Below, piece by piece: positions 1 through 64,000 of a stretch of DNA of 64,000 nt; the stretch's first letter is position 1, and each line of letters opens with the position of its first letter. The DNA is taken from contig NZ_CP042218.1 of assembly GCF_007795095.1 (NCBI RefSeq), forward strand, positions 372,001 through 436,000, written 5' to 3'. The notes below the pieces were generated by a model. It was given only the letters and a program-made list of their open reading frames with translations, had not been told where the DNA came from and did not search any database. The translations under genes and the position numbers were made by a program. The DNA is from Luteimonas granuli. Lineage in GTDB: Bacteria > Pseudomonadota > Gammaproteobacteria > Xanthomonadales > Xanthomonadaceae.

Positions 1-79
1 TCGACCGCCTCCCCCACTGGCCGCTGTCCGCGGACAACCCCCTTTCATCCATGCGTCCCGCCCCCGAGGAAGGAACCCC

Positions 80-1414
80 ATGAACACCCATGTCCGATGC
101 CTGGCCATCCCGGCCCTGCTCGCGCTGGCCGGCGCCACCGCCGGCGCCCCGGCCCGCGCCGCGGAGCTGCCCGCCATGGTCCACAAACCCGGGGTCGAAG
201 TGCGCGAAGCGCCGGACCTCCGGTCGACCTCGATCGCGACCCTCGCCCGGGATGCCCGCGTCGGCATCAGTGCACAGCAGGGCCTCTGGTACCGGCTGGC
301 TCTGGAAGACGGCCGCAGCGGCTACGTGCGCGTCAACGAAGTGCGCATGCTGCATGCCGCCGAGGAAACGTCCGAGGCTGGCCGTCGGGCGGTATTCCAG
401 GGCACCGCTGGCCGCGGGCGGGTCACCGAGACCGCGACCGTGCGCGGCATCGACGCCAGCGACCTCGCCGGCGGCCGCCACGACGCCGCCGGCCTGGCGC
501 GCATGGAGTCCCACCGTGTCGACGCCGCCACCGCCGCCGACCATGCCGGACTCCGTGGCTGGCAGGCGCGCAGCGTACCGCTGCCCGGCGAAGCGGAGGA
601 GCTCGACACTTCCGGCAGCCAGGCCACCCAGGCCGAGAAGCGCAGCGGGCTGGCGGCCGCGCGCGGCCTGCTTTCGAAGCTGGGCGGGGATCCGGTCGGG
701 GCTTCGCTTGGCGCCCGGGTGGCCGATCGCGCGATCGGAAAGTCCGACCGGGAAATCGCGGAGGAGGAACTCGCCCTGGGTCCCGCCGTCGCCGGTCGGG
801 TGCTCGGCGTGGCGCCATTGTGGGACGACGACGACGCCCAGGCCCGCGTCAACCTGGTCGGCCGCTGGCTGGCCTCGCAGACCTCGCGCCCCGGCCTGCC
901 CTGGACTTTCGGCGTCATCGACGACGGCGAGATCAACGCCTTCGCCGCGCCCGGCGGCTACGTGCTGCTGACCCGCGGCCTGTACGAGCTCCTGGCCGAC
1001 GACGCCGAGCTGGCGGCGGTGATCGCCCACGAACTCGGCCACGTGGTCCAGCGCGACCATTTCGAGGTCATCCGTAAGCAGCAGGTGCGCGAGGCCGGCA
1101 AGGACGCGGTGCTGTCCCGGGTCAGCGCGCCGGGTCCGGCGGCATATGCGAAGGACCACGTGGACCGCCATGGTGCCGCGGTGCTGCTGACCGGCCTCGA
1201 CCGCGAGGCCGAGTACCGCGCCGACGCCACAGCCGGCGTGTACCTGGAGCGCGCCGGCTTCGATCCGCTCGCGTTCTATTCCGTGCTGCAGAAGATGGCT
1301 TCGCTGGGCACCCGTCCGGCCCGCCTCGCTCGGCTCTACCGCACGCACCCGCCCCTGGACGCCCGGATGGACCGGCTGGACGCCGGGGCACCGCCCGGCG
1401 ACCGCCGGCGCTGA
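80..1414 (+). CDS. SH3-domain M48 family metalloprotease (exported)
   Basis: Predicted periplasmic zinc endopeptidase of 444 aa. Residues 1-27 form a Sec signal peptide ending ARA before AELPA. Residues about 32-95 resemble a bacterial SH3 domain, with the typical VREAPD...STSIATLARD pattern. The C-terminal half is an M48 catalytic domain with the zinc motif HELGH at 317-321 and the downstream glutamate ligand in EYRAD at 378-382. M48 proteins of this BepA/LoiP type act in envelope quality control; the substrate here is unknown. An AGGAAGGA ribosome binding site lies just before the ATG. The gene is convergent with the DUF4870 genes and a hairpin follows it. Confidence 0.9.
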   Translation: MNTHVRCLAIPALLALAGATAGAPARAAELPAMVHKPGVEVREAPDLRSTSIATLARDARVGISAQQGLWYRLALEDGRSGYVRVNEVRMLHAAEETSEAGRRAVFQGTAGRGRVTETATVRGIDASDLAGGRHDAAGLARMESHRVDAATAADHAGLRGWQARSVPLPGEAEELDTSGSQATQAEKRSGLAAARGLLSKLGGDPVGASLGARVADRAIGKSDREIAEEELALGPAVAGRVLGVAPLWDDDDAQARVNLVGRWLASQTSRPGLPWTFGVIDDGEINAFAAPGGYVLLTRGLYELLADDAELAAVIAHELGHVVQRDHFEVIRKQQVREAGKDAVLSRVSAPGPAAYAKDHVDRHGAAVLLTGLDREAEYRADATAGVYLERAGFDPLAFYSVLQKMASLGTRPARLARLYRTHPPLDARMDRLDAGAPPGDRRR

Positions 1415-1421
1415 GCGCGCA

Positions 1422-1456
1422 GGGCGCCGGCAGGCCTTCCTGCCATGCCGGCGCCC
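1422..1456. terminator. Hairpin between convergent genes
   Basis: A perfect 11-bp inverted repeat (GGGCGCCGGCA at 1422-1432 with its complement at 1446-1456) sits between the M48 protease stop and the DUF4870 stop. No T-tract follows, so it is at best a weak or Rho-assisted bidirectional terminator. Confidence 0.4.
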
Positions 1457-1468
1457 CGGTCCGACGCC

Positions 1469-1909
1469 TTACCCGATCAGCCGCAGGCTCAGCGGATAGC
1501 GGTAATCCCTGCCATTCCACGCCCTGACCACGGCGACCACGCTGCACACCAGCCACACGATCGCTATCAGCACGTAGACGGCCAGGAGCAGCAGACCGGC
1601 GGGCAGCGTCAGGATCACCCCCAGCCCCAGCGTCAACACCGTGGCGCCGACCAGCGCGATGCCGATCGCCGTGGCCACGCAGGCATAGATGAACATGCTG
1701 AGGTTGAAATTCATCGCCTCGCGCGCGTGCGTGGCGATGAAGGCGGACTCGTCGCGTTTGACGAGGTAGACGATGCCGGCACCCAGTACGCCGGCCACGC
1801 CGGCGATCCAGCTGGTGCACAGGGCGAGCACCAGGGCGGCCAGGTGGGCCATGGCGGCCCACTGGCGCTCGGAAGGCGTGGTGACGGAGGAAGGCACGGG
1901 ATCGTCCAT
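1469..1909 (-). CDS. DUF4870 domain membrane protein
   Basis: Small inner-membrane protein of 146 aa with the DUF4870 (Tic20-like) layout: an N-terminal soluble stretch beginning MDDPVPSS, a first hydrophobic hairpin around residues 22-50, an amphipathic segment containing EAMNFNLS, then two or three hydrophobic helices and a C-terminal YRYPLSLRLIG. The EAxNFxxS and YRYPxxxRL signatures match the family. Function is unknown. It lies only 6 bp downstream of a second DUF4870 gene on the same strand, so the two are probably co-transcribed paralogues. Confidence 0.85.
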   Translation of the reverse strand: MDDPVPSSVTTPSERQWAAMAHLAALVLALCTSWIAGVAGVLGAGIVYLVKRDESAFIATHAREAMNFNLSMFIYACVATAIGIALVGATVLTLGLGVILTLPAGLLLLAVYVLIAIVWLVCSVVAVVRAWNGRDYRYPLSLRLIG

Positions 1910-1915
1910 CGGGTC

Positions 1916-2272
1916 CTATTTCACCAGGCGGATCGCGAAGGGATAGCGGTAGGCCTCGCCCTTGTTGGCGGCCAGGGCGGCGATGATGCTGAAGATGATG
2001 CAGACGATCCAGAGAAGGAAATTGAGCAGCGCCCCGATCAGGATCACCGACAGCACGATGCCGATCACGTAGCCGATCAGCAGGGTGATCTGGAAATTCA
2101 GTGCTTCCCTGGACTGGTCGACCAGATAGCCCTTGTCCGACTTGTCCTTGTGGATCAGCCATACGATCAGCGGAACGATGAAGCCGAGGATGATCCCCGA
2201 CAGATGGGTCAGCATCGCGATGGTGCGATCGTCCTGGCTGGCCTGGCTGGTGTTCGGAATGGTCTCGCTCAT
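1916..2272 (-). CDS. DUF4870 domain membrane protein (paralogue)
   Basis: Second DUF4870 protein, 118 aa, with the same order of motifs as its neighbour: MLTHLSGIILGFIVPLIVW, then SREALNFQIT, then two hydrophobic helices, ending EAYRYPFAIRLVK. The start at 2272 is preceded by GGGGAAAGAAG at good spacing; the frame stays open upstream but without signal. Function is unknown. It is first in an apparent two-gene operon with the 146-aa paralogue. Confidence 0.85.
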   Translation of the reverse strand: MSETIPNTSQASQDDRTIAMLTHLSGIILGFIVPLIVWLIHKDKSDKGYLVDQSREALNFQITLLIGYVIGIVLSVILIGALLNFLLWIVCIIFSIIAALAANKGEAYRYPFAIRLVK

Positions 2273-2355
2273 CTTCTTTCCCCCGTGTTGTCGGATGGTT
2301 GCGGATGACGGCGCCGCACTGCCCCATACCGGGCCGCCAGGGCGAAGCATATACG

Positions 2356-3738
2356 TCAATCGCGACCGGCAACCGTCATCCCGCCGACCAGGATCGACCC
2401 GGTGCGGATGTGCGAGCGGAGATCGACGTCGCTGCCCACGGCCTCGATGGCCATGAACATGTCGCGCAGGTTGCCGGCCACGGTGATGCCGTCGACCGGG
2501 TGCGCGATCGCACCGCCTTCGACCAGGAAGCCGCTGGCACCGCGCGAATAGTCGCCGGTCACGGTGTTCACGCCCTGCCCCATCAGCCGGGTCACCACCA
2601 GGCCGCGGTCCATGCCGCGCAGCAGCGCGTCGAAGTCGCCGGCGTTGGCCGCGACTTCCAGGTTGTGCACGCCGCCGGCATTGGCCGTGGTCTCCAGGCC
2701 GAGCCGGCGCGCCGAGTAGTTGCCGAGCACGTAGCGCTGCAGCACGCCCCCCTCCACCAGCGCCGACTCGCGGGTCGCCACGCCCTCCGCGTCGAACCAG
2801 GCCGAACGCAAGCCGCGTCGGAGAAACGGGCGCTCGCGGATCGCGAACCAGTCGGGGAACAGCGGCGTGCCCGCGGCATCGATCAGGAAGCTGGCGCCGC
2901 GGTACAGCGCGCCGCCCGACACCGCTGCCAGCAGGTGGCCCACCAGCGAGCGCGCGACCTCGGCGCTGAACAGCACCGGATAGCGGCCGGTCGCGAGCGG
3001 CACCGGATCCAGGCGCGAGACCGCCCGCGCAGCCGCCCGCCGCCCGATCGCCGCGGCAGGCTCCAGGTCGTCCGGCGCCAGCGCATGGCTGTACCACCCG
3101 TCGCGCTGCATGTCCTCGCCGCGGCCGGCGATCAGCGCGCAGGAGAGGCTGTGGTGGCTGGCGCGTTCGCTGCCGACGAAGCCGTGCGAGTTCGCGTACA
3201 CCGACAGAGAGGTGCCGCTGGAGACGCCGGCGCCGTCGGAATTGCCGATCCGGGCGTCGGCGTCGCGCCCGGCCTGCTCCGCCGCCAGCGCCAGCGACAG
3301 GGCGTCCTGCGCCTCCAGCGCCCAGGGATGCCAGGCGTCGAAGTCGCGCGGCTCGCGCGCCATGAGCTCCGCGTCCGCCAGACCGGCGGCGGCATCGTCC
3401 TCGGTATGCCGGGCGATCGCACAGGCCTGCCCGACGGTCGCGGCCAGGCTCTCCTCGCGCAGGTCGGCGGTGCGGGCGCTGCCCTTGCGCTGGCCGAAAT
3501 AGACCGTGACGGCGATGCCGCGGTCGCGGGTGGACTCGACCGACTCGACCTCGCCCATGCGCACATTGACCTCCAGGCCACGGTCCTCGCTGCAGGCGAC
3601 CTCGGCCTGGGTCGCGCCCGCGGCCCGGCAGCGGTCCAGCAGCTCCGCGGCGATGCCTTCCAGCCGCGCCAGGCGCTCGCGGCTGTCGTCGTTGGCGGGG
3701 GCGGATGCGTGGATCCGGTCGGTGATGGCGGTGGTCAA
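2356..3738 (-). CDS. pmbA: Metalloprotease PmbA/TldE
   Basis: Partner subunit of the TldD/TldE (PmbA) protease. In E. coli the pair matures microcin B17 and degrades the CcdA antitoxin. PmbA lacks the HExxxH zinc motif, which TldD supplies. Family signatures are visible: TRDRGIAVTVYFGQRKGSA near the N-terminus, the central GASFLIDAAG, and C-terminal GDYSRGASGFLVEGG and GSDVDLRS. A TTG start at 3738 is chosen because AGAAGGA lies 8 nt upstream and gives a typical ~460-aa protein; an in-frame ATG at 3771 without a clear RBS would add 11 residues. It is divergent from yjgA, as in E. coli. Confidence 0.93.
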   Translation of the reverse strand: MTTAITDRIHASAPANDDSRERLARLEGIAAELLDRCRAAGATQAEVACSEDRGLEVNVRMGEVESVESTRDRGIAVTVYFGQRKGSARTADLREESLAATVGQACAIARHTEDDAAAGLADAELMAREPRDFDAWHPWALEAQDALSLALAAEQAGRDADARIGNSDGAGVSSGTSLSVYANSHGFVGSERASHHSLSCALIAGRGEDMQRDGWYSHALAPDDLEPAAAIGRRAAARAVSRLDPVPLATGRYPVLFSAEVARSLVGHLLAAVSGGALYRGASFLIDAAGTPLFPDWFAIRERPFLRRGLRSAWFDAEGVATRESALVEGGVLQRYVLGNYSARRLGLETTANAGGVHNLEVAANAGDFDALLRGMDRGLVVTRLMGQGVNTVTGDYSRGASGFLVEGGAIAHPVDGITVAGNLRDMFMAIEAVGSDVDLRSHIRTGSILVGGMTVAGRD

Positions 3739-3788
3739 TGCCTTATCCTTCTGGTTCTTTGACGGCTTCAACGGGCGGCTGGGACGAC

Positions 3789-4343
3789 ATGCGCGGCAGG
3801 GACGAAGAAAGCGGCGAGTACCTCGGCCCGAGCCGCAGCGCGCAGCGTCGCGAAGCGCTGGACGTGCTGGAGCTGGCGAAACAGCTGGTGGAGCTCGACC
3901 CGGGCCGGCTGGCGAAACTGCCGCTGGGCGAACACCTGCTGCCCTTCATCGCACAGGCGCGGCGCATCGGTTCGCACATCGCGCGCAAGCGCGAGACCGC
4001 GTTCCTGGCCAAGCAACTGCGCCGCGAGGACGAAGAGGCGCTGGACGAGCTGCGCGATGCGCTCGACGCCGGTGGCGAGGCCGCGCGCCTGGACACCGCC
4101 CTGCTGCACCGCGCCGAAGGCTGGCGCGAGCGCCTGCTGGGCGAGGACGGCGCTCCCGCGCTTTCGGCCCTGCTTGACGAGTTTCCGGGCGCCGACAGCC
4201 AGCGCCTTCGCCAACTGGTCCGCAACGCGCTGGCCGAGCGCAAGGCCGGCAAGCCGCCGCGCGCCTTCCGCGAGCTGTACCGCGAGATCCGCGCCCTGCT
4301 CGACGCAGTGCCCCCTTCCGACGAGACCGGCGAAGGCGCCTGA
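3789..4343 (+). CDS. yjgA: Ribosome biogenesis/association protein YjgA (DUF615, DarP)
   Basis: A 184-aa acidic, helix-rich protein of the DUF615 family that binds pre-50S particles in E. coli. The conserved core SRSAQRREALDVLELAKQLV and the region IGSHIARKRETAFLAKQLR are clear. The ATG at 3789 (MRGRDEESGEY) gives the usual length; an upstream ATG at 3738 would add 17 residues unlike the family and overlap the pmbA start. It lies between pmbA (divergent) and tldD (convergent). Confidence 0.92.
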   Translation: MRGRDEESGEYLGPSRSAQRREALDVLELAKQLVELDPGRLAKLPLGEHLLPFIAQARRIGSHIARKRETAFLAKQLRREDEEALDELRDALDAGGEAARLDTALLHRAEGWRERLLGEDGAPALSALLDEFPGADSQRLRQLVRNALAERKAGKPPRAFRELYREIRALLDAVPPSDETGEGA

Positions 4344-4387
4344 CGCACCACGGTCGCTGCGGCCGCAGCCCGTTCGCACGGGGGAGC

Positions 4388-5830
4388 TCACGCGCGGGTG
4401 CCGCCGACGGTGATCGCCTCGATCAGCAGCGAAGGCTGACCCACGCCCACCGGCACGCTCTGGCCGTCCTTGCCGCAGGTGCCCACTCCTTCGTCCAGCG
4501 CCATGTCGTGCCCGACCATGCGCACCTTCTGCATGGTTTCCGGACCGCTGCCGATGAGCGTCGCGCCCTTCACCGGCGCGGTCACCCTGCCGTCCTCGAT
4601 CAGGTAGGCCTCGGTGGCGGAGAACACGTACTTGCCGCTGGTGATGTCGACCTGGCCGCCGCCGAAGTTGACCGCGTACAGGCCCTTCTTCACCGAGCGG
4701 ATCATGTCGGCGGGATCGTCCTTGCCCGCAAGCATGTACGTGTTGGTCATGCGCGGCATGACCAGATGCGCGAAGGATTCGCGGCGGCCGTTGCCGGTCG
4801 GCGCCACCCCCATCAGGCGTGCGTTGAGCGTGTCCTGCATGTAGCCGGTGAGCACGCCGTCCTCGATCAGCGTCGTGCACTGCGTGGGCGTGCCCTCGTC
4901 GTCGACGTTGAGCGAACCGCGGCGACCCCCGAGCGTGCCGTCGTCGACGATGGTCACGCCCGGTGCGGCCACGCGCTGGCCCATGCGCCCGGCGTAGGTG
5001 CTGGTGCCCTTGCGGTTGAAGTCGCCCTCCAGGCCATGGCCGACGGCCTCGTGCAGCAGGACGCCGGGCCAGCCGCTGCCCAGCACCACCGGCATCACGC
5101 CGGCCGGCGCGTCGACGGCCTCGAGGTTCACCAGTGCCTGGCGCAGGGCCTCACGCGCGAACCGTTCCGGGCGGCCGTCGCCGAGCAGTTCGGAATACAG
5201 GTAGCGCCCGCCATAGCCGGCATGGCCGCTCTCGCGCCGGCCGCCCTGCTCCACGATCACCTGGATGTTGAGCCGCACCAGCGGCCGCACATCGCCGGCG
5301 ACCACGCCGTCCGAACGCGCCACGAAGATGGTGTCGACGCCCCCGGACAGGTTCACCGTCACCTGCTTGACCCGTGGGTCGGCGGCGCGCAGCAGGCGAT
5401 CGACCCGGCGCAGCGCCTCGACCTTGGCGTCGTCGGCCATCCCGTCCACCGGATCCTCGGCCGGATACAGCGCGCGCGCACCCGCCGGCACCAGCGCCTG
5501 CACCCGGTGCTCGGTACCGCTGCGCGCGATCGCCCGCGCCGAACCCGCGGCCGAAAGCAGCGATTCGACGTTGATGTCGTCTGCATAGGCGAAGCCGGTC
5601 TTCTCGCCGCTGATCGCACGCACGCCCACGCCCTGTTCGATCGAGTGCGCGCCGTCGCGGACGATGCCGTCCTCCACCGTCCAGCTTTCGCGCCGTGCGT
5701 GCTGGAAATAGATGTCGCCGAAATCGACGCCCGGGCCCAGCAGCGTGCCGAAGGCGCGCTCCAGGCCGGCGCTGTCGAGGCCCGCGGGCAGCAGCAGGCG
5801 GGATTCGGCGATGGCGAGGGCCTGGGTCAT
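4388..5830 (-). CDS. tldD: Metalloprotease TldD
   Basis: Catalytic subunit of the TldD/PmbA protease, 480 aa. The zinc motif HEAVGH lies at residues 260-265, followed by GLEGDFNRKGTS. Other family motifs are GSGWPGVLLHEAVGH, GTLGGRRGSLNVDDEGTPT and the C-terminal GKDGQSVPVGVGQP. The start at 5830 (MTQALAIAES) has AGGAA upstream; a longer frame reaching into yhdP has no support. It is the last gene of the maf-rng-yhdP-tldD cluster, the same order as E. coli yhdE-rng-yhdP-tldD, with a 53-bp gap after yhdP. Confidence 0.96.
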   Translation of the reverse strand: MTQALAIAESRLLLPAGLDSAGLERAFGTLLGPGVDFGDIYFQHARRESWTVEDGIVRDGAHSIEQGVGVRAISGEKTGFAYADDINVESLLSAAGSARAIARSGTEHRVQALVPAGARALYPAEDPVDGMADDAKVEALRRVDRLLRAADPRVKQVTVNLSGGVDTIFVARSDGVVAGDVRPLVRLNIQVIVEQGGRRESGHAGYGGRYLYSELLGDGRPERFAREALRQALVNLEAVDAPAGVMPVVLGSGWPGVLLHEAVGHGLEGDFNRKGTSTYAGRMGQRVAAPGVTIVDDGTLGGRRGSLNVDDEGTPTQCTTLIEDGVLTGYMQDTLNARLMGVAPTGNGRRESFAHLVMPRMTNTYMLAGKDDPADMIRSVKKGLYAVNFGGGQVDITSGKYVFSATEAYLIEDGRVTAPVKGATLIGSGPETMQKVRMVGHDMALDEGVGTCGKDGQSVPVGVGQPSLLIEAITVGGTRA

Positions 5831-5883
5831 GTCGGATTCCTGCGAAAGTCGTCTGTATGAAGGTGCGGGCGGCGCCAGCGCGA

Positions 5884-8800
5884 TCAAGGCTCGGGCGGGG
5901 CAGCCTGCGGTTCACGCCCTTCCACCACCACCCTGGGGTCCTTCCACGGGCCGGTGACGTGGTAACTGCGGGCACCCACGCGACCGAGCGGCCGCTCGAG
6001 CACGGCGTTGGCCACCGCCCCCACGGCTGCGCCCACCGGCCCGGCGGTGAGCGCGCCGACAGCGGTCAGCAGGCCGCCGGTGCGCGGGAAGACGTCGATC
6101 ACCTGGTCGTAGGTCTGGGCGCGCAGGTCGGCGCTGCCGCCGATGTGGATCTCGGCCGCCGGACCGTCGATCACCAGGCCTTCGCCATGCGCCATGCCAT
6201 CGGCGAACACCACCCGGCCGTCGATGCGGTTGAATGCGAATCCGCGGCTGAAGAAATCGCGGAAGTCGAGCATCAGCCGGCGCGGCAGTTCGGCCACGCT
6301 GAGCAGGCCGAGCACGCGGCCGGCACCCGGCTCGACCTCGACCAGGCGGCCGTCGGCGAGCGCCAGCTCCAGGCTGCCTTCCAGTTCGCCAAGCCGGAAT
6401 CCGGCCGGCGAACCGGGCCAGGTGCCCTCGAAGCGCGCGATGCCGCTGCCGCCGTCGATGCGGCCCCCCATGCCCAGCCCGGCCATGAGGCCGCCGATAT
6501 CCCGGCTGTCCGCCGCGACCCGCATCCGGGTGCGCGCCTGCGCGCCGCGGCCGGTCCAGGCGCCGTCGACGTCGATCGACTGCGCCGGCGAGCGCAGTTG
6601 CATCGACTCCACCCGCATGCCGTCGCGGGTCGGTCGCGTGCGCAGCTCGAGCCGGCCCAGCGGAGCATCCGCGACCTGCAGCGCCTCGACCACGATCGCC
6701 AGCGGCGGGATGGAGGCGGGATCGATGTCCGGATCCTGATCCGGAGTGCCGGTGTCCGGACCGGTAGCGTCGGCGCCCGGACCGTCGCCGGCGGCGCTGC
6801 GCCAGTACAGCCGCTGCAGCCGAGCGGACAGGGTGCCACGCCCGCCCTGCGGCAGGCTGAGCGTCCCCGCCAGCGCCGCGCCCTCCAGGGTCACGCCGAT
6901 CGCGCCGGCGCGCGGAAGGGCGGTCACACGGGTGTCGGGGAAGACCCCGCCGAGCAGCTGCAGGCGGTCGGCGACCAGGTCGATTCCCTGCAGCGCCAGA
7001 CCGTCGCCATCGCCCTGCGCTCCGCCGCTGAACAGTCCCGCCCATTCGATCGCATCCAGCACCGGCGTCCGCCCCGTGATCCGCAGGCCGGATGCCGGTG
7101 GTGCCGCCTGCGCACGGTCGCTGCCGAGCACGGCCAGCACTCCGGTGCGGCCGCCGCGGCTGCGCGCGCGCAGCGCCATCCGCTCGCCCAGCACCACGTC
7201 CACGTCGTCCGCGCCCAGCGGAAGCTTGAGGTCGATGCGCGCGGCGAGCGGCTCGTGCAGTGGCTTGCCCAGCGGTTCGGGCAGCGCCAGCCTGGTGCCG
7301 ACCAGGTCCGAGCGCAGCTGCAGCAGGCCGCCGGCACCATCGCCGCCGGCCTCCTCGGGCAGCCCGAGGGTCACGGCCCAGGCCGAACGTCCCTCGAGGC
7401 GCTCACCCAGCCAGGCCAGCTCCGGCACGCGTGACGCCAGCTCCGAAGGTGCCAGGCTGGCCTCCAGCTCGGCCTCGAACGCCATGCCGCGCGCCTCCAC
7501 GTGCGGCGCCCCGGCGCGCAGTGCGAGCCGCGCGGGCCGGCCCTCGCGACGGACCCGCAGCCCTTCGGCCGCGAACCCGTGATGGTCGTAGCGCAGCAGG
7601 CCGCGCACGTCGTCGAAGTCCAGGTCCCAGCGCTTCTCCGCCAGGCGCGCGCCTTCCAGTTCCACCGTGCCGCCCACCCGCATGGCCTCGCCGCCGCTGC
7701 CAAGCGGCAGGACCAGCGCGAACGTGCCACGCACCGGCCCCGAACCCGACAGGCCGTCGAAGATCTCCTTGCGCCCCTCGCGCAACGGACTTTCGCGGAG
7801 CAGGGCCAGCACCTGCCCGGCGTCGGCGCGGCCCGCGACCTCCGCCGAGACCCGCAGCGGCCCCTCGCCGAAATCGGCGATCCCCGCGCGCAGCGCACCG
7901 ATCGGCACGCCCGCGAGGCGCGCACGCCCCGACAGGGTGAATCCGGCGGCGACGAAGTCGACATCGCCTTCCAGGTCCTCGGCCGCGGGCCAGCCCGGAT
8001 CGAAGCGTATGACCCCGTCCTCGATCCGCGCCGATGCATGGAACAGGCCCGCGCCCGCGCCGCCGTCCGGGGAAGGATGGAACGGCCAGTCGTCGAGATC
8101 GCCAGAGACCACCGCGCGGCCGTCCAGCACACGACCGTCGACCAGCGCCTCGTCCAGCCACTCCACCGCCTGTTCCGGCATCTGGTGACGGATCCAGAAC
8201 CGCTTCGCCACCGGAACCCGGGCCTCGTCCAGCTCGGCCACCAGGTCGATCCGGGGACGGCTGCCGTCGCCCTGGAATTCCAGGCCGCCGCGGACGCTGG
8301 CGCCATAGCCCTCGCCGTCGACCCGCAGCCCGGGCGTGTGGACATGCCAACCGCTCCCGGCGCGCCAGGCGGCGATGTCGCCACGCAGGCGCACCGCGTG
8401 CGCAGGCGGCCCGAAGCCGACCGGCCAGTCGACGCGGGCGACGGCCGCGGGATCCGCCGTGAACACCAGGCCCGACGCGTCGCCGCGCAGGGCACCGGAA
8501 AATCCGGCCAGGCCCGGCGCATCGCCCACCGGTGTGAAGCCGACGCCCTCGATCCTCGCGCCGGCGCGCAGGGCGCCGTTCGCGTCGCCGGCCAGCTCCA
8601 CGTCGTGGAGCACACCCTTCGGCCGGGCTTCGCGCAGCCACCGCGCCAGACCCGCCGGCAGCGACGGCGACAGCGCCACCAGCGGCAGCAGCGCTCCGAG
8701 ATCGATGCGTTCGGCCACCAGGGCACGATGGGCACCGCCCGCGACCACCAGCCCATCGAACTGCTGCCCGTCGTCGCCCAGACGCAGCCGGGACACATCG

Positions 8801-9720
8801 AAGCGCCAGCCCTGTTCCGCCGCCGCCCAGCGCGCATCCACCTCGAGCCGGCCGACGTCCAGCTCCGGCGCCGGCCCGGGGGCATCCGTCCCGCCGCGCA
8901 GACGCAGCCCGTCGAGCCCGGCGCGCACGGTGACCGACTGCGTCCTGTATCCGCGCAGGACCGCCCATGCCTGGATCCGGCCCGTGCCCGCCGCCGGGCC
9001 GATGCCGCCGGCGCGCAGCGCAGACCAGGCCGACAGGTCGGCGCGGCGCAGCGCCATCCATACGCGGGCGTCGCCGCTGGGGCGGTCGAGCTCGGCCGTG
9101 ATGTCGAGCGGCGAACTTTCCGGACGCATCCATGCACGCGCCGCGGCGCGCACCCGGTCGCCGTCCACGCGCAGGCGGACATCCACCGCGGCCACGTCCA
9201 GTTCGATTCCCAGCGCGGGCGCCCGCACGCCGAGCCGGCCGTCCACCACCTGGAGTTCGCCCAGGCCTTCCAGCGCCGCGAACGGGTCGCCCCCGGACTG
9301 CGCTTCACCTGGAAGTCCGCGCACCTGCCAGCGGCCGTTGTCGTCGCGTTCCAGCACCAGTTCGAGCCCGCGCAGGCGCAGCTCGGTGAACGAACGACCG
9401 GGCAGCAGGCCCGCATACTGCGCCACCAGCACCTCGGCCTCGCCGATCGGGATCGCGTCCCTGCCCTCGCCGATGCGCAGCCCGTCCAGACGCAGCAGCG
9501 GCCCGCGCCGCGTCCAGGCCGTTTCCAGCCGATCGAAGGACACCGGCCGGCCGGCGCGTTCGCCCAGCCAGGCCGCGATCCGCTCGGGATGGCGTTCGGC
9601 CAGGGGCAGCAGCTGGCTGGTGATGCCCGCGCCGAGCGCCATCAGCACCAGGCCGACGGCCAGCACGTACCAGGCGCCACGCCGCGCGCGACGCAGGCCG
9701 CGGCGGAACCGGCCTGCCAT
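5884..9720 (-). CDS. yhdP: AsmA-like envelope phospholipid-transport protein YhdP
   Basis: Very large (1278 aa) inner-membrane-anchored periplasmic protein of the YhdP/TIGR02099 family. With TamB and YdbH it carries phospholipids to the outer membrane in E. coli. One N-terminal transmembrane helix (about residues 16-38) follows a basic RFRRGLRRARR stretch. The rest is a long beta-rich repeat groove, ending with the DUF3971/AsmA-2-like region containing DFRDFFSRGFAFNRIDGR and GGLLTAVGALTAGPVGAAVG. The ATG at 9720 is preferred to the TTG at 9723. It sits between rng and tldD, the conserved order. Confidence 0.93.
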   Translation of the reverse strand: MAGRFRRGLRRARRGAWYVLAVGLVLMALGAGITSQLLPLAERHPERIAAWLGERAGRPVSFDRLETAWTRRGPLLRLDGLRIGEGRDAIPIGEAEVLVAQYAGLLPGRSFTELRLRGLELVLERDDNGRWQVRGLPGEAQSGGDPFAALEGLGELQVVDGRLGVRAPALGIELDVAAVDVRLRVDGDRVRAAARAWMRPESSPLDITAELDRPSGDARVWMALRRADLSAWSALRAGGIGPAAGTGRIQAWAVLRGYRTQSVTVRAGLDGLRLRGGTDAPGPAPELDVGRLEVDARWAAAEQGWRFDVSRLRLGDDGQQFDGLVVAGGAHRALVAERIDLGALLPLVALSPSLPAGLARWLREARPKGVLHDVELAGDANGALRAGARIEGVGFTPVGDAPGLAGFSGALRGDASGLVFTADPAAVARVDWPVGFGPPAHAVRLRGDIAAWRAGSGWHVHTPGLRVDGEGYGASVRGGLEFQGDGSRPRIDLVAELDEARVPVAKRFWIRHQMPEQAVEWLDEALVDGRVLDGRAVVSGDLDDWPFHPSPDGGAGAGLFHASARIEDGVIRFDPGWPAAEDLEGDVDFVAAGFTLSGRARLAGVPIGALRAGIADFGEGPLRVSAEVAGRADAGQVLALLRESPLREGRKEIFDGLSGSGPVRGTFALVLPLGSGGEAMRVGGTVELEGARLAEKRWDLDFDDVRGLLRYDHHGFAAEGLRVRREGRPARLALRAGAPHVEARGMAFEAELEASLAPSELASRVPELAWLGERLEGRSAWAVTLGLPEEAGGDGAGGLLQLRSDLVGTRLALPEPLGKPLHEPLAARIDLKLPLGADDVDVVLGERMALRARSRGGRTGVLAVLGSDRAQAAPPASGLRITGRTPVLDAIEWAGLFSGGAQGDGDGLALQGIDLVADRLQLLGGVFPDTRVTALPRAGAIGVTLEGAALAGTLSLPQGGRGTLSARLQRLYWRSAAGDGPGADATGPDTGTPDQDPDIDPASIPPLAIVVEALQVADAPLGRLELRTRPTRDGMRVESMQLRSPAQSIDVDGAWTGRGAQARTRMRVAADSRDIGGLMAGLGMGGRIDGGSGIARFEGTWPGSPAGFRLGELEGSLELALADGRLVEVEPGAGRVLGLLSVAELPRRLMLDFRDFFSRGFAFNRIDGRVVFADGMAHGEGLVIDGPAAEIHIGGSADLRAQTYDQVIDVFPRTGGLLTAVGALTAGPVGAAVGAVANAVLERPLGRVGARSYHVTGPWKDPRVVVEGREPQAAPPEP

Positions 9721-9747
9721 CAACCGTCCGCGCGCCGGGCGCGTGAT

Positions 9748-11247
9748 TCAGAGCAGGACGACATCGAACTGCTCCTGCAGGTACTGCTCGTCGGCCTGGA
9801 AGCGGACGGACTTGCCGAGGAACTCCTCCAGCTCCGCCACCGCCGCCGACTCCTCCTCGGTGATCCGCGCCACCACCTTGGGCGAGGCGATCACCAGCAG
9901 GCGCTCGGCGTCGAACTGGCGCACCGCGCGCACCACTTCGCGGAACACCTCGTAGGTCACCGTCTCCGCGGTCTTCAGGGTGCCGCGGCCGCCGCACTCG
10001 TGGCAGGTCTCGCTGAGCTGCCGCTCCAGGCTCTCGACCGTGCGCTTGCGCGTCATCTCCACCAGGCCGAGCGGCGAGAAATCGTAGACCGTGGTCCTGG
10101 CATGGTCGCGCGCCAGCGACTTCTCCAGCGTCCGCAGCACCTGGCGGCGGTGCTCCGGGTCGGTCATGTCGATGAAGTCGATGATGATGATGCCGCCCAG
10201 GTTGCGCAGCCGGAGCTGTCGCGCCACCGCCTGCGCGGCCTCGAGGTTGGTGCGGTACACCGTTTCCTCGAGGTTGCGCTGGCCCAGGAAGGAGCCGGTG
10301 TTGACGTCGACCGTGGTCATGGCCTCGGTCTGGTCGATCACCAGATAGCCGCCGGACTTGAGCGGCACTTCCTTCTCCAGCGCGCGTCCGATCTCGTCCT
10401 CGACGCCGTACAGGTCGAACACCGGCCGCGCGCCGGTGTAATGCTCGATCTTCTCGTCCAGGCCGGGCATGTACTGCGCGGCGAAGGCCTTCAGGCGGTC
10501 GCAGGTCTCGCGCGAGTCGACCTTGACCTTCTCCACGTCCCGGCGCATCAGGTCGCGGACCGCACGCATCGGCAGGGTAAGGTCCTCGTAGACACAGGAG
10601 CCCACGCGGGCCTCGGCCACCCTGCGCTCCACCAGGGTCCAGGCGCGCGCCAGGTAGGCGACGTCCTCGGCCAGCGCGTCCTCCGGCTGGCCCTCCGCGT
10701 TGGTGCGCACGATGTAGCCGTGGCCGCCCGCGGTCGCGAGCTGCCCGACCAGGGACTTCAGGCGCTGGCGCTCGGACTCGTCCTCGATCCGCGCCGACAC
10801 CCCGACCACCTTCGACTGCGGCAGCAGCACCAGGTAGCGCGACGGAATGCTGATCTGGGTGGTCAGGCGCGCGCCCTTGCTGCCGATCGGATCCTTGACC
10901 ACCTGGACCACGACTTCCTGGCCGTCGCGCAGCAGCTCGCCGATCGGCGGCGTCGGCGGGGGTGCGGCCGGGGCGGGGCCGGCGCCCGGCTCCTCCATCG
11001 TCAGGCCCTCGGCGCGCCCGGGGCGAAGCACATCATTGGCGTGCAGGAAGGCCGCGCGTTCGAGGCCGATGTCGACGAATGCCGCCTGCATGCCGGGCAT
11101 CACCCGCTGCACCCGGCCCTTGTAGATGTTGCCGACCACCCCGCGGCTCCAGCCACGCTCGATGTGCAGCTCCTGGAGCATGCCGTTCTCGACCACGGCC
11201 ACCCGGGTCTCGCGCGGAGTGACGTTGACCAGGATCTCCTCGCTCAT
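9748..11247 (-). CDS. rng: Ribonuclease G
   Basis: Endoribonuclease of the RNase E/G family, 499 aa, which processes the 16S rRNA 5' end and some mRNAs. Residues about 35-125 are the S1 RNA-binding domain ([21 protein letters not shown]), carrying an Ala/Pro-rich insertion near [17 protein letters not shown]. The catalytic core contains [11 protein letters not shown] and the zinc-link CHECGGRG. It lacks the long RNase E C-terminal scaffold, which together with the maf/yhdP context identifies RNase G. Its ATG overlaps the maf stop by 4 bp. Confidence 0.95.
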
Positions 11248-11840
11248 GCGCCCCCGCCCGAGCGCGGCGTGCGCGCATGGATGCCGAAGCCGCGCAGCAG
11301 CCCCGCGGTCTCGTGCAGCGGCAGGCCCATGACGCCCGAATAGCTCCCGGCGATGCGGCCGATGAAGCGCTCGGCGCCGCCCTGGATGGCGTACGCGCCC
11401 GCGCGGCCCATGGGTTCGCCGCTGGCGACGTAGTCGGCGATGTCGTCGTCGGACAGCGTCGCGAAGACCACGTCCGTGGCCACCGTCGCCGACTCCTCGC
11501 GCCCCGCCGAAACCACCGACACCGCGGTCAGCACCCGGTGCGTGCGGCCCGAAAGGCGCCGCAGCATCGCCTCCGCCTGTGCGGCGTCCGCCGGCTTGCC
11601 GAAGACTTCGTCGTCCAGCACCACCTCGGTGTCCGAGCCCAGCACCACGGCGCCGGGCACGGCGACCACGCGCAGCAGGCCCGCCCCGGCCTTCTCGCGG
11701 GCAACGCGCGCGACGTAGCCTTCCGGCGATTCGCCCGGCGCGCGCAGCTCGGGCACGTCGACGTCGAGCAGGCCGAAGTCGACTCCGAGCCGGGCCAGCA
11801 GCGCGCGCCGGCGCGGGGATTTCGAGGCAAGGTGCAGCAT
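11244..11840 (-). CDS. maf: Maf-like nucleoside triphosphate pyrophosphatase (YhdE type)
   Basis: 198-aa Maf/HAM1-fold protein that hydrolyses dTTP/UTP and modified nucleotides to monophosphates. The N-terminal motif [16 protein letters not shown] and the [16 protein letters not shown] segment with the catalytic aspartate are present, as is [19 protein letters not shown]. It is first in the maf-rng-yhdP-tldD run and its stop overlaps the rng start by 4 bp. The 120 bp upstream hold the divergent SIMPL gene's leader. Confidence 0.94.
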
Positions 11841-11960
11841 CCGGGAAGGATACCGTGCCCGTCGCGCGTCAACCGTGCGACCCTTCCCGCAACCCGTTCC
11901 GGCTCACGGCCCGTTCACCGCACCATGCCAACCCTCCCCTGTCCGATTCCGGAGACCACG

Positions 11961-12701
11961 ATGACCCCGATCCTCCAGCGCCCGGCATCCGCCGCCATCC
12001 TCTCGCTCCTCCTCGCCTTCGGGAGCCCCACCATGACCGCCTCCGCACAGCCCGCCAACGACCGGGCCAGCATCGACGGCACCCTGCTCTCGGTGTCGGT
12101 CAGCGGCGAAGCCAGCCGCGTTCCCGACATCGCCAGTGCCTCGGCAGGCGTGGTGACCCAGGCCGCCGATGCCGGCACGGCCATGCGCGAGAACGCCGCG
12201 CGGATGACCCGGGTGATGGCCGCGATCCGTGCCGCGGGCGTCGCCGAGCGGGACATCCAGACCAGCGGCATCAGCGTCCACCCGACCTGGCGCCACGTCC
12301 AGGACGAGGAGCCCCGGATCTCGGGCTACAGCGCCAGCAACACCGTGAGCCTGAAGGTGCGCGACATCGGCAGGCTTGGAGAAGTCCTCGACGCGCTGGT
12401 CGCCAGCGGTGCCAACAACGTCAATGGACCGAGCTTCGGCATCGACCAGCCCGAAGCGGTCTACGACGAGGCGCGCCGCAAGGCCCTGGAGCAGGCGCGA
12501 GGCCGCGCCGACATGTACGCACAGGCCCTCGACCTGCGCGTGCGCCGGATCGTCAGCATCAGCGAAGGTGGCGGCATGCGACCGCCGCAGCCGCTGTACG
12601 CCATGCGCGCGATGGCCATGGACGCCGAATCGACGCCGGTGGCGCCGGGCGAGAACACGCTCTCGGCCAACCTCGACGTGGTGTTCGAACTGGGGCGCTG
12701 A
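11961..12701 (+). CDS. SIMPL-domain (DUF541) exported protein
   Basis: 246-aa protein with a signal peptide (about residues 1-30, ending TASAQP) followed by a SIMPL/DUF541 domain. Family features include LLSVSVSGEASRVPDIASASAGV at its start, the ISGYSASNTVSLKVRDI segment and a C-terminal LSANLDVVFELGR. Related proteins (YggE, BP26) form periplasmic oligomers linked to oxidative-stress resistance. The ATG at 11961 has GGAG upstream; an inner ATG would truncate the signal. It is convergent with rlmH. Confidence 0.88.
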   Translation: MTPILQRPASAAILSLLLAFGSPTMTASAQPANDRASIDGTLLSVSVSGEASRVPDIASASAGVVTQAADAGTAMRENAARMTRVMAAIRAAGVAERDIQTSGISVHPTWRHVQDEEPRISGYSASNTVSLKVRDIGRLGEVLDALVASGANNVNGPSFGIDQPEAVYDEARRKALEQARGRADMYAQALDLRVRRIVSISEGGGMRPPQPLYAMRAMAMDAESTPVAPGENTLSANLDVVFELGR

Positions 12702-12710
12702 GGGCCCGGC

Positions 12711-13181
12711 TCAGGCGCGATGGTAGGGGTGGTTGGCCAGCATCGCCGCGGCGCGGTAGAGCTGTTCGGCCAGCACCAGCCGGACCAGCATGTGCGGCAG
12801 GGTCAGCGGACCGAGCGACCAGGTTTCGTCGGCGCGGGCCAGCACCTCCTCGGCGTGGCCCTCGGGCCCGCCGACCAGGAAGGCGAGGTCGCGGCCCTGG
12901 CCGCGCCAGTACTCCAGACGCGCCGACAGCTCCTCCGAATCCCAGGCACGGCCGCGCCCGTCCAGCGCCACCACATGCACGTCGCGCGGCAGCGCGGCGA
13001 GTACGCGCCGACCTTCGTCCTGCGTCGCGCGCGTGGCGTCGCGACCCTTGCCGCGCAGACCGGGCGCGATCTCCACCAGCTCCAGCGGCAGCCAGTGCGA
13101 CAGGCGCTTGCGGTACTCGGCGAAGCCTTCGGCGACCCAGCCGGGCGGCCGCTCGCCGACGGCGACCAGGCGCGCCTTCAC
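12711..13181 (-). CDS. rlmH: 23S rRNA (pseudouridine1915-N3)-methyltransferase RlmH
   Basis: SPOUT-fold methyltransferase, 156 aa, the standard length, modifying pseudouridine 1915 in helix 69 of 23S rRNA. The knot motifs are complete: LVGGPEGH, SLGPLTLPHMLVRLVLAEQLYRA and the C-terminal NHPYHRA. It is the last gene of leuS-lptE-holA-nadD-rsfS-rlmH, an order shared with E. coli. Confidence 0.96.
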   Translation of the reverse strand: MKARLVAVGERPPGWVAEGFAEYRKRLSHWLPLELVEIAPGLRGKGRDATRATQDEGRRVLAALPRDVHVVALDGRGRAWDSEELSARLEYWRGQGRDLAFLVGGPEGHAEEVLARADETWSLGPLTLPHMLVRLVLAEQLYRAAAMLANHPYHRA

Positions 13182-13190
13182 CGCAGCAGC

Positions 13191-13646
13191 TCAGCCCGCG
13201 TCGCGGGGGGCCAGGTCGTGGGCGCCGGCGGCGGCGCGCGCATCGGCCCCGTCGTCTGCCGGAGGCTGGTCGCCGACCGTCCACAGCCGCTCCAGGGCGT
13301 AGAACTCGCGCACCCGCGGCAGCATCACGTGCACGACCACGTCGCCCAGGTCGACCAGCACCCACTCCGCTTCGCGCTCGCCCTCGACGCCGAGCGGCTG
13401 GCAGTCCAGGCGCTTGGCGAACTTGACCACCTCGTCGGCGATCGACTTCACATGGCGGGTGGACGTACCCGAAGCGATCACCATGTGGTCGCAGACGCTG
13501 GTCTTGCCGCGAACGTCGATCTCGACGACGTCGACCGCCTTGATCTCGGCGACGGCGTCGAGCACCGTCGACAGCAACACGTCCACCGGCGGCGGCGGAT
13601 TGGGCAGGCAGGTCTTGATGACTTGGGCTTGGCTGGTCAAGGGCAT
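13191..13646 (-). CDS. rsfS: Ribosomal silencing factor RsfS
   Basis: DUF143/Iojap family protein that binds uL14 and blocks subunit joining in starved cells. The core carries DVVEIDVRGKTSVCDHMVIASGT and the signature WVLVDLGDVVVHVMLPRVREFY...LERLW. The protein is 151 aa. A low-complexity Ala/Asp-rich tail (about residues 125-151) extends beyond the usual end and looks disordered. The start at 13646 (MPLTSQAQ) is the most upstream plausible ATG but lacks a strong RBS. Confidence 0.94.
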   Translation of the reverse strand: MPLTSQAQVIKTCLPNPPPPVDVLLSTVLDAVAEIKAVDVVEIDVRGKTSVCDHMVIASGTSTRHVKSIADEVVKFAKRLDCQPLGVEGEREAEWVLVDLGDVVVHVMLPRVREFYALERLWTVGDQPPADDGADARAAAGAHDLAPRDAG

Positions 13647-13686
13647 CGTGCTCGTGGGTGTAGGGGCGATTATAGCCGCGGGCCGA

Positions 13687-14349
13687 TCAGGGCTCCGTAT
13701 ATCCATACAGTCGACAGTCGCGGATGAAACCGGCCACCGGCACAGGGAGCATCGCCTCCCAGTCGCCTCCCGCGGCGATCCGCCGGCGCAGTTCGGTCGA
13801 GGATTCCGGACGCAGCCGTGGCAGATCCAGTACCGCGAAGCCGCCGGCAGGCGAGTCCACGAGCGCCCGGGGCGCCCGGCGCCGGCCATCGAGTTCGCGC
13901 TGCACCTCCGGCGCGCGCCGCGCGATGTCGGCCTCGTCCAGAGGCACGCCGGGCCGGGCCACCGCGAGCACGTGTCCATGGGCGAAGAGGCGGCGCCAGT
14001 CGTGCCAGGTGTCGAGCTGCATGAGCGAGTCGCCTCCCACCACCCAGGCGATGGGCCGGCGCGGCCCCTCCTGCGCGCGCAGCAGGCGCAGGGTCTCGAC
14101 GCTGTACGACGGCCCGTCGCGCTCGAGCTCGCGGGCATCGACGCGCAGCCCGGCCTCACCGGCGATCGCGAGCTCCAGCATCCTCACCCGCTGTGCGGCC
14201 GTGGCGTGGGTCGCGGTCTTGTGCGGGGGATCCGCGGCCGGCAACAGGGCGACTTCCGCGGCGAGCGCGTCGCGCACCGCACGCGCCACCGCCAGGTGTC
14301 CCAGATGGACCGGATCGAAGCTGCCGCCGTAGCAGGCCAGCAGGTTCAT
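13687..14349 (-). CDS. nadD: Nicotinate-nucleotide adenylyltransferase NadD
   Basis: Converts nicotinate mononucleotide to deamido-NAD in NAD synthesis; 220 aa. The nucleotidyltransferase motifs are GGSFDPVHLGHL at the N-terminus and SSTELRRRI near the C-terminus (the family's SSTxIR). The ATG at 14349 overlaps the holA stop as ATGA, fixing the start and implying translational coupling. The frame is open further upstream inside holA but is not coding there. Confidence 0.96.
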   Translation of the reverse strand: MNLLACYGGSFDPVHLGHLAVARAVRDALAAEVALLPAADPPHKTATHATAAQRVRMLELAIAGEAGLRVDARELERDGPSYSVETLRLLRAQEGPRRPIAWVVGGDSLMQLDTWHDWRRLFAHGHVLAVARPGVPLDEADIARRAPEVQRELDGRRRAPRALVDSPAGGFAVLDLPRLRPESSTELRRRIAAGGDWEAMLPVPVAGFIRDCRLYGYTEP

Positions 14350-15383
14350 GCCGCCAGCAGCGGCACCGCGCGCGGATCGGCCACCGCCAGCAGCAGGCGC
14401 TCCAGCAGCAGCCATTCGTCGCCGTCGCCACGGCCCTTGGCGATCCGGTCGACCTCGCCCGCGACCGCCACGAACCGCTCCCAGCGCGCCGCCGGATGGC
14501 GATCGAGGGCGCGGCGGTACGCGGCCTCCTTCGCATCCCATATCCGCTGCGCCTTGAGCTCGGCGCCGAGGTTGCCGCCGCGCGCCTTGACCCGCGCCAG
14601 CGCAGCGGTGCGCTGCAGCTCCATCACCACCATGCCCATCAGCGCCGGCACCGCCTCGCCCTCGGCGCGCAGCCCGGCGAGCATGCGCACGGCCTGCGCC
14701 CCCTGGCCATTGAGCGCGGCATCGACCAGGCGGAACACGTCATAGCGGGCGGCATCGGCCACCAGGGCCTGCATCCGCGCGGCGTCCAGGGTTCCGCCTC
14801 CGGCGAGCAACGCCAGCTTGTCGATCTCCTGTGCGGCGGCCAGCAGGTTGCCCTCGACGCGCTCCATCAGCAGTTGCACGGCATCACGCTCTGCACGGAC
14901 GCCCCGCCGGCGCAGGCGCGCCTCCAGCCAGTCCTGAAGCTCATGCGGCTTGACCGGCCAGGCCACGGCGATCGCGCCGGCGGCCGCCACCGCCTCGCTC
15001 CACTTTCCGCCATGCTTCCGGCTCCATTCGCCGCCGGTGATCAGCAGGCAGATATCCGGCGGCGGCTGCGCGCAATAGTCGACGATCACTTCGCCGCCCT
15101 GCTTGCCGGGCTTCGAGGTCGGCAGGCGGACCTCGATCAGCCGCCGCGCCGAGAACAGTCCCGGCGCGCGCAGGCTGGCCTCAAGGCCGTCCCAGTCGAT
15201 GTCCCGGCCCTCGACCTCGAACACCTCGCGCTCGGCATACCCCTGGGCGCGGGCCTCGGCGCGGATGGCGTCGGCACACTCGAGCACGCGCAGCAGCTCG
15301 GCACCGGCGACCAGGTACACCGGTGCGAGCGGGCCACGGGAGAGGCCACCGGCGAGCTGTTCGGGCGTGAGTTCGCGGGCCAT
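14346..15383 (-). CDS. holA: DNA polymerase III delta subunit HolA
   Basis: Clamp-loader delta subunit, 345 aa, which opens the beta clamp. The N-terminal fold LAPVYLVAGAELLRVLECADAIR, LFSARRLIEVRLP and the helical collar region (VEGNLLAAAQEIDKLALL) fit the family. It lies between lptE and nadD as in E. coli, with 12 bp after lptE and a 4-bp overlap with nadD. Confidence 0.95.
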   Translation of the reverse strand: MARELTPEQLAGGLSRGPLAPVYLVAGAELLRVLECADAIRAEARAQGYAEREVFEVEGRDIDWDGLEASLRAPGLFSARRLIEVRLPTSKPGKQGGEVIVDYCAQPPPDICLLITGGEWSRKHGGKWSEAVAAAGAIAVAWPVKPHELQDWLEARLRRRGVRAERDAVQLLMERVEGNLLAAAQEIDKLALLAGGGTLDAARMQALVADAARYDVFRLVDAALNGQGAQAVRMLAGLRAEGEAVPALMGMVVMELQRTAALARVKARGGNLGAELKAQRIWDAKEAAYRRALDRHPAARWERFVAVAGEVDRIAKGRGDGDEWLLLERLLLAVADPRAVPLLAA

Positions 15384-15395
15384 GCCGGCGCGGCG

Positions 15396-15932
15396 TCAGC
15401 CGCCCGCCGGCGGCGAGGCGTCCGCTTCCCTGCTGCGGGTCACCGCATCGATCCGGCGCAGTACCGCCGCCGCCATTTCGCGCTGGAGCTCGCGCGCCAG
15501 CATCTCGCGCTCGCTCTCGGAGCCGGCCGAATTCTCCGGCAGCGAGACATAGTCGCGGGACAGCTCGATCACCTGCTCCGGCACCAGCTCCTGGCCGTCG
15601 CCGTCCTCGAACGTGAACACCGCCGCGTAGCGCAGGGTGAACTCCTGCGCGCGGCCGAACTGGTCGACGCTGATCGCCTGGGAATCCCAGCGCTCGGACA
15701 GCACCCGGAGCACCGCCACGCCCTCGCTGCCGCGTTCGGCGACCGTGAAGCCGCCGCGCTCGAGCGAACGGGTGAGCGACTGCGCCAGCGGGCTGTAGGG
15801 ATCACTGGCGATCACCTGCACGCCGTCGAGCTCCGGCGGCAGCGTCAGCGGCGCGCGCAGATGGAAGCCGCAGGCGGACAGGGCCAGCGCGAGCAGCACC
15901 GGAACGGCGACGCGGAGACGTGGACGGATCAT
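15396..15932 (-). CDS. lptE: LPS-assembly lipoprotein LptE
   Basis: Outer-membrane lipoprotein, 178 aa, that plugs the LptD barrel and delivers LPS to the cell surface. The lipoprotein signal ends ALSAC with the lipidated cysteine at residue 21, followed by GFHLRAP, the typical LptE start. EFTLRYAAVFTF and ELSRDYVSLP also match. It is second in the leuS-lptE-holA operon, 50 bp after leuS. Confidence 0.94.
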   Translation of the reverse strand: MIRPRLRVAVPVLLALALSACGFHLRAPLTLPPELDGVQVIASDPYSPLAQSLTRSLERGGFTVAERGSEGVAVLRVLSERWDSQAISVDQFGRAQEFTLRYAAVFTFEDGDGQELVPEQVIELSRDYVSLPENSAGSESEREMLARELQREMAAAVLRRIDAVTRSREADASPPAGG

Positions 15933-15982
15933 GCCGGAAGTCTGGACGAGGCCTCGCCGCCCGACAAGGTGCGCGGCGGCCC

Positions 15983-18748
15983 TCACGCCGCCACCACGTT
16001 CACGATCCTTCCCGGCACCACGATCACCTTCCGCACGGCGAGACCCTCGAGCACCCTGGCCACCGCCGGCTCCGCCAGTGCGCGGGCCTCGATCGCCTCG
16101 CGCGTGGCATCGGCGGCCACTTCGATGGTTGCACGCAGCTTGCCGTTCACCTGGACCGCGAGCGTCACCGCGTCGCGCACCAGGGCCGCGGGGTCGACGA
16201 CCGGGAACGGCACATCGTCCACCACCTGCTCGGCATGGCCCAGCAGCTGCCAGAGCGCATGGCTGGCATGCGGCGTCACAGGGTTGAGCATCAGCACCAT
16301 GGCCTCGAGCGCCTCGTGGCGCACGGCGCGGCCGGCGTCGCTGGCGTCGTCGAACTTCGCCACGTGGTTGAGCAGCTCCATCAGCGCCGCGATCGCGGTA
16401 TTGAAGCTGTGGCGGCGGCCGTAGTCGTCGCCCACCTTCTGGATGGTCTCGTGGACGTGGCGGCGCAGCGTCCTCTGCCCGCCGTCGAGCGCGAAGCGGG
16501 TCGGGCTGGCGGGGCCGTCCCGCCCGTTGCCGAGGCCTGCCGCGTGGTCCTGCACCAGGCGCCAGAAGCGACGCAGGAAGCGCGCCATGCCCTCGACTCC
16601 GGCCTCGTTCCACTCCAGCGACAGCGTCGGCGGCGAGGCGAACATGGAGAACAGGCGCACGGTGTCGGCGCCGTAGCGGTCGACCATGACCTGGGGGTCG
16701 ACACCATTGTTCTTCGACTTCGACATCTTCTCGATGCCGCCGACCCGGACCGGCTGGCCGTCGGCCGCGAGGCGTGCGCCGGTGATGCGGCCGCGTTCGT
16801 CGCGCTCGACCTCGACGTCGGCGGGATTGAACCACTCCTTCGCCCCGTTGGCGTCCTCGCGGTAATAGGTGTCGGCCACGACCATGCCCTGGGTGAGCAG
16901 GTTGATCGCGGGCTCGTCGCTGTCCACCAGGCCCTGGTCGCGCAGGAGCCGGTGATAGAAACGGAAGTACAGCAGGTGCAGGATCGCGTGCTCGATCCCC
17001 CCGATGTACTGGTCGACCGGCGTCCAGTACTTCGCGCGCCCGTCGACCATGTCGGCGGCGCCCGGCGAGGTGTAGCGGGCGTAGTACCAGCTCGATTCCA
17101 TGAAGGTGTCGAAGGTGTCGGTCTCGCGCTCGGCGGCTCCGCCGCACTGCGGACAGGAGGTCTTCCGCCATTCGGGGTCGGCCTTGATCGGCGACTGCAC
17201 CACGCCCGAGGCGAAGGCTTCGGCCACGTCCTCCGGCAGCACCACGGGCAGCTGGTCCTCGGGCACCGGCACCGCCCCGCAGGCGTCGCAGTAGACCACC
17301 GGGATCGGACAGCCCCAGTAGCGCTGGCGGCTCACGCCCCAGTCGCGCAGGCGGAAGTTGACCCTGCGGCGGCCGATGCCCTCGGCCTCGAAGCGCTCCG
17401 CCAGCGCGGCCATGGCGGTGTCGTAGTCCATGCCGCTGTACTCGCCGGATGCGACCAGCACACCGCGCTCGGTGTATGCGCCGACGCTGCGGATCGATTC
17501 GAAGTAGTCGCGGACCACGGCCACCGCCGCGGACATCTCGTAGGCGTCGATCGAACCTCCGGCGAGCGCGGCCTGGAAGGGATCGGTGTCGTGGGCGACG
17601 TCGCTGACGACCTCGCGCAGCGCGTCGGCGACCGCCGGCGGCACGATCACGGGCCGCACCGGCAGGCCGTAGGCCTTGGCGAATTCCCAGTCGCGCTGGT
17701 CGTGCGCCGGCACAGCCATCACGGCACCGGTGCCGTAGCCCATCAGCACGAAATTGGCGACGTAGATGGGAACGTCCTCGCCGGTGACGGGATGGATCGC
17801 CCACAGGCCGGTGGCCATGCCGCGCTTTTCCTGGGTCTCCAGCTCGGCCTCGGACACGCCGCCGCGGCGCAGCTCATCGATGAACGCGGCGAGCTTCATG
17901 TCCTCCTGCGCCGCCTTCAGCGCCAGCGGGTGTTCGGCGGCGATGCTGATGAAGGTCACGCCCATCAGTGTGTCCGGACGGGTGGTGTAGACGCTCAGCG
18001 GCTCGTCCTCGCCGTCGACGCGGAAATTGATCTCGAGGCCCTCGCTGCGGCCGATCCAGTTGCGCTGCATGGTCTTGACCGGTTCCGGCCAGCCGGGCAG
18101 CGCGTCCAGACCGTCGAGCAGCTCCTGGGCGTAGTCGGTGATGCGCAGGAACCACTGCGGGATCTCGCGCTTCTCCACCAGCGCGCCCGAACGCCAGCCG
18201 CGGCCGTCGATGACCTGTTCGTTGGCCAGCACCGTCTGGTCGATCGGGTCCCAGTTCACCACCGCGTTGCGGCGGTAGGCCAGGCCTTTCTTCATCAGGC
18301 GGGTGAACATGCGCTGTTCGTGGACGTAGTAGTCCGGGCTGCAGGTGGCGAACTCACGTGACCAGTCGATGCCGTAGCCCAGCATCTTCAGCTGGCCGCG
18401 CATGTGGTCGATGTTGGCGTACGTCCACTTCGCCGGCGCGGTGCGGTTCCTGATCGCCGCGTTCTCGGCCGGAAGGCCGAAGGCGTCCCAGCCCATGGGC
18501 TGCAGCACGTTGTGGCCGGTCATGCGCTTGTGGCGGCTGATGACGTCGCCGATGGTGTAGTTGCGCACGTGGCCCATGTGCAGCGCGCCCGACGGGTACG
18601 GCAGCATCGACAGGCAGAAGTACTTCGGTCGCGCGTCGTCCTCGGAGACCTCCCATGCGCGCGTGCGCTCCCAGTAGCCCTGGGCCGCACGTTCGACATC
18701 GGCGGGACGGTAGGAGGCGGGATCAGGCGTCTGGACGGGATCGGACAC
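15983..18748 (-). CDS. leuS: Leucyl-tRNA synthetase
   Basis: Class I aminoacyl-tRNA synthetase. HMGH lies at residues 57-60 and KMSKS at 674-678; the editing-domain region, a CxxC zinc pair (YCDACG, SCPQCGG) and a C-terminal anticodon-binding domain follow the usual order. At 921 aa it is some 40-60 residues longer than the usual 860-880. The extra sequence seems to sit between the editing domain and [15 protein letters not shown], around [17 protein letters not shown]. The start is GTG at 18748. It heads the leuS-lptE-holA-nadD-rsfS-rlmH cluster. Confidence 0.97.
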
Positions 18749-18883
18749 GTGGGGATGGCCAGCGGAAAGGGACCCCCAAGCCTACCGCAGCAGGCACGGC
18801 ACGGCGACGCATCGCTCTGTCGGGTCAGGCAAACGACCGCAATCGCGTGATGCATGCGATCCGGCGAGCCCGGCCGGCGGCGA

Positions 18884-19507
18884 TCAGGAGCCGGCCCGCG
18901 CGCCGCCGCTCCAGCCCACGCAGGCAAGCCAAACGAACCAGCAGGCGAAGGCCGCGCGCTGGGACAGCGCCGCCGGCAGCGCGTCACCGGCCAGCCATGC
19001 CAGCGCGAACACCGCGGCGCCGGCCGCGGAATGGCCGAGCACCGCCGGCAGCCGTCGTACGCGCAGCGCGGAAAACGACAGCGCGGCGGCTGCCGCGGTG
19101 AACGCGACGACCCACAGCCCCCAGGCGACGCCGTGCAGGCGCCCGGCGCCGTTGTCCGGACCGGACGCCTCCAGCGGCCAGATCCCCTGCGCCGCGAACG
19201 CCAGCGCGGCCAGGAGTGCGATCGTCCATCCCAGCCGCGCGGACAGCCTCGCTCCCGCTCCAAGGGCGCTGCGCCGTCGCAGCACCACCAGACCGGCCAG
19301 CAGCCCCGGCATCACGTAGGCCAGCAGGTTGAACAGGGTGGCGCGCGGCACGCCTTCCGCTCCCGGCAGCGCGACCGGATGCCTGAGCTGGTCGTAGCCG
19401 TCGAGCGCGGCGCCGAAGCCCCCCAGTGCAAGCAGGAAGCACGCGCCCGCCGCCAGGCCCGCCAGGCGCACGCCACGCGCGCGCCACAGTTCCGATCGTT
19501 CCGTCAT
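18884..19507 (-). CDS. DUF998-like integral membrane protein
   Basis: 207-aa protein with about six hydrophobic segments: residues about 15-35, 58-77, 93-110, 125-145, 155-175 and 183-200. The layout and motifs such as LFNLLAYVMPGLLAGL and GRLHGVAWGLW suggest a DUF998-type membrane protein, which is a resemblance only. It begins MTERSELWRARG and is divergent from the thioredoxin gene. No function can be assigned. Confidence 0.7.
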   Translation of the reverse strand: MTERSELWRARGVRLAGLAAGACFLLALGGFGAALDGYDQLRHPVALPGAEGVPRATLFNLLAYVMPGLLAGLVVLRRRSALGAGARLSARLGWTIALLAALAFAAQGIWPLEASGPDNGAGRLHGVAWGLWVVAFTAAAAALSFSALRVRRLPAVLGHSAAGAAVFALAWLAGDALPAALSQRAAFACWFVWLACVGWSGGARAGS

Positions 19508-19606
19508 CCGCGCCGTGTCCTGTCGAGGACGGGCATCGTCGCGCCCCGGGCTTGCAAACGGCAAGCGCTGGCACAATCTCGCCTCCAACGCATACCGGAT
19601 CGAGCC

Positions 19607-20482
19607 ATGCCCACCGAACACGCCACGCCGCACGTCTTCGACGCCACCGCCGACACCTTCGAAGCCGGGGTCCTCGACCGTTCGCTGCAGGTGCCGGTCC
19701 TGATCGATTTCTGGGCGGAGTGGTGCGGACCCTGCAAGACCCTCGGCCCGATCCTCGAGAAGCTCGCCGCGGAATACAACGGTGCCTTCGTGCTGGCGAA
19801 GATCGACGTCGACCGCGAACAGCAGCTTGCCGGCGCCTTCCAGATCCGCTCCATCCCCACCGTCATCCTGGTGCGGGACGGCCAGCCGGTGGACGGATTC
19901 CCCGGCGCGATGCCGGAAGGCCAGCTGCGCGAGTTCCTGGCCGGGCACGGCATCGTTCCCGCCGAGGCCCCGGCGACACCGGCGGACACCGGACCGGCGC
20001 CGCCGACCGATCCCCACGCCGAAGTCCAGCGCCTGCGCCAGGAATCCGAAGCCGCGCCCGAAGATGACGGTCTCAGGCTCGACCTCGCCCTGGCACTGCT
20101 GGCCACCGGCGCTACCGGAGAGGCCGGCCGCCTGCTCGACGCCCTGCCCGCGAACCTCGCCACCGACGACCGCGCGCTGCGCGCGCGCGCCGCCCTCGGC
20201 TTTGCCGCGCTGCTCCCCGACGCGCCGCAGGAGGCCGCACTCGAGGCGGCGCTGGCCGCCGACCCGGCCGATCTGCGCGCCCGCCATCTGCTCGGCGCCC
20301 GGCACATGGTCGCCGGTCGCCACGAGGCCGCGCTGGAAGAGTTCATGGAGATGCTGCGCCGCGATCGCGGCTTCGACGACGGCCTGCCGCGCAGGGCGCT
20401 GATCGAGGCCTTCCGCGTGATCGACGATGACGGGCTGGTGTCGCGCTACCGCAGGCAGATGTCGTCCCTGCTGCTTTCGTGA
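19607..20482 (+). CDS. Thioredoxin-TPR protein (CnoX/YbbN-like)
   Basis: 291-aa cytoplasmic protein. An N-terminal thioredoxin domain (about 1-115) has the intact redox motif WCGPC at 39-43 and the cis-proline SIPT. A linker rich in Ala/Pro/Thr leads to a C-terminal TPR-like helical domain (about 135-291). This is the YbbN/CnoX layout, a redox-active holdase in related bacteria. E. coli CnoX has a degenerate active site while this copy keeps both cysteines, so it may also act as a reductase. The ATG at 19607 gives a normal length; the frame is open upstream without support. Confidence 0.9.
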   Translation: MPTEHATPHVFDATADTFEAGVLDRSLQVPVLIDFWAEWCGPCKTLGPILEKLAAEYNGAFVLAKIDVDREQQLAGAFQIRSIPTVILVRDGQPVDGFPGAMPEGQLREFLAGHGIVPAEAPATPADTGPAPPTDPHAEVQRLRQESEAAPEDDGLRLDLALALLATGATGEAGRLLDALPANLATDDRALRARAALGFAALLPDAPQEAALEAALAADPADLRARHLLGARHMVAGRHEAALEEFMEMLRRDRGFDDGLPRRALIEAFRVIDDDGLVSRYRRQMSSLLLS

Positions 20483-20564
20483 GCAGCGTCACGGGGTTGG
20501 CAATCCCCTTCATCCGCTGCCCACGCCCCGCGGCTATGCTCGTCCGGGGCTCAGGGGGGCCGGG

Positions 20565-22628
20565 ATGACGCAATACCAGGCAAGCCACGACGACGAGCGA
20601 TTGCCGGAGATCGCCGGCTACCGCATCGTCCGCGCCGTGGGCGCCGGCGGCATGTCCACCGTCTACGTCGGCGAGCAGCTCTCGCTGCGGCGCGAGGTGG
20701 CGATCAAGGTGATGCTGGCCGAGGTCCTGGGCGACGAGGTCAGCCGCCGTCGTTTCGAGAACGAGGCGCGCACCATCGCCCGCCTCGACCACCCCAACAT
20801 CGTCGGGATCCACGACGTCGGCCGCACCCGCGACGGACTGCCCTACTACTCGATGCCCTATCTGGCCCGCGGCCATCTCGGCCAGCGCGACCTGCGCGGC
20901 AGGGAGCCCGAGGTGCGGAAGATCCTGCGCGGCGTGCTCTCGGCGCTGCAGTATGCGCACTCGCGCGGCATCGTGCATCGCGACGTCAAGGCCGAGAACG
21001 TGCTCTTCGACGACAGCGGCCGGCCGCTGCTGGCCGACTTCGGCATCGCGCTGCGCCGCGGCTACGGCTCGCGGGTGACCACCGCCGGCCTTGCGGTCGG
21101 CAGTACCGCCTACATGCCGCCCGAGCAGGCCCGCGGCGAGGGCGTGGACGCCCGCGCCGATCTGTACAGCGTCGGCGTGCTGGCCTGGGAGATGCTGGTC
21201 GGCAGCCTTCCCTACAACGCCGCCGACGCACTGTCGATGGCGGTGATGCACGTGCAGGACCCGATCCCCCGACTGCCGCGCCGGCTGCGCCACTGGCAGC
21301 AGTTCATCGACCGCGCGCTCGCCAAGTCGCCGGGGCGCCGCTTCGCCGACGCCGGGCAGATGCTGGACGCGCTCGAGCGCATACCGGCCGCCGGCCGCGT
21401 TACCGCGGGCGCCCTGCTCCACGACTTCGCCGTCCGCGTGCGCGCCCTGCCGGTCGCGGGCTGGGCAGCGGTGGCCGTGTTGGCGGCGGGTGCCGTCGTC
21501 GCCGCCGGGGTCTACCTGGACCAGCGGGGAAGCGCGCCGGAGTTCTATCGCTCCGCCTCGTCGCGGGACGGGACGCCAGGCTCCGGGGCGAACGGTGCCG
21601 GGCTGGCGACACGCCCTGCACCGGTGACGGGCAGCCCGGACGATGCGCTGCTCCGGGCCGCCCCCGCGTCCGATGCCGAGCGCTGGCTGGTCGAAGCCGA
21701 GCGCCAGATGCGCGCGGCCAAGCTGACCTCTCCCGCCGGCGACAACGCCTATACCAGCCTGCTCAACGCCTGGCAGGCCGACGCCAGCCACCTGCGCCTG
21801 GCACCGGCCATCGACGGGTTGATCGACGCGCTCGGCGCCCGGGCCGCGCGCGATTTCGCCTCGGGTCGCGGCGATGCCGCGCGCATCGGTGTGATGCAGG
21901 CCAGCCAGCTGGCGGCGCGGACCTCCCGCGCCGACGGCGCGGCACTGGCCGCGCTCAGGACCCGCATGCAGGAGGTCATCGCCGCGGACGTGCAGCGCTC
22001 CGCGGCCCGCTACGACCGCGCCGCGGCACTGCACGCCGTCGACGCCGCACGGCGCATGGGCCTGGCCACGGCAAGGGTCGCGGCGCTGGAGAAGAGCGCA
22101 CGCGCCATCCCCGGCCCCGGCGACCGCCTCGGCGGCACGGGTCTGGAGATGATCCTGGTGCAGCACGGCGACATGCGCCTGGGGGCGATGCGCCGCCTGG
22201 TCACCCGCGACGAGTTCGCCGCCTTCGCGGACGCCACCGGCCGCGCGCCGGCGCGCTGCCGCGAACGCGCCTCACTGCTCCGCGTGCTGGCGCCACGCAG
22301 CTGGCGCGCGCCGGGCTTCGACCAGGACGGCGGCGGTCCGGTGGTCTGCGTATCCTGGGAGGACGCCAGCGCCTACGCCGGATGGCTTGGCCAGCGGGAC
22401 GGCGTGCGCTACCGCCTGGCCACCGCTTCGGAATGGAGCCGCCTGCCCGCGGTCGGCGGAGAACGGCCGCTGGCGGAATGGAGCATCGACTGCGCCGGCA
22501 GTTGCACGCAGCGGGTCACCAGCGGTTCCAGCTGGCGCGGGGAGAACGCCCCCGGCTCCGCGGCCCGCGATGCGGGACGCGGATTCGACGACGTCGGCTT
22601 CCGCCTGGTGCGCGACCTGGGCAGCTGA
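20565..22628 (+). CDS. Transmembrane Ser/Thr protein kinase with C-terminal FGE-sulfatase (SUMF1-like) domain
   Basis: 687-aa Hanks-type kinase. Key elements are the glycine loop GAGGMSTVY (about 26-34), VAIK with K48, HRDVKAEN with catalytic D140, DFG at 158-160 and an activation segment ending STAYMPPEQARG. One transmembrane helix (about 298-317) separates the cytoplasmic kinase from an extracytoplasmic region. A helical part (about 350-520) comes first. A formylglycine-generating-enzyme-like fold follows from about 528 (MILVQHGDMRLG, VVCVSWEDASAYAGWLG, YRLATASEWSRLP, DDVGFRLVRD). Such domains usually serve in binding rather than sulfatase maturation. The start at 20565 follows a GGGGGG stretch. 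Confidence 0.9.
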   Translation: MTQYQASHDDERLPEIAGYRIVRAVGAGGMSTVYVGEQLSLRREVAIKVMLAEVLGDEVSRRRFENEARTIARLDHPNIVGIHDVGRTRDGLPYYSMPYLARGHLGQRDLRGREPEVRKILRGVLSALQYAHSRGIVHRDVKAENVLFDDSGRPLLADFGIALRRGYGSRVTTAGLAVGSTAYMPPEQARGEGVDARADLYSVGVLAWEMLVGSLPYNAADALSMAVMHVQDPIPRLPRRLRHWQQFIDRALAKSPGRRFADAGQMLDALERIPAAGRVTAGALLHDFAVRVRALPVAGWAAVAVLAAGAVVAAGVYLDQRGSAPEFYRSASSRDGTPGSGANGAGLATRPAPVTGSPDDALLRAAPASDAERWLVEAERQMRAAKLTSPAGDNAYTSLLNAWQADASHLRLAPAIDGLIDALGARAARDFASGRGDAARIGVMQASQLAARTSRADGAALAALRTRMQEVIAADVQRSAARYDRAAALHAVDAARRMGLATARVAALEKSARAIPGPGDRLGGTGLEMILVQHGDMRLGAMRRLVTRDEFAAFADATGRAPARCRERASLLRVLAPRSWRAPGFDQDGGGPVVCVSWEDASAYAGWLGQRDGVRYRLATASEWSRLPAVGGERPLAEWSIDCAGSCTQRVTSGSSWRGENAPGSAARDAGRGFDDVGFRLVRDLGS

Positions 22629-22634
22629 GCGCGC

Positions 22635-24056
<1,422 letters not shown>

Positions 24057-24415
24057 GGATTGGAACTCCTGGTTCGCGGCTTGCCCGGCGCTCTCCGTGA
24101 TCCGCGCGGCGGGCAATGGATTTGACGGCGATCGGAGGTTCCGGGCCGTGTCTGCGCGACGAGAGACGTGCGGGAGTTAAAGGGCCGGCGCCGCGTTGCG
24201 GGACCTGGCCTGGCAATGACCGGATAACGGACTGCCGTGCGCCAACCCTCGCATGATACGGGAACGGAGATGAATGTGCCTGGCGGAGTTCCCGCGGGCG
24301 GGCGGCATGACCTTCCACACTGCGGCGCCCGGCCGGCCGGGGCGTAGATTCTGACGCTGGCCGCGCGGGGCGTGGCCGGCCTTCCCTCTTCCATGCCCGC
24401 CGGGCGGAGTCCACC
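24057..24415. other. Intergenic region between divergent rhlE and M13 peptidase genes
   Basis: 359 bp without a credible gene. It must contain the promoters and leaders of both flanking genes. The rhlE leader is long, as is often so for cold-inducible helicases, but I found no recognisable cold-shock box, riboswitch or convincing -35/-10 pair. Confidence 0.4.
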
Positions 24416-26521
24416 GTGAGCCAAGTTTCCCGATACGCACCCAGGTTCCTGCTGCTGTCGCTGGCGGTCGCCGCCGCCGTGGCCGGCTGCCAGCGTGATG
24501 CCACCACCACAGCGGTGAACGGCGACGCCGCTCCCGCCCCGGCCTTCACCCTCGACGAATCCGCGCTGCCCCGCGTGAACCGCTTCCAGGCCAGCGACTT
24601 CGACGCCGCCGGCAACGCCTGCGCCGACTTCGGCAAGTACGTGAACGGCACCTGGCTCGCCGCTAATCCGGTTCCGGGCGACCGGACCTCCTGGGGCGCG
24701 TTCGAGATGCTCGACGAGCGTTCACAGGCGATCCAGCGCCAGTTGGCCGAGCACGCCGCGGCCAGCCACGGTGCCACCGGCGTCGAGAAGATCGTCGGCG
24801 ACATCTGGGCCACCGGCCTGGACGCCGCGGCGATCAACGCCCAGGGCATCGCGCCGCTGGAATCCGAACTCGCCGCCATCGCCGCGCTCGACGCGCCGGC
24901 GAAGATCGCCGACTACGTGCGCACGAGCGCCGCGAAGGGCCAGTTCACCGTGTTCGGCTTCGGCCCCGAAGCCGATTTCATGGATTCGTCCATGAACATC
25001 GCCTACGCCTTCCAGGGCGGCCTGGGCCTGCCGGACCGGACCTACTATTTCGACGCCGACAAGAAGGACAAGCTCGAGGCCTACCAGGCGCACGTCGCGA
25101 AGGTGCTGGAACTGTCCGGCGTGCCGGCGGCCGATGCCGCGAAGCAGGCCGCCGACGTGGTCGCGTTCGAAACGCGCCTGGCCAAGGTGTCGAAGTCGAG
25201 CGAGGAGATGTCGCGCGACGTGAGCCTCTACTACAACCCGGTGAGCCCGGCCGACGCCGACAGGCTGGCACCGAACTTCCCGTGGACGAAGTTCTTCGAA
25301 TCGCAGGGCCTGCAGGCGCCGGAGATGTTCTCGCTGGCGATCCCGGATTTCCACGCCGAGGTCAGCACCATGATCGCCGACGTGCCGGCGGCCAGCTGGC
25401 AGTCGTACCTGCGTTTCCACACCGTCGACAGCGCCTCGCCCTTCCTCGCCGACGCCTTCGCCGAGGAGCACTTCAACTTCTATTCGAAGACCCTGCGCGG
25501 CCAGAAGGAGATCAAGGAGCGCGGGAAGCGCGTGCTCGACACCATCACCCGCCAGACGGGCGAGGCCCTGGGCCAGATGTACGTCGACGTGGCCTTTTCG
25601 CCCGAGGCCAAGGAACGCATGGAGACCCTGGTCGCCAACCTCGGCGAGGCGCTGAAGGTCCGCATCGAGAACCTCGACTGGATGTCGGACGAGACCAAGG
25701 CGAAGGCCATGGAGAAATGGGCCAGCTTCACCCCCAAGATCGGCTATCCCGACAAGTGGCGCGACTGGTCGGGCCTGGCCACCTCGCGCGACAGCTACAT
25801 CGGCAACGTGCTGGCCGCCAACGAGTTCAACTACAAGTGGCAGCTCGGCAAGATCGGCAAACCGGTCGACAGGACCGAGTGGGCGATGCCGCCGCAGATG
25901 GTCAACGCCTACTACAACCCGCTGCAGAACGAGATCGTGTTCCCGGCGGCGATCCTGCAGCCGCCGTTCTTCGACGCCAACGCCGACGATCCGCTCAACT
26001 ACGGCGGCATCGGTGCGGTGATCGGCCACGAGATGACCCATGGCTACGACGACCAGGGCAGCCGTTTCGACGCCAGCGGCAAGTTCCAGAACTGGTGGAC
26101 CGAGGCCGACGCCAAGGGCTTCATGGCGCGGACCGACAAGCTGGTGCAGCAGTTCAACGCCTACGAGGCGGCCCCCGGCCTGCACGTCAACGGCAAGCTG
26201 ACGCTCGGCGAGAACATCGCCGACCTCGGCGGCCTGGCCACGGCCTACGACGCGATGAGGAAGGCGACCGAGGGCAGCGAGGATCCGATGATCGAGGGCC
26301 TGACCCGCGACCAGCGCTTCTTCGCCAACTGGGCCACGGTGTGGCGCCGCAATTTCACCGACGAGGAGCTGAAGGTGCGCATCGCCACCGACCCGCATGC
26401 GCCTGCCAACTTCCGGGCCATCGGTGCACCCTCGAACCTGCCGGCCTTCGCCGCGGCGTACCAGTGCACGCCGGGCGATGCGATGGTGCGCGATGCCGGG
26501 GCGCGGGTCGTCATCTGGTAG
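24416..26521 (+). CDS. M13 family metallopeptidase (PepO/neprilysin-like lipoprotein)
   Basis: 701-aa zinc endopeptidase of the neprilysin family. The start is GTG, with GGAG 7 nt upstream. A lipoprotein signal ends AVAGC (cysteine about residue 25). The catalytic HEMTH is at 538-542, the third ligand at E599 in GENIADLGG, the substrate-backbone motif NAYY at 497-500, and the C-terminal CTPGDAMVRDAGARVVIW closes the fold. It probably digests oligopeptides in the periplasm or at the outer membrane. A strong terminator follows, so the next M13 gene is a separate transcription unit. Confidence 0.95.
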   Translation: MSQVSRYAPRFLLLSLAVAAAVAGCQRDATTTAVNGDAAPAPAFTLDESALPRVNRFQASDFDAAGNACADFGKYVNGTWLAANPVPGDRTSWGAFEMLDERSQAIQRQLAEHAAASHGATGVEKIVGDIWATGLDAAAINAQGIAPLESELAAIAALDAPAKIADYVRTSAAKGQFTVFGFGPEADFMDSSMNIAYAFQGGLGLPDRTYYFDADKKDKLEAYQAHVAKVLELSGVPAADAAKQAADVVAFETRLAKVSKSSEEMSRDVSLYYNPVSPADADRLAPNFPWTKFFESQGLQAPEMFSLAIPDFHAEVSTMIADVPAASWQSYLRFHTVDSASPFLADAFAEEHFNFYSKTLRGQKEIKERGKRVLDTITRQTGEALGQMYVDVAFSPEAKERMETLVANLGEALKVRIENLDWMSDETKAKAMEKWASFTPKIGYPDKWRDWSGLATSRDSYIGNVLAANEFNYKWQLGKIGKPVDRTEWAMPPQMVNAYYNPLQNEIVFPAAILQPPFFDANADDPLNYGGIGAVIGHEMTHGYDDQGSRFDASGKFQNWWTEADAKGFMARTDKLVQQFNAYEAAPGLHVNGKLTLGENIADLGGLATAYDAMRKATEGSEDPMIEGLTRDQRFFANWATVWRRNFTDEELKVRIATDPHAPANFRAIGAPSNLPAFAAAYQCTPGDAMVRDAGARVVIW

Positions 26522-26544
26522 GCGACGCGCGGAACTGCCTGCGG

Positions 26545-26572
26545 AAGGCCCGGCACGCGCCGGGCCTTTCCG
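26545..26572 (+). terminator. Rho-independent terminator after the first M13 peptidase gene
   Basis: A 10-bp perfect stem (AAGGCCCGGC, loop ACGC, GCCGGGCCTT) at 26545-26568 runs into a short T stretch. It lies 24 bp after the stop codon. The symmetry would also allow termination on the other strand. Confidence 0.75.
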
Positions 26573-26704
26573 TTTCCGGGGCCGCATGCAGGTCCGATTG
26601 CGCGACCAGCGTCGCGGTTCACCGCGGACGTCTTCGGCGTCCACGGCCACGCGCCGCCCCCCTTGCTAGACTCGCCCGGCCGTTCCGCCCGGATCCCCCT
26701 GCGC

Positions 26705-28714
26705 ATGTCCAAGCACGCCCCCCTCCTCCTCGCCCTCGCCGCCACCCTCGCCCTCGGTCTGGCATCCCCCGATGCCGACGCCCAGCGCCGCGCGCGCGCG
26801 CCGGCGAAGCCGCAAGGCCCGACCGCCTGCGGCGATTTCGACGCTTACGCCAACCGGGCCTGGTTCGCCGCCCACCCGGTGCCTGCGACCGGCGCGGTGT
26901 CCGCGCTGGGCCTGCTGCAGGCACGGGTCCTGGAACAGCAGCGCGAGCTGCTGTCCACCGCCATGGATGCACCGCAGAACGACATCCAGCGGCTGCTCGG
27001 CGACTTCTGGGCCAGCGGCCTGGACGAGGCCGCTGTCGAGGCCGACGGCGCCAGCCCGATCACGCCCCTGCTCGACCGCATCAACGGGATCAAGCGCGCC
27101 CGCGACATCCCGCCCGCCGTGGCGGCCCTGCACCAGGTGGGGATACCGGTGCTGTTCAACTTCAGCGCCGACCTCGATCTCGCCGACCTCGACCGCCACA
27201 TCGGCTACTTCGCCCAGGGCGGCACCGGCCTGCCCGACCCGGCCTACTACACCCGCGAGGACGCCGACGCGCGCGCCCTGCTCGGCCTGTACAACGGCTA
27301 CGTGCGCAGCATCCTGGCGCTGACCGGCACGGCCGAAGCCGACCTCGCCGCCGAGTCGCAGATGGTCATCGACCTGGAAACCCGCATCGCGCGCGCGTCT
27401 CGCCCGGTGGCCTCGCTGCGCGATCCACGCCAGAACTACGCCCTGGTGCCCACCGAGGGCCTGGGCAAGACGTACAAGCGCTTGCAGCTCACCGAATTCC
27501 TGGCCGCCCAGGGCGTGAAGGACAACAGCGTCTCGATCGCCAACCCGGAGCTGTTCGCCACCCTCGACGCCCTGGTCGGCAGCCTCAAGCCGGCGCAGTG
27601 GAAGACCTACCTGCGCTTCCACGTCGGCGACGCGATGGCGCCCTGGCTGTCCAGCGGCTTCCGCGACGCCGCCTTCGCCTTCCGCGGCCGCGTGCTCCGC
27701 GGCGAGTCCGAGCATCCCGCGCGCGAGCAGCTGGTGCTGCAGGCGATCAACCATGCCGCAGGCCAGATGGTCGCGCGCGAGTACGTGGCCCGCTACCTGC
27801 CAGCGGCCACCCGCAGCCGCGCCGAGGCCGTGGCCGACGAGGTCCGCGGCGCCCTGTTGCGCGCGGTGGAAGGCGCGCCGTGGATGGACGACGCCACACG
27901 GGCCGAGGCCGTGGCCAAGCTCGGGACCCTGGGGATCGAGATCGGGGCGCCGGCGCGAGAGATCGACTACAGCGTGCAGCCCATGGGTCGCGGCAGCTTC
28001 GGGGGCAACATGCTGATCGCCTCCACCTGGCACCACCGCGAGGAGATGCGGCGGATCGGCCGCGGCAACGCCCAGCGCCGCTGGCCGGTGCGGCCGCAGG
28101 ACCCGGCGCTGGCCTACGATGCCGCCCACAACCGCCTGCTGGTGTCGGCCGCGGTGCTGCAACCGCCGGTGCTGGACATGGCACTCGACGGCGCAGCGCA
28201 TTACGGCGCCTTCGGCGCCCTGGTCGCGCACGAGCTCGGCCATGCCGTGGATGCCAGGGGGCGCCATGTCGACGCCCGCGGCGAGATCCGCGACTGGTGG
28301 ACCCCGGGAACCGCGGCTGCCTGGAGCGACCGGCTCGGTGCCCTGGCCGCGCAGTACGGCAGCTACGACTACCCGGGGCTCGCGGGGCGCAAGCTCGACG
28401 CCAGCCTGACCGGCGGCGAGAACGCCGCCGACGTCGCCGCGGTGGAGATCGCCTGGGATGCTTTCGGCCAGGCCATGCCCGAGGTCGGCGAGGACGGGCG
28501 CAAGGCCTTCTTCAACGCCTGGGCCGGCATCTGGGCGGAACAGGTGTCTCCAGCCACGGCCGAACTGCGCGCGGGCATCGCTCCGCAGGCGCCGGGCAAG
28601 TGGCGCATCAACGGCCCGCTGTCGAACCTTCCGGCCTTCGGCGAGACCTGGGGCTGCAAGGCCGGCAATGCCATGGTCCGCAAGGACGGCGAACGCGCCG
28701 CCATCTGGCGCTGA
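26705..28714 (+). CDS. M13 family metallopeptidase, divergent paralogue
   Basis: 669-aa second M13 protease. It has a cleavable signal peptide (about residues 1-26, ending DADA before QRRAR) rather than a lipobox. Zinc ligands are kept: HELGH at 509-513 and E572 in GENAADVAA; the C-terminal CKAGNAMVRKDGERAAIW matches the family. The NAYY substrate motif of its neighbour is replaced by LAYD (469-472), and the YDDQG after HExxH by VDARG. This suggests changed specificity or reduced activity. The ATG at 26705 places the signal peptide correctly. It arose by tandem duplication with strong divergence. Confidence 0.92.
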   Translation: MSKHAPLLLALAATLALGLASPDADAQRRARAPAKPQGPTACGDFDAYANRAWFAAHPVPATGAVSALGLLQARVLEQQRELLSTAMDAPQNDIQRLLGDFWASGLDEAAVEADGASPITPLLDRINGIKRARDIPPAVAALHQVGIPVLFNFSADLDLADLDRHIGYFAQGGTGLPDPAYYTREDADARALLGLYNGYVRSILALTGTAEADLAAESQMVIDLETRIARASRPVASLRDPRQNYALVPTEGLGKTYKRLQLTEFLAAQGVKDNSVSIANPELFATLDALVGSLKPAQWKTYLRFHVGDAMAPWLSSGFRDAAFAFRGRVLRGESEHPAREQLVLQAINHAAGQMVAREYVARYLPAATRSRAEAVADEVRGALLRAVEGAPWMDDATRAEAVAKLGTLGIEIGAPAREIDYSVQPMGRGSFGGNMLIASTWHHREEMRRIGRGNAQRRWPVRPQDPALAYDAAHNRLLVSAAVLQPPVLDMALDGAAHYGAFGALVAHELGHAVDARGRHVDARGEIRDWWTPGTAAAWSDRLGALAAQYGSYDYPGLAGRKLDASLTGGENAADVAAVEIAWDAFGQAMPEVGEDGRKAFFNAWAGIWAEQVSPATAELRAGIAPQAPGKWRINGPLSNLPAFGETWGCKAGNAMVRKDGERAAIWR

Positions 28715-28759
28715 ACCGGCCGGACTGCCGCAGCCCGGCCGACGCGGCGGGACGCCGCC

Positions 28760-29428
28760 TCAGAAGCGCCGCACCTGCGGCCCGCCTGGCCGCCGCCGCC
28801 CGCCGAAGGGCGGCTGGCCGCGCCAGTAGCGGATCAGCAACCAGCCGAACAGCATGCCGCCCAGGTGCGCGAAGTGGGCCACGCCGGACTGCGTGCCGGT
28901 GATGCCGAGGAACAGCTCGATCGCGCCGTAGACCACCACCAGGGTCCGCGCCTTCATCGGGATCGGCGGGATCAGCAGCATCACCCGCTGGTGCGGGAAC
29001 AGCATGCCGTACGCCAGCAGGAGGCCGAACACGCCGCCCGAGGCCCCCACGGTGGGGTACGGCATGCCGCCCTGGGCCACGGTCCAGCTGACGACGCCGA
29101 GCTGGCACAGCCCGGCGCCCGCCACGCAGACCAGGAAATAGGTCAGGAAGCGCTTCTGGCCCCAGGTGTACTCGAGCTGCGCGCCGAACATCACCAGCGC
29201 CAGCATGTTGAACAGCAGATGCGCGAGGTTGCCGTGCAGGAAGCCGTAGGTGAGCAGCTGCCACGGCCAGAACCCGGGCACGCCGGCCGCCTTCATGTAT
29301 GCGTCCACCCCGGGTGCCCACAGCATCAGCGGGGCGAAGGCCGCGCTTCCCAGCACGCTCTGGAGCAGGAAGACGACGGCGTTGGCGATCAGCAGCCCCT
29401 TGGTGACGGGCGGGAGGTTGTTGAACAT
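28760..29428 (-). CDS. Rhomboid family intramembrane serine protease
   Basis: 222-aa membrane protease with six hydrophobic helices. Catalytic S130 lies in GASGG and H188 in AHLGGMLFG; the conserved WQLLTYGFLHGNLAHLLFNM loop (HxxxH) is present. Rhomboids cleave transmembrane segments of other proteins; the substrate is unknown. A glycine/arginine-rich cytoplasmic tail (about 205-222) ends the protein. A TATCAT element about 20-30 bp upstream on this strand may be its -10 box. Confidence 0.93.
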   Translation of the reverse strand: MFNNLPPVTKGLLIANAVVFLLQSVLGSAAFAPLMLWAPGVDAYMKAAGVPGFWPWQLLTYGFLHGNLAHLLFNMLALVMFGAQLEYTWGQKRFLTYFLVCVAGAGLCQLGVVSWTVAQGGMPYPTVGASGGVFGLLLAYGMLFPHQRVMLLIPPIPMKARTLVVVYGAIELFLGITGTQSGVAHFAHLGGMLFGWLLIRYWRGQPPFGGRRRPGGPQVRRF

Positions 29429-29487
29429 TGCGGGTCCTTGCGCGTGCGACGCAATGATAGCGCCTGCGTCGTCGTCGCCCGTCGTCG

Positions 29488-29820
29488 TCAGCGCGGTCCC
29501 CAGACCTCCGCGTCCAGCGTGCGCGCGGCCCGCGCGGCCTGGACACGGCCGTCCACCAGTGCCACACCTTCGGCGCGCAGCCGCCGCGCCTGCTCCTCCC
29601 GGGACGCCGAGCCTGGTGGGAACGCGATCCGGCCATCGCTGCGCAGCACGCGGTGCCAGGGCAGCGCCGGATCCTCGCTGATGGCCAGCAGGCGAGCCAC
29701 CCAGCGCGCCCTGCCGGGCAGGCCTGCGCGACGCGCGATCTCTCCGTAGCCGGCGACTTCGCCGCGCGGGATCGCGCGGACCGCTGCCAGGATGCGCGCT
29801 TGCGGGTCGGACTTCGCCAT
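29488..29820 (-). CDS. Alkyltransferase-like protein (ATL, MGMT family)
   Basis: 110-aa protein with the MGMT C-terminal DNA-binding fold: IPRGEVAGYGEIARRAG, GRARWVARLLA and PALPWHRVLRSDG. The reactive cysteine of the PCHR motif is replaced by tryptophan (W55, PWHR), the hallmark of ATL proteins. ATLs bind O6-alkylguanine without repairing it and flag the lesion for nucleotide excision repair. It is divergent from the YbjN-like gene. Confidence 0.9.
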   Translation of the reverse strand: MAKSDPQARILAAVRAIPRGEVAGYGEIARRAGLPGRARWVARLLAISEDPALPWHRVLRSDGRIAFPPGSASREEQARRLRAEGVALVDGRVQAARAARTLDAEVWGPR

Positions 29821-29864
29821 TGCGCTAGGATATCCGCCACCGTCCGCCTGCGCGGGAGGCCCCC

Positions 29865-30275
29865 ATGCAGAATTTCGAACAGGTCCGCTGCCATCTCGCG
29901 AGCAACGGCTTCCGGACCACGGTCAACGAGGCCTTCGTGGTCGGGGTCGAACTGAGCCTCGACGGCGGGCGCCGCCACCAGTCGATCTTCCTGTCCGAAC
30001 TCCACGACGACGACAGGCGCTGCTACCTGCGGGTGAGCACCGCGGTCGCCCCGATCACCGGCGTCGACGCGCGCCGCGCCCTGGCCTTCAACTGGAACAG
30101 CCGCGTGGGATATCTTGCCGTCGGCCTGCTCGACGACGTGCCCTACCTGCAGCTGTGCGAGAACCGTCCCTACGACAGCCTGGACGCGGCCGAGCTCGGT
30201 CGCCTGGTGCTGGAGATCGGCGGCATGGGCGACCGCCTGGAACGCATGCTCGGCGCGGAGGGCGACCTCCTCTGA
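29865..30275 (+). CDS. YbjN-like protein
   Basis: 136-aa soluble protein beginning MQNFEQVRCHLASNGF, with a predicted mixed alpha/beta fold resembling YbjN/type III chaperone-like proteins (RRCYLRVSTAVAPITGVDARRALAFNWNSRVGYLAV). A GGGAGG ribosome binding site precedes the ATG. No catalytic motif is visible. In E. coli YbjN affects motility and stress responses, but that function cannot be transferred with confidence. It is convergent with the Pit transporter gene. Confidence 0.65.
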   Translation: MQNFEQVRCHLASNGFRTTVNEAFVVGVELSLDGGRRHQSIFLSELHDDDRRCYLRVSTAVAPITGVDARRALAFNWNSRVGYLAVGLLDDVPYLQLCENRPYDSLDAAELGRLVLEIGGMGDRLERMLGAEGDLL

Positions 30276-30327
30276 CCCCGATGCTGCAGCACCGGCCGCA
30301 GCCGCGATGCAATTGATGGAGGACCCG

Positions 30328-30350
30328 GTCTCGGCTTCGGCCGCTCCTGC
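30328..30350 (-). repeat. REP-like palindromic repeat
   Basis: On the minus strand the sequence reads GCAGGAGCGGC then CGA then AGCCGAGAC, an imperfect stem-loop of the REP type common between genes in pseudomonads and xanthomonads. It lies between convergent genes. It resembles the 30-bp palindrome at 43270-43299. Confidence 0.5.
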
Positions 30351-30356
30351 GGGTTC

Positions 30357-31484
30357 TTACAGCCAGCCCAGCCAGCCGAACAGCCGATACAGGCCCCAGG
30401 CGATCATTCCGGACATCGGAATCGTCAGGATCCAGGCGCCGATCATCTTCTCCACCACGGTCCACTTGATGGCGTTGAGGCGCTTGGCCGTGCCCACGCC
30501 CATGATCGCCGACGAGATGTTGTGCGTCGTCGACACCGGGATGCCCAGCGACGACGCCGCCAGGATCACCGAGGCGGCGCTGGTCTCGGCCGCGAAGCCG
30601 TGGATGGGGTGCAGCTTCACCAGCTTGTGGCCCAGGGTCTTGATGATCCGCCAACCGCCGGCGGCGGTGCCCGCGGCCATGACCAGGGCGCAGGTGATCT
30701 TGATCCAGGTGTCGATGTCGCCGTCGGCCAGCGCGCCCTCGGACGGGTGCAGGAAGGCCAGCCAGCCCGGCAGCGCATCGAGCGTCCCGGCCGACTGCGC
30801 GCTCACCAGCGCCAGGGCGATGATGCCCATGGTCTTCTGCGCGTCGTTCATGCCGTGGGCGAAGCCCATGCCCGCGGCGCTGACGATCTGCGCCTTGCCG
30901 AAGAAGCCGTTGACCCAGCGCGGCCGCGCGATGCGCGCCAGCCGACCGCCGCTGCGCGCCATCATCGAGATCGCGAAGAACAGCACGCCCATCATCAGGA
31001 AGCCGGCGGCGAAGCCCAGGACGGGCGAACTGACCATCGGCACGATCACCTTCCACAGCACGCCGGCGCTGCGGTAGACCGGCTCCGCCGGCTGGGACCA
31101 GATGATCGAGTCCCAGTTGTTGCTGGTGGCGGCCAGCGCGGCGCCGATCAGGCCGCCGATCAACGCGTGCGAGGACGAGGACGGCAGGCCGAACCACCAG
31201 GTGATCAGGTTCCAGGTGATGCCGCCCAGCAGCGCGCAGAGGATCAGCTGCGAGCCGACCTCGACCACGCCGGCGTCGATCAGGCCCGAGGCGATGGTCT
31301 TCGCCACCGCCGTGCCCGCCAGCGCTCCGACAAGGTTCATGCCCGCGGCCAGGCCCACGGCCTGCATCGGCGACAGCACCTTGGTCGCCACCACCGTGGC
31401 GATGGAGTTCGCGGTGTCGTGGAAGCCGTTGATGTATTCGAAGGTCAGGGCCACCAGGATGACCACCAGCACCAGGGTGAGCAT
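30357..31484 (-). CDS. Low-affinity inorganic phosphate transporter, PiT family
   Basis: 375-aa integral membrane protein with about ten helices, importing phosphate (often as metal-phosphate) by proton symport. The two inverted PiT signatures are present: GFHDTANSIATVVATKVLSP near the N-terminus and GMGFAHGMNDAQKTMGIIA in the middle. SSSHALIGGLIGA and PVSTTHNISSAIMG are also conserved. It follows the DUF47 gene by 10 bp on the same strand, the usual pairing. Confidence 0.93.
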   Translation of the reverse strand: MLTLVLVVILVALTFEYINGFHDTANSIATVVATKVLSPMQAVGLAAGMNLVGALAGTAVAKTIASGLIDAGVVEVGSQLILCALLGGITWNLITWWFGLPSSSSHALIGGLIGAALAATSNNWDSIIWSQPAEPVYRSAGVLWKVIVPMVSSPVLGFAAGFLMMGVLFFAISMMARSGGRLARIARPRWVNGFFGKAQIVSAAGMGFAHGMNDAQKTMGIIALALVSAQSAGTLDALPGWLAFLHPSEGALADGDIDTWIKITCALVMAAGTAAGGWRIIKTLGHKLVKLHPIHGFAAETSAASVILAASSLGIPVSTTHNISSAIMGVGTAKRLNAIKWTVVEKMIGAWILTIPMSGMIAWGLYRLFGWLGWL

Positions 31485-31494
31485 GGCGCCGGCC

Positions 31495-32121
31495 TCAGCT
31501 GTTCTTGAGCACGATTTCGTAGGCCACCACGCCGGCCTCGCGGCAGCGGTCGATGGCCTTCTCGAGGATCTCGAAGAATTCCTTGAGCAGGAACATCTGC
31601 TGGGCGTCCAGCCTGCCGGAATAGATGTCGCGATAGAGCTCCAGCATCAGCCGGTCGGCCTCGTTCTCGATGGTGCGCAGTTGGTCGTTGAGCGCCTTCA
31701 TCGGCTCGAGCTTCAGATGGCGCAGCTGCTTCACCATCTTCACCACCACCCCGGCGGCCTGCTCGAGCATTGCCGCGCGCGGCGCGAAGTCGATGTGCTC
31801 CAGGTGGCGGGTGGCCAGTGCGTAGCGGTCGGCGAATTTCTCGATCTGCTTGGGGATCTTGTACAGCGCCGAGCCCAGGGCTTCGATGTCCTCGCGCTCG
31901 ATCGGCGTGATGAAGCTGTCCACCAGCGCCTGGCTGATCTTGTTCGAGGCCTCGCGCTCGCGCAGGCGCGCCAGCTTGAAGGCGTCCAGCGCCGGCTGCC
32001 GGTCGGCCTCGCGCAGCATCTGGTGGAGCGCGGTGGCGGCATCCAGCGCCGCCTGCGCGGCTTCCTCCAGCAGCGTGTAGAACTGCTTGCCCTGGCCGAA
32101 CATGGTCTGCAACGAGAACAT
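31495..32121 (-). CDS. DUF47/PhoU-like phosphate transport regulator
   Basis: 208-aa all-helical protein of the DUF47 family (PhoU-like fold), which accompanies Pit transporters and modulates them. Features are MFSLQTMFGQGKQFYTLLEEAA, FITPIEREDIEALGSALYKIPKQIEKFADR and a C-terminal EFFEILEKAIDRCREAG. The ATG at 32121 gives the standard length. It is the first gene of the two-gene unit with the Pit transporter. Confidence 0.93.
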   Translation of the reverse strand: MFSLQTMFGQGKQFYTLLEEAAQAALDAATALHQMLREADRQPALDAFKLARLREREASNKISQALVDSFITPIEREDIEALGSALYKIPKQIEKFADRYALATRHLEHIDFAPRAAMLEQAAGVVVKMVKQLRHLKLEPMKALNDQLRTIENEADRLMLELYRDIYSGRLDAQQMFLLKEFFEILEKAIDRCREAGVVAYEIVLKNS

Positions 32122-32270
32122 CGGGTCACCCCGCCGTCTCGGAATGGACGGCCGAAGGCGCGGATTATGACTGGCTTGTGACAGTCTCCGCCATCCGCAG
32201 GAGCGCATGGTTCCCGCAACCAGGACCACTTCCGGTGCCGGGAGGCGCGATCCGGCGGTCGGAACGGACC

Positions 32271-32279
32271 TGCTATGAT
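32271..32279 (+). promoter_or_regulatory. Candidate extended -10 promoter for the CNNM/CorC gene
   Basis: TGCTATGAT matches an extended -10 box (TGnTATAAT type) and lies about 125 bp upstream of the CNNM/CorC start. No good -35 box is visible. This is the only plausible signal in the 284-bp gap between the divergent DUF47 and CNNM genes. Confidence 0.35.
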
Positions 32280-32405
32280 CTTTCGCCGCGCCCGACGCGC
32301 CGTTTCCCCCATGGACGACGACCCGAGTACCACCCCTCGCGCCATGCGAGGACATGACACCCGCTCCGACGCCCCCGGGAGCCTCCGGCCGGGAGGGCCG
32401 GGCCG

Positions 32406-33716
32406 ATGATCGAACTGATCCTGATCGTGCTGGCGCTGATCGCGTGCAACGCCTTCTTCGCGCTGTCCGAGATGTCGGTCGTGACCTCGCGCAAGGGCAA
32501 GCTCAAGCAGATGGCCGACGGCCATCGCAGCGCGCGCAGGGCGCTGGAGCTGGCCGAGCACCCCGAACGCTTCCTGTCCACGGTCCAGGTGGGCATCACC
32601 CTGGTCGGCATCCTGACCGGCATGCTGGGCGGCGACGCCATCGGTTCCATGATCGAATCCTGGCTCGCGCCCCGGCTGCCCCTGCTCGGGGACTACGCCG
32701 GGCTGGTCGGAAAGACCGTCGCCGTCGGCCTGATCACCTACTTCACCATCGTGCTCGGCGAGCTGGTGCCGAAGCGCCTGGCCCTGCTGGCGCCCGAGCG
32801 CCTGGCGTCGCTGGTGGCGACACCGATGCACTGGCTGTCGCACATCGCGACCCCGGTGGTCTGGCTGCTCAGCGCCTCGGTGCGCGGACTGATGCGCCTG
32901 CTGCGACTGGACGGCACTCAGGCGGCGCAGGTGACCGAAGAGGAAATCCGACTGCTGGTGAGCGAAAGCCACGAGCAGGGCGTGATCGACGCCGACGAAC
33001 GCAACATGATGAACCGGGTGCTGCATCTGGGCGACCGCGACGCGCACAGCCTGATGACGCCGCGCACCCGCATCGCCTGGCTGGACGCGGCCGAGACGCT
33101 GGAGGACAACCTCGCGACCATGCGCGAGACCCCGTTCTCGCGCTATCCGGTGTACCGCGGCAGCGACGACGAGGTGATCGGCATCCTCGAGGTGAAATCG
33201 CTGATCGATCGCTTCCAGGCCGGCGAGTTCGACCTGTTCGAGCATCTGCGCGAGCCGCTGTTCGTGTCCGAGTCGACGCCGGCGCTGAAGCTGGTCGAGA
33301 TCCTGCGCGAGGAGCAGCAGTCGCTGGCCCTGGTGGTCGACGAGTACGGCGACGTCACCGGCATCATCAGCGTCAACGACGTCCTCGAGGCCGTGATCGG
33401 CCGCACCTCCAGCGGCGAAGGCGCCGACGCGCATCCGCTGGTGGTCGAGCGCGACGACGGCTCGCTGCTGGTCGACGGCGCCCTTGGCGTGGATTCGCTG
33501 CGCGAGCTGTTCAACGGCAGGCCCCTGCCCCATGCCGACGAACACGACTACAACACCGCCGCCGGCATGATCATCGCCCACTTCGGCCGCATCCCCGCCG
33601 TGGGCGAGCATTTCGAGTGGGCGGGGTGGCGCATCGAGGTGGTCGACCTCGATGGACCGCGCATCGACAAGCTGCTGCTGCAGCGCGTCGTCGGCGACCC
33701 GCCGGGCGATGGCTGA
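32406..33716 (+). CDS. CNNM/CorC-family transporter with CBS pair (hemolysin family)
   Basis: 436-aa membrane protein. Residues 1-185 form the CNNM/DUF21 domain with hydrophobic segments and the conserved FFALSEMSVVTSRKGKL. Residues about 205-330 are a CBS pair (SLMTPRTRIAWLDA..., YPVYRGSDDEVIGILEVK). The C-terminal CorC/HlyC domain (about 345-430) follows. Family members export Mg2+ or Co2+. The exoD gene begins 8 bp before its stop, so the two genes are coupled. Confidence 0.92.
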   Translation: MIELILIVLALIACNAFFALSEMSVVTSRKGKLKQMADGHRSARRALELAEHPERFLSTVQVGITLVGILTGMLGGDAIGSMIESWLAPRLPLLGDYAGLVGKTVAVGLITYFTIVLGELVPKRLALLAPERLASLVATPMHWLSHIATPVVWLLSASVRGLMRLLRLDGTQAAQVTEEEIRLLVSESHEQGVIDADERNMMNRVLHLGDRDAHSLMTPRTRIAWLDAAETLEDNLATMRETPFSRYPVYRGSDDEVIGILEVKSLIDRFQAGEFDLFEHLREPLFVSESTPALKLVEILREEQQSLALVVDEYGDVTGIISVNDVLEAVIGRTSSGEGADAHPLVVERDDGSLLVDGALGVDSLRELFNGRPLPHADEHDYNTAAGMIIAHFGRIPAVGEHFEWAGWRIEVVDLDGPRIDKLLLQRVVGDPPGDG

Positions 33717-34341
33717 GCACGCTCGACGGCATCGCCCGCGGGCGAGCGCGCGCGCACTGCTGGCGGCGCTGGCGGCGGGCCCCGCGGACGACGTCGTCAC
33801 CCTTCGCTCTGTGATGGAGGGCCTGGGCGGCAGCCTGTTCGGAATGCTGCTGTTCATCGCCACCCTGCCCGCCTTCCTGCCGATTCCCGGAGTGGCCGGC
33901 GCGCTCAGCGGTCCGCTGGTGAGCGTGATCGGCGTGCAGCTGCTGCTGTGCATGCGCAGACCCTGGCTGCCGCGCGTGATCGCCGACCGGGGTCCGAAGC
34001 GCGGTACTCTCGCGCGCTTCGAGCATCGGGTCTCGCCGTGGCTGAAGCGGCTGGAACGGGTGGTCCGCCCACGCCTCGGCGGACTGATCGACCATCCGGC
34101 CGCGACCATGGTCACCGGCCTGCTGCTGTTCCTGCTCGGCGTGCTGCTGGCGCTGCCCATCCCGTTCACCAACTACGTGTTCGGCCTGCTGCTGCTCGCA
34201 TACGCCCTGGCGCTGCTGGAGCGCGACGGCGCGCTCATGCTCCTCGCCTGGGTGGCCGGCCTGGCTGCGATCGCCGCCTTCGGCACCGCCGGTGGCACTC
34301 TGGGGGCCCTGGCGCTGGACTGGTTCCTTCCCGGGCGCTGA
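33709..34341 (+). CDS. ExoD family membrane protein
   Basis: 210-aa membrane protein of the ExoD family, named after a Sinorhizobium exopolysaccharide-related gene of unclear mechanism. Conserved parts are LGGSLFGMLLFIATLPAFLPIPGVAGALSG and a central RVVRPRLGGLIDHPAATM, with about five hydrophobic segments. The ATG at 33709 overlaps the 3' end of the CNNM gene by 8 bp. Confidence 0.88.
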   Translation: MAEHARRHRPRASARALLAALAAGPADDVVTLRSVMEGLGGSLFGMLLFIATLPAFLPIPGVAGALSGPLVSVIGVQLLLCMRRPWLPRVIADRGPKRGTLARFEHRVSPWLKRLERVVRPRLGGLIDHPAATMVTGLLLFLLGVLLALPIPFTNYVFGLLLLAYALALLERDGALMLLAWVAGLAAIAAFGTAGGTLGALALDWFLPGR

Positions 34342-34360
34342 GGACCGGACCTCCGTCCTC
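34340..34360. terminator. Small hairpin between convergent exoD and GGDEF-EAL genes
   Basis: An 8-bp stem with one bulged base (GAGGAC-GG pairing with CC-GTCCTC) spans the exoD stop codon and the 17-bp gap. It has no T-tract, so terminator function is tentative. Confidence 0.3.
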
Positions 34361-36488
34361 AGGCCAGCAGGCCGCGGAAGTCGTGCCCGTTCATGGGATA
34401 GCCCAGCCAATAGCCCTGGGCGAGGTCGCAGCCACGTTCGCGCAGCACGTCGTACTGGCCTTCCTTCTCCACGCCCTCGGCGACCACGGTGATGCCCAGC
34501 GAATGCGCCATGGCGATGATCGCCGTGGTCAGCGCCAGGTCGTCCGGGTCGCGCAGGACGTCGGCGATGAAGCTGCGGTCGATCTTGACGCCATCCACGG
34601 GCACCCTGCGGAGATGGCTGAGGCCCGAGAAGCCGGTGCCGAAATCGTCCAGCCAGACCTTGATGCCGGCGTCGCGCAGGCGCGCCAGCAGGCCGCTCAC
34701 CCGCTGCTCGTCGCCGATCACCGCGGTCTCGGTCAGCTCGATGTGCAGCCCGTCGGCGGGGAGGCCGGTCTGCGCAAGCACCTGCTCCACCTGGATGGCG
34801 AGGTCGCCGCTGCGCAGCTGCCGCGGCGACACGTTCACCGAGACGAACAGGTCGTTGCCCGGGAAATCGCTCCTCCACTCCACCGCGTCCATGCAGGCCG
34901 CGCGCAGCACCTGCGGACCGATGGTCTCGATCAGGCCGCTCTGCTCCGCGACATCGATGAACACGGACGGCGCCACCGCCCCGTACTCCGGGTGGTGCCA
35001 GCGCAGCAGCGCCTCGGCGCCGACCAGGCGCCTGTCCTCCAGGCGGTATATCGGCTGGTAGGCGAGGCTGAGCTCGCCGCGCTCCCATGCGCCACGCAGG
35101 TCCTGTTCCATGCGCACCCGGCGCTCCACCGCCTGGTCCATCGCGCGGCTGTAGAAGCGGTGGCAGTTCTTGCCGGCCACCTTGGCCTGGTACATGGCGA
35201 TGTCGCCGTTCTTCAGAAGCATCGTCGCGCCGGCGGCGTCGTCCGGAAACACGGTGATGCCGATCGAAGTGCCGAGGAAGACCTGGCGGCCGTCGATCAC
35301 GATCGGCCGGCCGAGCTCGGCCACAAGGGTCTCGGCGAGGTGGGCCGCATCGTCTCGGATGCCTCCCTGACCGCCGGAGAAGGACTCCACCAGGATGACG
35401 AACTCGTCGCCGCCGAATCGTGCCAGCAGCGACCTTTCGCCCCCCAGGCGATCGACCGTCTCGCGGATGCGGCTCGCGAACTGCACCAGGACCTCATCAC
35501 CGGCGTCATGGCCGAGGGTGTCGTTGACGCGCTTGAAGTCGTCGATGTCGGCGAACAGCAGCGCCAGCTGGCGGCCTGCGCCGTGCAGCTCCATCAGCCT
35601 GCGGTCGAGCTCCTCGCGGAACGCGAGCCGGTTCGCCAGCCCGGTGAGTGCGTCGGTATAGGCCATGCGCCGCATGTCGCGGTCCTGGCGGAGGATGCTT
35701 TCGCGCATCCGGCCGAAGGCACGCGTCAGGTCGCCGACCTCGTCGCGGCGGCCGGTGTCGGGCAGCGGGGCGGCGAAGTCGCCGGCCTCGATCGCGCGCG
35801 TGGCGTCGGCGAGCCGTCGCACGGGCCGTACGAGGCCCCGCTGGACCAGCACACCCAGTCCGATGGCCAGCAGCAACAGCCCGACCATGGCGGCCATGAT
35901 CCAGCCGGCGTGGCGCCGGCCGGTGGCGCTCAGCCGCTCGTCCATCCCGGCGGCGGCGCGCTGCTCGTCGGCGGCGACTGCCGCCAGCGAATAGCCGAGC
36001 CGAAGGCCGCCCAGGCGCACGTCGCCGATGTACAGCGGCACCGCGACGTCGAGCAGGTCCTCGCTCACCTGGATGTGCGGCCCGCGGGCGGTGATCACTT
36101 CGAACGCCATCGGGTCATCCATCACCTGCCCGTAGCTGCGGATGTCGCGCGAACCGTCGTGGATCACCGCGCCGTCGTTGTCGAAGACCACGGCATAGAC
36201 CACGTCGGGCTGCTTGAGCACGGCGCGCAGCAGGACCCCGATCTCGTCCAGGTCGAAGTAGTACAGCGGATTGACCAGGTCACTCGCGACCTGCACTGTC
36301 GCCGCCTCCGAGCGTTCGGCCATGCGATCGAAGGCCAGGGCGTGCATCGATTGCCTGCCCAGCACCAGCACGTCGTCGCGCATCGCCTCCTGACGGTGCA
36401 GGACCACCACCACCACCGCCACCACCGCGAGCAGGGCCAGCGCCAGGGCGATCAGGAATCGGCCGTACAGGCTCGTGCCCAGCTTCAT
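34359..36488 (-). CDS. Membrane GGDEF-EAL c-di-GMP enzyme
   Basis: 709-aa protein. A first transmembrane helix (about 8-30) and a second (about 193-215) flank a periplasmic sensor domain of about 160 residues. A HAMP region (about 215-270), a GGDEF domain with intact GGDEF in LLARFGGDEFVIL, and an EAL domain follow. EAL catalytic motifs are kept: EALLRW, ELTET, DDFGTGFSGLSHL, KIDRSFI, AEGVE. The RxxD inhibitory site before GGDEF is absent. Both synthesis and hydrolysis of c-di-GMP look possible. Its start overlaps the stop of the PhnD-like binding protein gene as ATGA. Confidence 0.93.
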   Translation of the reverse strand: MKLGTSLYGRFLIALALALLAVVAVVVVVLHRQEAMRDDVLVLGRQSMHALAFDRMAERSEAATVQVASDLVNPLYYFDLDEIGVLLRAVLKQPDVVYAVVFDNDGAVIHDGSRDIRSYGQVMDDPMAFEVITARGPHIQVSEDLLDVAVPLYIGDVRLGGLRLGYSLAAVAADEQRAAAGMDERLSATGRRHAGWIMAAMVGLLLLAIGLGVLVQRGLVRPVRRLADATRAIEAGDFAAPLPDTGRRDEVGDLTRAFGRMRESILRQDRDMRRMAYTDALTGLANRLAFREELDRRLMELHGAGRQLALLFADIDDFKRVNDTLGHDAGDEVLVQFASRIRETVDRLGGERSLLARFGGDEFVILVESFSGGQGGIRDDAAHLAETLVAELGRPIVIDGRQVFLGTSIGITVFPDDAAGATMLLKNGDIAMYQAKVAGKNCHRFYSRAMDQAVERRVRMEQDLRGAWERGELSLAYQPIYRLEDRRLVGAEALLRWHHPEYGAVAPSVFIDVAEQSGLIETIGPQVLRAACMDAVEWRSDFPGNDLFVSVNVSPRQLRSGDLAIQVEQVLAQTGLPADGLHIELTETAVIGDEQRVSGLLARLRDAGIKVWLDDFGTGFSGLSHLRRVPVDGVKIDRSFIADVLRDPDDLALTTAIIAMAHSLGITVVAEGVEKEGQYDVLRERGCDLAQGYWLGYPMNGHDFRGLLA

Positions 36489-37402
36489 TCGATCACCGCG
36501 CCGACGCGGGCGACGCCGGCCCTGAGCGTGTCCAGCGCGCCCGCGGTCTCCGCATCCACCGGAAGGAAGCGCGTGGTGCCGAAGAAGCGTTGCAGGGCCT
36601 CGCTGGCATCGGGATCGTTGTTGGCCTCGGCCAGCACTTCCCGCAGCCTGGTGGCGATCGCATCCGGCAGGTCGCCGCGCACCATCTCCAGCGCGCGCGG
36701 GTAGTCTCCGGTGGCATGGACGGCGACGAGGTCGCGGCGGTAGCTCTCGGGCATGCGCTGCACGCTGTCCCAGTCCAGGTTGCTGAGCGCACCGGCATCG
36801 ACCAGCCCCTTGTGCACCCAGGTGGAGATGTTGAACTCGGAGCGCGCGAACAGGTAGCCCACCGAATCCCCCGCGGGGCGGTCGAACGGCGAGAGCAGGA
36901 TCTCCATCTTCAGACCGCGTTCGATCAGCGTCATCGCCGGCACGAAGTAGGCGCTGGTGGATGTCGGATTCTGGAAGGCGATGCTGCGCCCGCGCAGATC
37001 GTCCAGGCCCTCGATGCCGCTGTCGCGGCGGGTGATGAAGACGGTGTGGTAGGAGCCTACGCCGCTGCGCTCCGTGAGCAGCAGCGGGCGGGCACCGGCG
37101 CGGGTCTGCAGGGCCATCGCGCTGCCGGCGGTCTCGGTCACCCAGTCGACCCGGCCGCGGCGCAGATAGCTCTCCATCTGCCTGAGGTCGCGGGCCATCA
37201 GCACCCTGCCCTCGCGGATTCCGACGTCGCCCATGCGCTGGACGACATAGTCCAGCAGGGGCTTGAGCTGGTCGTAGTGCGCGGCCGGGTCGTCGCTGAT
37301 CCGGCCCAGCACCAGCACACCGGGCTCGGTGGCGGCGGCAGGCACGCAGAGGGCGAACGAGGCTGCCAACGCGACCAGCAGCTGGCGGAGGCGGCGGAGC
37401 AT
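36485..37402 (-). CDS. PhnD-like periplasmic substrate-binding protein (c-di-GMP sensor partner)
   Basis: 305-aa exported protein with signal peptide about 1-24 (ending PAAA before TEPG) and a phosphate/phosphonate-type binding fold: VLVLGRISDDPAAHYDQLKPLLDYV, DWVTETAGSAMAL, SIAFQNPTSTSAYFVPAMTL. No ABC permease or ATPase lies nearby. Instead it overlaps by 4 bp a GGDEF-EAL gene, so it likely reports a ligand to that enzyme's periplasmic domain, as NspS does for MbaA in Vibrio. The ligand is unknown. Confidence 0.88.
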   Translation of the reverse strand: MLRRLRQLLVALAASFALCVPAAATEPGVLVLGRISDDPAAHYDQLKPLLDYVVQRMGDVGIREGRVLMARDLRQMESYLRRGRVDWVTETAGSAMALQTRAGARPLLLTERSGVGSYHTVFITRRDSGIEGLDDLRGRSIAFQNPTSTSAYFVPAMTLIERGLKMEILLSPFDRPAGDSVGYLFARSEFNISTWVHKGLVDAGALSNLDWDSVQRMPESYRRDLVAVHATGDYPRALEMVRGDLPDAIATRLREVLAEANNDPDASEALQRFFGTTRFLPVDAETAGALDTLRAGVARVGAVIE

Positions 37403-37473
37403 CTGAGGGTCGACCCGGTCTGCCGGCGGAAGATGGTGCAGCCTAGCGGAAAAACCCGCGTGTTGGCATCCAT

Positions 37474-38265
37474 TCAGCCGGCGTGGCCGCCATCGCCGGG
37501 AACACCTCCCGGCTGCGCCAGGCGCGCCATGCGCTGCGCGTCGGCGAGCACCCCGCGCAGCAGCCGCACCTCCCGCTCGTCCAGACCGCAACGCAGGAAG
37601 ATCCGACGCAGCTTGCGCAGCGCCGACTCGGGCGCGCGACCCTTGTGGAAGTCGATCGCGTCCAGGGTGTCGCCGAGCTGGGCGAAGAAGCCCTCGAGCT
37701 GGGCATGGCTGGCCGGTGGCTCGCGATGGCCGTCGCCGCCCCCGGTGGGCAGGCTGGCGCGCTCCAGCGCGGCGATCCGCAGTTCGTAGGCCAGGACCTG
37801 CACCGCCGCGGCCAGGTTCAACGAGCTGTAGACCGGATTGGCCGGGATGTGGACCGCCGCGTGGCAGAGCTGCAGCTCGTCGTTCTCGAGACCGGTACGC
37901 TCGCGCCCGAACACCAGCGCCACCGGTGCCGAGGGACCGGCCGCGTCCAGCAGCCGCGCGGCACCGGCGCGGGGCGCCAGCTCTTCCAGCTGCACGCGGC
38001 GGCTGCGGGCGGTGCACCCGAGCACCAGTGCGCAGTCGGCCACGGCCTCGGCGAGGGTTGCGGTGATGGTCGCGGCGGCGAGCACGTCGTCGGCTCCCGC
38101 CGCCATCGCCGCGGCGTCCGCATGCGGGAACCGTTCCGGTGCGACGAGCACGAGGCGCTCCAGCCCCATGGTCTTGAGCGCGCGCGCGGCCGCGCCGATG
38201 TTGCCCGGATGCTGGGTGCCGACGAGGACGATGCGGACTTCGCCCGCTGGCTGTGCGGTGTTCAT
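37474..38265 (-). CDS. trmJ: tRNA (cytidine/uridine-2'-O-)-methyltransferase TrmJ
   Basis: SPOUT (SpoU) methyltransferase, 263 aa, methylating the 2'-OH of nucleotide 32 in tRNA. Motifs are VLVGTQHPGNIGAAARALKTMG, LVFGRERTGLENDELQLCHAAVHIPANP and the knot motif SSLNLAAAVQVLAYELR. The start at 38265 (MNTAQPAGEV) is well placed. It is divergent from suhB, with an 87-bp gap. Confidence 0.93.
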   Translation of the reverse strand: MNTAQPAGEVRIVLVGTQHPGNIGAAARALKTMGLERLVLVAPERFPHADAAAMAAGADDVLAAATITATLAEAVADCALVLGCTARSRRVQLEELAPRAGAARLLDAAGPSAPVALVFGRERTGLENDELQLCHAAVHIPANPVYSSLNLAAAVQVLAYELRIAALERASLPTGGGDGHREPPASHAQLEGFFAQLGDTLDAIDFHKGRAPESALRKLRRIFLRCGLDEREVRLLRGVLADAQRMARLAQPGGVPGDGGHAG

Positions 38266-38274
38266 GGGCGCGAA

Positions 38275-38283
38275 TGGTAAACT
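38275..38283 (+). promoter_or_regulatory. Candidate extended -10 promoter for suhB
   Basis: TGGTAAACT reads as an extended -10 (TG, one base, TAAACT) about 70 bp upstream of the suhB ATG, in the short gap shared with the trmJ promoter. The -35 region is poor. Confidence 0.4.
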
Positions 38284-38352
38284 GCGCGGCGGCCCCGAGC
38301 CGCCTGCTCTTTCTCCCTGCCGTCCCCCTCCCCACGCCGGAGCCCGCCTGCG

Positions 38353-39177
38353 ATGCAACAACCTGCCGTCAACATCATGGTCAAGGCGGCCCGCGCCGGC
38401 GGCAACATCCTGCTGCGGCACATGCACAGGCTCGACGCGATCAACGTCGTCGAGAAGGACCGCATGGACTACGCCAGTGAAGTCGACCGGCTGGCCGAGG
38501 TGGCGGTGGTCAAGGAGCTGCGCCGCGCCTATCCGGAGTACGCCGTCCTCGGCGAGGAATATGGCGAGCAGAAGGGCAGCAAGGGCGCCAGCCGCTACAC
38601 CTGGGTCATCGACCCGCTCGACGGCACCAGCAACTATCTGCGCGGCTTCCCGCACTGGTGCGTCTCGATCGCGCTGTGCGAAGGCCCGGAGCCGCTGCAC
38701 GGCGTGATCTTCGACCCGCTGCGCAACGAGCTCTTCACCGCGAGCCGCGGCGCCGGCGCCCAGCTCAACGAGAAGCGCATCCGCGTGGCCGAGCGCAAGG
38801 ACCTGGCCGGCGCCACCATCGCCACCGGCTTCCACCCGCGGGAGCGCGCCCGTACGGCGGCGCAGTTCGACTGCCTGCGCCAGGTGCTGTCGGTGGCCGA
38901 GGACATGCGCCGCAGCGGCTCGGCCGCCCTCGACCTGGCCTACGTCGCCGCCGGCCGCATCGACGGCTATTTCGAGGCCGGCGTGCAGGCCTGGGACATC
39001 GCCGCCGGCATGCTGATGGTGCGCGAGGCCGGCGGCAAGGTCAGCGACTACAAGGGCGCCGCCATCGGTCCGGTGCACGTGGCCATGCAGAGCCGGCAGA
39101 TCGTGGCCGGCAACCTGCGCGTCTCGGAGGCGCTGCAGAAGAACATCGTCGCCTCGGGCTACGCCGCGGCGTACTGA
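38353..39177 (+). CDS. suhB: Inositol-1-monophosphatase SuhB
   Basis: 274-aa Mg2+-dependent phosphatase; in E. coli SuhB also joins the rRNA antitermination complex. Metal-binding motifs are GEEYGE, the signature [16 protein letters not shown] and [15 protein letters not shown]. The ATG at 38353 has GGAG upstream. It is followed by a 730-bp repeat-rich non-coding block and a bidirectional terminator. Confidence 0.95.
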
Positions 39178-39192
39178 GGTCCGCGACTGCCG

Positions 39193-39244
39193 GGTGAGCA
39201 CACCCCCCTGTGCCCGGGGCGGCCAGCGAGAACCCCAACGGAGC
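39193..39244. repeat. Partial copy of the hairpin element
   Basis: GAGCACACCCCCCTGTGCCCG and a following AACCCCAACGGAGCGGCT match the right arm and right flank of element B (39748 onward) with a few mismatches. No left arm is visible, so this is a truncated copy next to the suhB stop. Confidence 0.55.
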
Positions 39245-39335
39245 GGCTCGGATGCGGCCCAACCACGATCCGCGTGCCGACCACCGTCCCTGAGCCCGAA
39301 AGAAACAAAAAAGTTCTTCTCCCGATCGAGGGGAC

Positions 39336-39422
39336 GCTCCGTTCGAGTCCGGGTCGGCCGCCACTGGCGCTCCGGTGAAGTCCGGGCCGCCCGCCGCTCC
39401 GGTGAGGCCCGGGCCGCCCGCC
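39336..39422. repeat. Three imperfect 27-nt tandem repeats
   Basis: Copies at 39369-39395 and 39396-39422 differ at only two positions (both begin GCTCCGGTGA). A more diverged copy starts at 39336 (GCTCCGTTCGAGTCCGGGTC). The array abuts and overlaps the left arm of hairpin element A. Confidence 0.7.
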
Positions 39423-39530
39423 ACGGAAGCAGGGGGGATGCCCAGCCGGATTCTCCGCGTCCTGCTCCCAGATCCGGCCGCCGGCCATCCATGGCCGGCT
39501 CTGGGCATCCCCCCTGCATCCGCGGCGGGC
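39416..39530 (+). repeat. 115-bp hairpin element, copy A
   Basis: Terminal inverted repeats of 29 bp (39416-39444 and 39502-39530) match at 27 of 29 positions; the inner 16 bp (GCAGGGGGGATGCCCA) are perfect. The interior contains CGTCCTGCTCCCA and a small palindrome GGCCATCCATGGCC. The same interior occurs in reverse orientation in copy B, so the two belong to one family. The whole could fold into one long hairpin. Confidence 0.75.
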
Positions 39531-39658
39531 ACGACCTTTCGTGCGGTCTGGAAGAGGGCACGTCGACGTCCACGTCAAAACGGAGGGCGTCATGCCGGGA
39601 GCATCCCGCCCGGCTCCGCCGCTTTTGATCTTCCGTCCCGAAGCCGCAGAACGCCGGA

Positions 39659-39774
39659 GCCCGTCCCGCGTACAGGGGGTGTGCGGACAGCCGGCCATGG
39701 ATGGCCGGCGGCCGGCCGATGGGAGCAGGACGCGGAGACGGCCGGGGAGCACACCCCCTGTGCGCGGGACGGGC
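39659..39774 (-). repeat. 116-bp hairpin element, copy B (inverted relative to A)
   Basis: Terminal inverted repeats of 26 bp (39659-39684 and 39749-39774) match at 25 of 26 positions. The core ACAGGGGGTGTGC is perfect. The interior carries GGCCATGGATGGCC and TGGGAGCAGGACG, the reverse complement of the copy A interior. Copies A and B face each other across about 130 bp. Confidence 0.75.
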
Positions 39775-39870
39775 GGCGCGGACCCCAACGAAGCGGCTTC
39801 AAGGCGTCAGTGCACCAAGAGGAACAGCGCTCCAAATGCACGCCATCGCCCCCGGAGTCTGGAGAAGAAC

Positions 39871-39899
39871 AAAAAAAACCCCGCCGAAGCGGGGTTTTT
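39871..39899. terminator. Bidirectional Rho-independent terminator
   Basis: A perfect 8-bp stem (AACCCCGC, loop CGAA, GCGGGGTT at 39877-39896) is preceded by an A-run and followed by TTT. It serves suhB on the plus strand and the secD-secF unit on the minus strand. Confidence 0.85.
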
Positions 39900-39913
39900 C
39901 CGTATCCGCCAGC

Positions 39914-40878
39914 TCAGGGCCTGCGGGCGAGTTCGGCGTCGTCGCGGGCTCTCGGCAGCAGGTCCTGCTTGGTGACCTTGAGGAAGCCCATGGTCAGCAA
40001 CGGGCAGGCCACGAAGATCGAAGACAGAGTGCCGATCACGATGCCGGCCATCATCGACAGCGACATGCCCTCCAGCGAGCCCCCCCGTAGAGGAACAGCG
40101 CCAGCACGGTCAGGAAGGCCACCACCGAGGTGATGATGGTGCGCGACAGGGTCTGGTTGATCGAGGCGTTGAGCACCTCCATCGGCGGCGCGCGCATGCT
40201 GCGGAAGTTCTCGCGGACACGATCGAAGACCACGATGGTGTCGTTGATCGAGAAGCCCATCACCGACAGCAGGCCGGCAAGTACGGTCAGGTCGAACTCC
40301 TGGCCGCTGATCGCGAACCAGCCGGCCACGATCAGCACATCGTTGAGCGTGGTGACGATTGCCGCGACCGCGAACTTCCATTCGAAGCGGAAGCCGATGT
40401 AGATCAGGAAGCCCACGACCACGAACAGGACCGCGTACAGGCCGTTCCAGGCCAGGTCGCGGCCGACCTGCGGGCCGACGAAGGCGCTGCTCTGGATGGT
40501 GGCGGCGTTGCCCTCCAGGGATGCCGCCGCCAGCACTTCCGCCGCGGTGCGCGCGGTGGCGTCGGCGCTGGTCTCGCCGTCGCGCGGCTGCAGCCGCACC
40601 AGCAGGTCGCTGCCGCTGCCGAAGGTCTGGACCTGGGCGCCGGGATAGCCGGCGTCGGCCAGGCGTTCGCGCACACCGTCGACGTCGGCCGGCTGCTCGA
40701 AACGCAGCTCGACCACAGTGCCGCCAGTGAAGTCCAGCGCGTAGTTGAAGCCCTTTCCGGCGATCGCGACGAGGGTGGCGACGGTCAGCAGCGCGAACAC
40801 CGCCACCGAAACCCAGCGCAGGCGCATGAAGTCGATGTTCGGCGTCGCCGGGATCAGGCGCAGGGGAAAGATGTTCAT
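39914..40878 (-). pseudogene. secF: Protein-export membrane protein SecF, reading frame interrupted
   Basis: SecF pairs with SecD to drive proton-powered late protein translocation. The frame from 40878 encodes MNIFPLRLIP..., the periplasmic domain and transmembrane helices through SFINDTIVVFDRVREN-type motifs (FSINDTIVVFDRVRENF). It then runs off after FLYGG into an unrelated tail, stopping at 40051. The normal C-terminus (SLEGMSLSMMAGIVIGTLSSIF...LARRP) is intact in another frame down to 39914. The break is at a run of seven Gs on the coding strand (40080-40086), one base short. A sequencing or assembly error or slippage is more likely than true loss, since secF is normally needed. Confidence 0.85.
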
Positions 40879-40894
40879 GTGTCGTGTGCCCGCG

Positions 40895-42760
40895 TCAGAT
40901 GGCCAGGGTCTTGAGCTTGCGCTTGCCGCCGTAGACCAGGGTGGCGATGCCGCGCGAGACGGTCACCGCGGTGAACACCGAAGTCATGATGCCGATCACC
41001 ATGGTCACCGCGAAGCCCTTCAAGGGGCCGGTGCCGAAGGCGAACAGCGCGATGCCGGCCAGCAGCGCGGTCATGTTGGAGTCGAAGATCGTGCCCGAGG
41101 CCTTGTCGTAGCCGTTGGCGATCGCCCCCCGTGCCGGCATGCCATCGCGCAGCTCCTCGCGGATGCGTTCGTTGATCAGCACGTTGGCGTCCACCGACAT
41201 GCCGATCGACAATGCGAGGCCCGCGAAGCCCGGCAGCGACATGGTGGCGCCGAACAGGCTCATGATCGCGACCACCATCAGCAGGTTGAGCAGCAGCGCC
41301 ATGCAGGTGAACAGGCCGAACATGCGGTAGTAGATGCCGAAGAACATCAGGGTGAACACGAAGGCATAGAGCACCGCCGTGGTGCCACGCTCGACGTTCT
41401 CCTTGCCGAGGCTCGGTCCCACGATGCGCTCCTCGATGAAATCCATCGGCGCGGCCAGCGAACCCGAACGCAGCAGGCGTGCCAGGCCGTCGGCCTCGGA
41501 CTTCTCCAAGCCGGTGGTCTGGAAGTTCTTTCCGAACACGCCGTTGATGTTGGCGACCGAGATCACCTCTTCCTTGATCCGGAAGCTGCGGACTTCCTCG
41601 CCCGCGGCGTTGGTGGTGACCTGCGGGATGCGCTCGATGTAGACCACGGCCATCGGCTTGCCGACGCTGACCGAAGTGAAGTCGAACATGCGCTGGCCGC
41701 CGACGTTGTTGAGCGTCACGCTGACCGCGGGCATGCCGTTCTCGTCGAGCGTGGACTGTGCGGCCACCATCTGCTCGCCCGAGGCGATCACCCGCTTGGA
41801 GAGCAGCACCGGGATCGGGCGGCCGTCGATGCCCGTGCGGCGCTGGTAGTACACGCGCGCCTCCGGCGGGACGTTGCCGGTGGCCGCCGCGTCATAGGGA
41901 TCGCCGTCCACCACCGCGCGGTATTCCAGGGTGGCGGTGGCGCCGATCATGCGCTTGGCCTCGGCGGTGTCCTGGACGCCGGGGAGCTGCACCACCACGC
42001 GGTCGCTGCCCTGCCGGGTGATCACCGGTTCGCCGACGCCGACCTCGTCCACGCGGTTGCGCAGGGTGTTGATGTTCTGCTCGATGGCGTCCGCGGAGAT
42101 CTGGTTGAGTTCGGCCTCGGGCACGCGGATGGTGATGCGGCTGCCCACGGCCTCGCGCAGCAGGGTCGGCTGGGCGACGGCCAGCAGCGACATCGCGCGG
42201 TCGGCGTCGGCCGCGTCGGCCAGCTGGGCCACGGTGGTGCCCACGGCGTTGCGCTCCACCGAGTCGTAGCGGATGCGGTTGTCGCGAAGCACCTGGCGGA
42301 CTTCGTCGGCGTAGGCGTCCAGACGCTTGTCGAGCGCCGCCTTCTGGTCGACCTGGAGCACGAAATGCACGCCGCCCTGCAGGTCGAGGCCGAGCAGCAT
42401 GGGCTTCGCCCCGAACCAGGACAGCCAGTCGGGCACGGTGGATGCGAGGTTGAGCGCGACCACGTAGTCCTCGCCCAGCGCCGGGCGCAGCGCGTCGGCG
42501 GCCCGGGTCTGGTCGTCGAGGTCGAGCAGGCGGACCATGCGCTCGCCGTCCTCGGAGGTGTCGATGGCCTTCGGGGTGACGCCGGCCTCGGCCAGCGCCG
42601 CTTCGATCCTGCCGTCGAGCTCCACGCCGGTGGCGGCGCCACGATTGGCGGTGATCTGCACCGAGGGGTCCTGTGGATAGATGTTGGGCAGCGCGTACAG
42701 CGCGCTCAACAGCACCACGATCAGGATGACGACGTACTTCCAGCGGGGAAATTCGAGCAT
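40895..42760 (-). CDS. secD: Protein translocase subunit SecD
   Basis: 621-aa inner-membrane protein with one N-terminal helix (about 7-25), a large periplasmic region containing GLDLQGGVHFVLQVD, and five C-terminal helices with GLALSIGMSVDANVLINERIREE, the proton-path signature. With SecF it pulls substrates out of SecYEG on the periplasmic side. Order yajC-secD-secF is the usual one; secF starts 16 bp later. Confidence 0.96.
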   Translation of the reverse strand: MLEFPRWKYVVILIVVLLSALYALPNIYPQDPSVQITANRGAATGVELDGRIEAALAEAGVTPKAIDTSEDGERMVRLLDLDDQTRAADALRPALGEDYVVALNLASTVPDWLSWFGAKPMLLGLDLQGGVHFVLQVDQKAALDKRLDAYADEVRQVLRDNRIRYDSVERNAVGTTVAQLADAADADRAMSLLAVAQPTLLREAVGSRITIRVPEAELNQISADAIEQNINTLRNRVDEVGVGEPVITRQGSDRVVVQLPGVQDTAEAKRMIGATATLEYRAVVDGDPYDAAATGNVPPEARVYYQRRTGIDGRPIPVLLSKRVIASGEQMVAAQSTLDENGMPAVSVTLNNVGGQRMFDFTSVSVGKPMAVVYIERIPQVTTNAAGEEVRSFRIKEEVISVANINGVFGKNFQTTGLEKSEADGLARLLRSGSLAAPMDFIEERIVGPSLGKENVERGTTAVLYAFVFTLMFFGIYYRMFGLFTCMALLLNLLMVVAIMSLFGATMSLPGFAGLALSIGMSVDANVLINERIREELRDGMPARGAIANGYDKASGTIFDSNMTALLAGIALFAFGTGPLKGFAVTMVIGIMTSVFTAVTVSRGIATLVYGGKRKLKTLAI

Positions 42761-42863
42761 GGTCGGTTCTTGCGCGAGGTCGTCCCGCGGGCGGGAGTGA
42801 CAGGTTCGGAGGCGGCGCGGCGACCCGCCGGCGCGAACGCCGGTGGTGCGCGGGCAGCCGGCG

Positions 42864-43202
42864 TCAGGCGTTCTTCAGGGAGCCCTTGGGCAGCACGTTC
42901 CCCACCGCGTTCTTCTGCACCCGGATCTCGACGTTGTCCGCGATCTCGACGGTGACGAAGCTGTCTCCCACGCGGCGCACGACGCCGGCGATGCCGCCGC
43001 TGGTGATGACCTCGTCGCCGACGGCCAGCTTCTCGACCATGGCGCGATGGTCCTTGGCGCGCTTCATCTGCGGGCGGATCATCAGGAAATACATGATCAG
43101 CAGCAGGATCACGGGGAAGGCGAGCGTGGACAGCATGCTCGGGGCCTGCGGGGCGGCGGCCTGGGCGTAGGCGGGAGCGATGAGGAGGTCGAGCAGGCTC
43201 AT
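42864..43202 (-). CDS. yajC: Preprotein translocase subunit YajC
   Basis: 112-aa single-span membrane protein associated with SecDF. A hydrophobic segment (about 24-44, ending IMYFLMIRPQMKR) is followed by the soluble part with GDEVITSGGIAGVVRRV and VEIADNVEIRVQK. It lies between tgt and secD as in many proteobacteria. Confidence 0.95.
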   Translation of the reverse strand: MSLLDLLIAPAYAQAAAPQAPSMLSTLAFPVILLLIMYFLMIRPQMKRAKDHRAMVEKLAVGDEVITSGGIAGVVRRVGDSFVTVEIADNVEIRVQKNAVGNVLPKGSLKNA

Positions 43203-43269
43203 TGACGGTCGTCCGGTGCGGAAATCAGCGGAACATTATGCCACGGCCCTGCAAGGGCCGGGATCCGGG

Positions 43270-43299
43270 CCGCAGGAGCGGCTGCAGCCGCTCCTGCGG
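43270..43299. repeat. Perfect 30-bp REP-like palindrome
   Basis: CCGCAGGAGCGGCTG is followed at once by its exact reverse complement. It lies in the 110-bp gap between tgt and yajC and resembles REP sequences of the GTAGGAGCGGC type. It could form a hairpin in the tgt-yajC transcript. Confidence 0.65.
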
Positions 43300-43312
43300 G
43301 AATCCGCACGGG

Positions 43313-45469
<2,157 letters not shown>

Positions 45470-45473
<4 letters not shown>

Positions 45474-47215
45474 GCCATCTTCTCCCGTCCATAGCGCACG
45501 CCGGTGCGCGCCAGCAGCACCACCGGCAGCAGGCCGACGGCGACGATCAGCATCGCCGCCACCGCGCCTTCCTCATAGGTCCCGCGCGATGCCTCGGCAT
45601 ACAGCCAGGTCGCGAGGGTCTCGAAATTCAGCGGCCGCAGCAGCAGGGTCGCCGGCAGTTCCTTCATCGCGTCCACGAACACCAGCAGCGCGGCCGCGGC
45701 CAGCGCCGGCCGCAGCAGCGGGAGATGCACCCGTCGCAGCGCCGCGCCCGGCGCGTGACCCAGGCTGGACGCGGCCTGGTCGAGGCTCGGCGGGATGCGC
45801 GCGAGGCCGGCCTCGATGCCGCCGGCGGCGATGGCCAGGAAGCGCGCCGCATAGGCCAGCACCAGTGCGGCCGCCGAACCCATCAACAGCATCCGGGGCT
45901 CGAACCCGAAGCCGCGGAGCAGCGCGTTGCCGCCGTGGTCGAACCAGGCCAGCGGCAACAGCACGCCGATGGCCAGCACCGTGCCCGGCACCGCATAGCC
46001 GAGGCTGCCGGCGCGCAGGGCCAGCAGCGCGCCGCCGGTGCGCCGGCGCCCCTGCGCCAGGCGCATCGACCATCCCAGCACCAGGCCGGCGGCGAGCGTG
46101 ACCACGGTGGCGGCCAGGGCGACGCCCACCGTGTTGCGTACGCTCGACAGCAGCTGCAGCGAAACACCGGACGAGCCGATGCGCCGCGCCGCCTCCCAAG
46201 CGAGGTAGCCGGCCGGGAGCACGAAGCCCACCAGCACCGGGAAGGCGCCCAGTGCGCATGCCAGCGCCGCCGCGCCGCCGCGCAGCCGTTGGGGACGCAT
46301 CGGCCGCGGCCGTTCGCCCACCGCATAGCGCTGTCGCCGACGCGCGTGGCGTTCCAGCGCCAGCAGCAGGACCACGATCGCCAGCATCGCCAGCGCGATC
46401 TGCGCCGCGCCCGGCAGGTCCGAGCGCGTCACCCATGTGGTGTAGACGGCCACGGTCAGCGTCTGCACGCCGAGGAACTCGGAGGCGCCGATGTCGTTGA
46501 GCACTTCCATCAGGGCCAGCGCCGTGCCGACGGCGATCGCCGGCCGCGCCAGCGGCAGGGCCACGCGCCGGAACACCTGCACCGGCGGGGTGCCCAGCGT
46601 TCGCGCCGCCTCCAGCAGCCCTGCGGCCTGGGTCATGAACATCGCGCGGGTGGTCAGATAGACGTAGGGATAGAGCACGAAGCCCAGCAGCACGATGCAG
46701 CCGGCCAGGCCGCGGATGTCGGGCAGGCGGAAGTCGCGCGGGCTGTCGTAACCCAGCAGCGCCCGCACCACGCCCTGCACCGGCCCCAGCGGGTGGAGCA
46801 GGTCGAGGTAGGCGAAGGCGACGATGTAGGTCGGCACCGCCAGCGGCAACAGCAGCGCCCAGGCCAGGATGCGCCGGCCGGGGAAGTCGTACGCCGTCAC
46901 CAGCCACGCCGCGCCGGTGCCGATCGACACCACCAGCGCGCCGACCCCGACCAGGAGCGCCAGGGTGTTGCGCGCGGCTCCGGGCAGGACGTAGCGGGCG
47001 ACATGGCTCCAGAGTCCGTCCTGCCCACCCTGCAGGGCGGTCCAGGCCAGCGAGGCCAGCGGCAGCAGCACCAGCGCCGCGATCGCCGCCGCCGCCCATT
47101 GCCACGGGCCTTCGGGCAGCAGGCGGCGCAGGCCGCGGCCGGAAGCGCCGCGGACCACCGGGTGCATCACACCCGCGGAGATTCCAGCCGCCGCCATCGG
47201 TATGCCGTCGGTCAC
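45470..47215 (-). CDS. fbpB: Ferric iron ABC transporter permease (FbpB-like, fused two-domain)
   Basis: 581-aa permease with about twelve helices, formed by two tandem permease domains. Two EAA loops for ATPase contact are visible: EAARTLGTPPVQVFRRVALPLARPA and QAASSLGHAPGAALRRVHLPLLRPA. This double layout is characteristic of FbpB/SfuB iron permeases. It starts 4 bp downstream of the fbpA stop and overlaps fbpC by 4 bp. Confidence 0.9.
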
Positions 47216-47219
47216 CGCG

Positions 47220-48308
47220 TCAGTTGTCGAAGCCGACCTTGTCGACCAGCTCGCTTGCCGTGCGGCGGTTCGCGACCACCTCGGTCAGCGGCAGCGGATC
47301 GACCTCGAGCGGACCGAAGCTCGCGACCACCGGATCGAGTTCGACGCCGGCCTTCACCGGATATTCGTAGTTGGCGCGCGCATACAGGCTCTGTGCCGCA
47401 TCGGAGACCAGGTATTCCATCAGCGCCACGGCGTTGTCGCGGTTCGGCGCGTGGCGGGCCAGGGCGGCGGCGCTGATGTTGACGTGGGTCCCGCCGCCCT
47501 CGACGTCGAAGGTGGGCCGGATGACCTTGATCGCCTCGCCCCACCGGCGCTGCTCGGATCCCGGCTCGGCGTTCTTCATCTGGCCGACGTAGTAGGCGTT
47601 GGCGATGCCGATGTCGCAGATGCCGGCGAGGATGTCGCGGGCAACGTCGCGGTCGCCGCCGGCGGCCTTGCGCGCGAGGTTGGCCTTGACGCCGCGCAGC
47701 CAGGTTTCCGTGGCTTCGACGCCATGGTGGGCCACCATCGCCGCGAACAGGCTGGTGTTGTACGGGTGCTGTCCGGAGCGGATGCAGACCCTGCCCTTCC
47801 ACTGCGGGTCGGCCAGGTCCTCATAGTGGAAGGACTCGAGGTCGAGGTCCTTGTCCGCGTACAGCACACGGTCGCGCAGCGACATCGCGAACCACTGGCC
47901 GTCGGCGCCGCGGAGGTGCGCCGGGATCGCCGCCTCCAGCACTTCGGATTTCAGCGGCCGGGTGTGCCCGGCCTCGACCAGGTCGAGCATGTTGCCGGTG
48001 TCGACCACCATCAGCACGTCCGCCACCGAACGCTCGCCCTCGGCGCCCAGGCGCTCGAGCAGGCCGTCCTTCAGCAGGACCGTATTGACCTTGATGCCCG
48101 AGCTGGCGGTGAAGGCGTCGAGCAGCGGCTGGACCAGGGCGGGCTCTCGTGTCGTGTAGAGGTTCACTTCGCCGCCGGCCGTGGGGGCAGCGGAGGAACC
48201 GCCGGAAGTCGCCGTCGGCGCCGGCGCGCTGCCGCCGCAGGCGACGAGCAGGATGCCTGCGCAGGCGGGAACGAGCATGGCGCGGATTGCGCGGAAACCG
48301 GTCTTCAC
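47220..48308 (-). CDS. fbpA: Ferric iron-binding lipoprotein (FbpA-like)
   Basis: Periplasmic Fe3+-binding protein of the extracellular solute-binding family 1. It begins with a lipoprotein signal (LLVAC then GGSAPAP), followed by EVNLYTTREPALVQPLLDAF, DVLMVVDTGNMLDLVEAG and GICDIGIANAYYVG, in which the tyrosines fit family iron ligands. GTG at 48308 is chosen because AGGAG lies 6 nt before it; the ATG two codons upstream (48314) directly abuts that AGGAG. A Fur-like box lies about 45 bp upstream. Confidence 0.9.
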   Translation of the reverse strand: MKTGFRAIRAMLVPACAGILLVACGGSAPAPTATSGGSSAAPTAGGEVNLYTTREPALVQPLLDAFTASSGIKVNTVLLKDGLLERLGAEGERSVADVLMVVDTGNMLDLVEAGHTRPLKSEVLEAAIPAHLRGADGQWFAMSLRDRVLYADKDLDLESFHYEDLADPQWKGRVCIRSGQHPYNTSLFAAMVAHHGVEATETWLRGVKANLARKAAGGDRDVARDILAGICDIGIANAYYVGQMKNAEPGSEQRRWGEAIKVIRPTFDVEGGGTHVNISAAALARHAPNRDNAVALMEYLVSDAAQSLYARANYEYPVKAGVELDPVVASFGPLEVDPLPLTEVVANRRTASELVDKVGFDN

Positions 48309-48351
48309 GGGCATCTCCTGTGGCGTTCCACGGCCGGATGGCCCTGGCTTC

Positions 48352-48370
48352 AAATGAGAATGATACTCGA
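48352..48370 (-). promoter_or_regulatory. Candidate Fur box upstream of fbpABC
   Basis: AAATGAGAATGATACTCGA closely resembles Fur sites (AATGAGAATnATTCTCATT type). The left half is near perfect and the right half partly degenerate; about 10 of 14 positions fit the 7-1-7 model TGATAATnATTATCA. It lies between the queA stop and fbpA, so it would repress fbpABC, and possibly tgt, when iron is plentiful. Confidence 0.6.
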
Positions 48371-48380
48371 CCACTTCGAC

Positions 48381-49412
48381 TCACGGATGCGCGGTCAGCA
48401 ACATCGCGTCCCCGTAGGAGAAGAACCGGTAGCGCTCGCGGACGGCGTGGGCATAGGCCGCCAGCACCCGTTCGCGCCCGGCGAAGGCCGAGACCAGCAT
48501 CAGGAGGGTGGACTCGGGCAGGTGGAAGTTGGTGAGCAGCAGGTCGGCCGACGTGATCCGGTACCCCGGCACGATGAAGATCGAGGTCTCGCCCGCGAAG
48601 GGATGCAGCTCGCCCTCGACCGTCGCCGACTCCATCGCCCGCACCACGGTGGTGCCGACCGCGACCACCCTGCCCCCGGCCGCACGCGTGCGCCGCACCT
48701 TCTGCACCAGCGCCGTGCCGACGTCGATCCATTCGCTGTGCATGCGGTGCTCGCGGACATCGTCCACGCGCATCGGCTGGAAGGTGCCGGCACCCACGTG
48801 CAGGGTCACGTGCCCGAAGTCCACCCCCCGATCGCGCAGGGCATCCAGCAGCGGCTGGTCGAAGTGCAGGCCGGCGGTCGGCGCCGCCACCGCACCGGAC
48901 GCGCGAGCGAACACGGTCTGATAGCGCTCGGCATCGTCGCTGCCAGGCTCGCGCTGGATGTAGGGCGGCAGCGGCATGCGCCCGGCCGTGGCGAGCCAGG
49001 ATTCGAGCGGACCGCCGACGTGGAAGCGCAGATGATGGAAGCTGCCGTCGCGACCGATCACTTCGGCCACGCCGCCTGCGTCGAGCTCGATCACGGAGCC
49101 GGACTTCGGCGTCTTGCTCGCACCCACCTGCGCGCGCGCCTCCTCGCCGGGAAGCAAGCGCTCGATCAGGATCTCGACCCGTCCGCCGCTGCCCCGCTTC
49201 CGCCCGAACAGTCGCGCCGGGATCACCCGGGTGTCGTTGAACACCAGCAGGTCGCCGGGATCCAGGAACCCGGGCAGGTCGCGGACGTACCGGTCATCGA
49301 GGCTGGCGCCGCCCCGCGGCACGACCAGCATGCGGCTGGCCGAGCGCTCGGCCAGCGGCGCCTGGGCGATCAGTTCCCGCGGCAGGTCGAAACTGAAATC
49401 GGACTTCTTCAA
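48381..49412 (-). CDS. queA: S-adenosylmethionine:tRNA ribosyltransferase-isomerase QueA
   Basis: 343-aa enzyme that transfers ribose from SAM to preQ1 in tRNA, forming epoxyqueuosine. Motifs are FSFDLPRELIAQAPL at the start, FNDTRVIPARLFGRK, APTAGLHFD, HVGAGTFQPMR and NFHLPESTLLMLVSAF. The length is typical. The next step's neighbour in relatives, tgt, is displaced here by the fbpABC insertion. Confidence 0.96.
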   Translation of the reverse strand: MKKSDFSFDLPRELIAQAPLAERSASRMLVVPRGGASLDDRYVRDLPGFLDPGDLLVFNDTRVIPARLFGRKRGSGGRVEILIERLLPGEEARAQVGASKTPKSGSVIELDAGGVAEVIGRDGSFHHLRFHVGGPLESWLATAGRMPLPPYIQREPGSDDAERYQTVFARASGAVAAPTAGLHFDQPLLDALRDRGVDFGHVTLHVGAGTFQPMRVDDVREHRMHSEWIDVGTALVQKVRRTRAAGGRVVAVGTTVVRAMESATVEGELHPFAGETSIFIVPGYRITSADLLLTNFHLPESTLLMLVSAFAGRERVLAAYAHAVRERYRFFSYGDAMLLTAHP

Positions 49413-49418
49413 GGAGCC

Positions 49419-49850
49419 TCAGCGCTGGAACTTGGTCGAGAGCAGCAGGGTCGAGGTGGTCCGCTCCACGCCGTCGAGCGCGCCGATGCGGTCGGTCAGC
49501 GCATCCATGTCTCCGATGGAGGGCACCACTGCCATCGCCACCAGGTCCCAGGAGCCGTTGACCGAATGCAGGGCGCGCACGCCCGGCATCTGCCGCAGGG
49601 CCTCGACCACGGCGGGCGACTGCTTCGGGAACACGGTGATCATGACCAGCGCGCGGATCCGCTCGCGCTCATGCTCGTCGTTGACGCGCACGGTGTAGCC
49701 GGCGATCACGCCGCTGCGCTCCAGTCGCTCGATCCGGCTCTGCACCGTGGTCCGCGACAGCTGCAGCCGGCGCGCGATGGACGCAGTGGGCGCCCGCGCG
49801 TCCTCGCGCAGCAGCGACAGCAGGGCTTCGTCGGCGGGGCTCAGCGTCAT
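49419..49850 (-). CDS. Lrp/AsnC family transcriptional regulator
   Basis: 143-aa regulator with an N-terminal winged HTH (DEALLSLLREDARAPTASIARRLQLSRTTVQSRIERLERSGVI) and a C-terminal RAM/AsnC ligand-binding domain (VMITVFPKQSPAVVEAL, VNGSWDLVAMAVV). It is divergent from the class III aminotransferase gene, so an amino-acid-responsive local regulator is likely. TAGAAT 7 bp before the ATG could be a -10 box, which would make the mRNA nearly leaderless; no Shine-Dalgarno is seen. Confidence 0.92.
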   Translation of the reverse strand: MTLSPADEALLSLLREDARAPTASIARRLQLSRTTVQSRIERLERSGVIAGYTVRVNDEHERERIRALVMITVFPKQSPAVVEALRQMPGVRALHSVNGSWDLVAMAVVPSIGDMDALTDRIGALDGVERTTSTLLLSTKFQR

Positions 49851-49986
49851 GCGCGGATTCTATCGTCGATCTGCCGAAATATGCAGGGTTTAAGTGCAAA
49901 TCGTACCTACCAAGCGACGAACGCCTCCCGCTACGATAGGGAATCGCCCGGGCCATCCGGCCTGCAGACGCACAGGAGCAACCGCC
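49851..49986. promoter_or_regulatory. Divergent control region, lrp-type gene and aminotransferase
   Basis: 136 bp shared by the two divergent starts. CTATCGT at 49860-49866 and its complement ACGATAG at 49933-49939 frame the region. AGGAG lies 9 nt before the aminotransferase ATG. Lrp-family proteins typically bind several sites in such regions; no consensus is strong enough to mark one site. Confidence 0.35.
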
Positions 49987-51483
49987 ATGACCACCAACCC
50001 GACCGCCGCCCTTGCCCCGCTCCGCGCCCGCAAGGGGCAGCGCCGGACCCCGGGCCTGGACGACGCCACCGTCGCCCGCTTCGCGGCCAGCCACCCGGAA
50101 CTGGTCGAAGCGATCGCGGCCGCCGCCGCCGAGTTCGCGCGCATCGAATCCGGCGCCTCCGACCTGCTCGACCTCGACGAGGACGACCAGATCCGGGCCG
50201 TGCAGGCCGGCTACGTGAATTTCTACCCGCAGGACGGCGTCAATCCCTACGTCGCCCTCGCCGCCCGCGGTCCCTGGATCGTGACCCTCAAGGGCGCCGT
50301 GGTCTACGACACCGGCGGCTACGGCATGCTCGGCTTCGGCCACACGCCCGCCCCGGTCCTCGAGGCGATGGCGAAGCCGCAGGCGATGGCCAACGTCATG
50401 ACCCCGAGTCTTTCGCAGCTGCGGCTCGATCGCGCCCTGCGCGCGGAGATCGGCCATACCCGCGGCGGCTGCCCCTACGCCGCCTTCATGTGCCTCAATT
50501 CCGGCTCGGAGTCGGTTTCGCTGGCCGCGCGCATCGCCGATACGAATGCCAAGACCATGACCGACGCCGGTGCGCGCCACGCGGGTCGCAGCGTCAAGCG
50601 CCTGGTGGTCAAGGGCGCCTTCCACGGCCGCACCGAAGCCCCGGCGCTGTATTCCAACTCCACCCGCAAGGCCTACGAGAACGCGCTGGCCAGCTACCGT
50701 CGCGAGGAAAGCGTGCTGGTGGTCGCTCCCTACGACCTCGACGCCCTCAAGCAGGCGTTCGCCGACGCCGACGCCAAGGGCTGGTTCATCGAGGCGATGT
50801 TCCTCGAGCCGGTCATGGGCGAAGGCGACCCCGGCCGCAGCGTCCCGCCGGAGTTCTATGCCGCCGCGCGTGAACTGACGAAGGCCCATGGCTCGCTGCT
50901 GCTCGTCGACTCCATCCAGGCCGGCCTGCGCGCCACCGGCAGCCTGTCGATCGTCGACTACCCGGGCTTCGAGGGGCAGGAGGCGCCGGACATGGAAACC
51001 TACTCCAAGGCGCTCAACGCCGGCCAGTACCCGCTGTCCGTGCTGGCGGTGAACGAACGCGCCGCCGGCATCTACAAGCGCGGCACCTATGGCAACACCA
51101 TGACCGCGAACCCGCGCGCGGCCGACGTCGGTGTGGCGGTGCTGGGCATGGTCACGCCGGAAGTGCGCGCGAACATCCGCGGGCGCGGCCGGCAGGCGAT
51201 CGAAAAGCTCGAGGCGCTCAGGGCGGAACTGGGCGGGCTGATCACGAAGGTCCAGGGCACGGGCCTGCTGTTCTCCTGCGAGCTGGCCCCGGGCTTCAAG
51301 GGCTACGGTGCGGGCTCGACCGAGGAGTGGCTGCGCGAGCGCGGCCTGGGCGTGATCCACGGCGGCGAAAACTCGCTGCGCTTCACCCCGCGCTTCGAGA
51401 TGGACGAAGACGAGCTGGACCTGGTCGTATCGATGGTGAAGCGCGCGCTGCTGGAGGGGCCGCGGGTGAAGGCCGCGGCCTGA
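49987..51483 (+). CDS. Class III PLP-dependent aminotransferase
   Basis: 498-aa aminotransferase-fold enzyme. The predicted PLP lysine is K341 in TYSKALNAG. The pyridine-binding aspartate is D308 in LLVDSIQAG, where the family usually has [25 protein letters not shown] and [14 protein letters not shown] (the PLP-phosphate region) fit the fold. The substrate cannot be read from the sequence; the divergent Lrp gene suggests amino acid metabolism. upp follows after 5 bp. Confidence 0.85.
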
Positions 51484-51488
51484 GACCC

Positions 51489-52118
51489 ATGAATATCGTC
51501 GAAGTCCGCCACCCGCTGGTGCAGCACAAACTCGGCCTGATGCGCCGCGCCGACAACAGCACCAAGACCTTCCGCGAACTGGCCGCCGAGGTCGCGGCGC
51601 TGCTGACCTACGAGGCCACGGCCGACCTCGAGTGCGAGGACGCCGAGATCGAAGGCTGGGCCGGCCCCGTCCGGGTGCGCCGGATCAAGGGCCGCAAGAT
51701 CACCCTGGTCCCGGTGCTGCGCGCCGGCCTGGGCATGCTCCCGGGAGTGCTGGACATGATCCCGGCGGCCAAGGTCGGCGTGGTCGGAATCCGCCGTGAC
51801 GAGGCCACGCTCGAGGCGCTGACGTACTACGAGAACCTCGTCGACGACCTGGCCGACCGCACCGCCCTGGTGCTGGACCCGATGCTCGCCACCGGCGGGA
51901 CCCTGATCGCCACGATCGACATGCTCAAGCGCGCCGGCTGCACGCGGATCAGGGGCCTGTTCCTGGTAGCGGCGCCCGAGGGGCTGCGGGCGCTGGAGGC
52001 GCGGCATCCGGACGTCGATGTCTACGTCGCGTCGATCGACGAACGCCTCAACGAGGTCGGCTACATCCTGCCCGGCCTGGGCGACGCCGGAGACAAGATC
52101 TTCGGTACCCGCGGCTGA
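51489..52118 (+). CDS. upp: Uracil phosphoribosyltransferase
   Basis: 209-aa enzyme salvaging uracil to UMP with PRPP. Family motifs are [17 protein letters not shown] at the start, the PRPP loop [17 protein letters not shown] and C-terminal [23 protein letters not shown]. The start at 51489 follows the aminotransferase stop by 5 bp, so the genes are probably co-transcribed although they have no obvious metabolic link. Confidence 0.96.
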
Positions 52119-52175
52119 GCATCCGCCGGCGCCGCCGGCCCAGTCCAGGAACTGCTGCGGCCTCGACAGACACGG

Positions 52176-52197
52176 GCGCGCGCAGCTGCAGCTGCTT

Positions 52198-52200
<3 letters not shown>
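52176..52200. repeat. Degenerate REP-like palindrome
   Basis: GCAGCTGCAGCTGC followed by TTCTAC resembles, on the minus strand, GTAGAAGC-GCTGCAGC-GC, a diverged form of the palindrome at 43270-43299. It reaches the stop codon of the metallo-hydrolase gene and sits between convergent genes. Confidence 0.4.
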
Positions 52201-53112
<912 letters not shown>

Positions 53113-53126
53113 GTCCGGGACTCCTG

Positions 53127-55231
<2,105 letters not shown>

Positions 55232-55729
55232 TTACTTCGCTTCGACGAAGACGTACTCCACGCCTGCCGGCGCCACGGCCTCGGCGACGCGGGCCTGGTC
55301 GGCGGCGTCGCCGATGAACACCACGCGCACGCCCTGCATGGTGGATTCGGGCACGTCGGCGAACGCCGTGACCACGATGTCCGCCATCTTCGCCGAATCG
55401 GACGAGGCGTAGGCCAGCATGTTGCCGCGGACGATCCCGCGCGCGACGTCGGTCCTGGCCTTGTCCTGCAGGCGCTCGTAGTTCCCGGTGTCGGTGGCCT
55501 CGTCGCCGGTCGCGGCGGGCAGGTAGTAGACGTAGGGCTGGTTGGAAATGCCCGCCATGTTGCGGGTCACCACGTCGGAGACGTAGGTGCGCCAGGCGGC
55601 GTCGTCGGCGGTGGTCGGCGCGGCCAGCGGCGCGGCGACCTGGGCGACCGGGGCCTCCTCCTTCTTGCAGGCCGCGAGCAGCGGCAGCACCAGGCAGGCG
55701 GTCAGCATCAGGCGGGTGGTGGTCTTCAT
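55232..55729 (-). CDS. Hypothetical lipoprotein
   Basis: 165-aa protein with a lipoprotein signal (LPLLAAC, cysteine at residue 21, followed by KKEEAPVAQ). A Pro/Ala-rich linker leads to a compact soluble domain with TYVSDVVTRNMAGISNQPYVYYLP, GIVRGNMLAYASSDSAKMADIVV and GVRVVFIGDAADQARVAEAVA. No family is recognised. It lies between yfhL and coaD. Confidence 0.75.
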   Translation of the reverse strand: MKTTTRLMLTACLVLPLLAACKKEEAPVAQVAAPLAAPTTADDAAWRTYVSDVVTRNMAGISNQPYVYYLPAATGDEATDTGNYERLQDKARTDVARGIVRGNMLAYASSDSAKMADIVVTAFADVPESTMQGVRVVFIGDAADQARVAEAVAPAGVEYVFVEAK

Positions 55730-55768
55730 TTCGGGCTCCCCAGGTGTCGGTGGTTTTCTTGCGGTGGA

Positions 55769-58254
<2,486 letters not shown>

Positions 58255-58258
<4 letters not shown>

Positions 58259-59535
58259 GGCCGCGCCGCGGGCTCGCGCTCGCCGCCGGCAGCTTCGCCG
58301 CCGTGCTGTTGCTCGCGGCGCTCGCGGCCGCGATGCTGATGCAGCCTGAGCGGCTGGCGCGCCTGGTGCTTGGCACCGTGGGCGACGGCCTGGGGCTGGA
58401 GATCGGCTTCGAAGGCCCGGCGCGCTACCGGCTGCGCGGCACGCCCATGCTGGAGGTGCGCGACCTGTCGGTGCGGGTGCCCGGCGACGGCGAACCCGTG
58501 CTGCGCGCGACGCGGGCTCTGGTCTCCTTGCCATGGTCGACAGTGCGCGACCGCCCTGCGCCGCTGGTGCTGGAGCGCATCGAACTCGATGCACCGACGA
58601 TCGACCTGCCCCGGCTGCAGGCCTGGCTCGCCACGCGGCCTCCCGGGCCGGGCGCCCTGCCGACCCTGTCCCGCGGCGCCTCGGTGCGCGACGGGCGCGT
58701 CATCGCGCCGGGCTGGGAGCTGCGGGAGCTGGAGCTGGACCTGCCGCGCTTCGCCGCCGACCGCCCCCTGGCGGCGCATGCCCGCGGGCAGCTGGCGCTG
58801 ACGCCGCCGCTGCGCATCGCCTTCGACCTGCGGCTCGCGGCCACGCGCCCGGCGGATGGTGCCGGCGCATCGGCGCGGGGGCGCCTGCGCGTCGAGCACG
58901 CCGGATGGGCGCTGCCCGCCTTCGTCACTGCGTCCGGACCCCTGCATTCCGGCGATGGCAGCCTGCGCATCGCGCCCCTGCGCTTCGGCGCCTCGGCCGA
59001 GTTCCAGGGCGAAGGAAGACCAATCCCCTTCGCGCTCGGCCTGCACGGTCCGCTGCGCCTGCGCGACGGCGTCTGGACGCTGGCGCCCGCAGGCGCCGCG
59101 CTGCGCGGCGACGGCCAGAGCAGCCGCCCTGCCGATGACGATGGCGATGACCTCGTCCCGGCCATCGACGCGCAGGGCCGCATCGCAGCCGGTCCTGCAC
59201 TGCTGATCGAACTCGAAGGTGCGATGCGCCGCTGGCCGCAGGGCTGGCCGGCGCTGCCTCCGCCGCTGGACGATTCCGTATCGGCGGTCGACATCGCGCT
59301 GCGTTATGCCGGTGCCAGCGACCTCTCCGGTCCGCTGGTCCTGCGCATGGCGCGTGGCGAGGCCCATGCCGAAGGCGGAGGGCGCATCTTCGAGATCCTC
59401 GACTGGCTGGAGGCCGCGGCCGTCGACACACCCCTGCCGCCGCTGCGCGCGACCGCGCGCGCGCCGCGCATCGAGTTCCCCGGGGCCGTGCTGGAAGGCG
59501 TTGAAATCGAACTCGAACCGGACGACGGACAATGA
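58255..59535 (+). CDS. AsmA-like exported/membrane-anchored protein
   Basis: 426-aa protein with one N-terminal transmembrane helix (about 8-29) and a periplasmic AsmA-type region (MLEVRDLSVRVPGDGEPVLRATRALVSLPW, then beta-rich repeats). It likely belongs to the bridge-like lipid-transfer/AsmA superfamily with YhdP, but this is by resemblance. The start is GTG, overlapping the ftsY stop as GTGA. Its own stop overlaps the mutY ATG, so ftsY, this gene and mutY are coupled. Confidence 0.75.
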
Positions 59536-60650
59536 GCCGGGCCGCCGACGCCTTCGCCGCCCCGCTGCTGGCCTGGTTCGACGCCCACGGCCGCCACGAC
59601 CTGCCGTGGCAGCACCCGCGCTCGCCGTACCGCGTCTGGCTTTCCGAGGTCATGCTGCAGCAGACGCAGGTGCGCGTGGTCGTCCCCTACTTCGAGCGCT
59701 TCGTCGACGCGCTGCCCACGGTCGCGGCACTCGCCGCGGCGCCGCTGGACGACGTGCTCGCGCTCTGGTCCGGCCTGGGCTACTACGCCCGCGCCCGCAA
59801 CCTGCATGCGGCGGCCCGGGCCTGCGTCACGCAGCATGGCGGCGATCTGCCGCGCGACTTCGACGCCCTCGTGGCGCTGCCTGGCGTCGGCCGCAGCACC
59901 GCCGGTGCGATCCTCGCGCAAGCCTGGGGCGACCGCTTCGCGATCCTCGACGGCAACGTCAAGCGCGTGCTGGCCCGTTACCACGGCGTCGACGGCTGGC
60001 CCGGCCAGTCGGCGGTCGAGAAGCGGCTGTGGCAACTGGCCCGGGAGCACCTGCCCCGGTCGCGCCTCGCCGATTACACCCAGGCGCAGATGGACCTCGG
60101 TGCCACGCTGTGCACCCGGCATTCTCCGGCCTGCGGCGACTGTCCGCTCCGCCCCGGCTGCGTAGCCCACGCACAGGGACGCAGCGACGAACTGCCCACG
60201 TCCAGGCCGGGCAAGACGCTGCCCACCCGCGAGGCGCTCCTGCTCCTGCTCCTGGATGCCGAAGGAAGGGTGCTGCTGCAGCGCCGTCCCCCCACCGGCG
60301 TGTGGGCGCAGCTGTGGTCGCTGCCCGAGGCCAGGGACGAGGCGGAAGCCCGGGACTGGTTCGCGCGCCACGCAGGCGCGGGCTTCGACGGCGGCGAGAC
60401 GCTGCAGGCCATCCCCCATGTCTTCAGCCACTACCGCTTCGTCATGCACCCGCGCCGCTGGCAAGGCGTCGTGGCCACACCGTGCGTCCGCGACGATGAT
60501 GATCTTCGCTGGGTGCCGCCGGCGGCCCTGCGAGAGCTTGGAATCCCCGCGCCCGTGCGCAGGTTCCTGGAGGCGTCCACGGCGATGCGCGACAATGGGC
60601 GGCATGCCTCGTGGGCCGCGCGCCCATCATCATCAGGAGACCCGCCGTGA
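59532..60650 (+). CDS. mutY: A/G-specific adenine DNA glycosylase MutY
   Basis: 372-aa glycosylase removing adenine opposite 8-oxoguanine. Features are [20 protein letters not shown] with the catalytic glutamate, the HhH motif [24 protein letters not shown] with the catalytic aspartate, the [4Fe-4S] loop [17 protein letters not shown] and a C-terminal NUDIX-like domain. It overlaps the preceding AsmA-like gene and yggX by 4 bp each. Confidence 0.96.
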
Positions 60651-60922
60651 GCCGCACCGTGTACTGCGAATACGAGAAGCGCGAGACCGAAGGCCTGGAC
60701 TTCGTGCCCTGGCCGGGCGCGCTCGGCAAGCGTGTGTTCGCGGGCATCGGCAAGTCCGCCTGGGCGGCCTGGCTGGCGCACCAGACCATGCTGATCAACG
60801 AGAACCGGCTGTCGCCGATGGATCCGGGGCACCGCGCCTTCCTCGAAGGCGAGATGGAGAAGTTCCTGTTCGGCGGCGGCGCCGAGAAACCCGCCGGCTA
60901 CGTGCCCGAGTCCGGCGCCTGA
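60647..60922 (+). CDS. yggX: Fe(2+)-trafficking/oxidative damage protection protein YggX
   Basis: 91-aa protein, the same length as E. coli YggX, protecting iron-sulfur proteins from oxidative damage. It has the conserved start [16 protein letters not shown] and [22 protein letters not shown]. The start is GTG at 60647, overlapping the mutY stop as GTGA with AGGAG 7 nt upstream. mutY-yggX is a conserved pair. Confidence 0.95.
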
Positions 60923-61356
60923 TCCTCTTCGCGCGCCGCCTTTTCGGCGGCCTTGATGCGCGCTGTGTCGAGGGGGCGGATCTCGCGGATCCTGCACGGC
61001 ATCTGGAGCGCATTGCGGTTGTGCACCATCACCTTGTCGAAGCCGGCATGGACGCGGCTGCCCTGGCTGGTGAGGCTGATCATCGGGGTGAAGTCGATGT
61101 CCTCGCAGCGCCCGTCGAACGTGAGCAGCCAGGCTTCGCGCGGACGGGTCCAGACCGCGATGTTGTTGTCGTCCACCGGCGTCCAGCCGTTGATGCGGCC
61201 GAGGTAGCTGAAGCTGTTGACCGGTTCGCCGGCGGCGGCCCTGTAGGTCGCCAGCTTTTCGGCGTCGCTCATCCTGCCGCTGCTCGCGCAGCCGGACACG
61301 AGGAGGAGCGCGGAGACCACGGAGAGCGCGGCGACAGTGGAAGCCCTGTTCTTCAT
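60898..61356 (-). CDS. Hypothetical lipoprotein (DUF6491-like)
   Basis: 152-aa protein with a lipoprotein signal ending LLVSGC (cysteine at about 23), then [20 protein letters not shown]. The soluble part contains [27 protein letters not shown] and a Cys pair ([17 protein letters not shown]) that could form a disulfide. The pattern resembles DUF6491 lipoproteins of xanthomonads. Its 3' end overlaps the yggX 3' end by 25 bp. Confidence 0.75.
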
Positions 61357-61463
61357 GACGTCCTCCCGCCGCGGCGCGGCGCTGGTTGGCAGGCTTACGA
61401 TCATCCTCCAGTCGCCGCGGGCCGCGGTCACGGTGCGCGCGCGCGTTCAGGAAGGAGACGGCC

Positions 61464-61493
61464 TTGCCTCGCCCGATCCGGCTCCCGTATCAT
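61464..61493 (+). promoter_or_regulatory. Candidate promoter of tRNA-Phe
   Basis: TTGCCT (61464-61469) and TATCAT (61488-61493) are separated by 18 bp and lie 15 bp upstream of the tRNA. A GC-rich discriminator (GCGGGC) follows, typical of stable RNA promoters. Confidence 0.55.
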
Positions 61494-61508
61494 TGCGGGC
61501 TCGCCAGT

Positions 61509-61584
61509 GGCCGGGTAGCTCAGTTGGTAGAGCAGGGGATTGAAAATCCCCGTGTCGGGGGTTCGATTCCCTCCCCGGCCACCA
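61509..61584 (+). tRNA. tRNA-Phe (GAA)
   Basis: 76-nt tRNA with acceptor stem GGCCGGG pairing CCCGGCC, D-loop AGCTCAGTTGGTAGAGC, anticodon arm GGGGATTGAAAATCCCC with anticodon GAA at 61542-61544, T-loop GTTCGATTCC and encoded CCA. A terminator follows, and the sequence beyond changes composition. Confidence 0.98.
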
Positions 61585-61614
61585 TTTGGTGGATTCGCGT
61601 GAAGTAGATAGATC

Positions 61615-61643
61615 AAGGGCTGCGAGCAATTGCGGCCTTTTTT
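61615..61643 (+). terminator. Rho-independent terminator of tRNA-Phe
   Basis: GGCTGC pairs with GCGGCC (one G-T pair) around an 8-nt loop and is followed by TTTTTT, about 30 bp after the tRNA CCA end. Confidence 0.65.
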
Positions 61644-61912
61644 CTTGTCTGTCGTCCGCCTATCCCTCTCCGAACCATACCCTTCGGATATCCCTCAACG
61701 GGCCTGTGCGTGCCTCCGCACAGGACGCGCTCAGGACGAGGCATCCCCTCCCGGCGGGGGATGTTCCCCGAGACGGACAAACGGGTTCCTGGACAACTTG
61801 GGAGCGATTCCGGGCGCCTCCGGGGGACAGGAAGCGAGGGGGAGCTTCCGGCCCGGATGACAGCCCATAGCACCTCCGCCAAGCTAGCCTTCAGATGAAA
61901 GGGGGGACAGAC
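61644..61912. other. Gene-free stretch at the edge of the accessory region
   Basis: No credible gene. Two perfect small hairpins are present: CCTGTGCG...CGCACAGG (61703-61724) and CATCCCC...GGGGATG (61742-61763). It must include the promoter of the downstream TIGR02391 gene. No integrase or recognisable attachment duplicate is visible. Confidence 0.5.
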
Positions 61913-62638
61913 ATGCCGCAGTGGTACTTCACCCTCGTGAGCCTGCTTCGCGATCTGCGCAAGAAGGCATGGGACGCCAAGGCCGCACTAGCTAGCGGGG
62001 ATGCCGCCGCCGCGAAGCTCGCCAACGGCTACATGAAGCAGGATTACCAGCGAATCTACGAATTGTGGGAAGCGCAAGGCTTCCCGCTGCCGGAGTTGGG
62101 AAACCTCTGGCGACATATCCGCTTCGGCGATGCGCAAGACTATGAGGACATGCTGAAGTTCGATATCGACTTCATAGCGGCCAACGCCGAGGGGCACGCC
62201 CGAGCTGGCCAGCTACAGGCTCCACAAGCCGGTTTTGAACACTTGCTCCATCCAATCGTGACTGCCGCATCCTTGCGCCATTACCACGAAGGCGACTACC
62301 GAAATGCGGTACTTGATGGAATGCTCGCCCTGTCCGACCTCATTCGCAAGCGAACAGGACTCAATGCTGACGGCAAGGCACTTGCAACGGAGGCGTTTTC
62401 ACTAAATAGGCCCAAGCTGATTTTTAGCGAACTACAGAGCGAATCAGGCCAGAACGATCAGAAGGGTTTCATGGAAATGATCGGAGGCGCATACACCGGC
62501 ATCCGCAATCCGAAGGCTCATTCGCTGATCCACGACTTGGACATGACAAAGGCGGCCCAGTACTTGGTCGCTATCAGTCTCTTCGTCAGGCGGGTCGCAG
62601 AAGCAAACGAGGTACCGCCTCTCCCGCCTAACAGTTAG
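61913..62638 (+). CDS. TIGR02391 (Ymh) family protein with HEPN-type motif
   Basis: 241-aa protein. The C-terminal half matches the TIGR02391/Ymh pattern: LLHPIVTAASLRHYHEGDYR, LIRKRTGLNADGKAL, AFSLNRPKL, ESGQNDQKGFMEMIGGAYTGIRNPKAH and the closing YLVAISLFVRRVAEA. RNPKAH (R198-H203) fits the R(N/D)xxxH motif of HEPN ribonucleases, seen in many toxins and anti-phage proteins. RNase activity is an inference. The N-terminal half is helical and unassigned. The ATG at 61913 has GGGGGG 6 nt upstream. Base composition is much less GC-rich than the housekeeping genes. Confidence 0.8.
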   Translation: MPQWYFTLVSLLRDLRKKAWDAKAALASGDAAAAKLANGYMKQDYQRIYELWEAQGFPLPELGNLWRHIRFGDAQDYEDMLKFDIDFIAANAEGHARAGQLQAPQAGFEHLLHPIVTAASLRHYHEGDYRNAVLDGMLALSDLIRKRTGLNADGKALATEAFSLNRPKLIFSELQSESGQNDQKGFMEMIGGAYTGIRNPKAHSLIHDLDMTKAAQYLVAISLFVRRVAEANEVPPLPPNS

Positions 62639-62829
62639 GTCGGGAAGCCACTCTTGAGCTTCGCGTAGACGAAGGCGGCGATCAGCAATATCACGCCGAG
62701 TTGCATCACTTTTTCGATCCAAAGGCGCCGTTCGCGGCGCGTCATGCGTCCGCAGACTTCGCATTCCGTGTCGCGCTTGAGCGACATGTGGCCGCAATGG
62801 TCACAGGAGATGGTGCGGTATCTGGGCAT
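62635..62829 (-). CDS. Small zinc-ribbon membrane protein
   Basis: 64-aa protein. Two CxxC pairs (CDHC and CEVC, residues about 9-26) make a zinc ribbon, followed by a basic stretch (RRERRLWIEK) and one transmembrane helix (about 41-58). A very strong ribosome binding site (GGAGGTGAGCA) precedes the ATG. It overlaps the TIGR02391 gene tail-to-tail by 4 bp. Function is unknown. Confidence 0.65.
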   Translation of the reverse strand: MPRYRTISCDHCGHMSLKRDTECEVCGRMTRRERRLWIEKVMQLGVILLIAAFVYAKLKSGFPT

Positions 62830-62890
62830 TGCTCACCTCCGGGCTTGAGGGAGTCCAGCGTGGCTATGGCTCGTCGCAGGAGCTGAGACA

Positions 62891-62923
62891 AGAACAGCCC
62901 CGGTCAGTCCTGGGCGTTCTTTT
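62891..62923 (+). terminator. Candidate terminator hairpin
   Basis: GAAC-GCCC pairs with GGGC-GTTC across one mismatch, with an 11-nt loop and a following TTTT. It lies upstream of the zinc-ribbon gene on the plus strand; which transcript it would end is unclear. Confidence 0.35.
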
Positions 62924-62967
62924 GCCTGACCCCAGCGCGGGAAATTTTCTTACGCAACGATGCGTCT

Positions 62968-63111
62968 TCAGCCTAGGTTGCGCGGCTCAAGAGTCAAAAG
63001 AACGAACAGCCCGAAGAAGCCCGCCACCGCGGGCAACACGGCTAGGAACTCCACCCACTCCGGCAGGCCGTCACGCAATTGATTTGCATGCTCGTTATCG
63101 TCAGCCACCAT
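62968..63111 (-). CDS. Possible small membrane protein
   Basis: A 47-codon frame from ATG at 63111 (MVADDNEHANQLRDGLPEW) has one hydrophobic stretch (EFLAVLPAVAGFFGLFVLL) and ends EPRNLG. A TTG at 63156 would lengthen it by 15 residues. There is no clear ribosome binding site and no family match, so it may not be real. Without it, 62830-63231 holds no gene. Confidence 0.3.
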   Translation of the reverse strand: MVADDNEHANQLRDGLPEWVEFLAVLPAVAGFFGLFVLLTLEPRNLG

Positions 63112-63231
63112 ACGAAAGCATTGACCAAGAAACTCACGACCACAGACGTAGCGCAAGCCACTTCCGCCCCCTCAAGAACGACCCGGAAACTGCTTCCGCG
63201 TTACCCATCTGTTCCATGAGCTAATCCCCCT

Positions 63232-63981
63232 TTAGTCTTGCAAGACGACATAGCGCTCCGCGAAGTCCGATAGCGTAGTCGTATCAGCAACTTGGCCCAG
63301 CACCGCCTGTTCGCGCTCAGCCTTTGCGCGGTCCTCGCGATCATCAATGATGAACAAGAGTCCCAAGTCGGCGTCGTCCTGGGCAGCGAGGATTGCCTTC
63401 CGCAAGCGCGAACTGACGGCTCTCGCAGTTGGGGGTAGCGCGTCAACGAGCAGCGTGCCCCAGCGGAAATCAAAGTCGAACGGCGCGCCCTTCAGGGTGA
63501 CGTGCACGTTGCTGACCAGTTGCCGCGTCGGCGCCTTCTCACGAAGAAGGCGCTCAACTTCGTCAGTGAGCCAAAAATCGCTGTCACCTTGTTCCAACTT
63601 ATCCGCCTGCCATCCGGCCACGGCGCTAAACATCCGCAGAATTCGATTGAAATGCCATGCAAGTTCATTCGCGGGGATTAGCGTTTCTATCGCCCCGCGC
63701 TCGGTCATGTAGAAATCGAACCTTTCCACAAGATTCTGCAAGCCGCGCCAATGATGACGCTTATCCAGCACGACACCTTCGCTGCCGAGCGCAAACATCG
63801 TCAAGCAATCGTCGGTGAACAGAAGATTCTGACCACGGGCGATTAGAAAGAAGTCGAGCGGCTTTCCGCCCTCGAGCACGATGGGCGTACAGACATAAAG
63901 GGTTTCCTCAACGCGATCAGGCAGCGGATGGCAGTGCCACCCGTTGTTCGCTCGCAGGAATTCGCAGTTGAGGCTATCCAT
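63232..63981 (-). CDS. DUF1828-like accessory protein
   Basis: 249-aa protein. The N-terminal part (TPIVLEGGKPLDFFLIARGQNLLFTDDCLTMFALGSEGVVLDK) resembles DUF1828 proteins found on phages and islands. The C-terminal part (DFDFRWGTLLVDALPPTARAVSSRLRKAILAAQ, LLFIIDDREDRAKAEREQA) looks like the associated DUF1829-type region. No catalytic motif is evident. Composition is low in GC compared with the chromosome to the left. It ends 19 bp inside the window's right edge, so partners may lie outside. Confidence 0.6.
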   Translation of the reverse strand: MDSLNCEFLRANNGWHCHPLPDRVEETLYVCTPIVLEGGKPLDFFLIARGQNLLFTDDCLTMFALGSEGVVLDKRHHWRGLQNLVERFDFYMTERGAIETLIPANELAWHFNRILRMFSAVAGWQADKLEQGDSDFWLTDEVERLLREKAPTRQLVSNVHVTLKGAPFDFDFRWGTLLVDALPPTARAVSSRLRKAILAAQDDADLGLLFIIDDREDRAKAEREQAVLGQVADTTTLSDFAERYVVLQD

Positions 63982-64000
63982 GATCGCTACTTGCTGAAAA

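Follow-up and report, generated by a model that had tools for sequence, protein, structure and literature searches.

Facing hairpins between suhB and secF in Luteimonas granuli: halves of a dispersed MITE with ISL3-like ends and TwoAYGGAY-like, possibly CsrA/RsmA-binding, modules

What are the two large hairpins that face each other downstream of a suhB-like gene in Luteimonas granuli, and are they repeats, parts of a mobile element or structures that act as RNA? We analysed this locus in a stretch of 64,000 nucleotides (the window, in whose coordinates positions are given) from a genome of one contig (2,917,404 bases). An earlier note had described two hairpins with near-perfect arms in opposite orientation. 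This was confirmed: module A (39416–39530) has arms of 30 nt that are complementary at 93%, and module B (39659–39774) has arms of 26 nt that are complementary at 96%, with 128 bp between the two modules. Compared in inverted orientation, A and B share 57 nt that are 82% complementary. Each module has the shape of a Y, comprising a long stem bearing two small hairpins, and the internal order is common to both: outer stem, hairpin 1 (GCCGGCCATGGATGGCCGGC) and hairpin 2 with the loop GGGAGCAGGACGCGGAG. The module ends read GCCCG. The fold energies of A and of B lie 9.5–10.9 SD below those of dinucleotide shuffles on both strands, and a 411-nt region of the locus has a fold z of −10.8. The features of the locus are as follows.

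38353–39177, plus strand: suhB-like gene (inositol monophosphatase family), convergent neighbour
39190–39310, no strand: probable remnant (right half) of an older composite, from a repeat match and by eye
39305–39312, no strand: A-tract at the left edge, likely target duplication (7 of 8 positions like the right tract, by eye)
39313–39870, plus strand: composite element from left to right end, from end motifs and copy alignment; the outermost G/C is lost at both ends
39313–39331, plus strand: left terminal sequence GTTCTTCTCCCGATCGAGG, from end motifs and copy alignment
39416–39530, minus strand (GGA-loop strand): Y-shaped module A, from the repeat, copy matches and folding
39446–39477, minus strand: hairpin 2 of A, loop with GGAGCAGGACGCGGAG, from sequence and folding
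39480–39499, minus strand: hairpin 1 of A, loop ATGGAT, from sequence and folding
39531–39658, no strand: spacer, which varies among copies, from sequence and copy alignment
39659–39774, plus strand (GGA-loop strand): Y-shaped module B, from the repeat, copy matches and folding
39690–39709, plus strand: hairpin 1 of B, loop ATGGAT, from sequence and folding
39712–39745, plus strand: hairpin 2 of B, loop with GGAGCAGGACGCGGAG, from sequence and folding
39850–39870, plus strand: right terminal sequence CCCCGGAGTCTGGAGAAGAAC, from end motifs and copy alignment
39871–39878, no strand: A-tract at the right edge, likely target duplication, from sequence
39872–39901, minus strand: intrinsic-terminator-like hairpin on the secF side (one found against 0.8 expected in shuffles)
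40051–40878, minus strand: secF, convergent neighbour

The third, truncated copy that the earlier note placed at 39193 is real: 39204–39248 matches 39754–39798 at 84% over 45 nt, and 39193–39207 is identical to 39744–39758 at 14 of 15 positions. From this similarity, it reads as a remnant of the right half of an older composite. Separately, the secF frame seems broken near 40080, with its C-terminal part in another frame (39914–40381, minus strand); either an indel from sequencing or a true frameshift may be the cause.

The element family occupies about 50 places in this genome. The loop motif GGAGCAGGACGCGGAGA, with up to two mismatches, was found at 96 genome sites, against 6 for a reversed control. 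Searches with A and with B scored at most 40 candidates each, and the resulting counts are lower bounds: 51 of the 53 candidate stretches fetched hold a module or part of one, and BLAST in these 53 loci returned 53 B and 41 A matches, of which 53 B and 39 A (92) exceed 80 bits. There are at least 37 A–B composites, all with facing modules and with 78–192 bp from A to B, while another 14 loci carry B but no full A, and two carry truncated copies. Because the arrangement A–spacer–B recurs, we consider A and B to be halves of one mobile unit. The hairpins are thus repeats, as first proposed, but not free-standing copies of one element. The broader picture of a repeated, palindromic, non-autonomous, MITE-like element, larger than REP units and with target duplications, was borne out.

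Some copies show further arrangements. L213, L232, L233 and L238 (spacers of 190–192 bp) and L247 (182 bp) form a long-spacer subfamily with a diverged A; four of the spacers are 93–98% alike, that of L247 only about 65%. At L216 (genome 1080459–1081082) adjacent composites lie in the order B–A–B, and at L053/L212 two element ends meet across TTTTTG. The composite arms (39335–39421; L035, L037, L039) contain tandem units in variable number, of about 27–33 bp beside A and about 38–42 bp beside B. A plasmid or phage origin was rejected, since distant blastn searches with 39370–39900 found no match in a plasmid collection (72,556 records) or a phage collection (50,697 records). Among the matches listed for literature on Luteimonas repeats or MITEs, the available texts contain nothing on this element.

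The ends of the composite point to how it moved. It starts GGTTCTTCTCCCGATCGAGG and finishes CCCCGGAGTCTGGAGAAGAACC, or in short form GGTTCTTCTCC...GGAGAAGAACC. This end motif is present in the left flank of 28 of 37 composites, in the right flank of 30 and in both flanks of 23, compared with 0.16 per flank in shuffled flanks and 15 of 74 in the wrong orientation. A stricter scan gave 21 composites with both ends, 497–871 bp in length (median 560). The A+T content of the 8 bp flanking their ends is 74% on the left and 76% on the right, against 26% further out on the left, and AAAA or TTTT lies within 12 bp of an end in 18. The flanking 8-mers of the 21 composites agree at a mean of 4.86 of 8 positions (2.53 in mismatched loci), with 7 or 8 matches in 5 (2.9% in mismatched loci). 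Full 8-bp agreement was observed for two composites (TGAATAAA, TTTTTCAT) and for a third in a separate comparison of copies (GAAAAAAA), and most of the remaining 8-mers agree less well, partly from uncertain register in A/T runs. The target duplications that the earlier note suggested looking for are therefore present, A/T-rich and 8 bp long, and they lie at the composite ends. Its view of each 115-bp hairpin as the mobile unit was not supported; the unit is the A–B composite with ISL3-like ends.

The ISL3 transposase (PF01610) matches along the whole profile in genus genomes G002, G003, G005, G027, G029 and G034, and has no match in this genome. Four of the 13 ISL3 loci scanned (two of G029, G002, G005) are elements of 1305–1310 bp that start GGTTC(A/T)TC and have A/T-rich 8-bp duplications agreeing at 7 or 8 positions; such ends and duplications were not seen in the other 9. 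A right-end variant of the composite, GGTTCATCTCCCAACTCCGGGGAACGCTGCCCGGATCTTGAG, aligns past the repeat with the ISL3 end GGTTCATCTCCCAAGTCCGGGGAACGCCGCCCGTATCTTGAG, and at two loci of G026 an ISL3 copy and a composite lie side by side in one T-tract. A covariance model trained on the modules of this genome (R1, whose E-values are rough) gave no match within the intact ISL3 elements that were fetched; its sole weak match in their loci (L139, 25.2 bits) falls beyond the ISL3 copy. Clustering near transposases, a check proposed at the outset, was not seen, with both families searched (ISL3 and Y1) having no match in this genome. Judged by its ISL3-like ends, its A/T-rich 8-bp duplications and the homology beyond the repeat in one end variant, the composite originated as an ISL3-type MITE, and the sequences support well its mobility by an ISL3-type transposase. 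In sequence comparison, some spacers at different sites are 98–99% alike. The lack of a PF01610 match here, the 9 ISL3 loci without such ends and the genomes in which the end motif is at background argue against the ISL3 tie.

These latter genomes emerged from a wider search with R1, which matched 25 of 52 genus genomes (70 matches in G017) and, across the order, 16 of 299 sampled genomes in 10 of 85 genera; a stricter filter makes both counts lower bounds. The case that the two window copies stand alone, without relatives elsewhere, is contradicted by these relatives and by the 92 matches over 80 bits. In a public genome collection that excludes this genome, an exact 26-bp core matched no genomes other than those of L. 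padinae, L. colneyensis, L. arsenica and Lysobacteraceae NML91-0213. Facing pairs recur in the fetched relatives, and diverged species have ATGGAT-type loops on both small hairpins. This genome and L. padinae (3/4 and 4/4) have a clear end motif; it is weaker in G017 (5 and 5/11) and G026 (9 and 8/22), and in G016, G072, G061 and the diverged species it does not rise above background. Paired modules thus extend beyond the ISL3 association. By eye, L371 of G310, from another genus, has ISL3-like ends beside A-tracts.

The facing pairs in genomes with ISL3-like ends at background, and in other genera, would also suit a module pair that is itself the mobile unit, with its single-stranded DNA hairpins recognised by some transposase and the ISL3-like ends acquired in one clade. 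We regard this as distinctly unlikely, given that the duplications here lie at composite ends and not module ends, that there is no Y1 association, and that the ISL3 and Y1 families searched yielded no candidate enzyme. A REP/BIME (REPIN) element mobilised by a RAYT, which the earlier note had raised, would share the high copy number, inverted pairing and intergenic position, but is hardly credible here. No Y1_Tnp was found in this genome, and Y1 does not track the module in the genus (present in 16 of the 25 genomes with modules and in 17 of the 27 without), and on these two counts the reading was rejected. Target duplications are not expected of HUH transposition and are present; the end motif of REP sequences is GTAG and that of the modules is GCCCG.

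The insertion sites are strongly biased. Using codon-usage gene calls made in this analysis, we placed 52 of the 53 scored elements, every one of them intergenic, between 25 convergent, 22 codirectional and 5 divergent gene pairs. The other neighbouring gene pairs (n = 199) comprise 27 convergent, 129 codirectional and 43 divergent, giving a convergent-site excess (25/52 vs 27/199) with an odds ratio of 5.9 and p = 3.8e-7. By eye, many of the flanking A/T tracts are the T-runs of intrinsic terminators. The A/T-rich 8-bp duplications at its ends place the element beside A/T tracts, in most cases on the downstream side of genes. A bidirectional transcription barrier or mRNA 3′-end stabiliser, tolerated between convergent genes because its very stable structures block read-through and shield mRNA ends (roles ascribed to REP sequences), would account for these positions and for the extreme fold stability. 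We hold it to be decidedly improbable, as stability alone leaves the one-strand GGA loops and the near-identity of whole modules (both described below) unexplained, and some copies, by eye, already adjoin terminators.

For the suhB–secF site itself, 30 loci were given for the 49 matching of 52 genomes, and 18 were inspected by eye: six have modules (this genome, G003, G018, G072, G026 and G017), two have other hairpin repeats and ten have neither. The order of A and B varies among species at this site and at several other shared sites, and several gene pairs hold the element in two or more species. Within this genome, 36 of 37 spacers are most similar to another spacer of the same genome, the exception being L219, whose spacer is closest to a G026 copy elsewhere. 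Shared ancestral insertions were rejected because orientations often differ and because of this spacer similarity within the genome; both favour separate insertions, and we read the pattern as probable insertion into the same terminators, more than once and after the species had separated. Inversion of the spacer by recombination, as once suggested for the facing pair, was not seen directly, and separate insertions account better for the opposite orientations. A second kind of paired hairpin repeat, AAGGAGGAGG...GGGGGACATG flanking a small hairpin, occupies the same kind of intergenic site at L139, L342 and L346 (other Luteimonas genomes) and L335, with an ISL3 copy nested in the one at L139.

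The loops of the modules differ between strands. With strand set by pair geometry alone (left module minus, right module plus), and with module coordinates in relatives taken from R1, GGA-containing terminal loops are predicted outward from the spacer in 329 of 332 cases (166 modules, 13 genomes), a count that includes all hairpins, with 3 of 332 lacking GGA. On the opposite strand, GGA occurs in 0 of 330 predicted terminal loops. Since the copies of one genome share ancestry, it is their occurrence across species that provides independent evidence. The hairpin 1 loop is A(N)GGA(U/C), where N is T, G, C or A, and the hairpin 2 loop is mostly CAGGACG, CTGGACG or CAGGAUG. Among 29 distinct 20-nt hairpins, 6 of 7 stem pairs have changed on both sides, a covariation score reached by 0 of 500 shuffles; these hairpins were picked for folding and 20-nt form, leaving out the CAGGATG hairpins that differ in length and two G028 hairpins whose loops are ATGCAT and ATGAAT, so the alignment overstates pairing and GGA constancy.

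This architecture resembles TwoAYGGAY (RF01731), which the available text of the source papers describes first as a candidate structured RNA (PMC2864571) and later as predicted to bind CsrA (PMC4333381). TwoAYGGAY and RsmY belong to one Rfam clan (CL00106). In terms of the AYGGAY motif, the hairpin 1 loop is ATGGAT, and the hairpin 2 loop is CAGGACG here and AYGGAY in diverged species. No Rfam family scored over its gathering score in 30000–50000 of the window, and the best TwoAYGGAY score in this genome is 25 bits (E 0.19), below the cut-off of 43, so we name the window modules TwoAYGGAY-like and not members. At E up to 1, TwoAYGGAY matched 27 of 52 genus genomes, over the cut-off in 5 (lower bounds under the stricter filter), and 0 of 14 controls. 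On the modules of relatives it reached 40.1 bits in G032 (again under 43) and 31 bits in G028. R1 matched four of the five over-cut-off TwoAYGGAY loci fetched (L390 43.6, L391 50.7, L393 29.9 and L394 39.4 bits), with no match in L392; L393 and L394 have a facing partner. Some of the 27 TwoAYGGAY genomes have no R1 match, showing that the two models cover different sets. RsmY was considered and rejected, as its low-threshold matches in L200 fall on or near a terminator hairpin and not on modules. In the available text of the literature naming TwoAYGGAY, mobility is not mentioned.

The available text of PMC7652899 gives the CsrA/RsmA site as a GGA presented by a hairpin loop, seen as ANGGAN in RsmE structures, CAGGA(U/A/C)G repeats in CsrB and RUACARGGAUGU by SELEX, most SELEX hairpins having no more than 4 contiguous pairs; compared with these short stems, the 8-bp stems here may give weaker binding. 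The accessible part of PMC4333381 states that sites are generally paired because CsrA is a dimer. A csrA gene is present in this genome (E 1.9e-25). Taken together, the loops, strand polarity, covariation and family link lead to the specific prediction that the modules bind CsrA/RsmA. Our searches found no literature joining CsrA, REP and sponge, and for CsrA with ‘miniature inverted-repeat’ only a database paper matched, going by its available text.

The divergence of the copies bears on whether the modules matter. Mean pairwise identity among copies (gaps excluded) is 0.953 for A and 0.960 for B, compared with 0.78–0.80 for the spacer and both arms. We binned 666 copy pairs, which are not independent, by spacer divergence. 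In the 7 youngest pairs the spacer differs by 1.5%, A by 2.7% and B by 1.7%, and at spacer divergences of 12.8, 16.8 and 22.7%, A differs by 3.9, 6.5 and 4.2% and B by 3.3, 4.3 and 3.7%. The modules thus diverge like the spacer in the youngest pairs, showing no protection after insertion, and are nearly constant between old lineages, which points to constraint in the lineage that goes on moving. As to why a MITE keeps such a module, we infer from these values that it is needed by the propagating element, and not by the host at each site. Gene conversion confined to the modules gave no signal and was rejected, at low power: in the 6 youngest pairs, differences with both alleles common elsewhere are similar in A (6 of 18), spacer (5 of 12) and B (4 of 12).

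An ordinary ISL3 MITE, in which the Y hairpins are carried along merely as structure and no protein binds the GGA loops, would explain the ISL3-like ends with duplications, and would also agree with the spacer-like decay of modules in young copies and with the result of a simple scan, which found no sigma-70-like promoter in 39100–40000. It is nevertheless unlikely, given that modules of old lineages are 3–7% divergent against 13–23% for the spacer, and that the GGA loops are strand-specific and kept while the stems change.

We therefore favour, with a probability of about 0.45, an ISL3-type MITE carrying two outward TwoAYGGAY-like modules that most likely act as RNA and bind CsrA/RsmA. An ISL3 transposase, which has no match in this genome today, would have moved the composite in trans. 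Outward transcripts from the spacer, or processed read-through, would expose one bivalent CsrA/RsmA site per module, and the roughly 90 modules would form a dispersed sponge or 3′-UTR handle, retained, as the divergence suggests, for propagation of the element. Several points weigh against the RNA reading: no promoter was found, the window modules score under the TwoAYGGAY cut-off, the stems are long, the modules of young copies show no protection, and the predicted fold of a whole-element transcript pairs A with B, so that the GGA loops would be hidden at full length.

More tentatively, a mobile pair of CsrA/RsmA-binding RNAs may supply dozens of genes with bivalent sites at their 3′ ends, making an evolvable genome-wide CsrA sponge, with the module kept for element propagation. 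A possible benefit would be that the module relieves CsrA repression of transposase translation, or softens the cost of insertion; if so, the TwoAYGGAY RNAs of the genus would be mobile pairs of the same kind.

If the favoured reading is right, a mobile element scatters about 90 binding sites of a global regulator in one genome, and transposition could alter the dosage of the CsrA/RsmA system. For TwoAYGGAY, an orphan Rfam family, this would mean a genomic behaviour (dispersed outward pairs, within this genus) and a partner that can be tested. Even without the CsrA link, this is probably an ISL3-type MITE at terminator A/T tracts whose Y structures vary far less than its other parts, and such selection within a non-autonomous element is unusual.

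Compared with known systems, the element is like REP/BIME/REPIN sequences in its intergenic, high-copy, inverted palindromes, but differs in its larger unit, its target duplications and the absence of a RAYT link. With ISL3-family insertion sequences and derived MITEs (PF01610) it shares GGTTC(A/T)TC ends and A/T-rich 8-bp duplications, and one composite end variant is homologous beyond the repeat; unlike the insertion sequences, the composite has no transposase gene and bears two Y-shaped modules. The modules share with TwoAYGGAY RNA an outer stem and two small hairpins with AYGGAY-like loops, whereas the window copies score under the cut-off, have a larger, multi-GGA hairpin 2 loop, and occur as outward pairs within a transposable element. 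As in the sponges CsrB, RsmY, RsmZ and RsmU, there are several hairpin-loop GGAs per RNA. RsmU, an RsmA sponge of Xanthomonas, derives from a 3′ UTR (PMC7694677, available text). In contrast to the one or few dedicated genes of these sponges, the modules described here, with their predicted binding, are dispersed as mobile copies.
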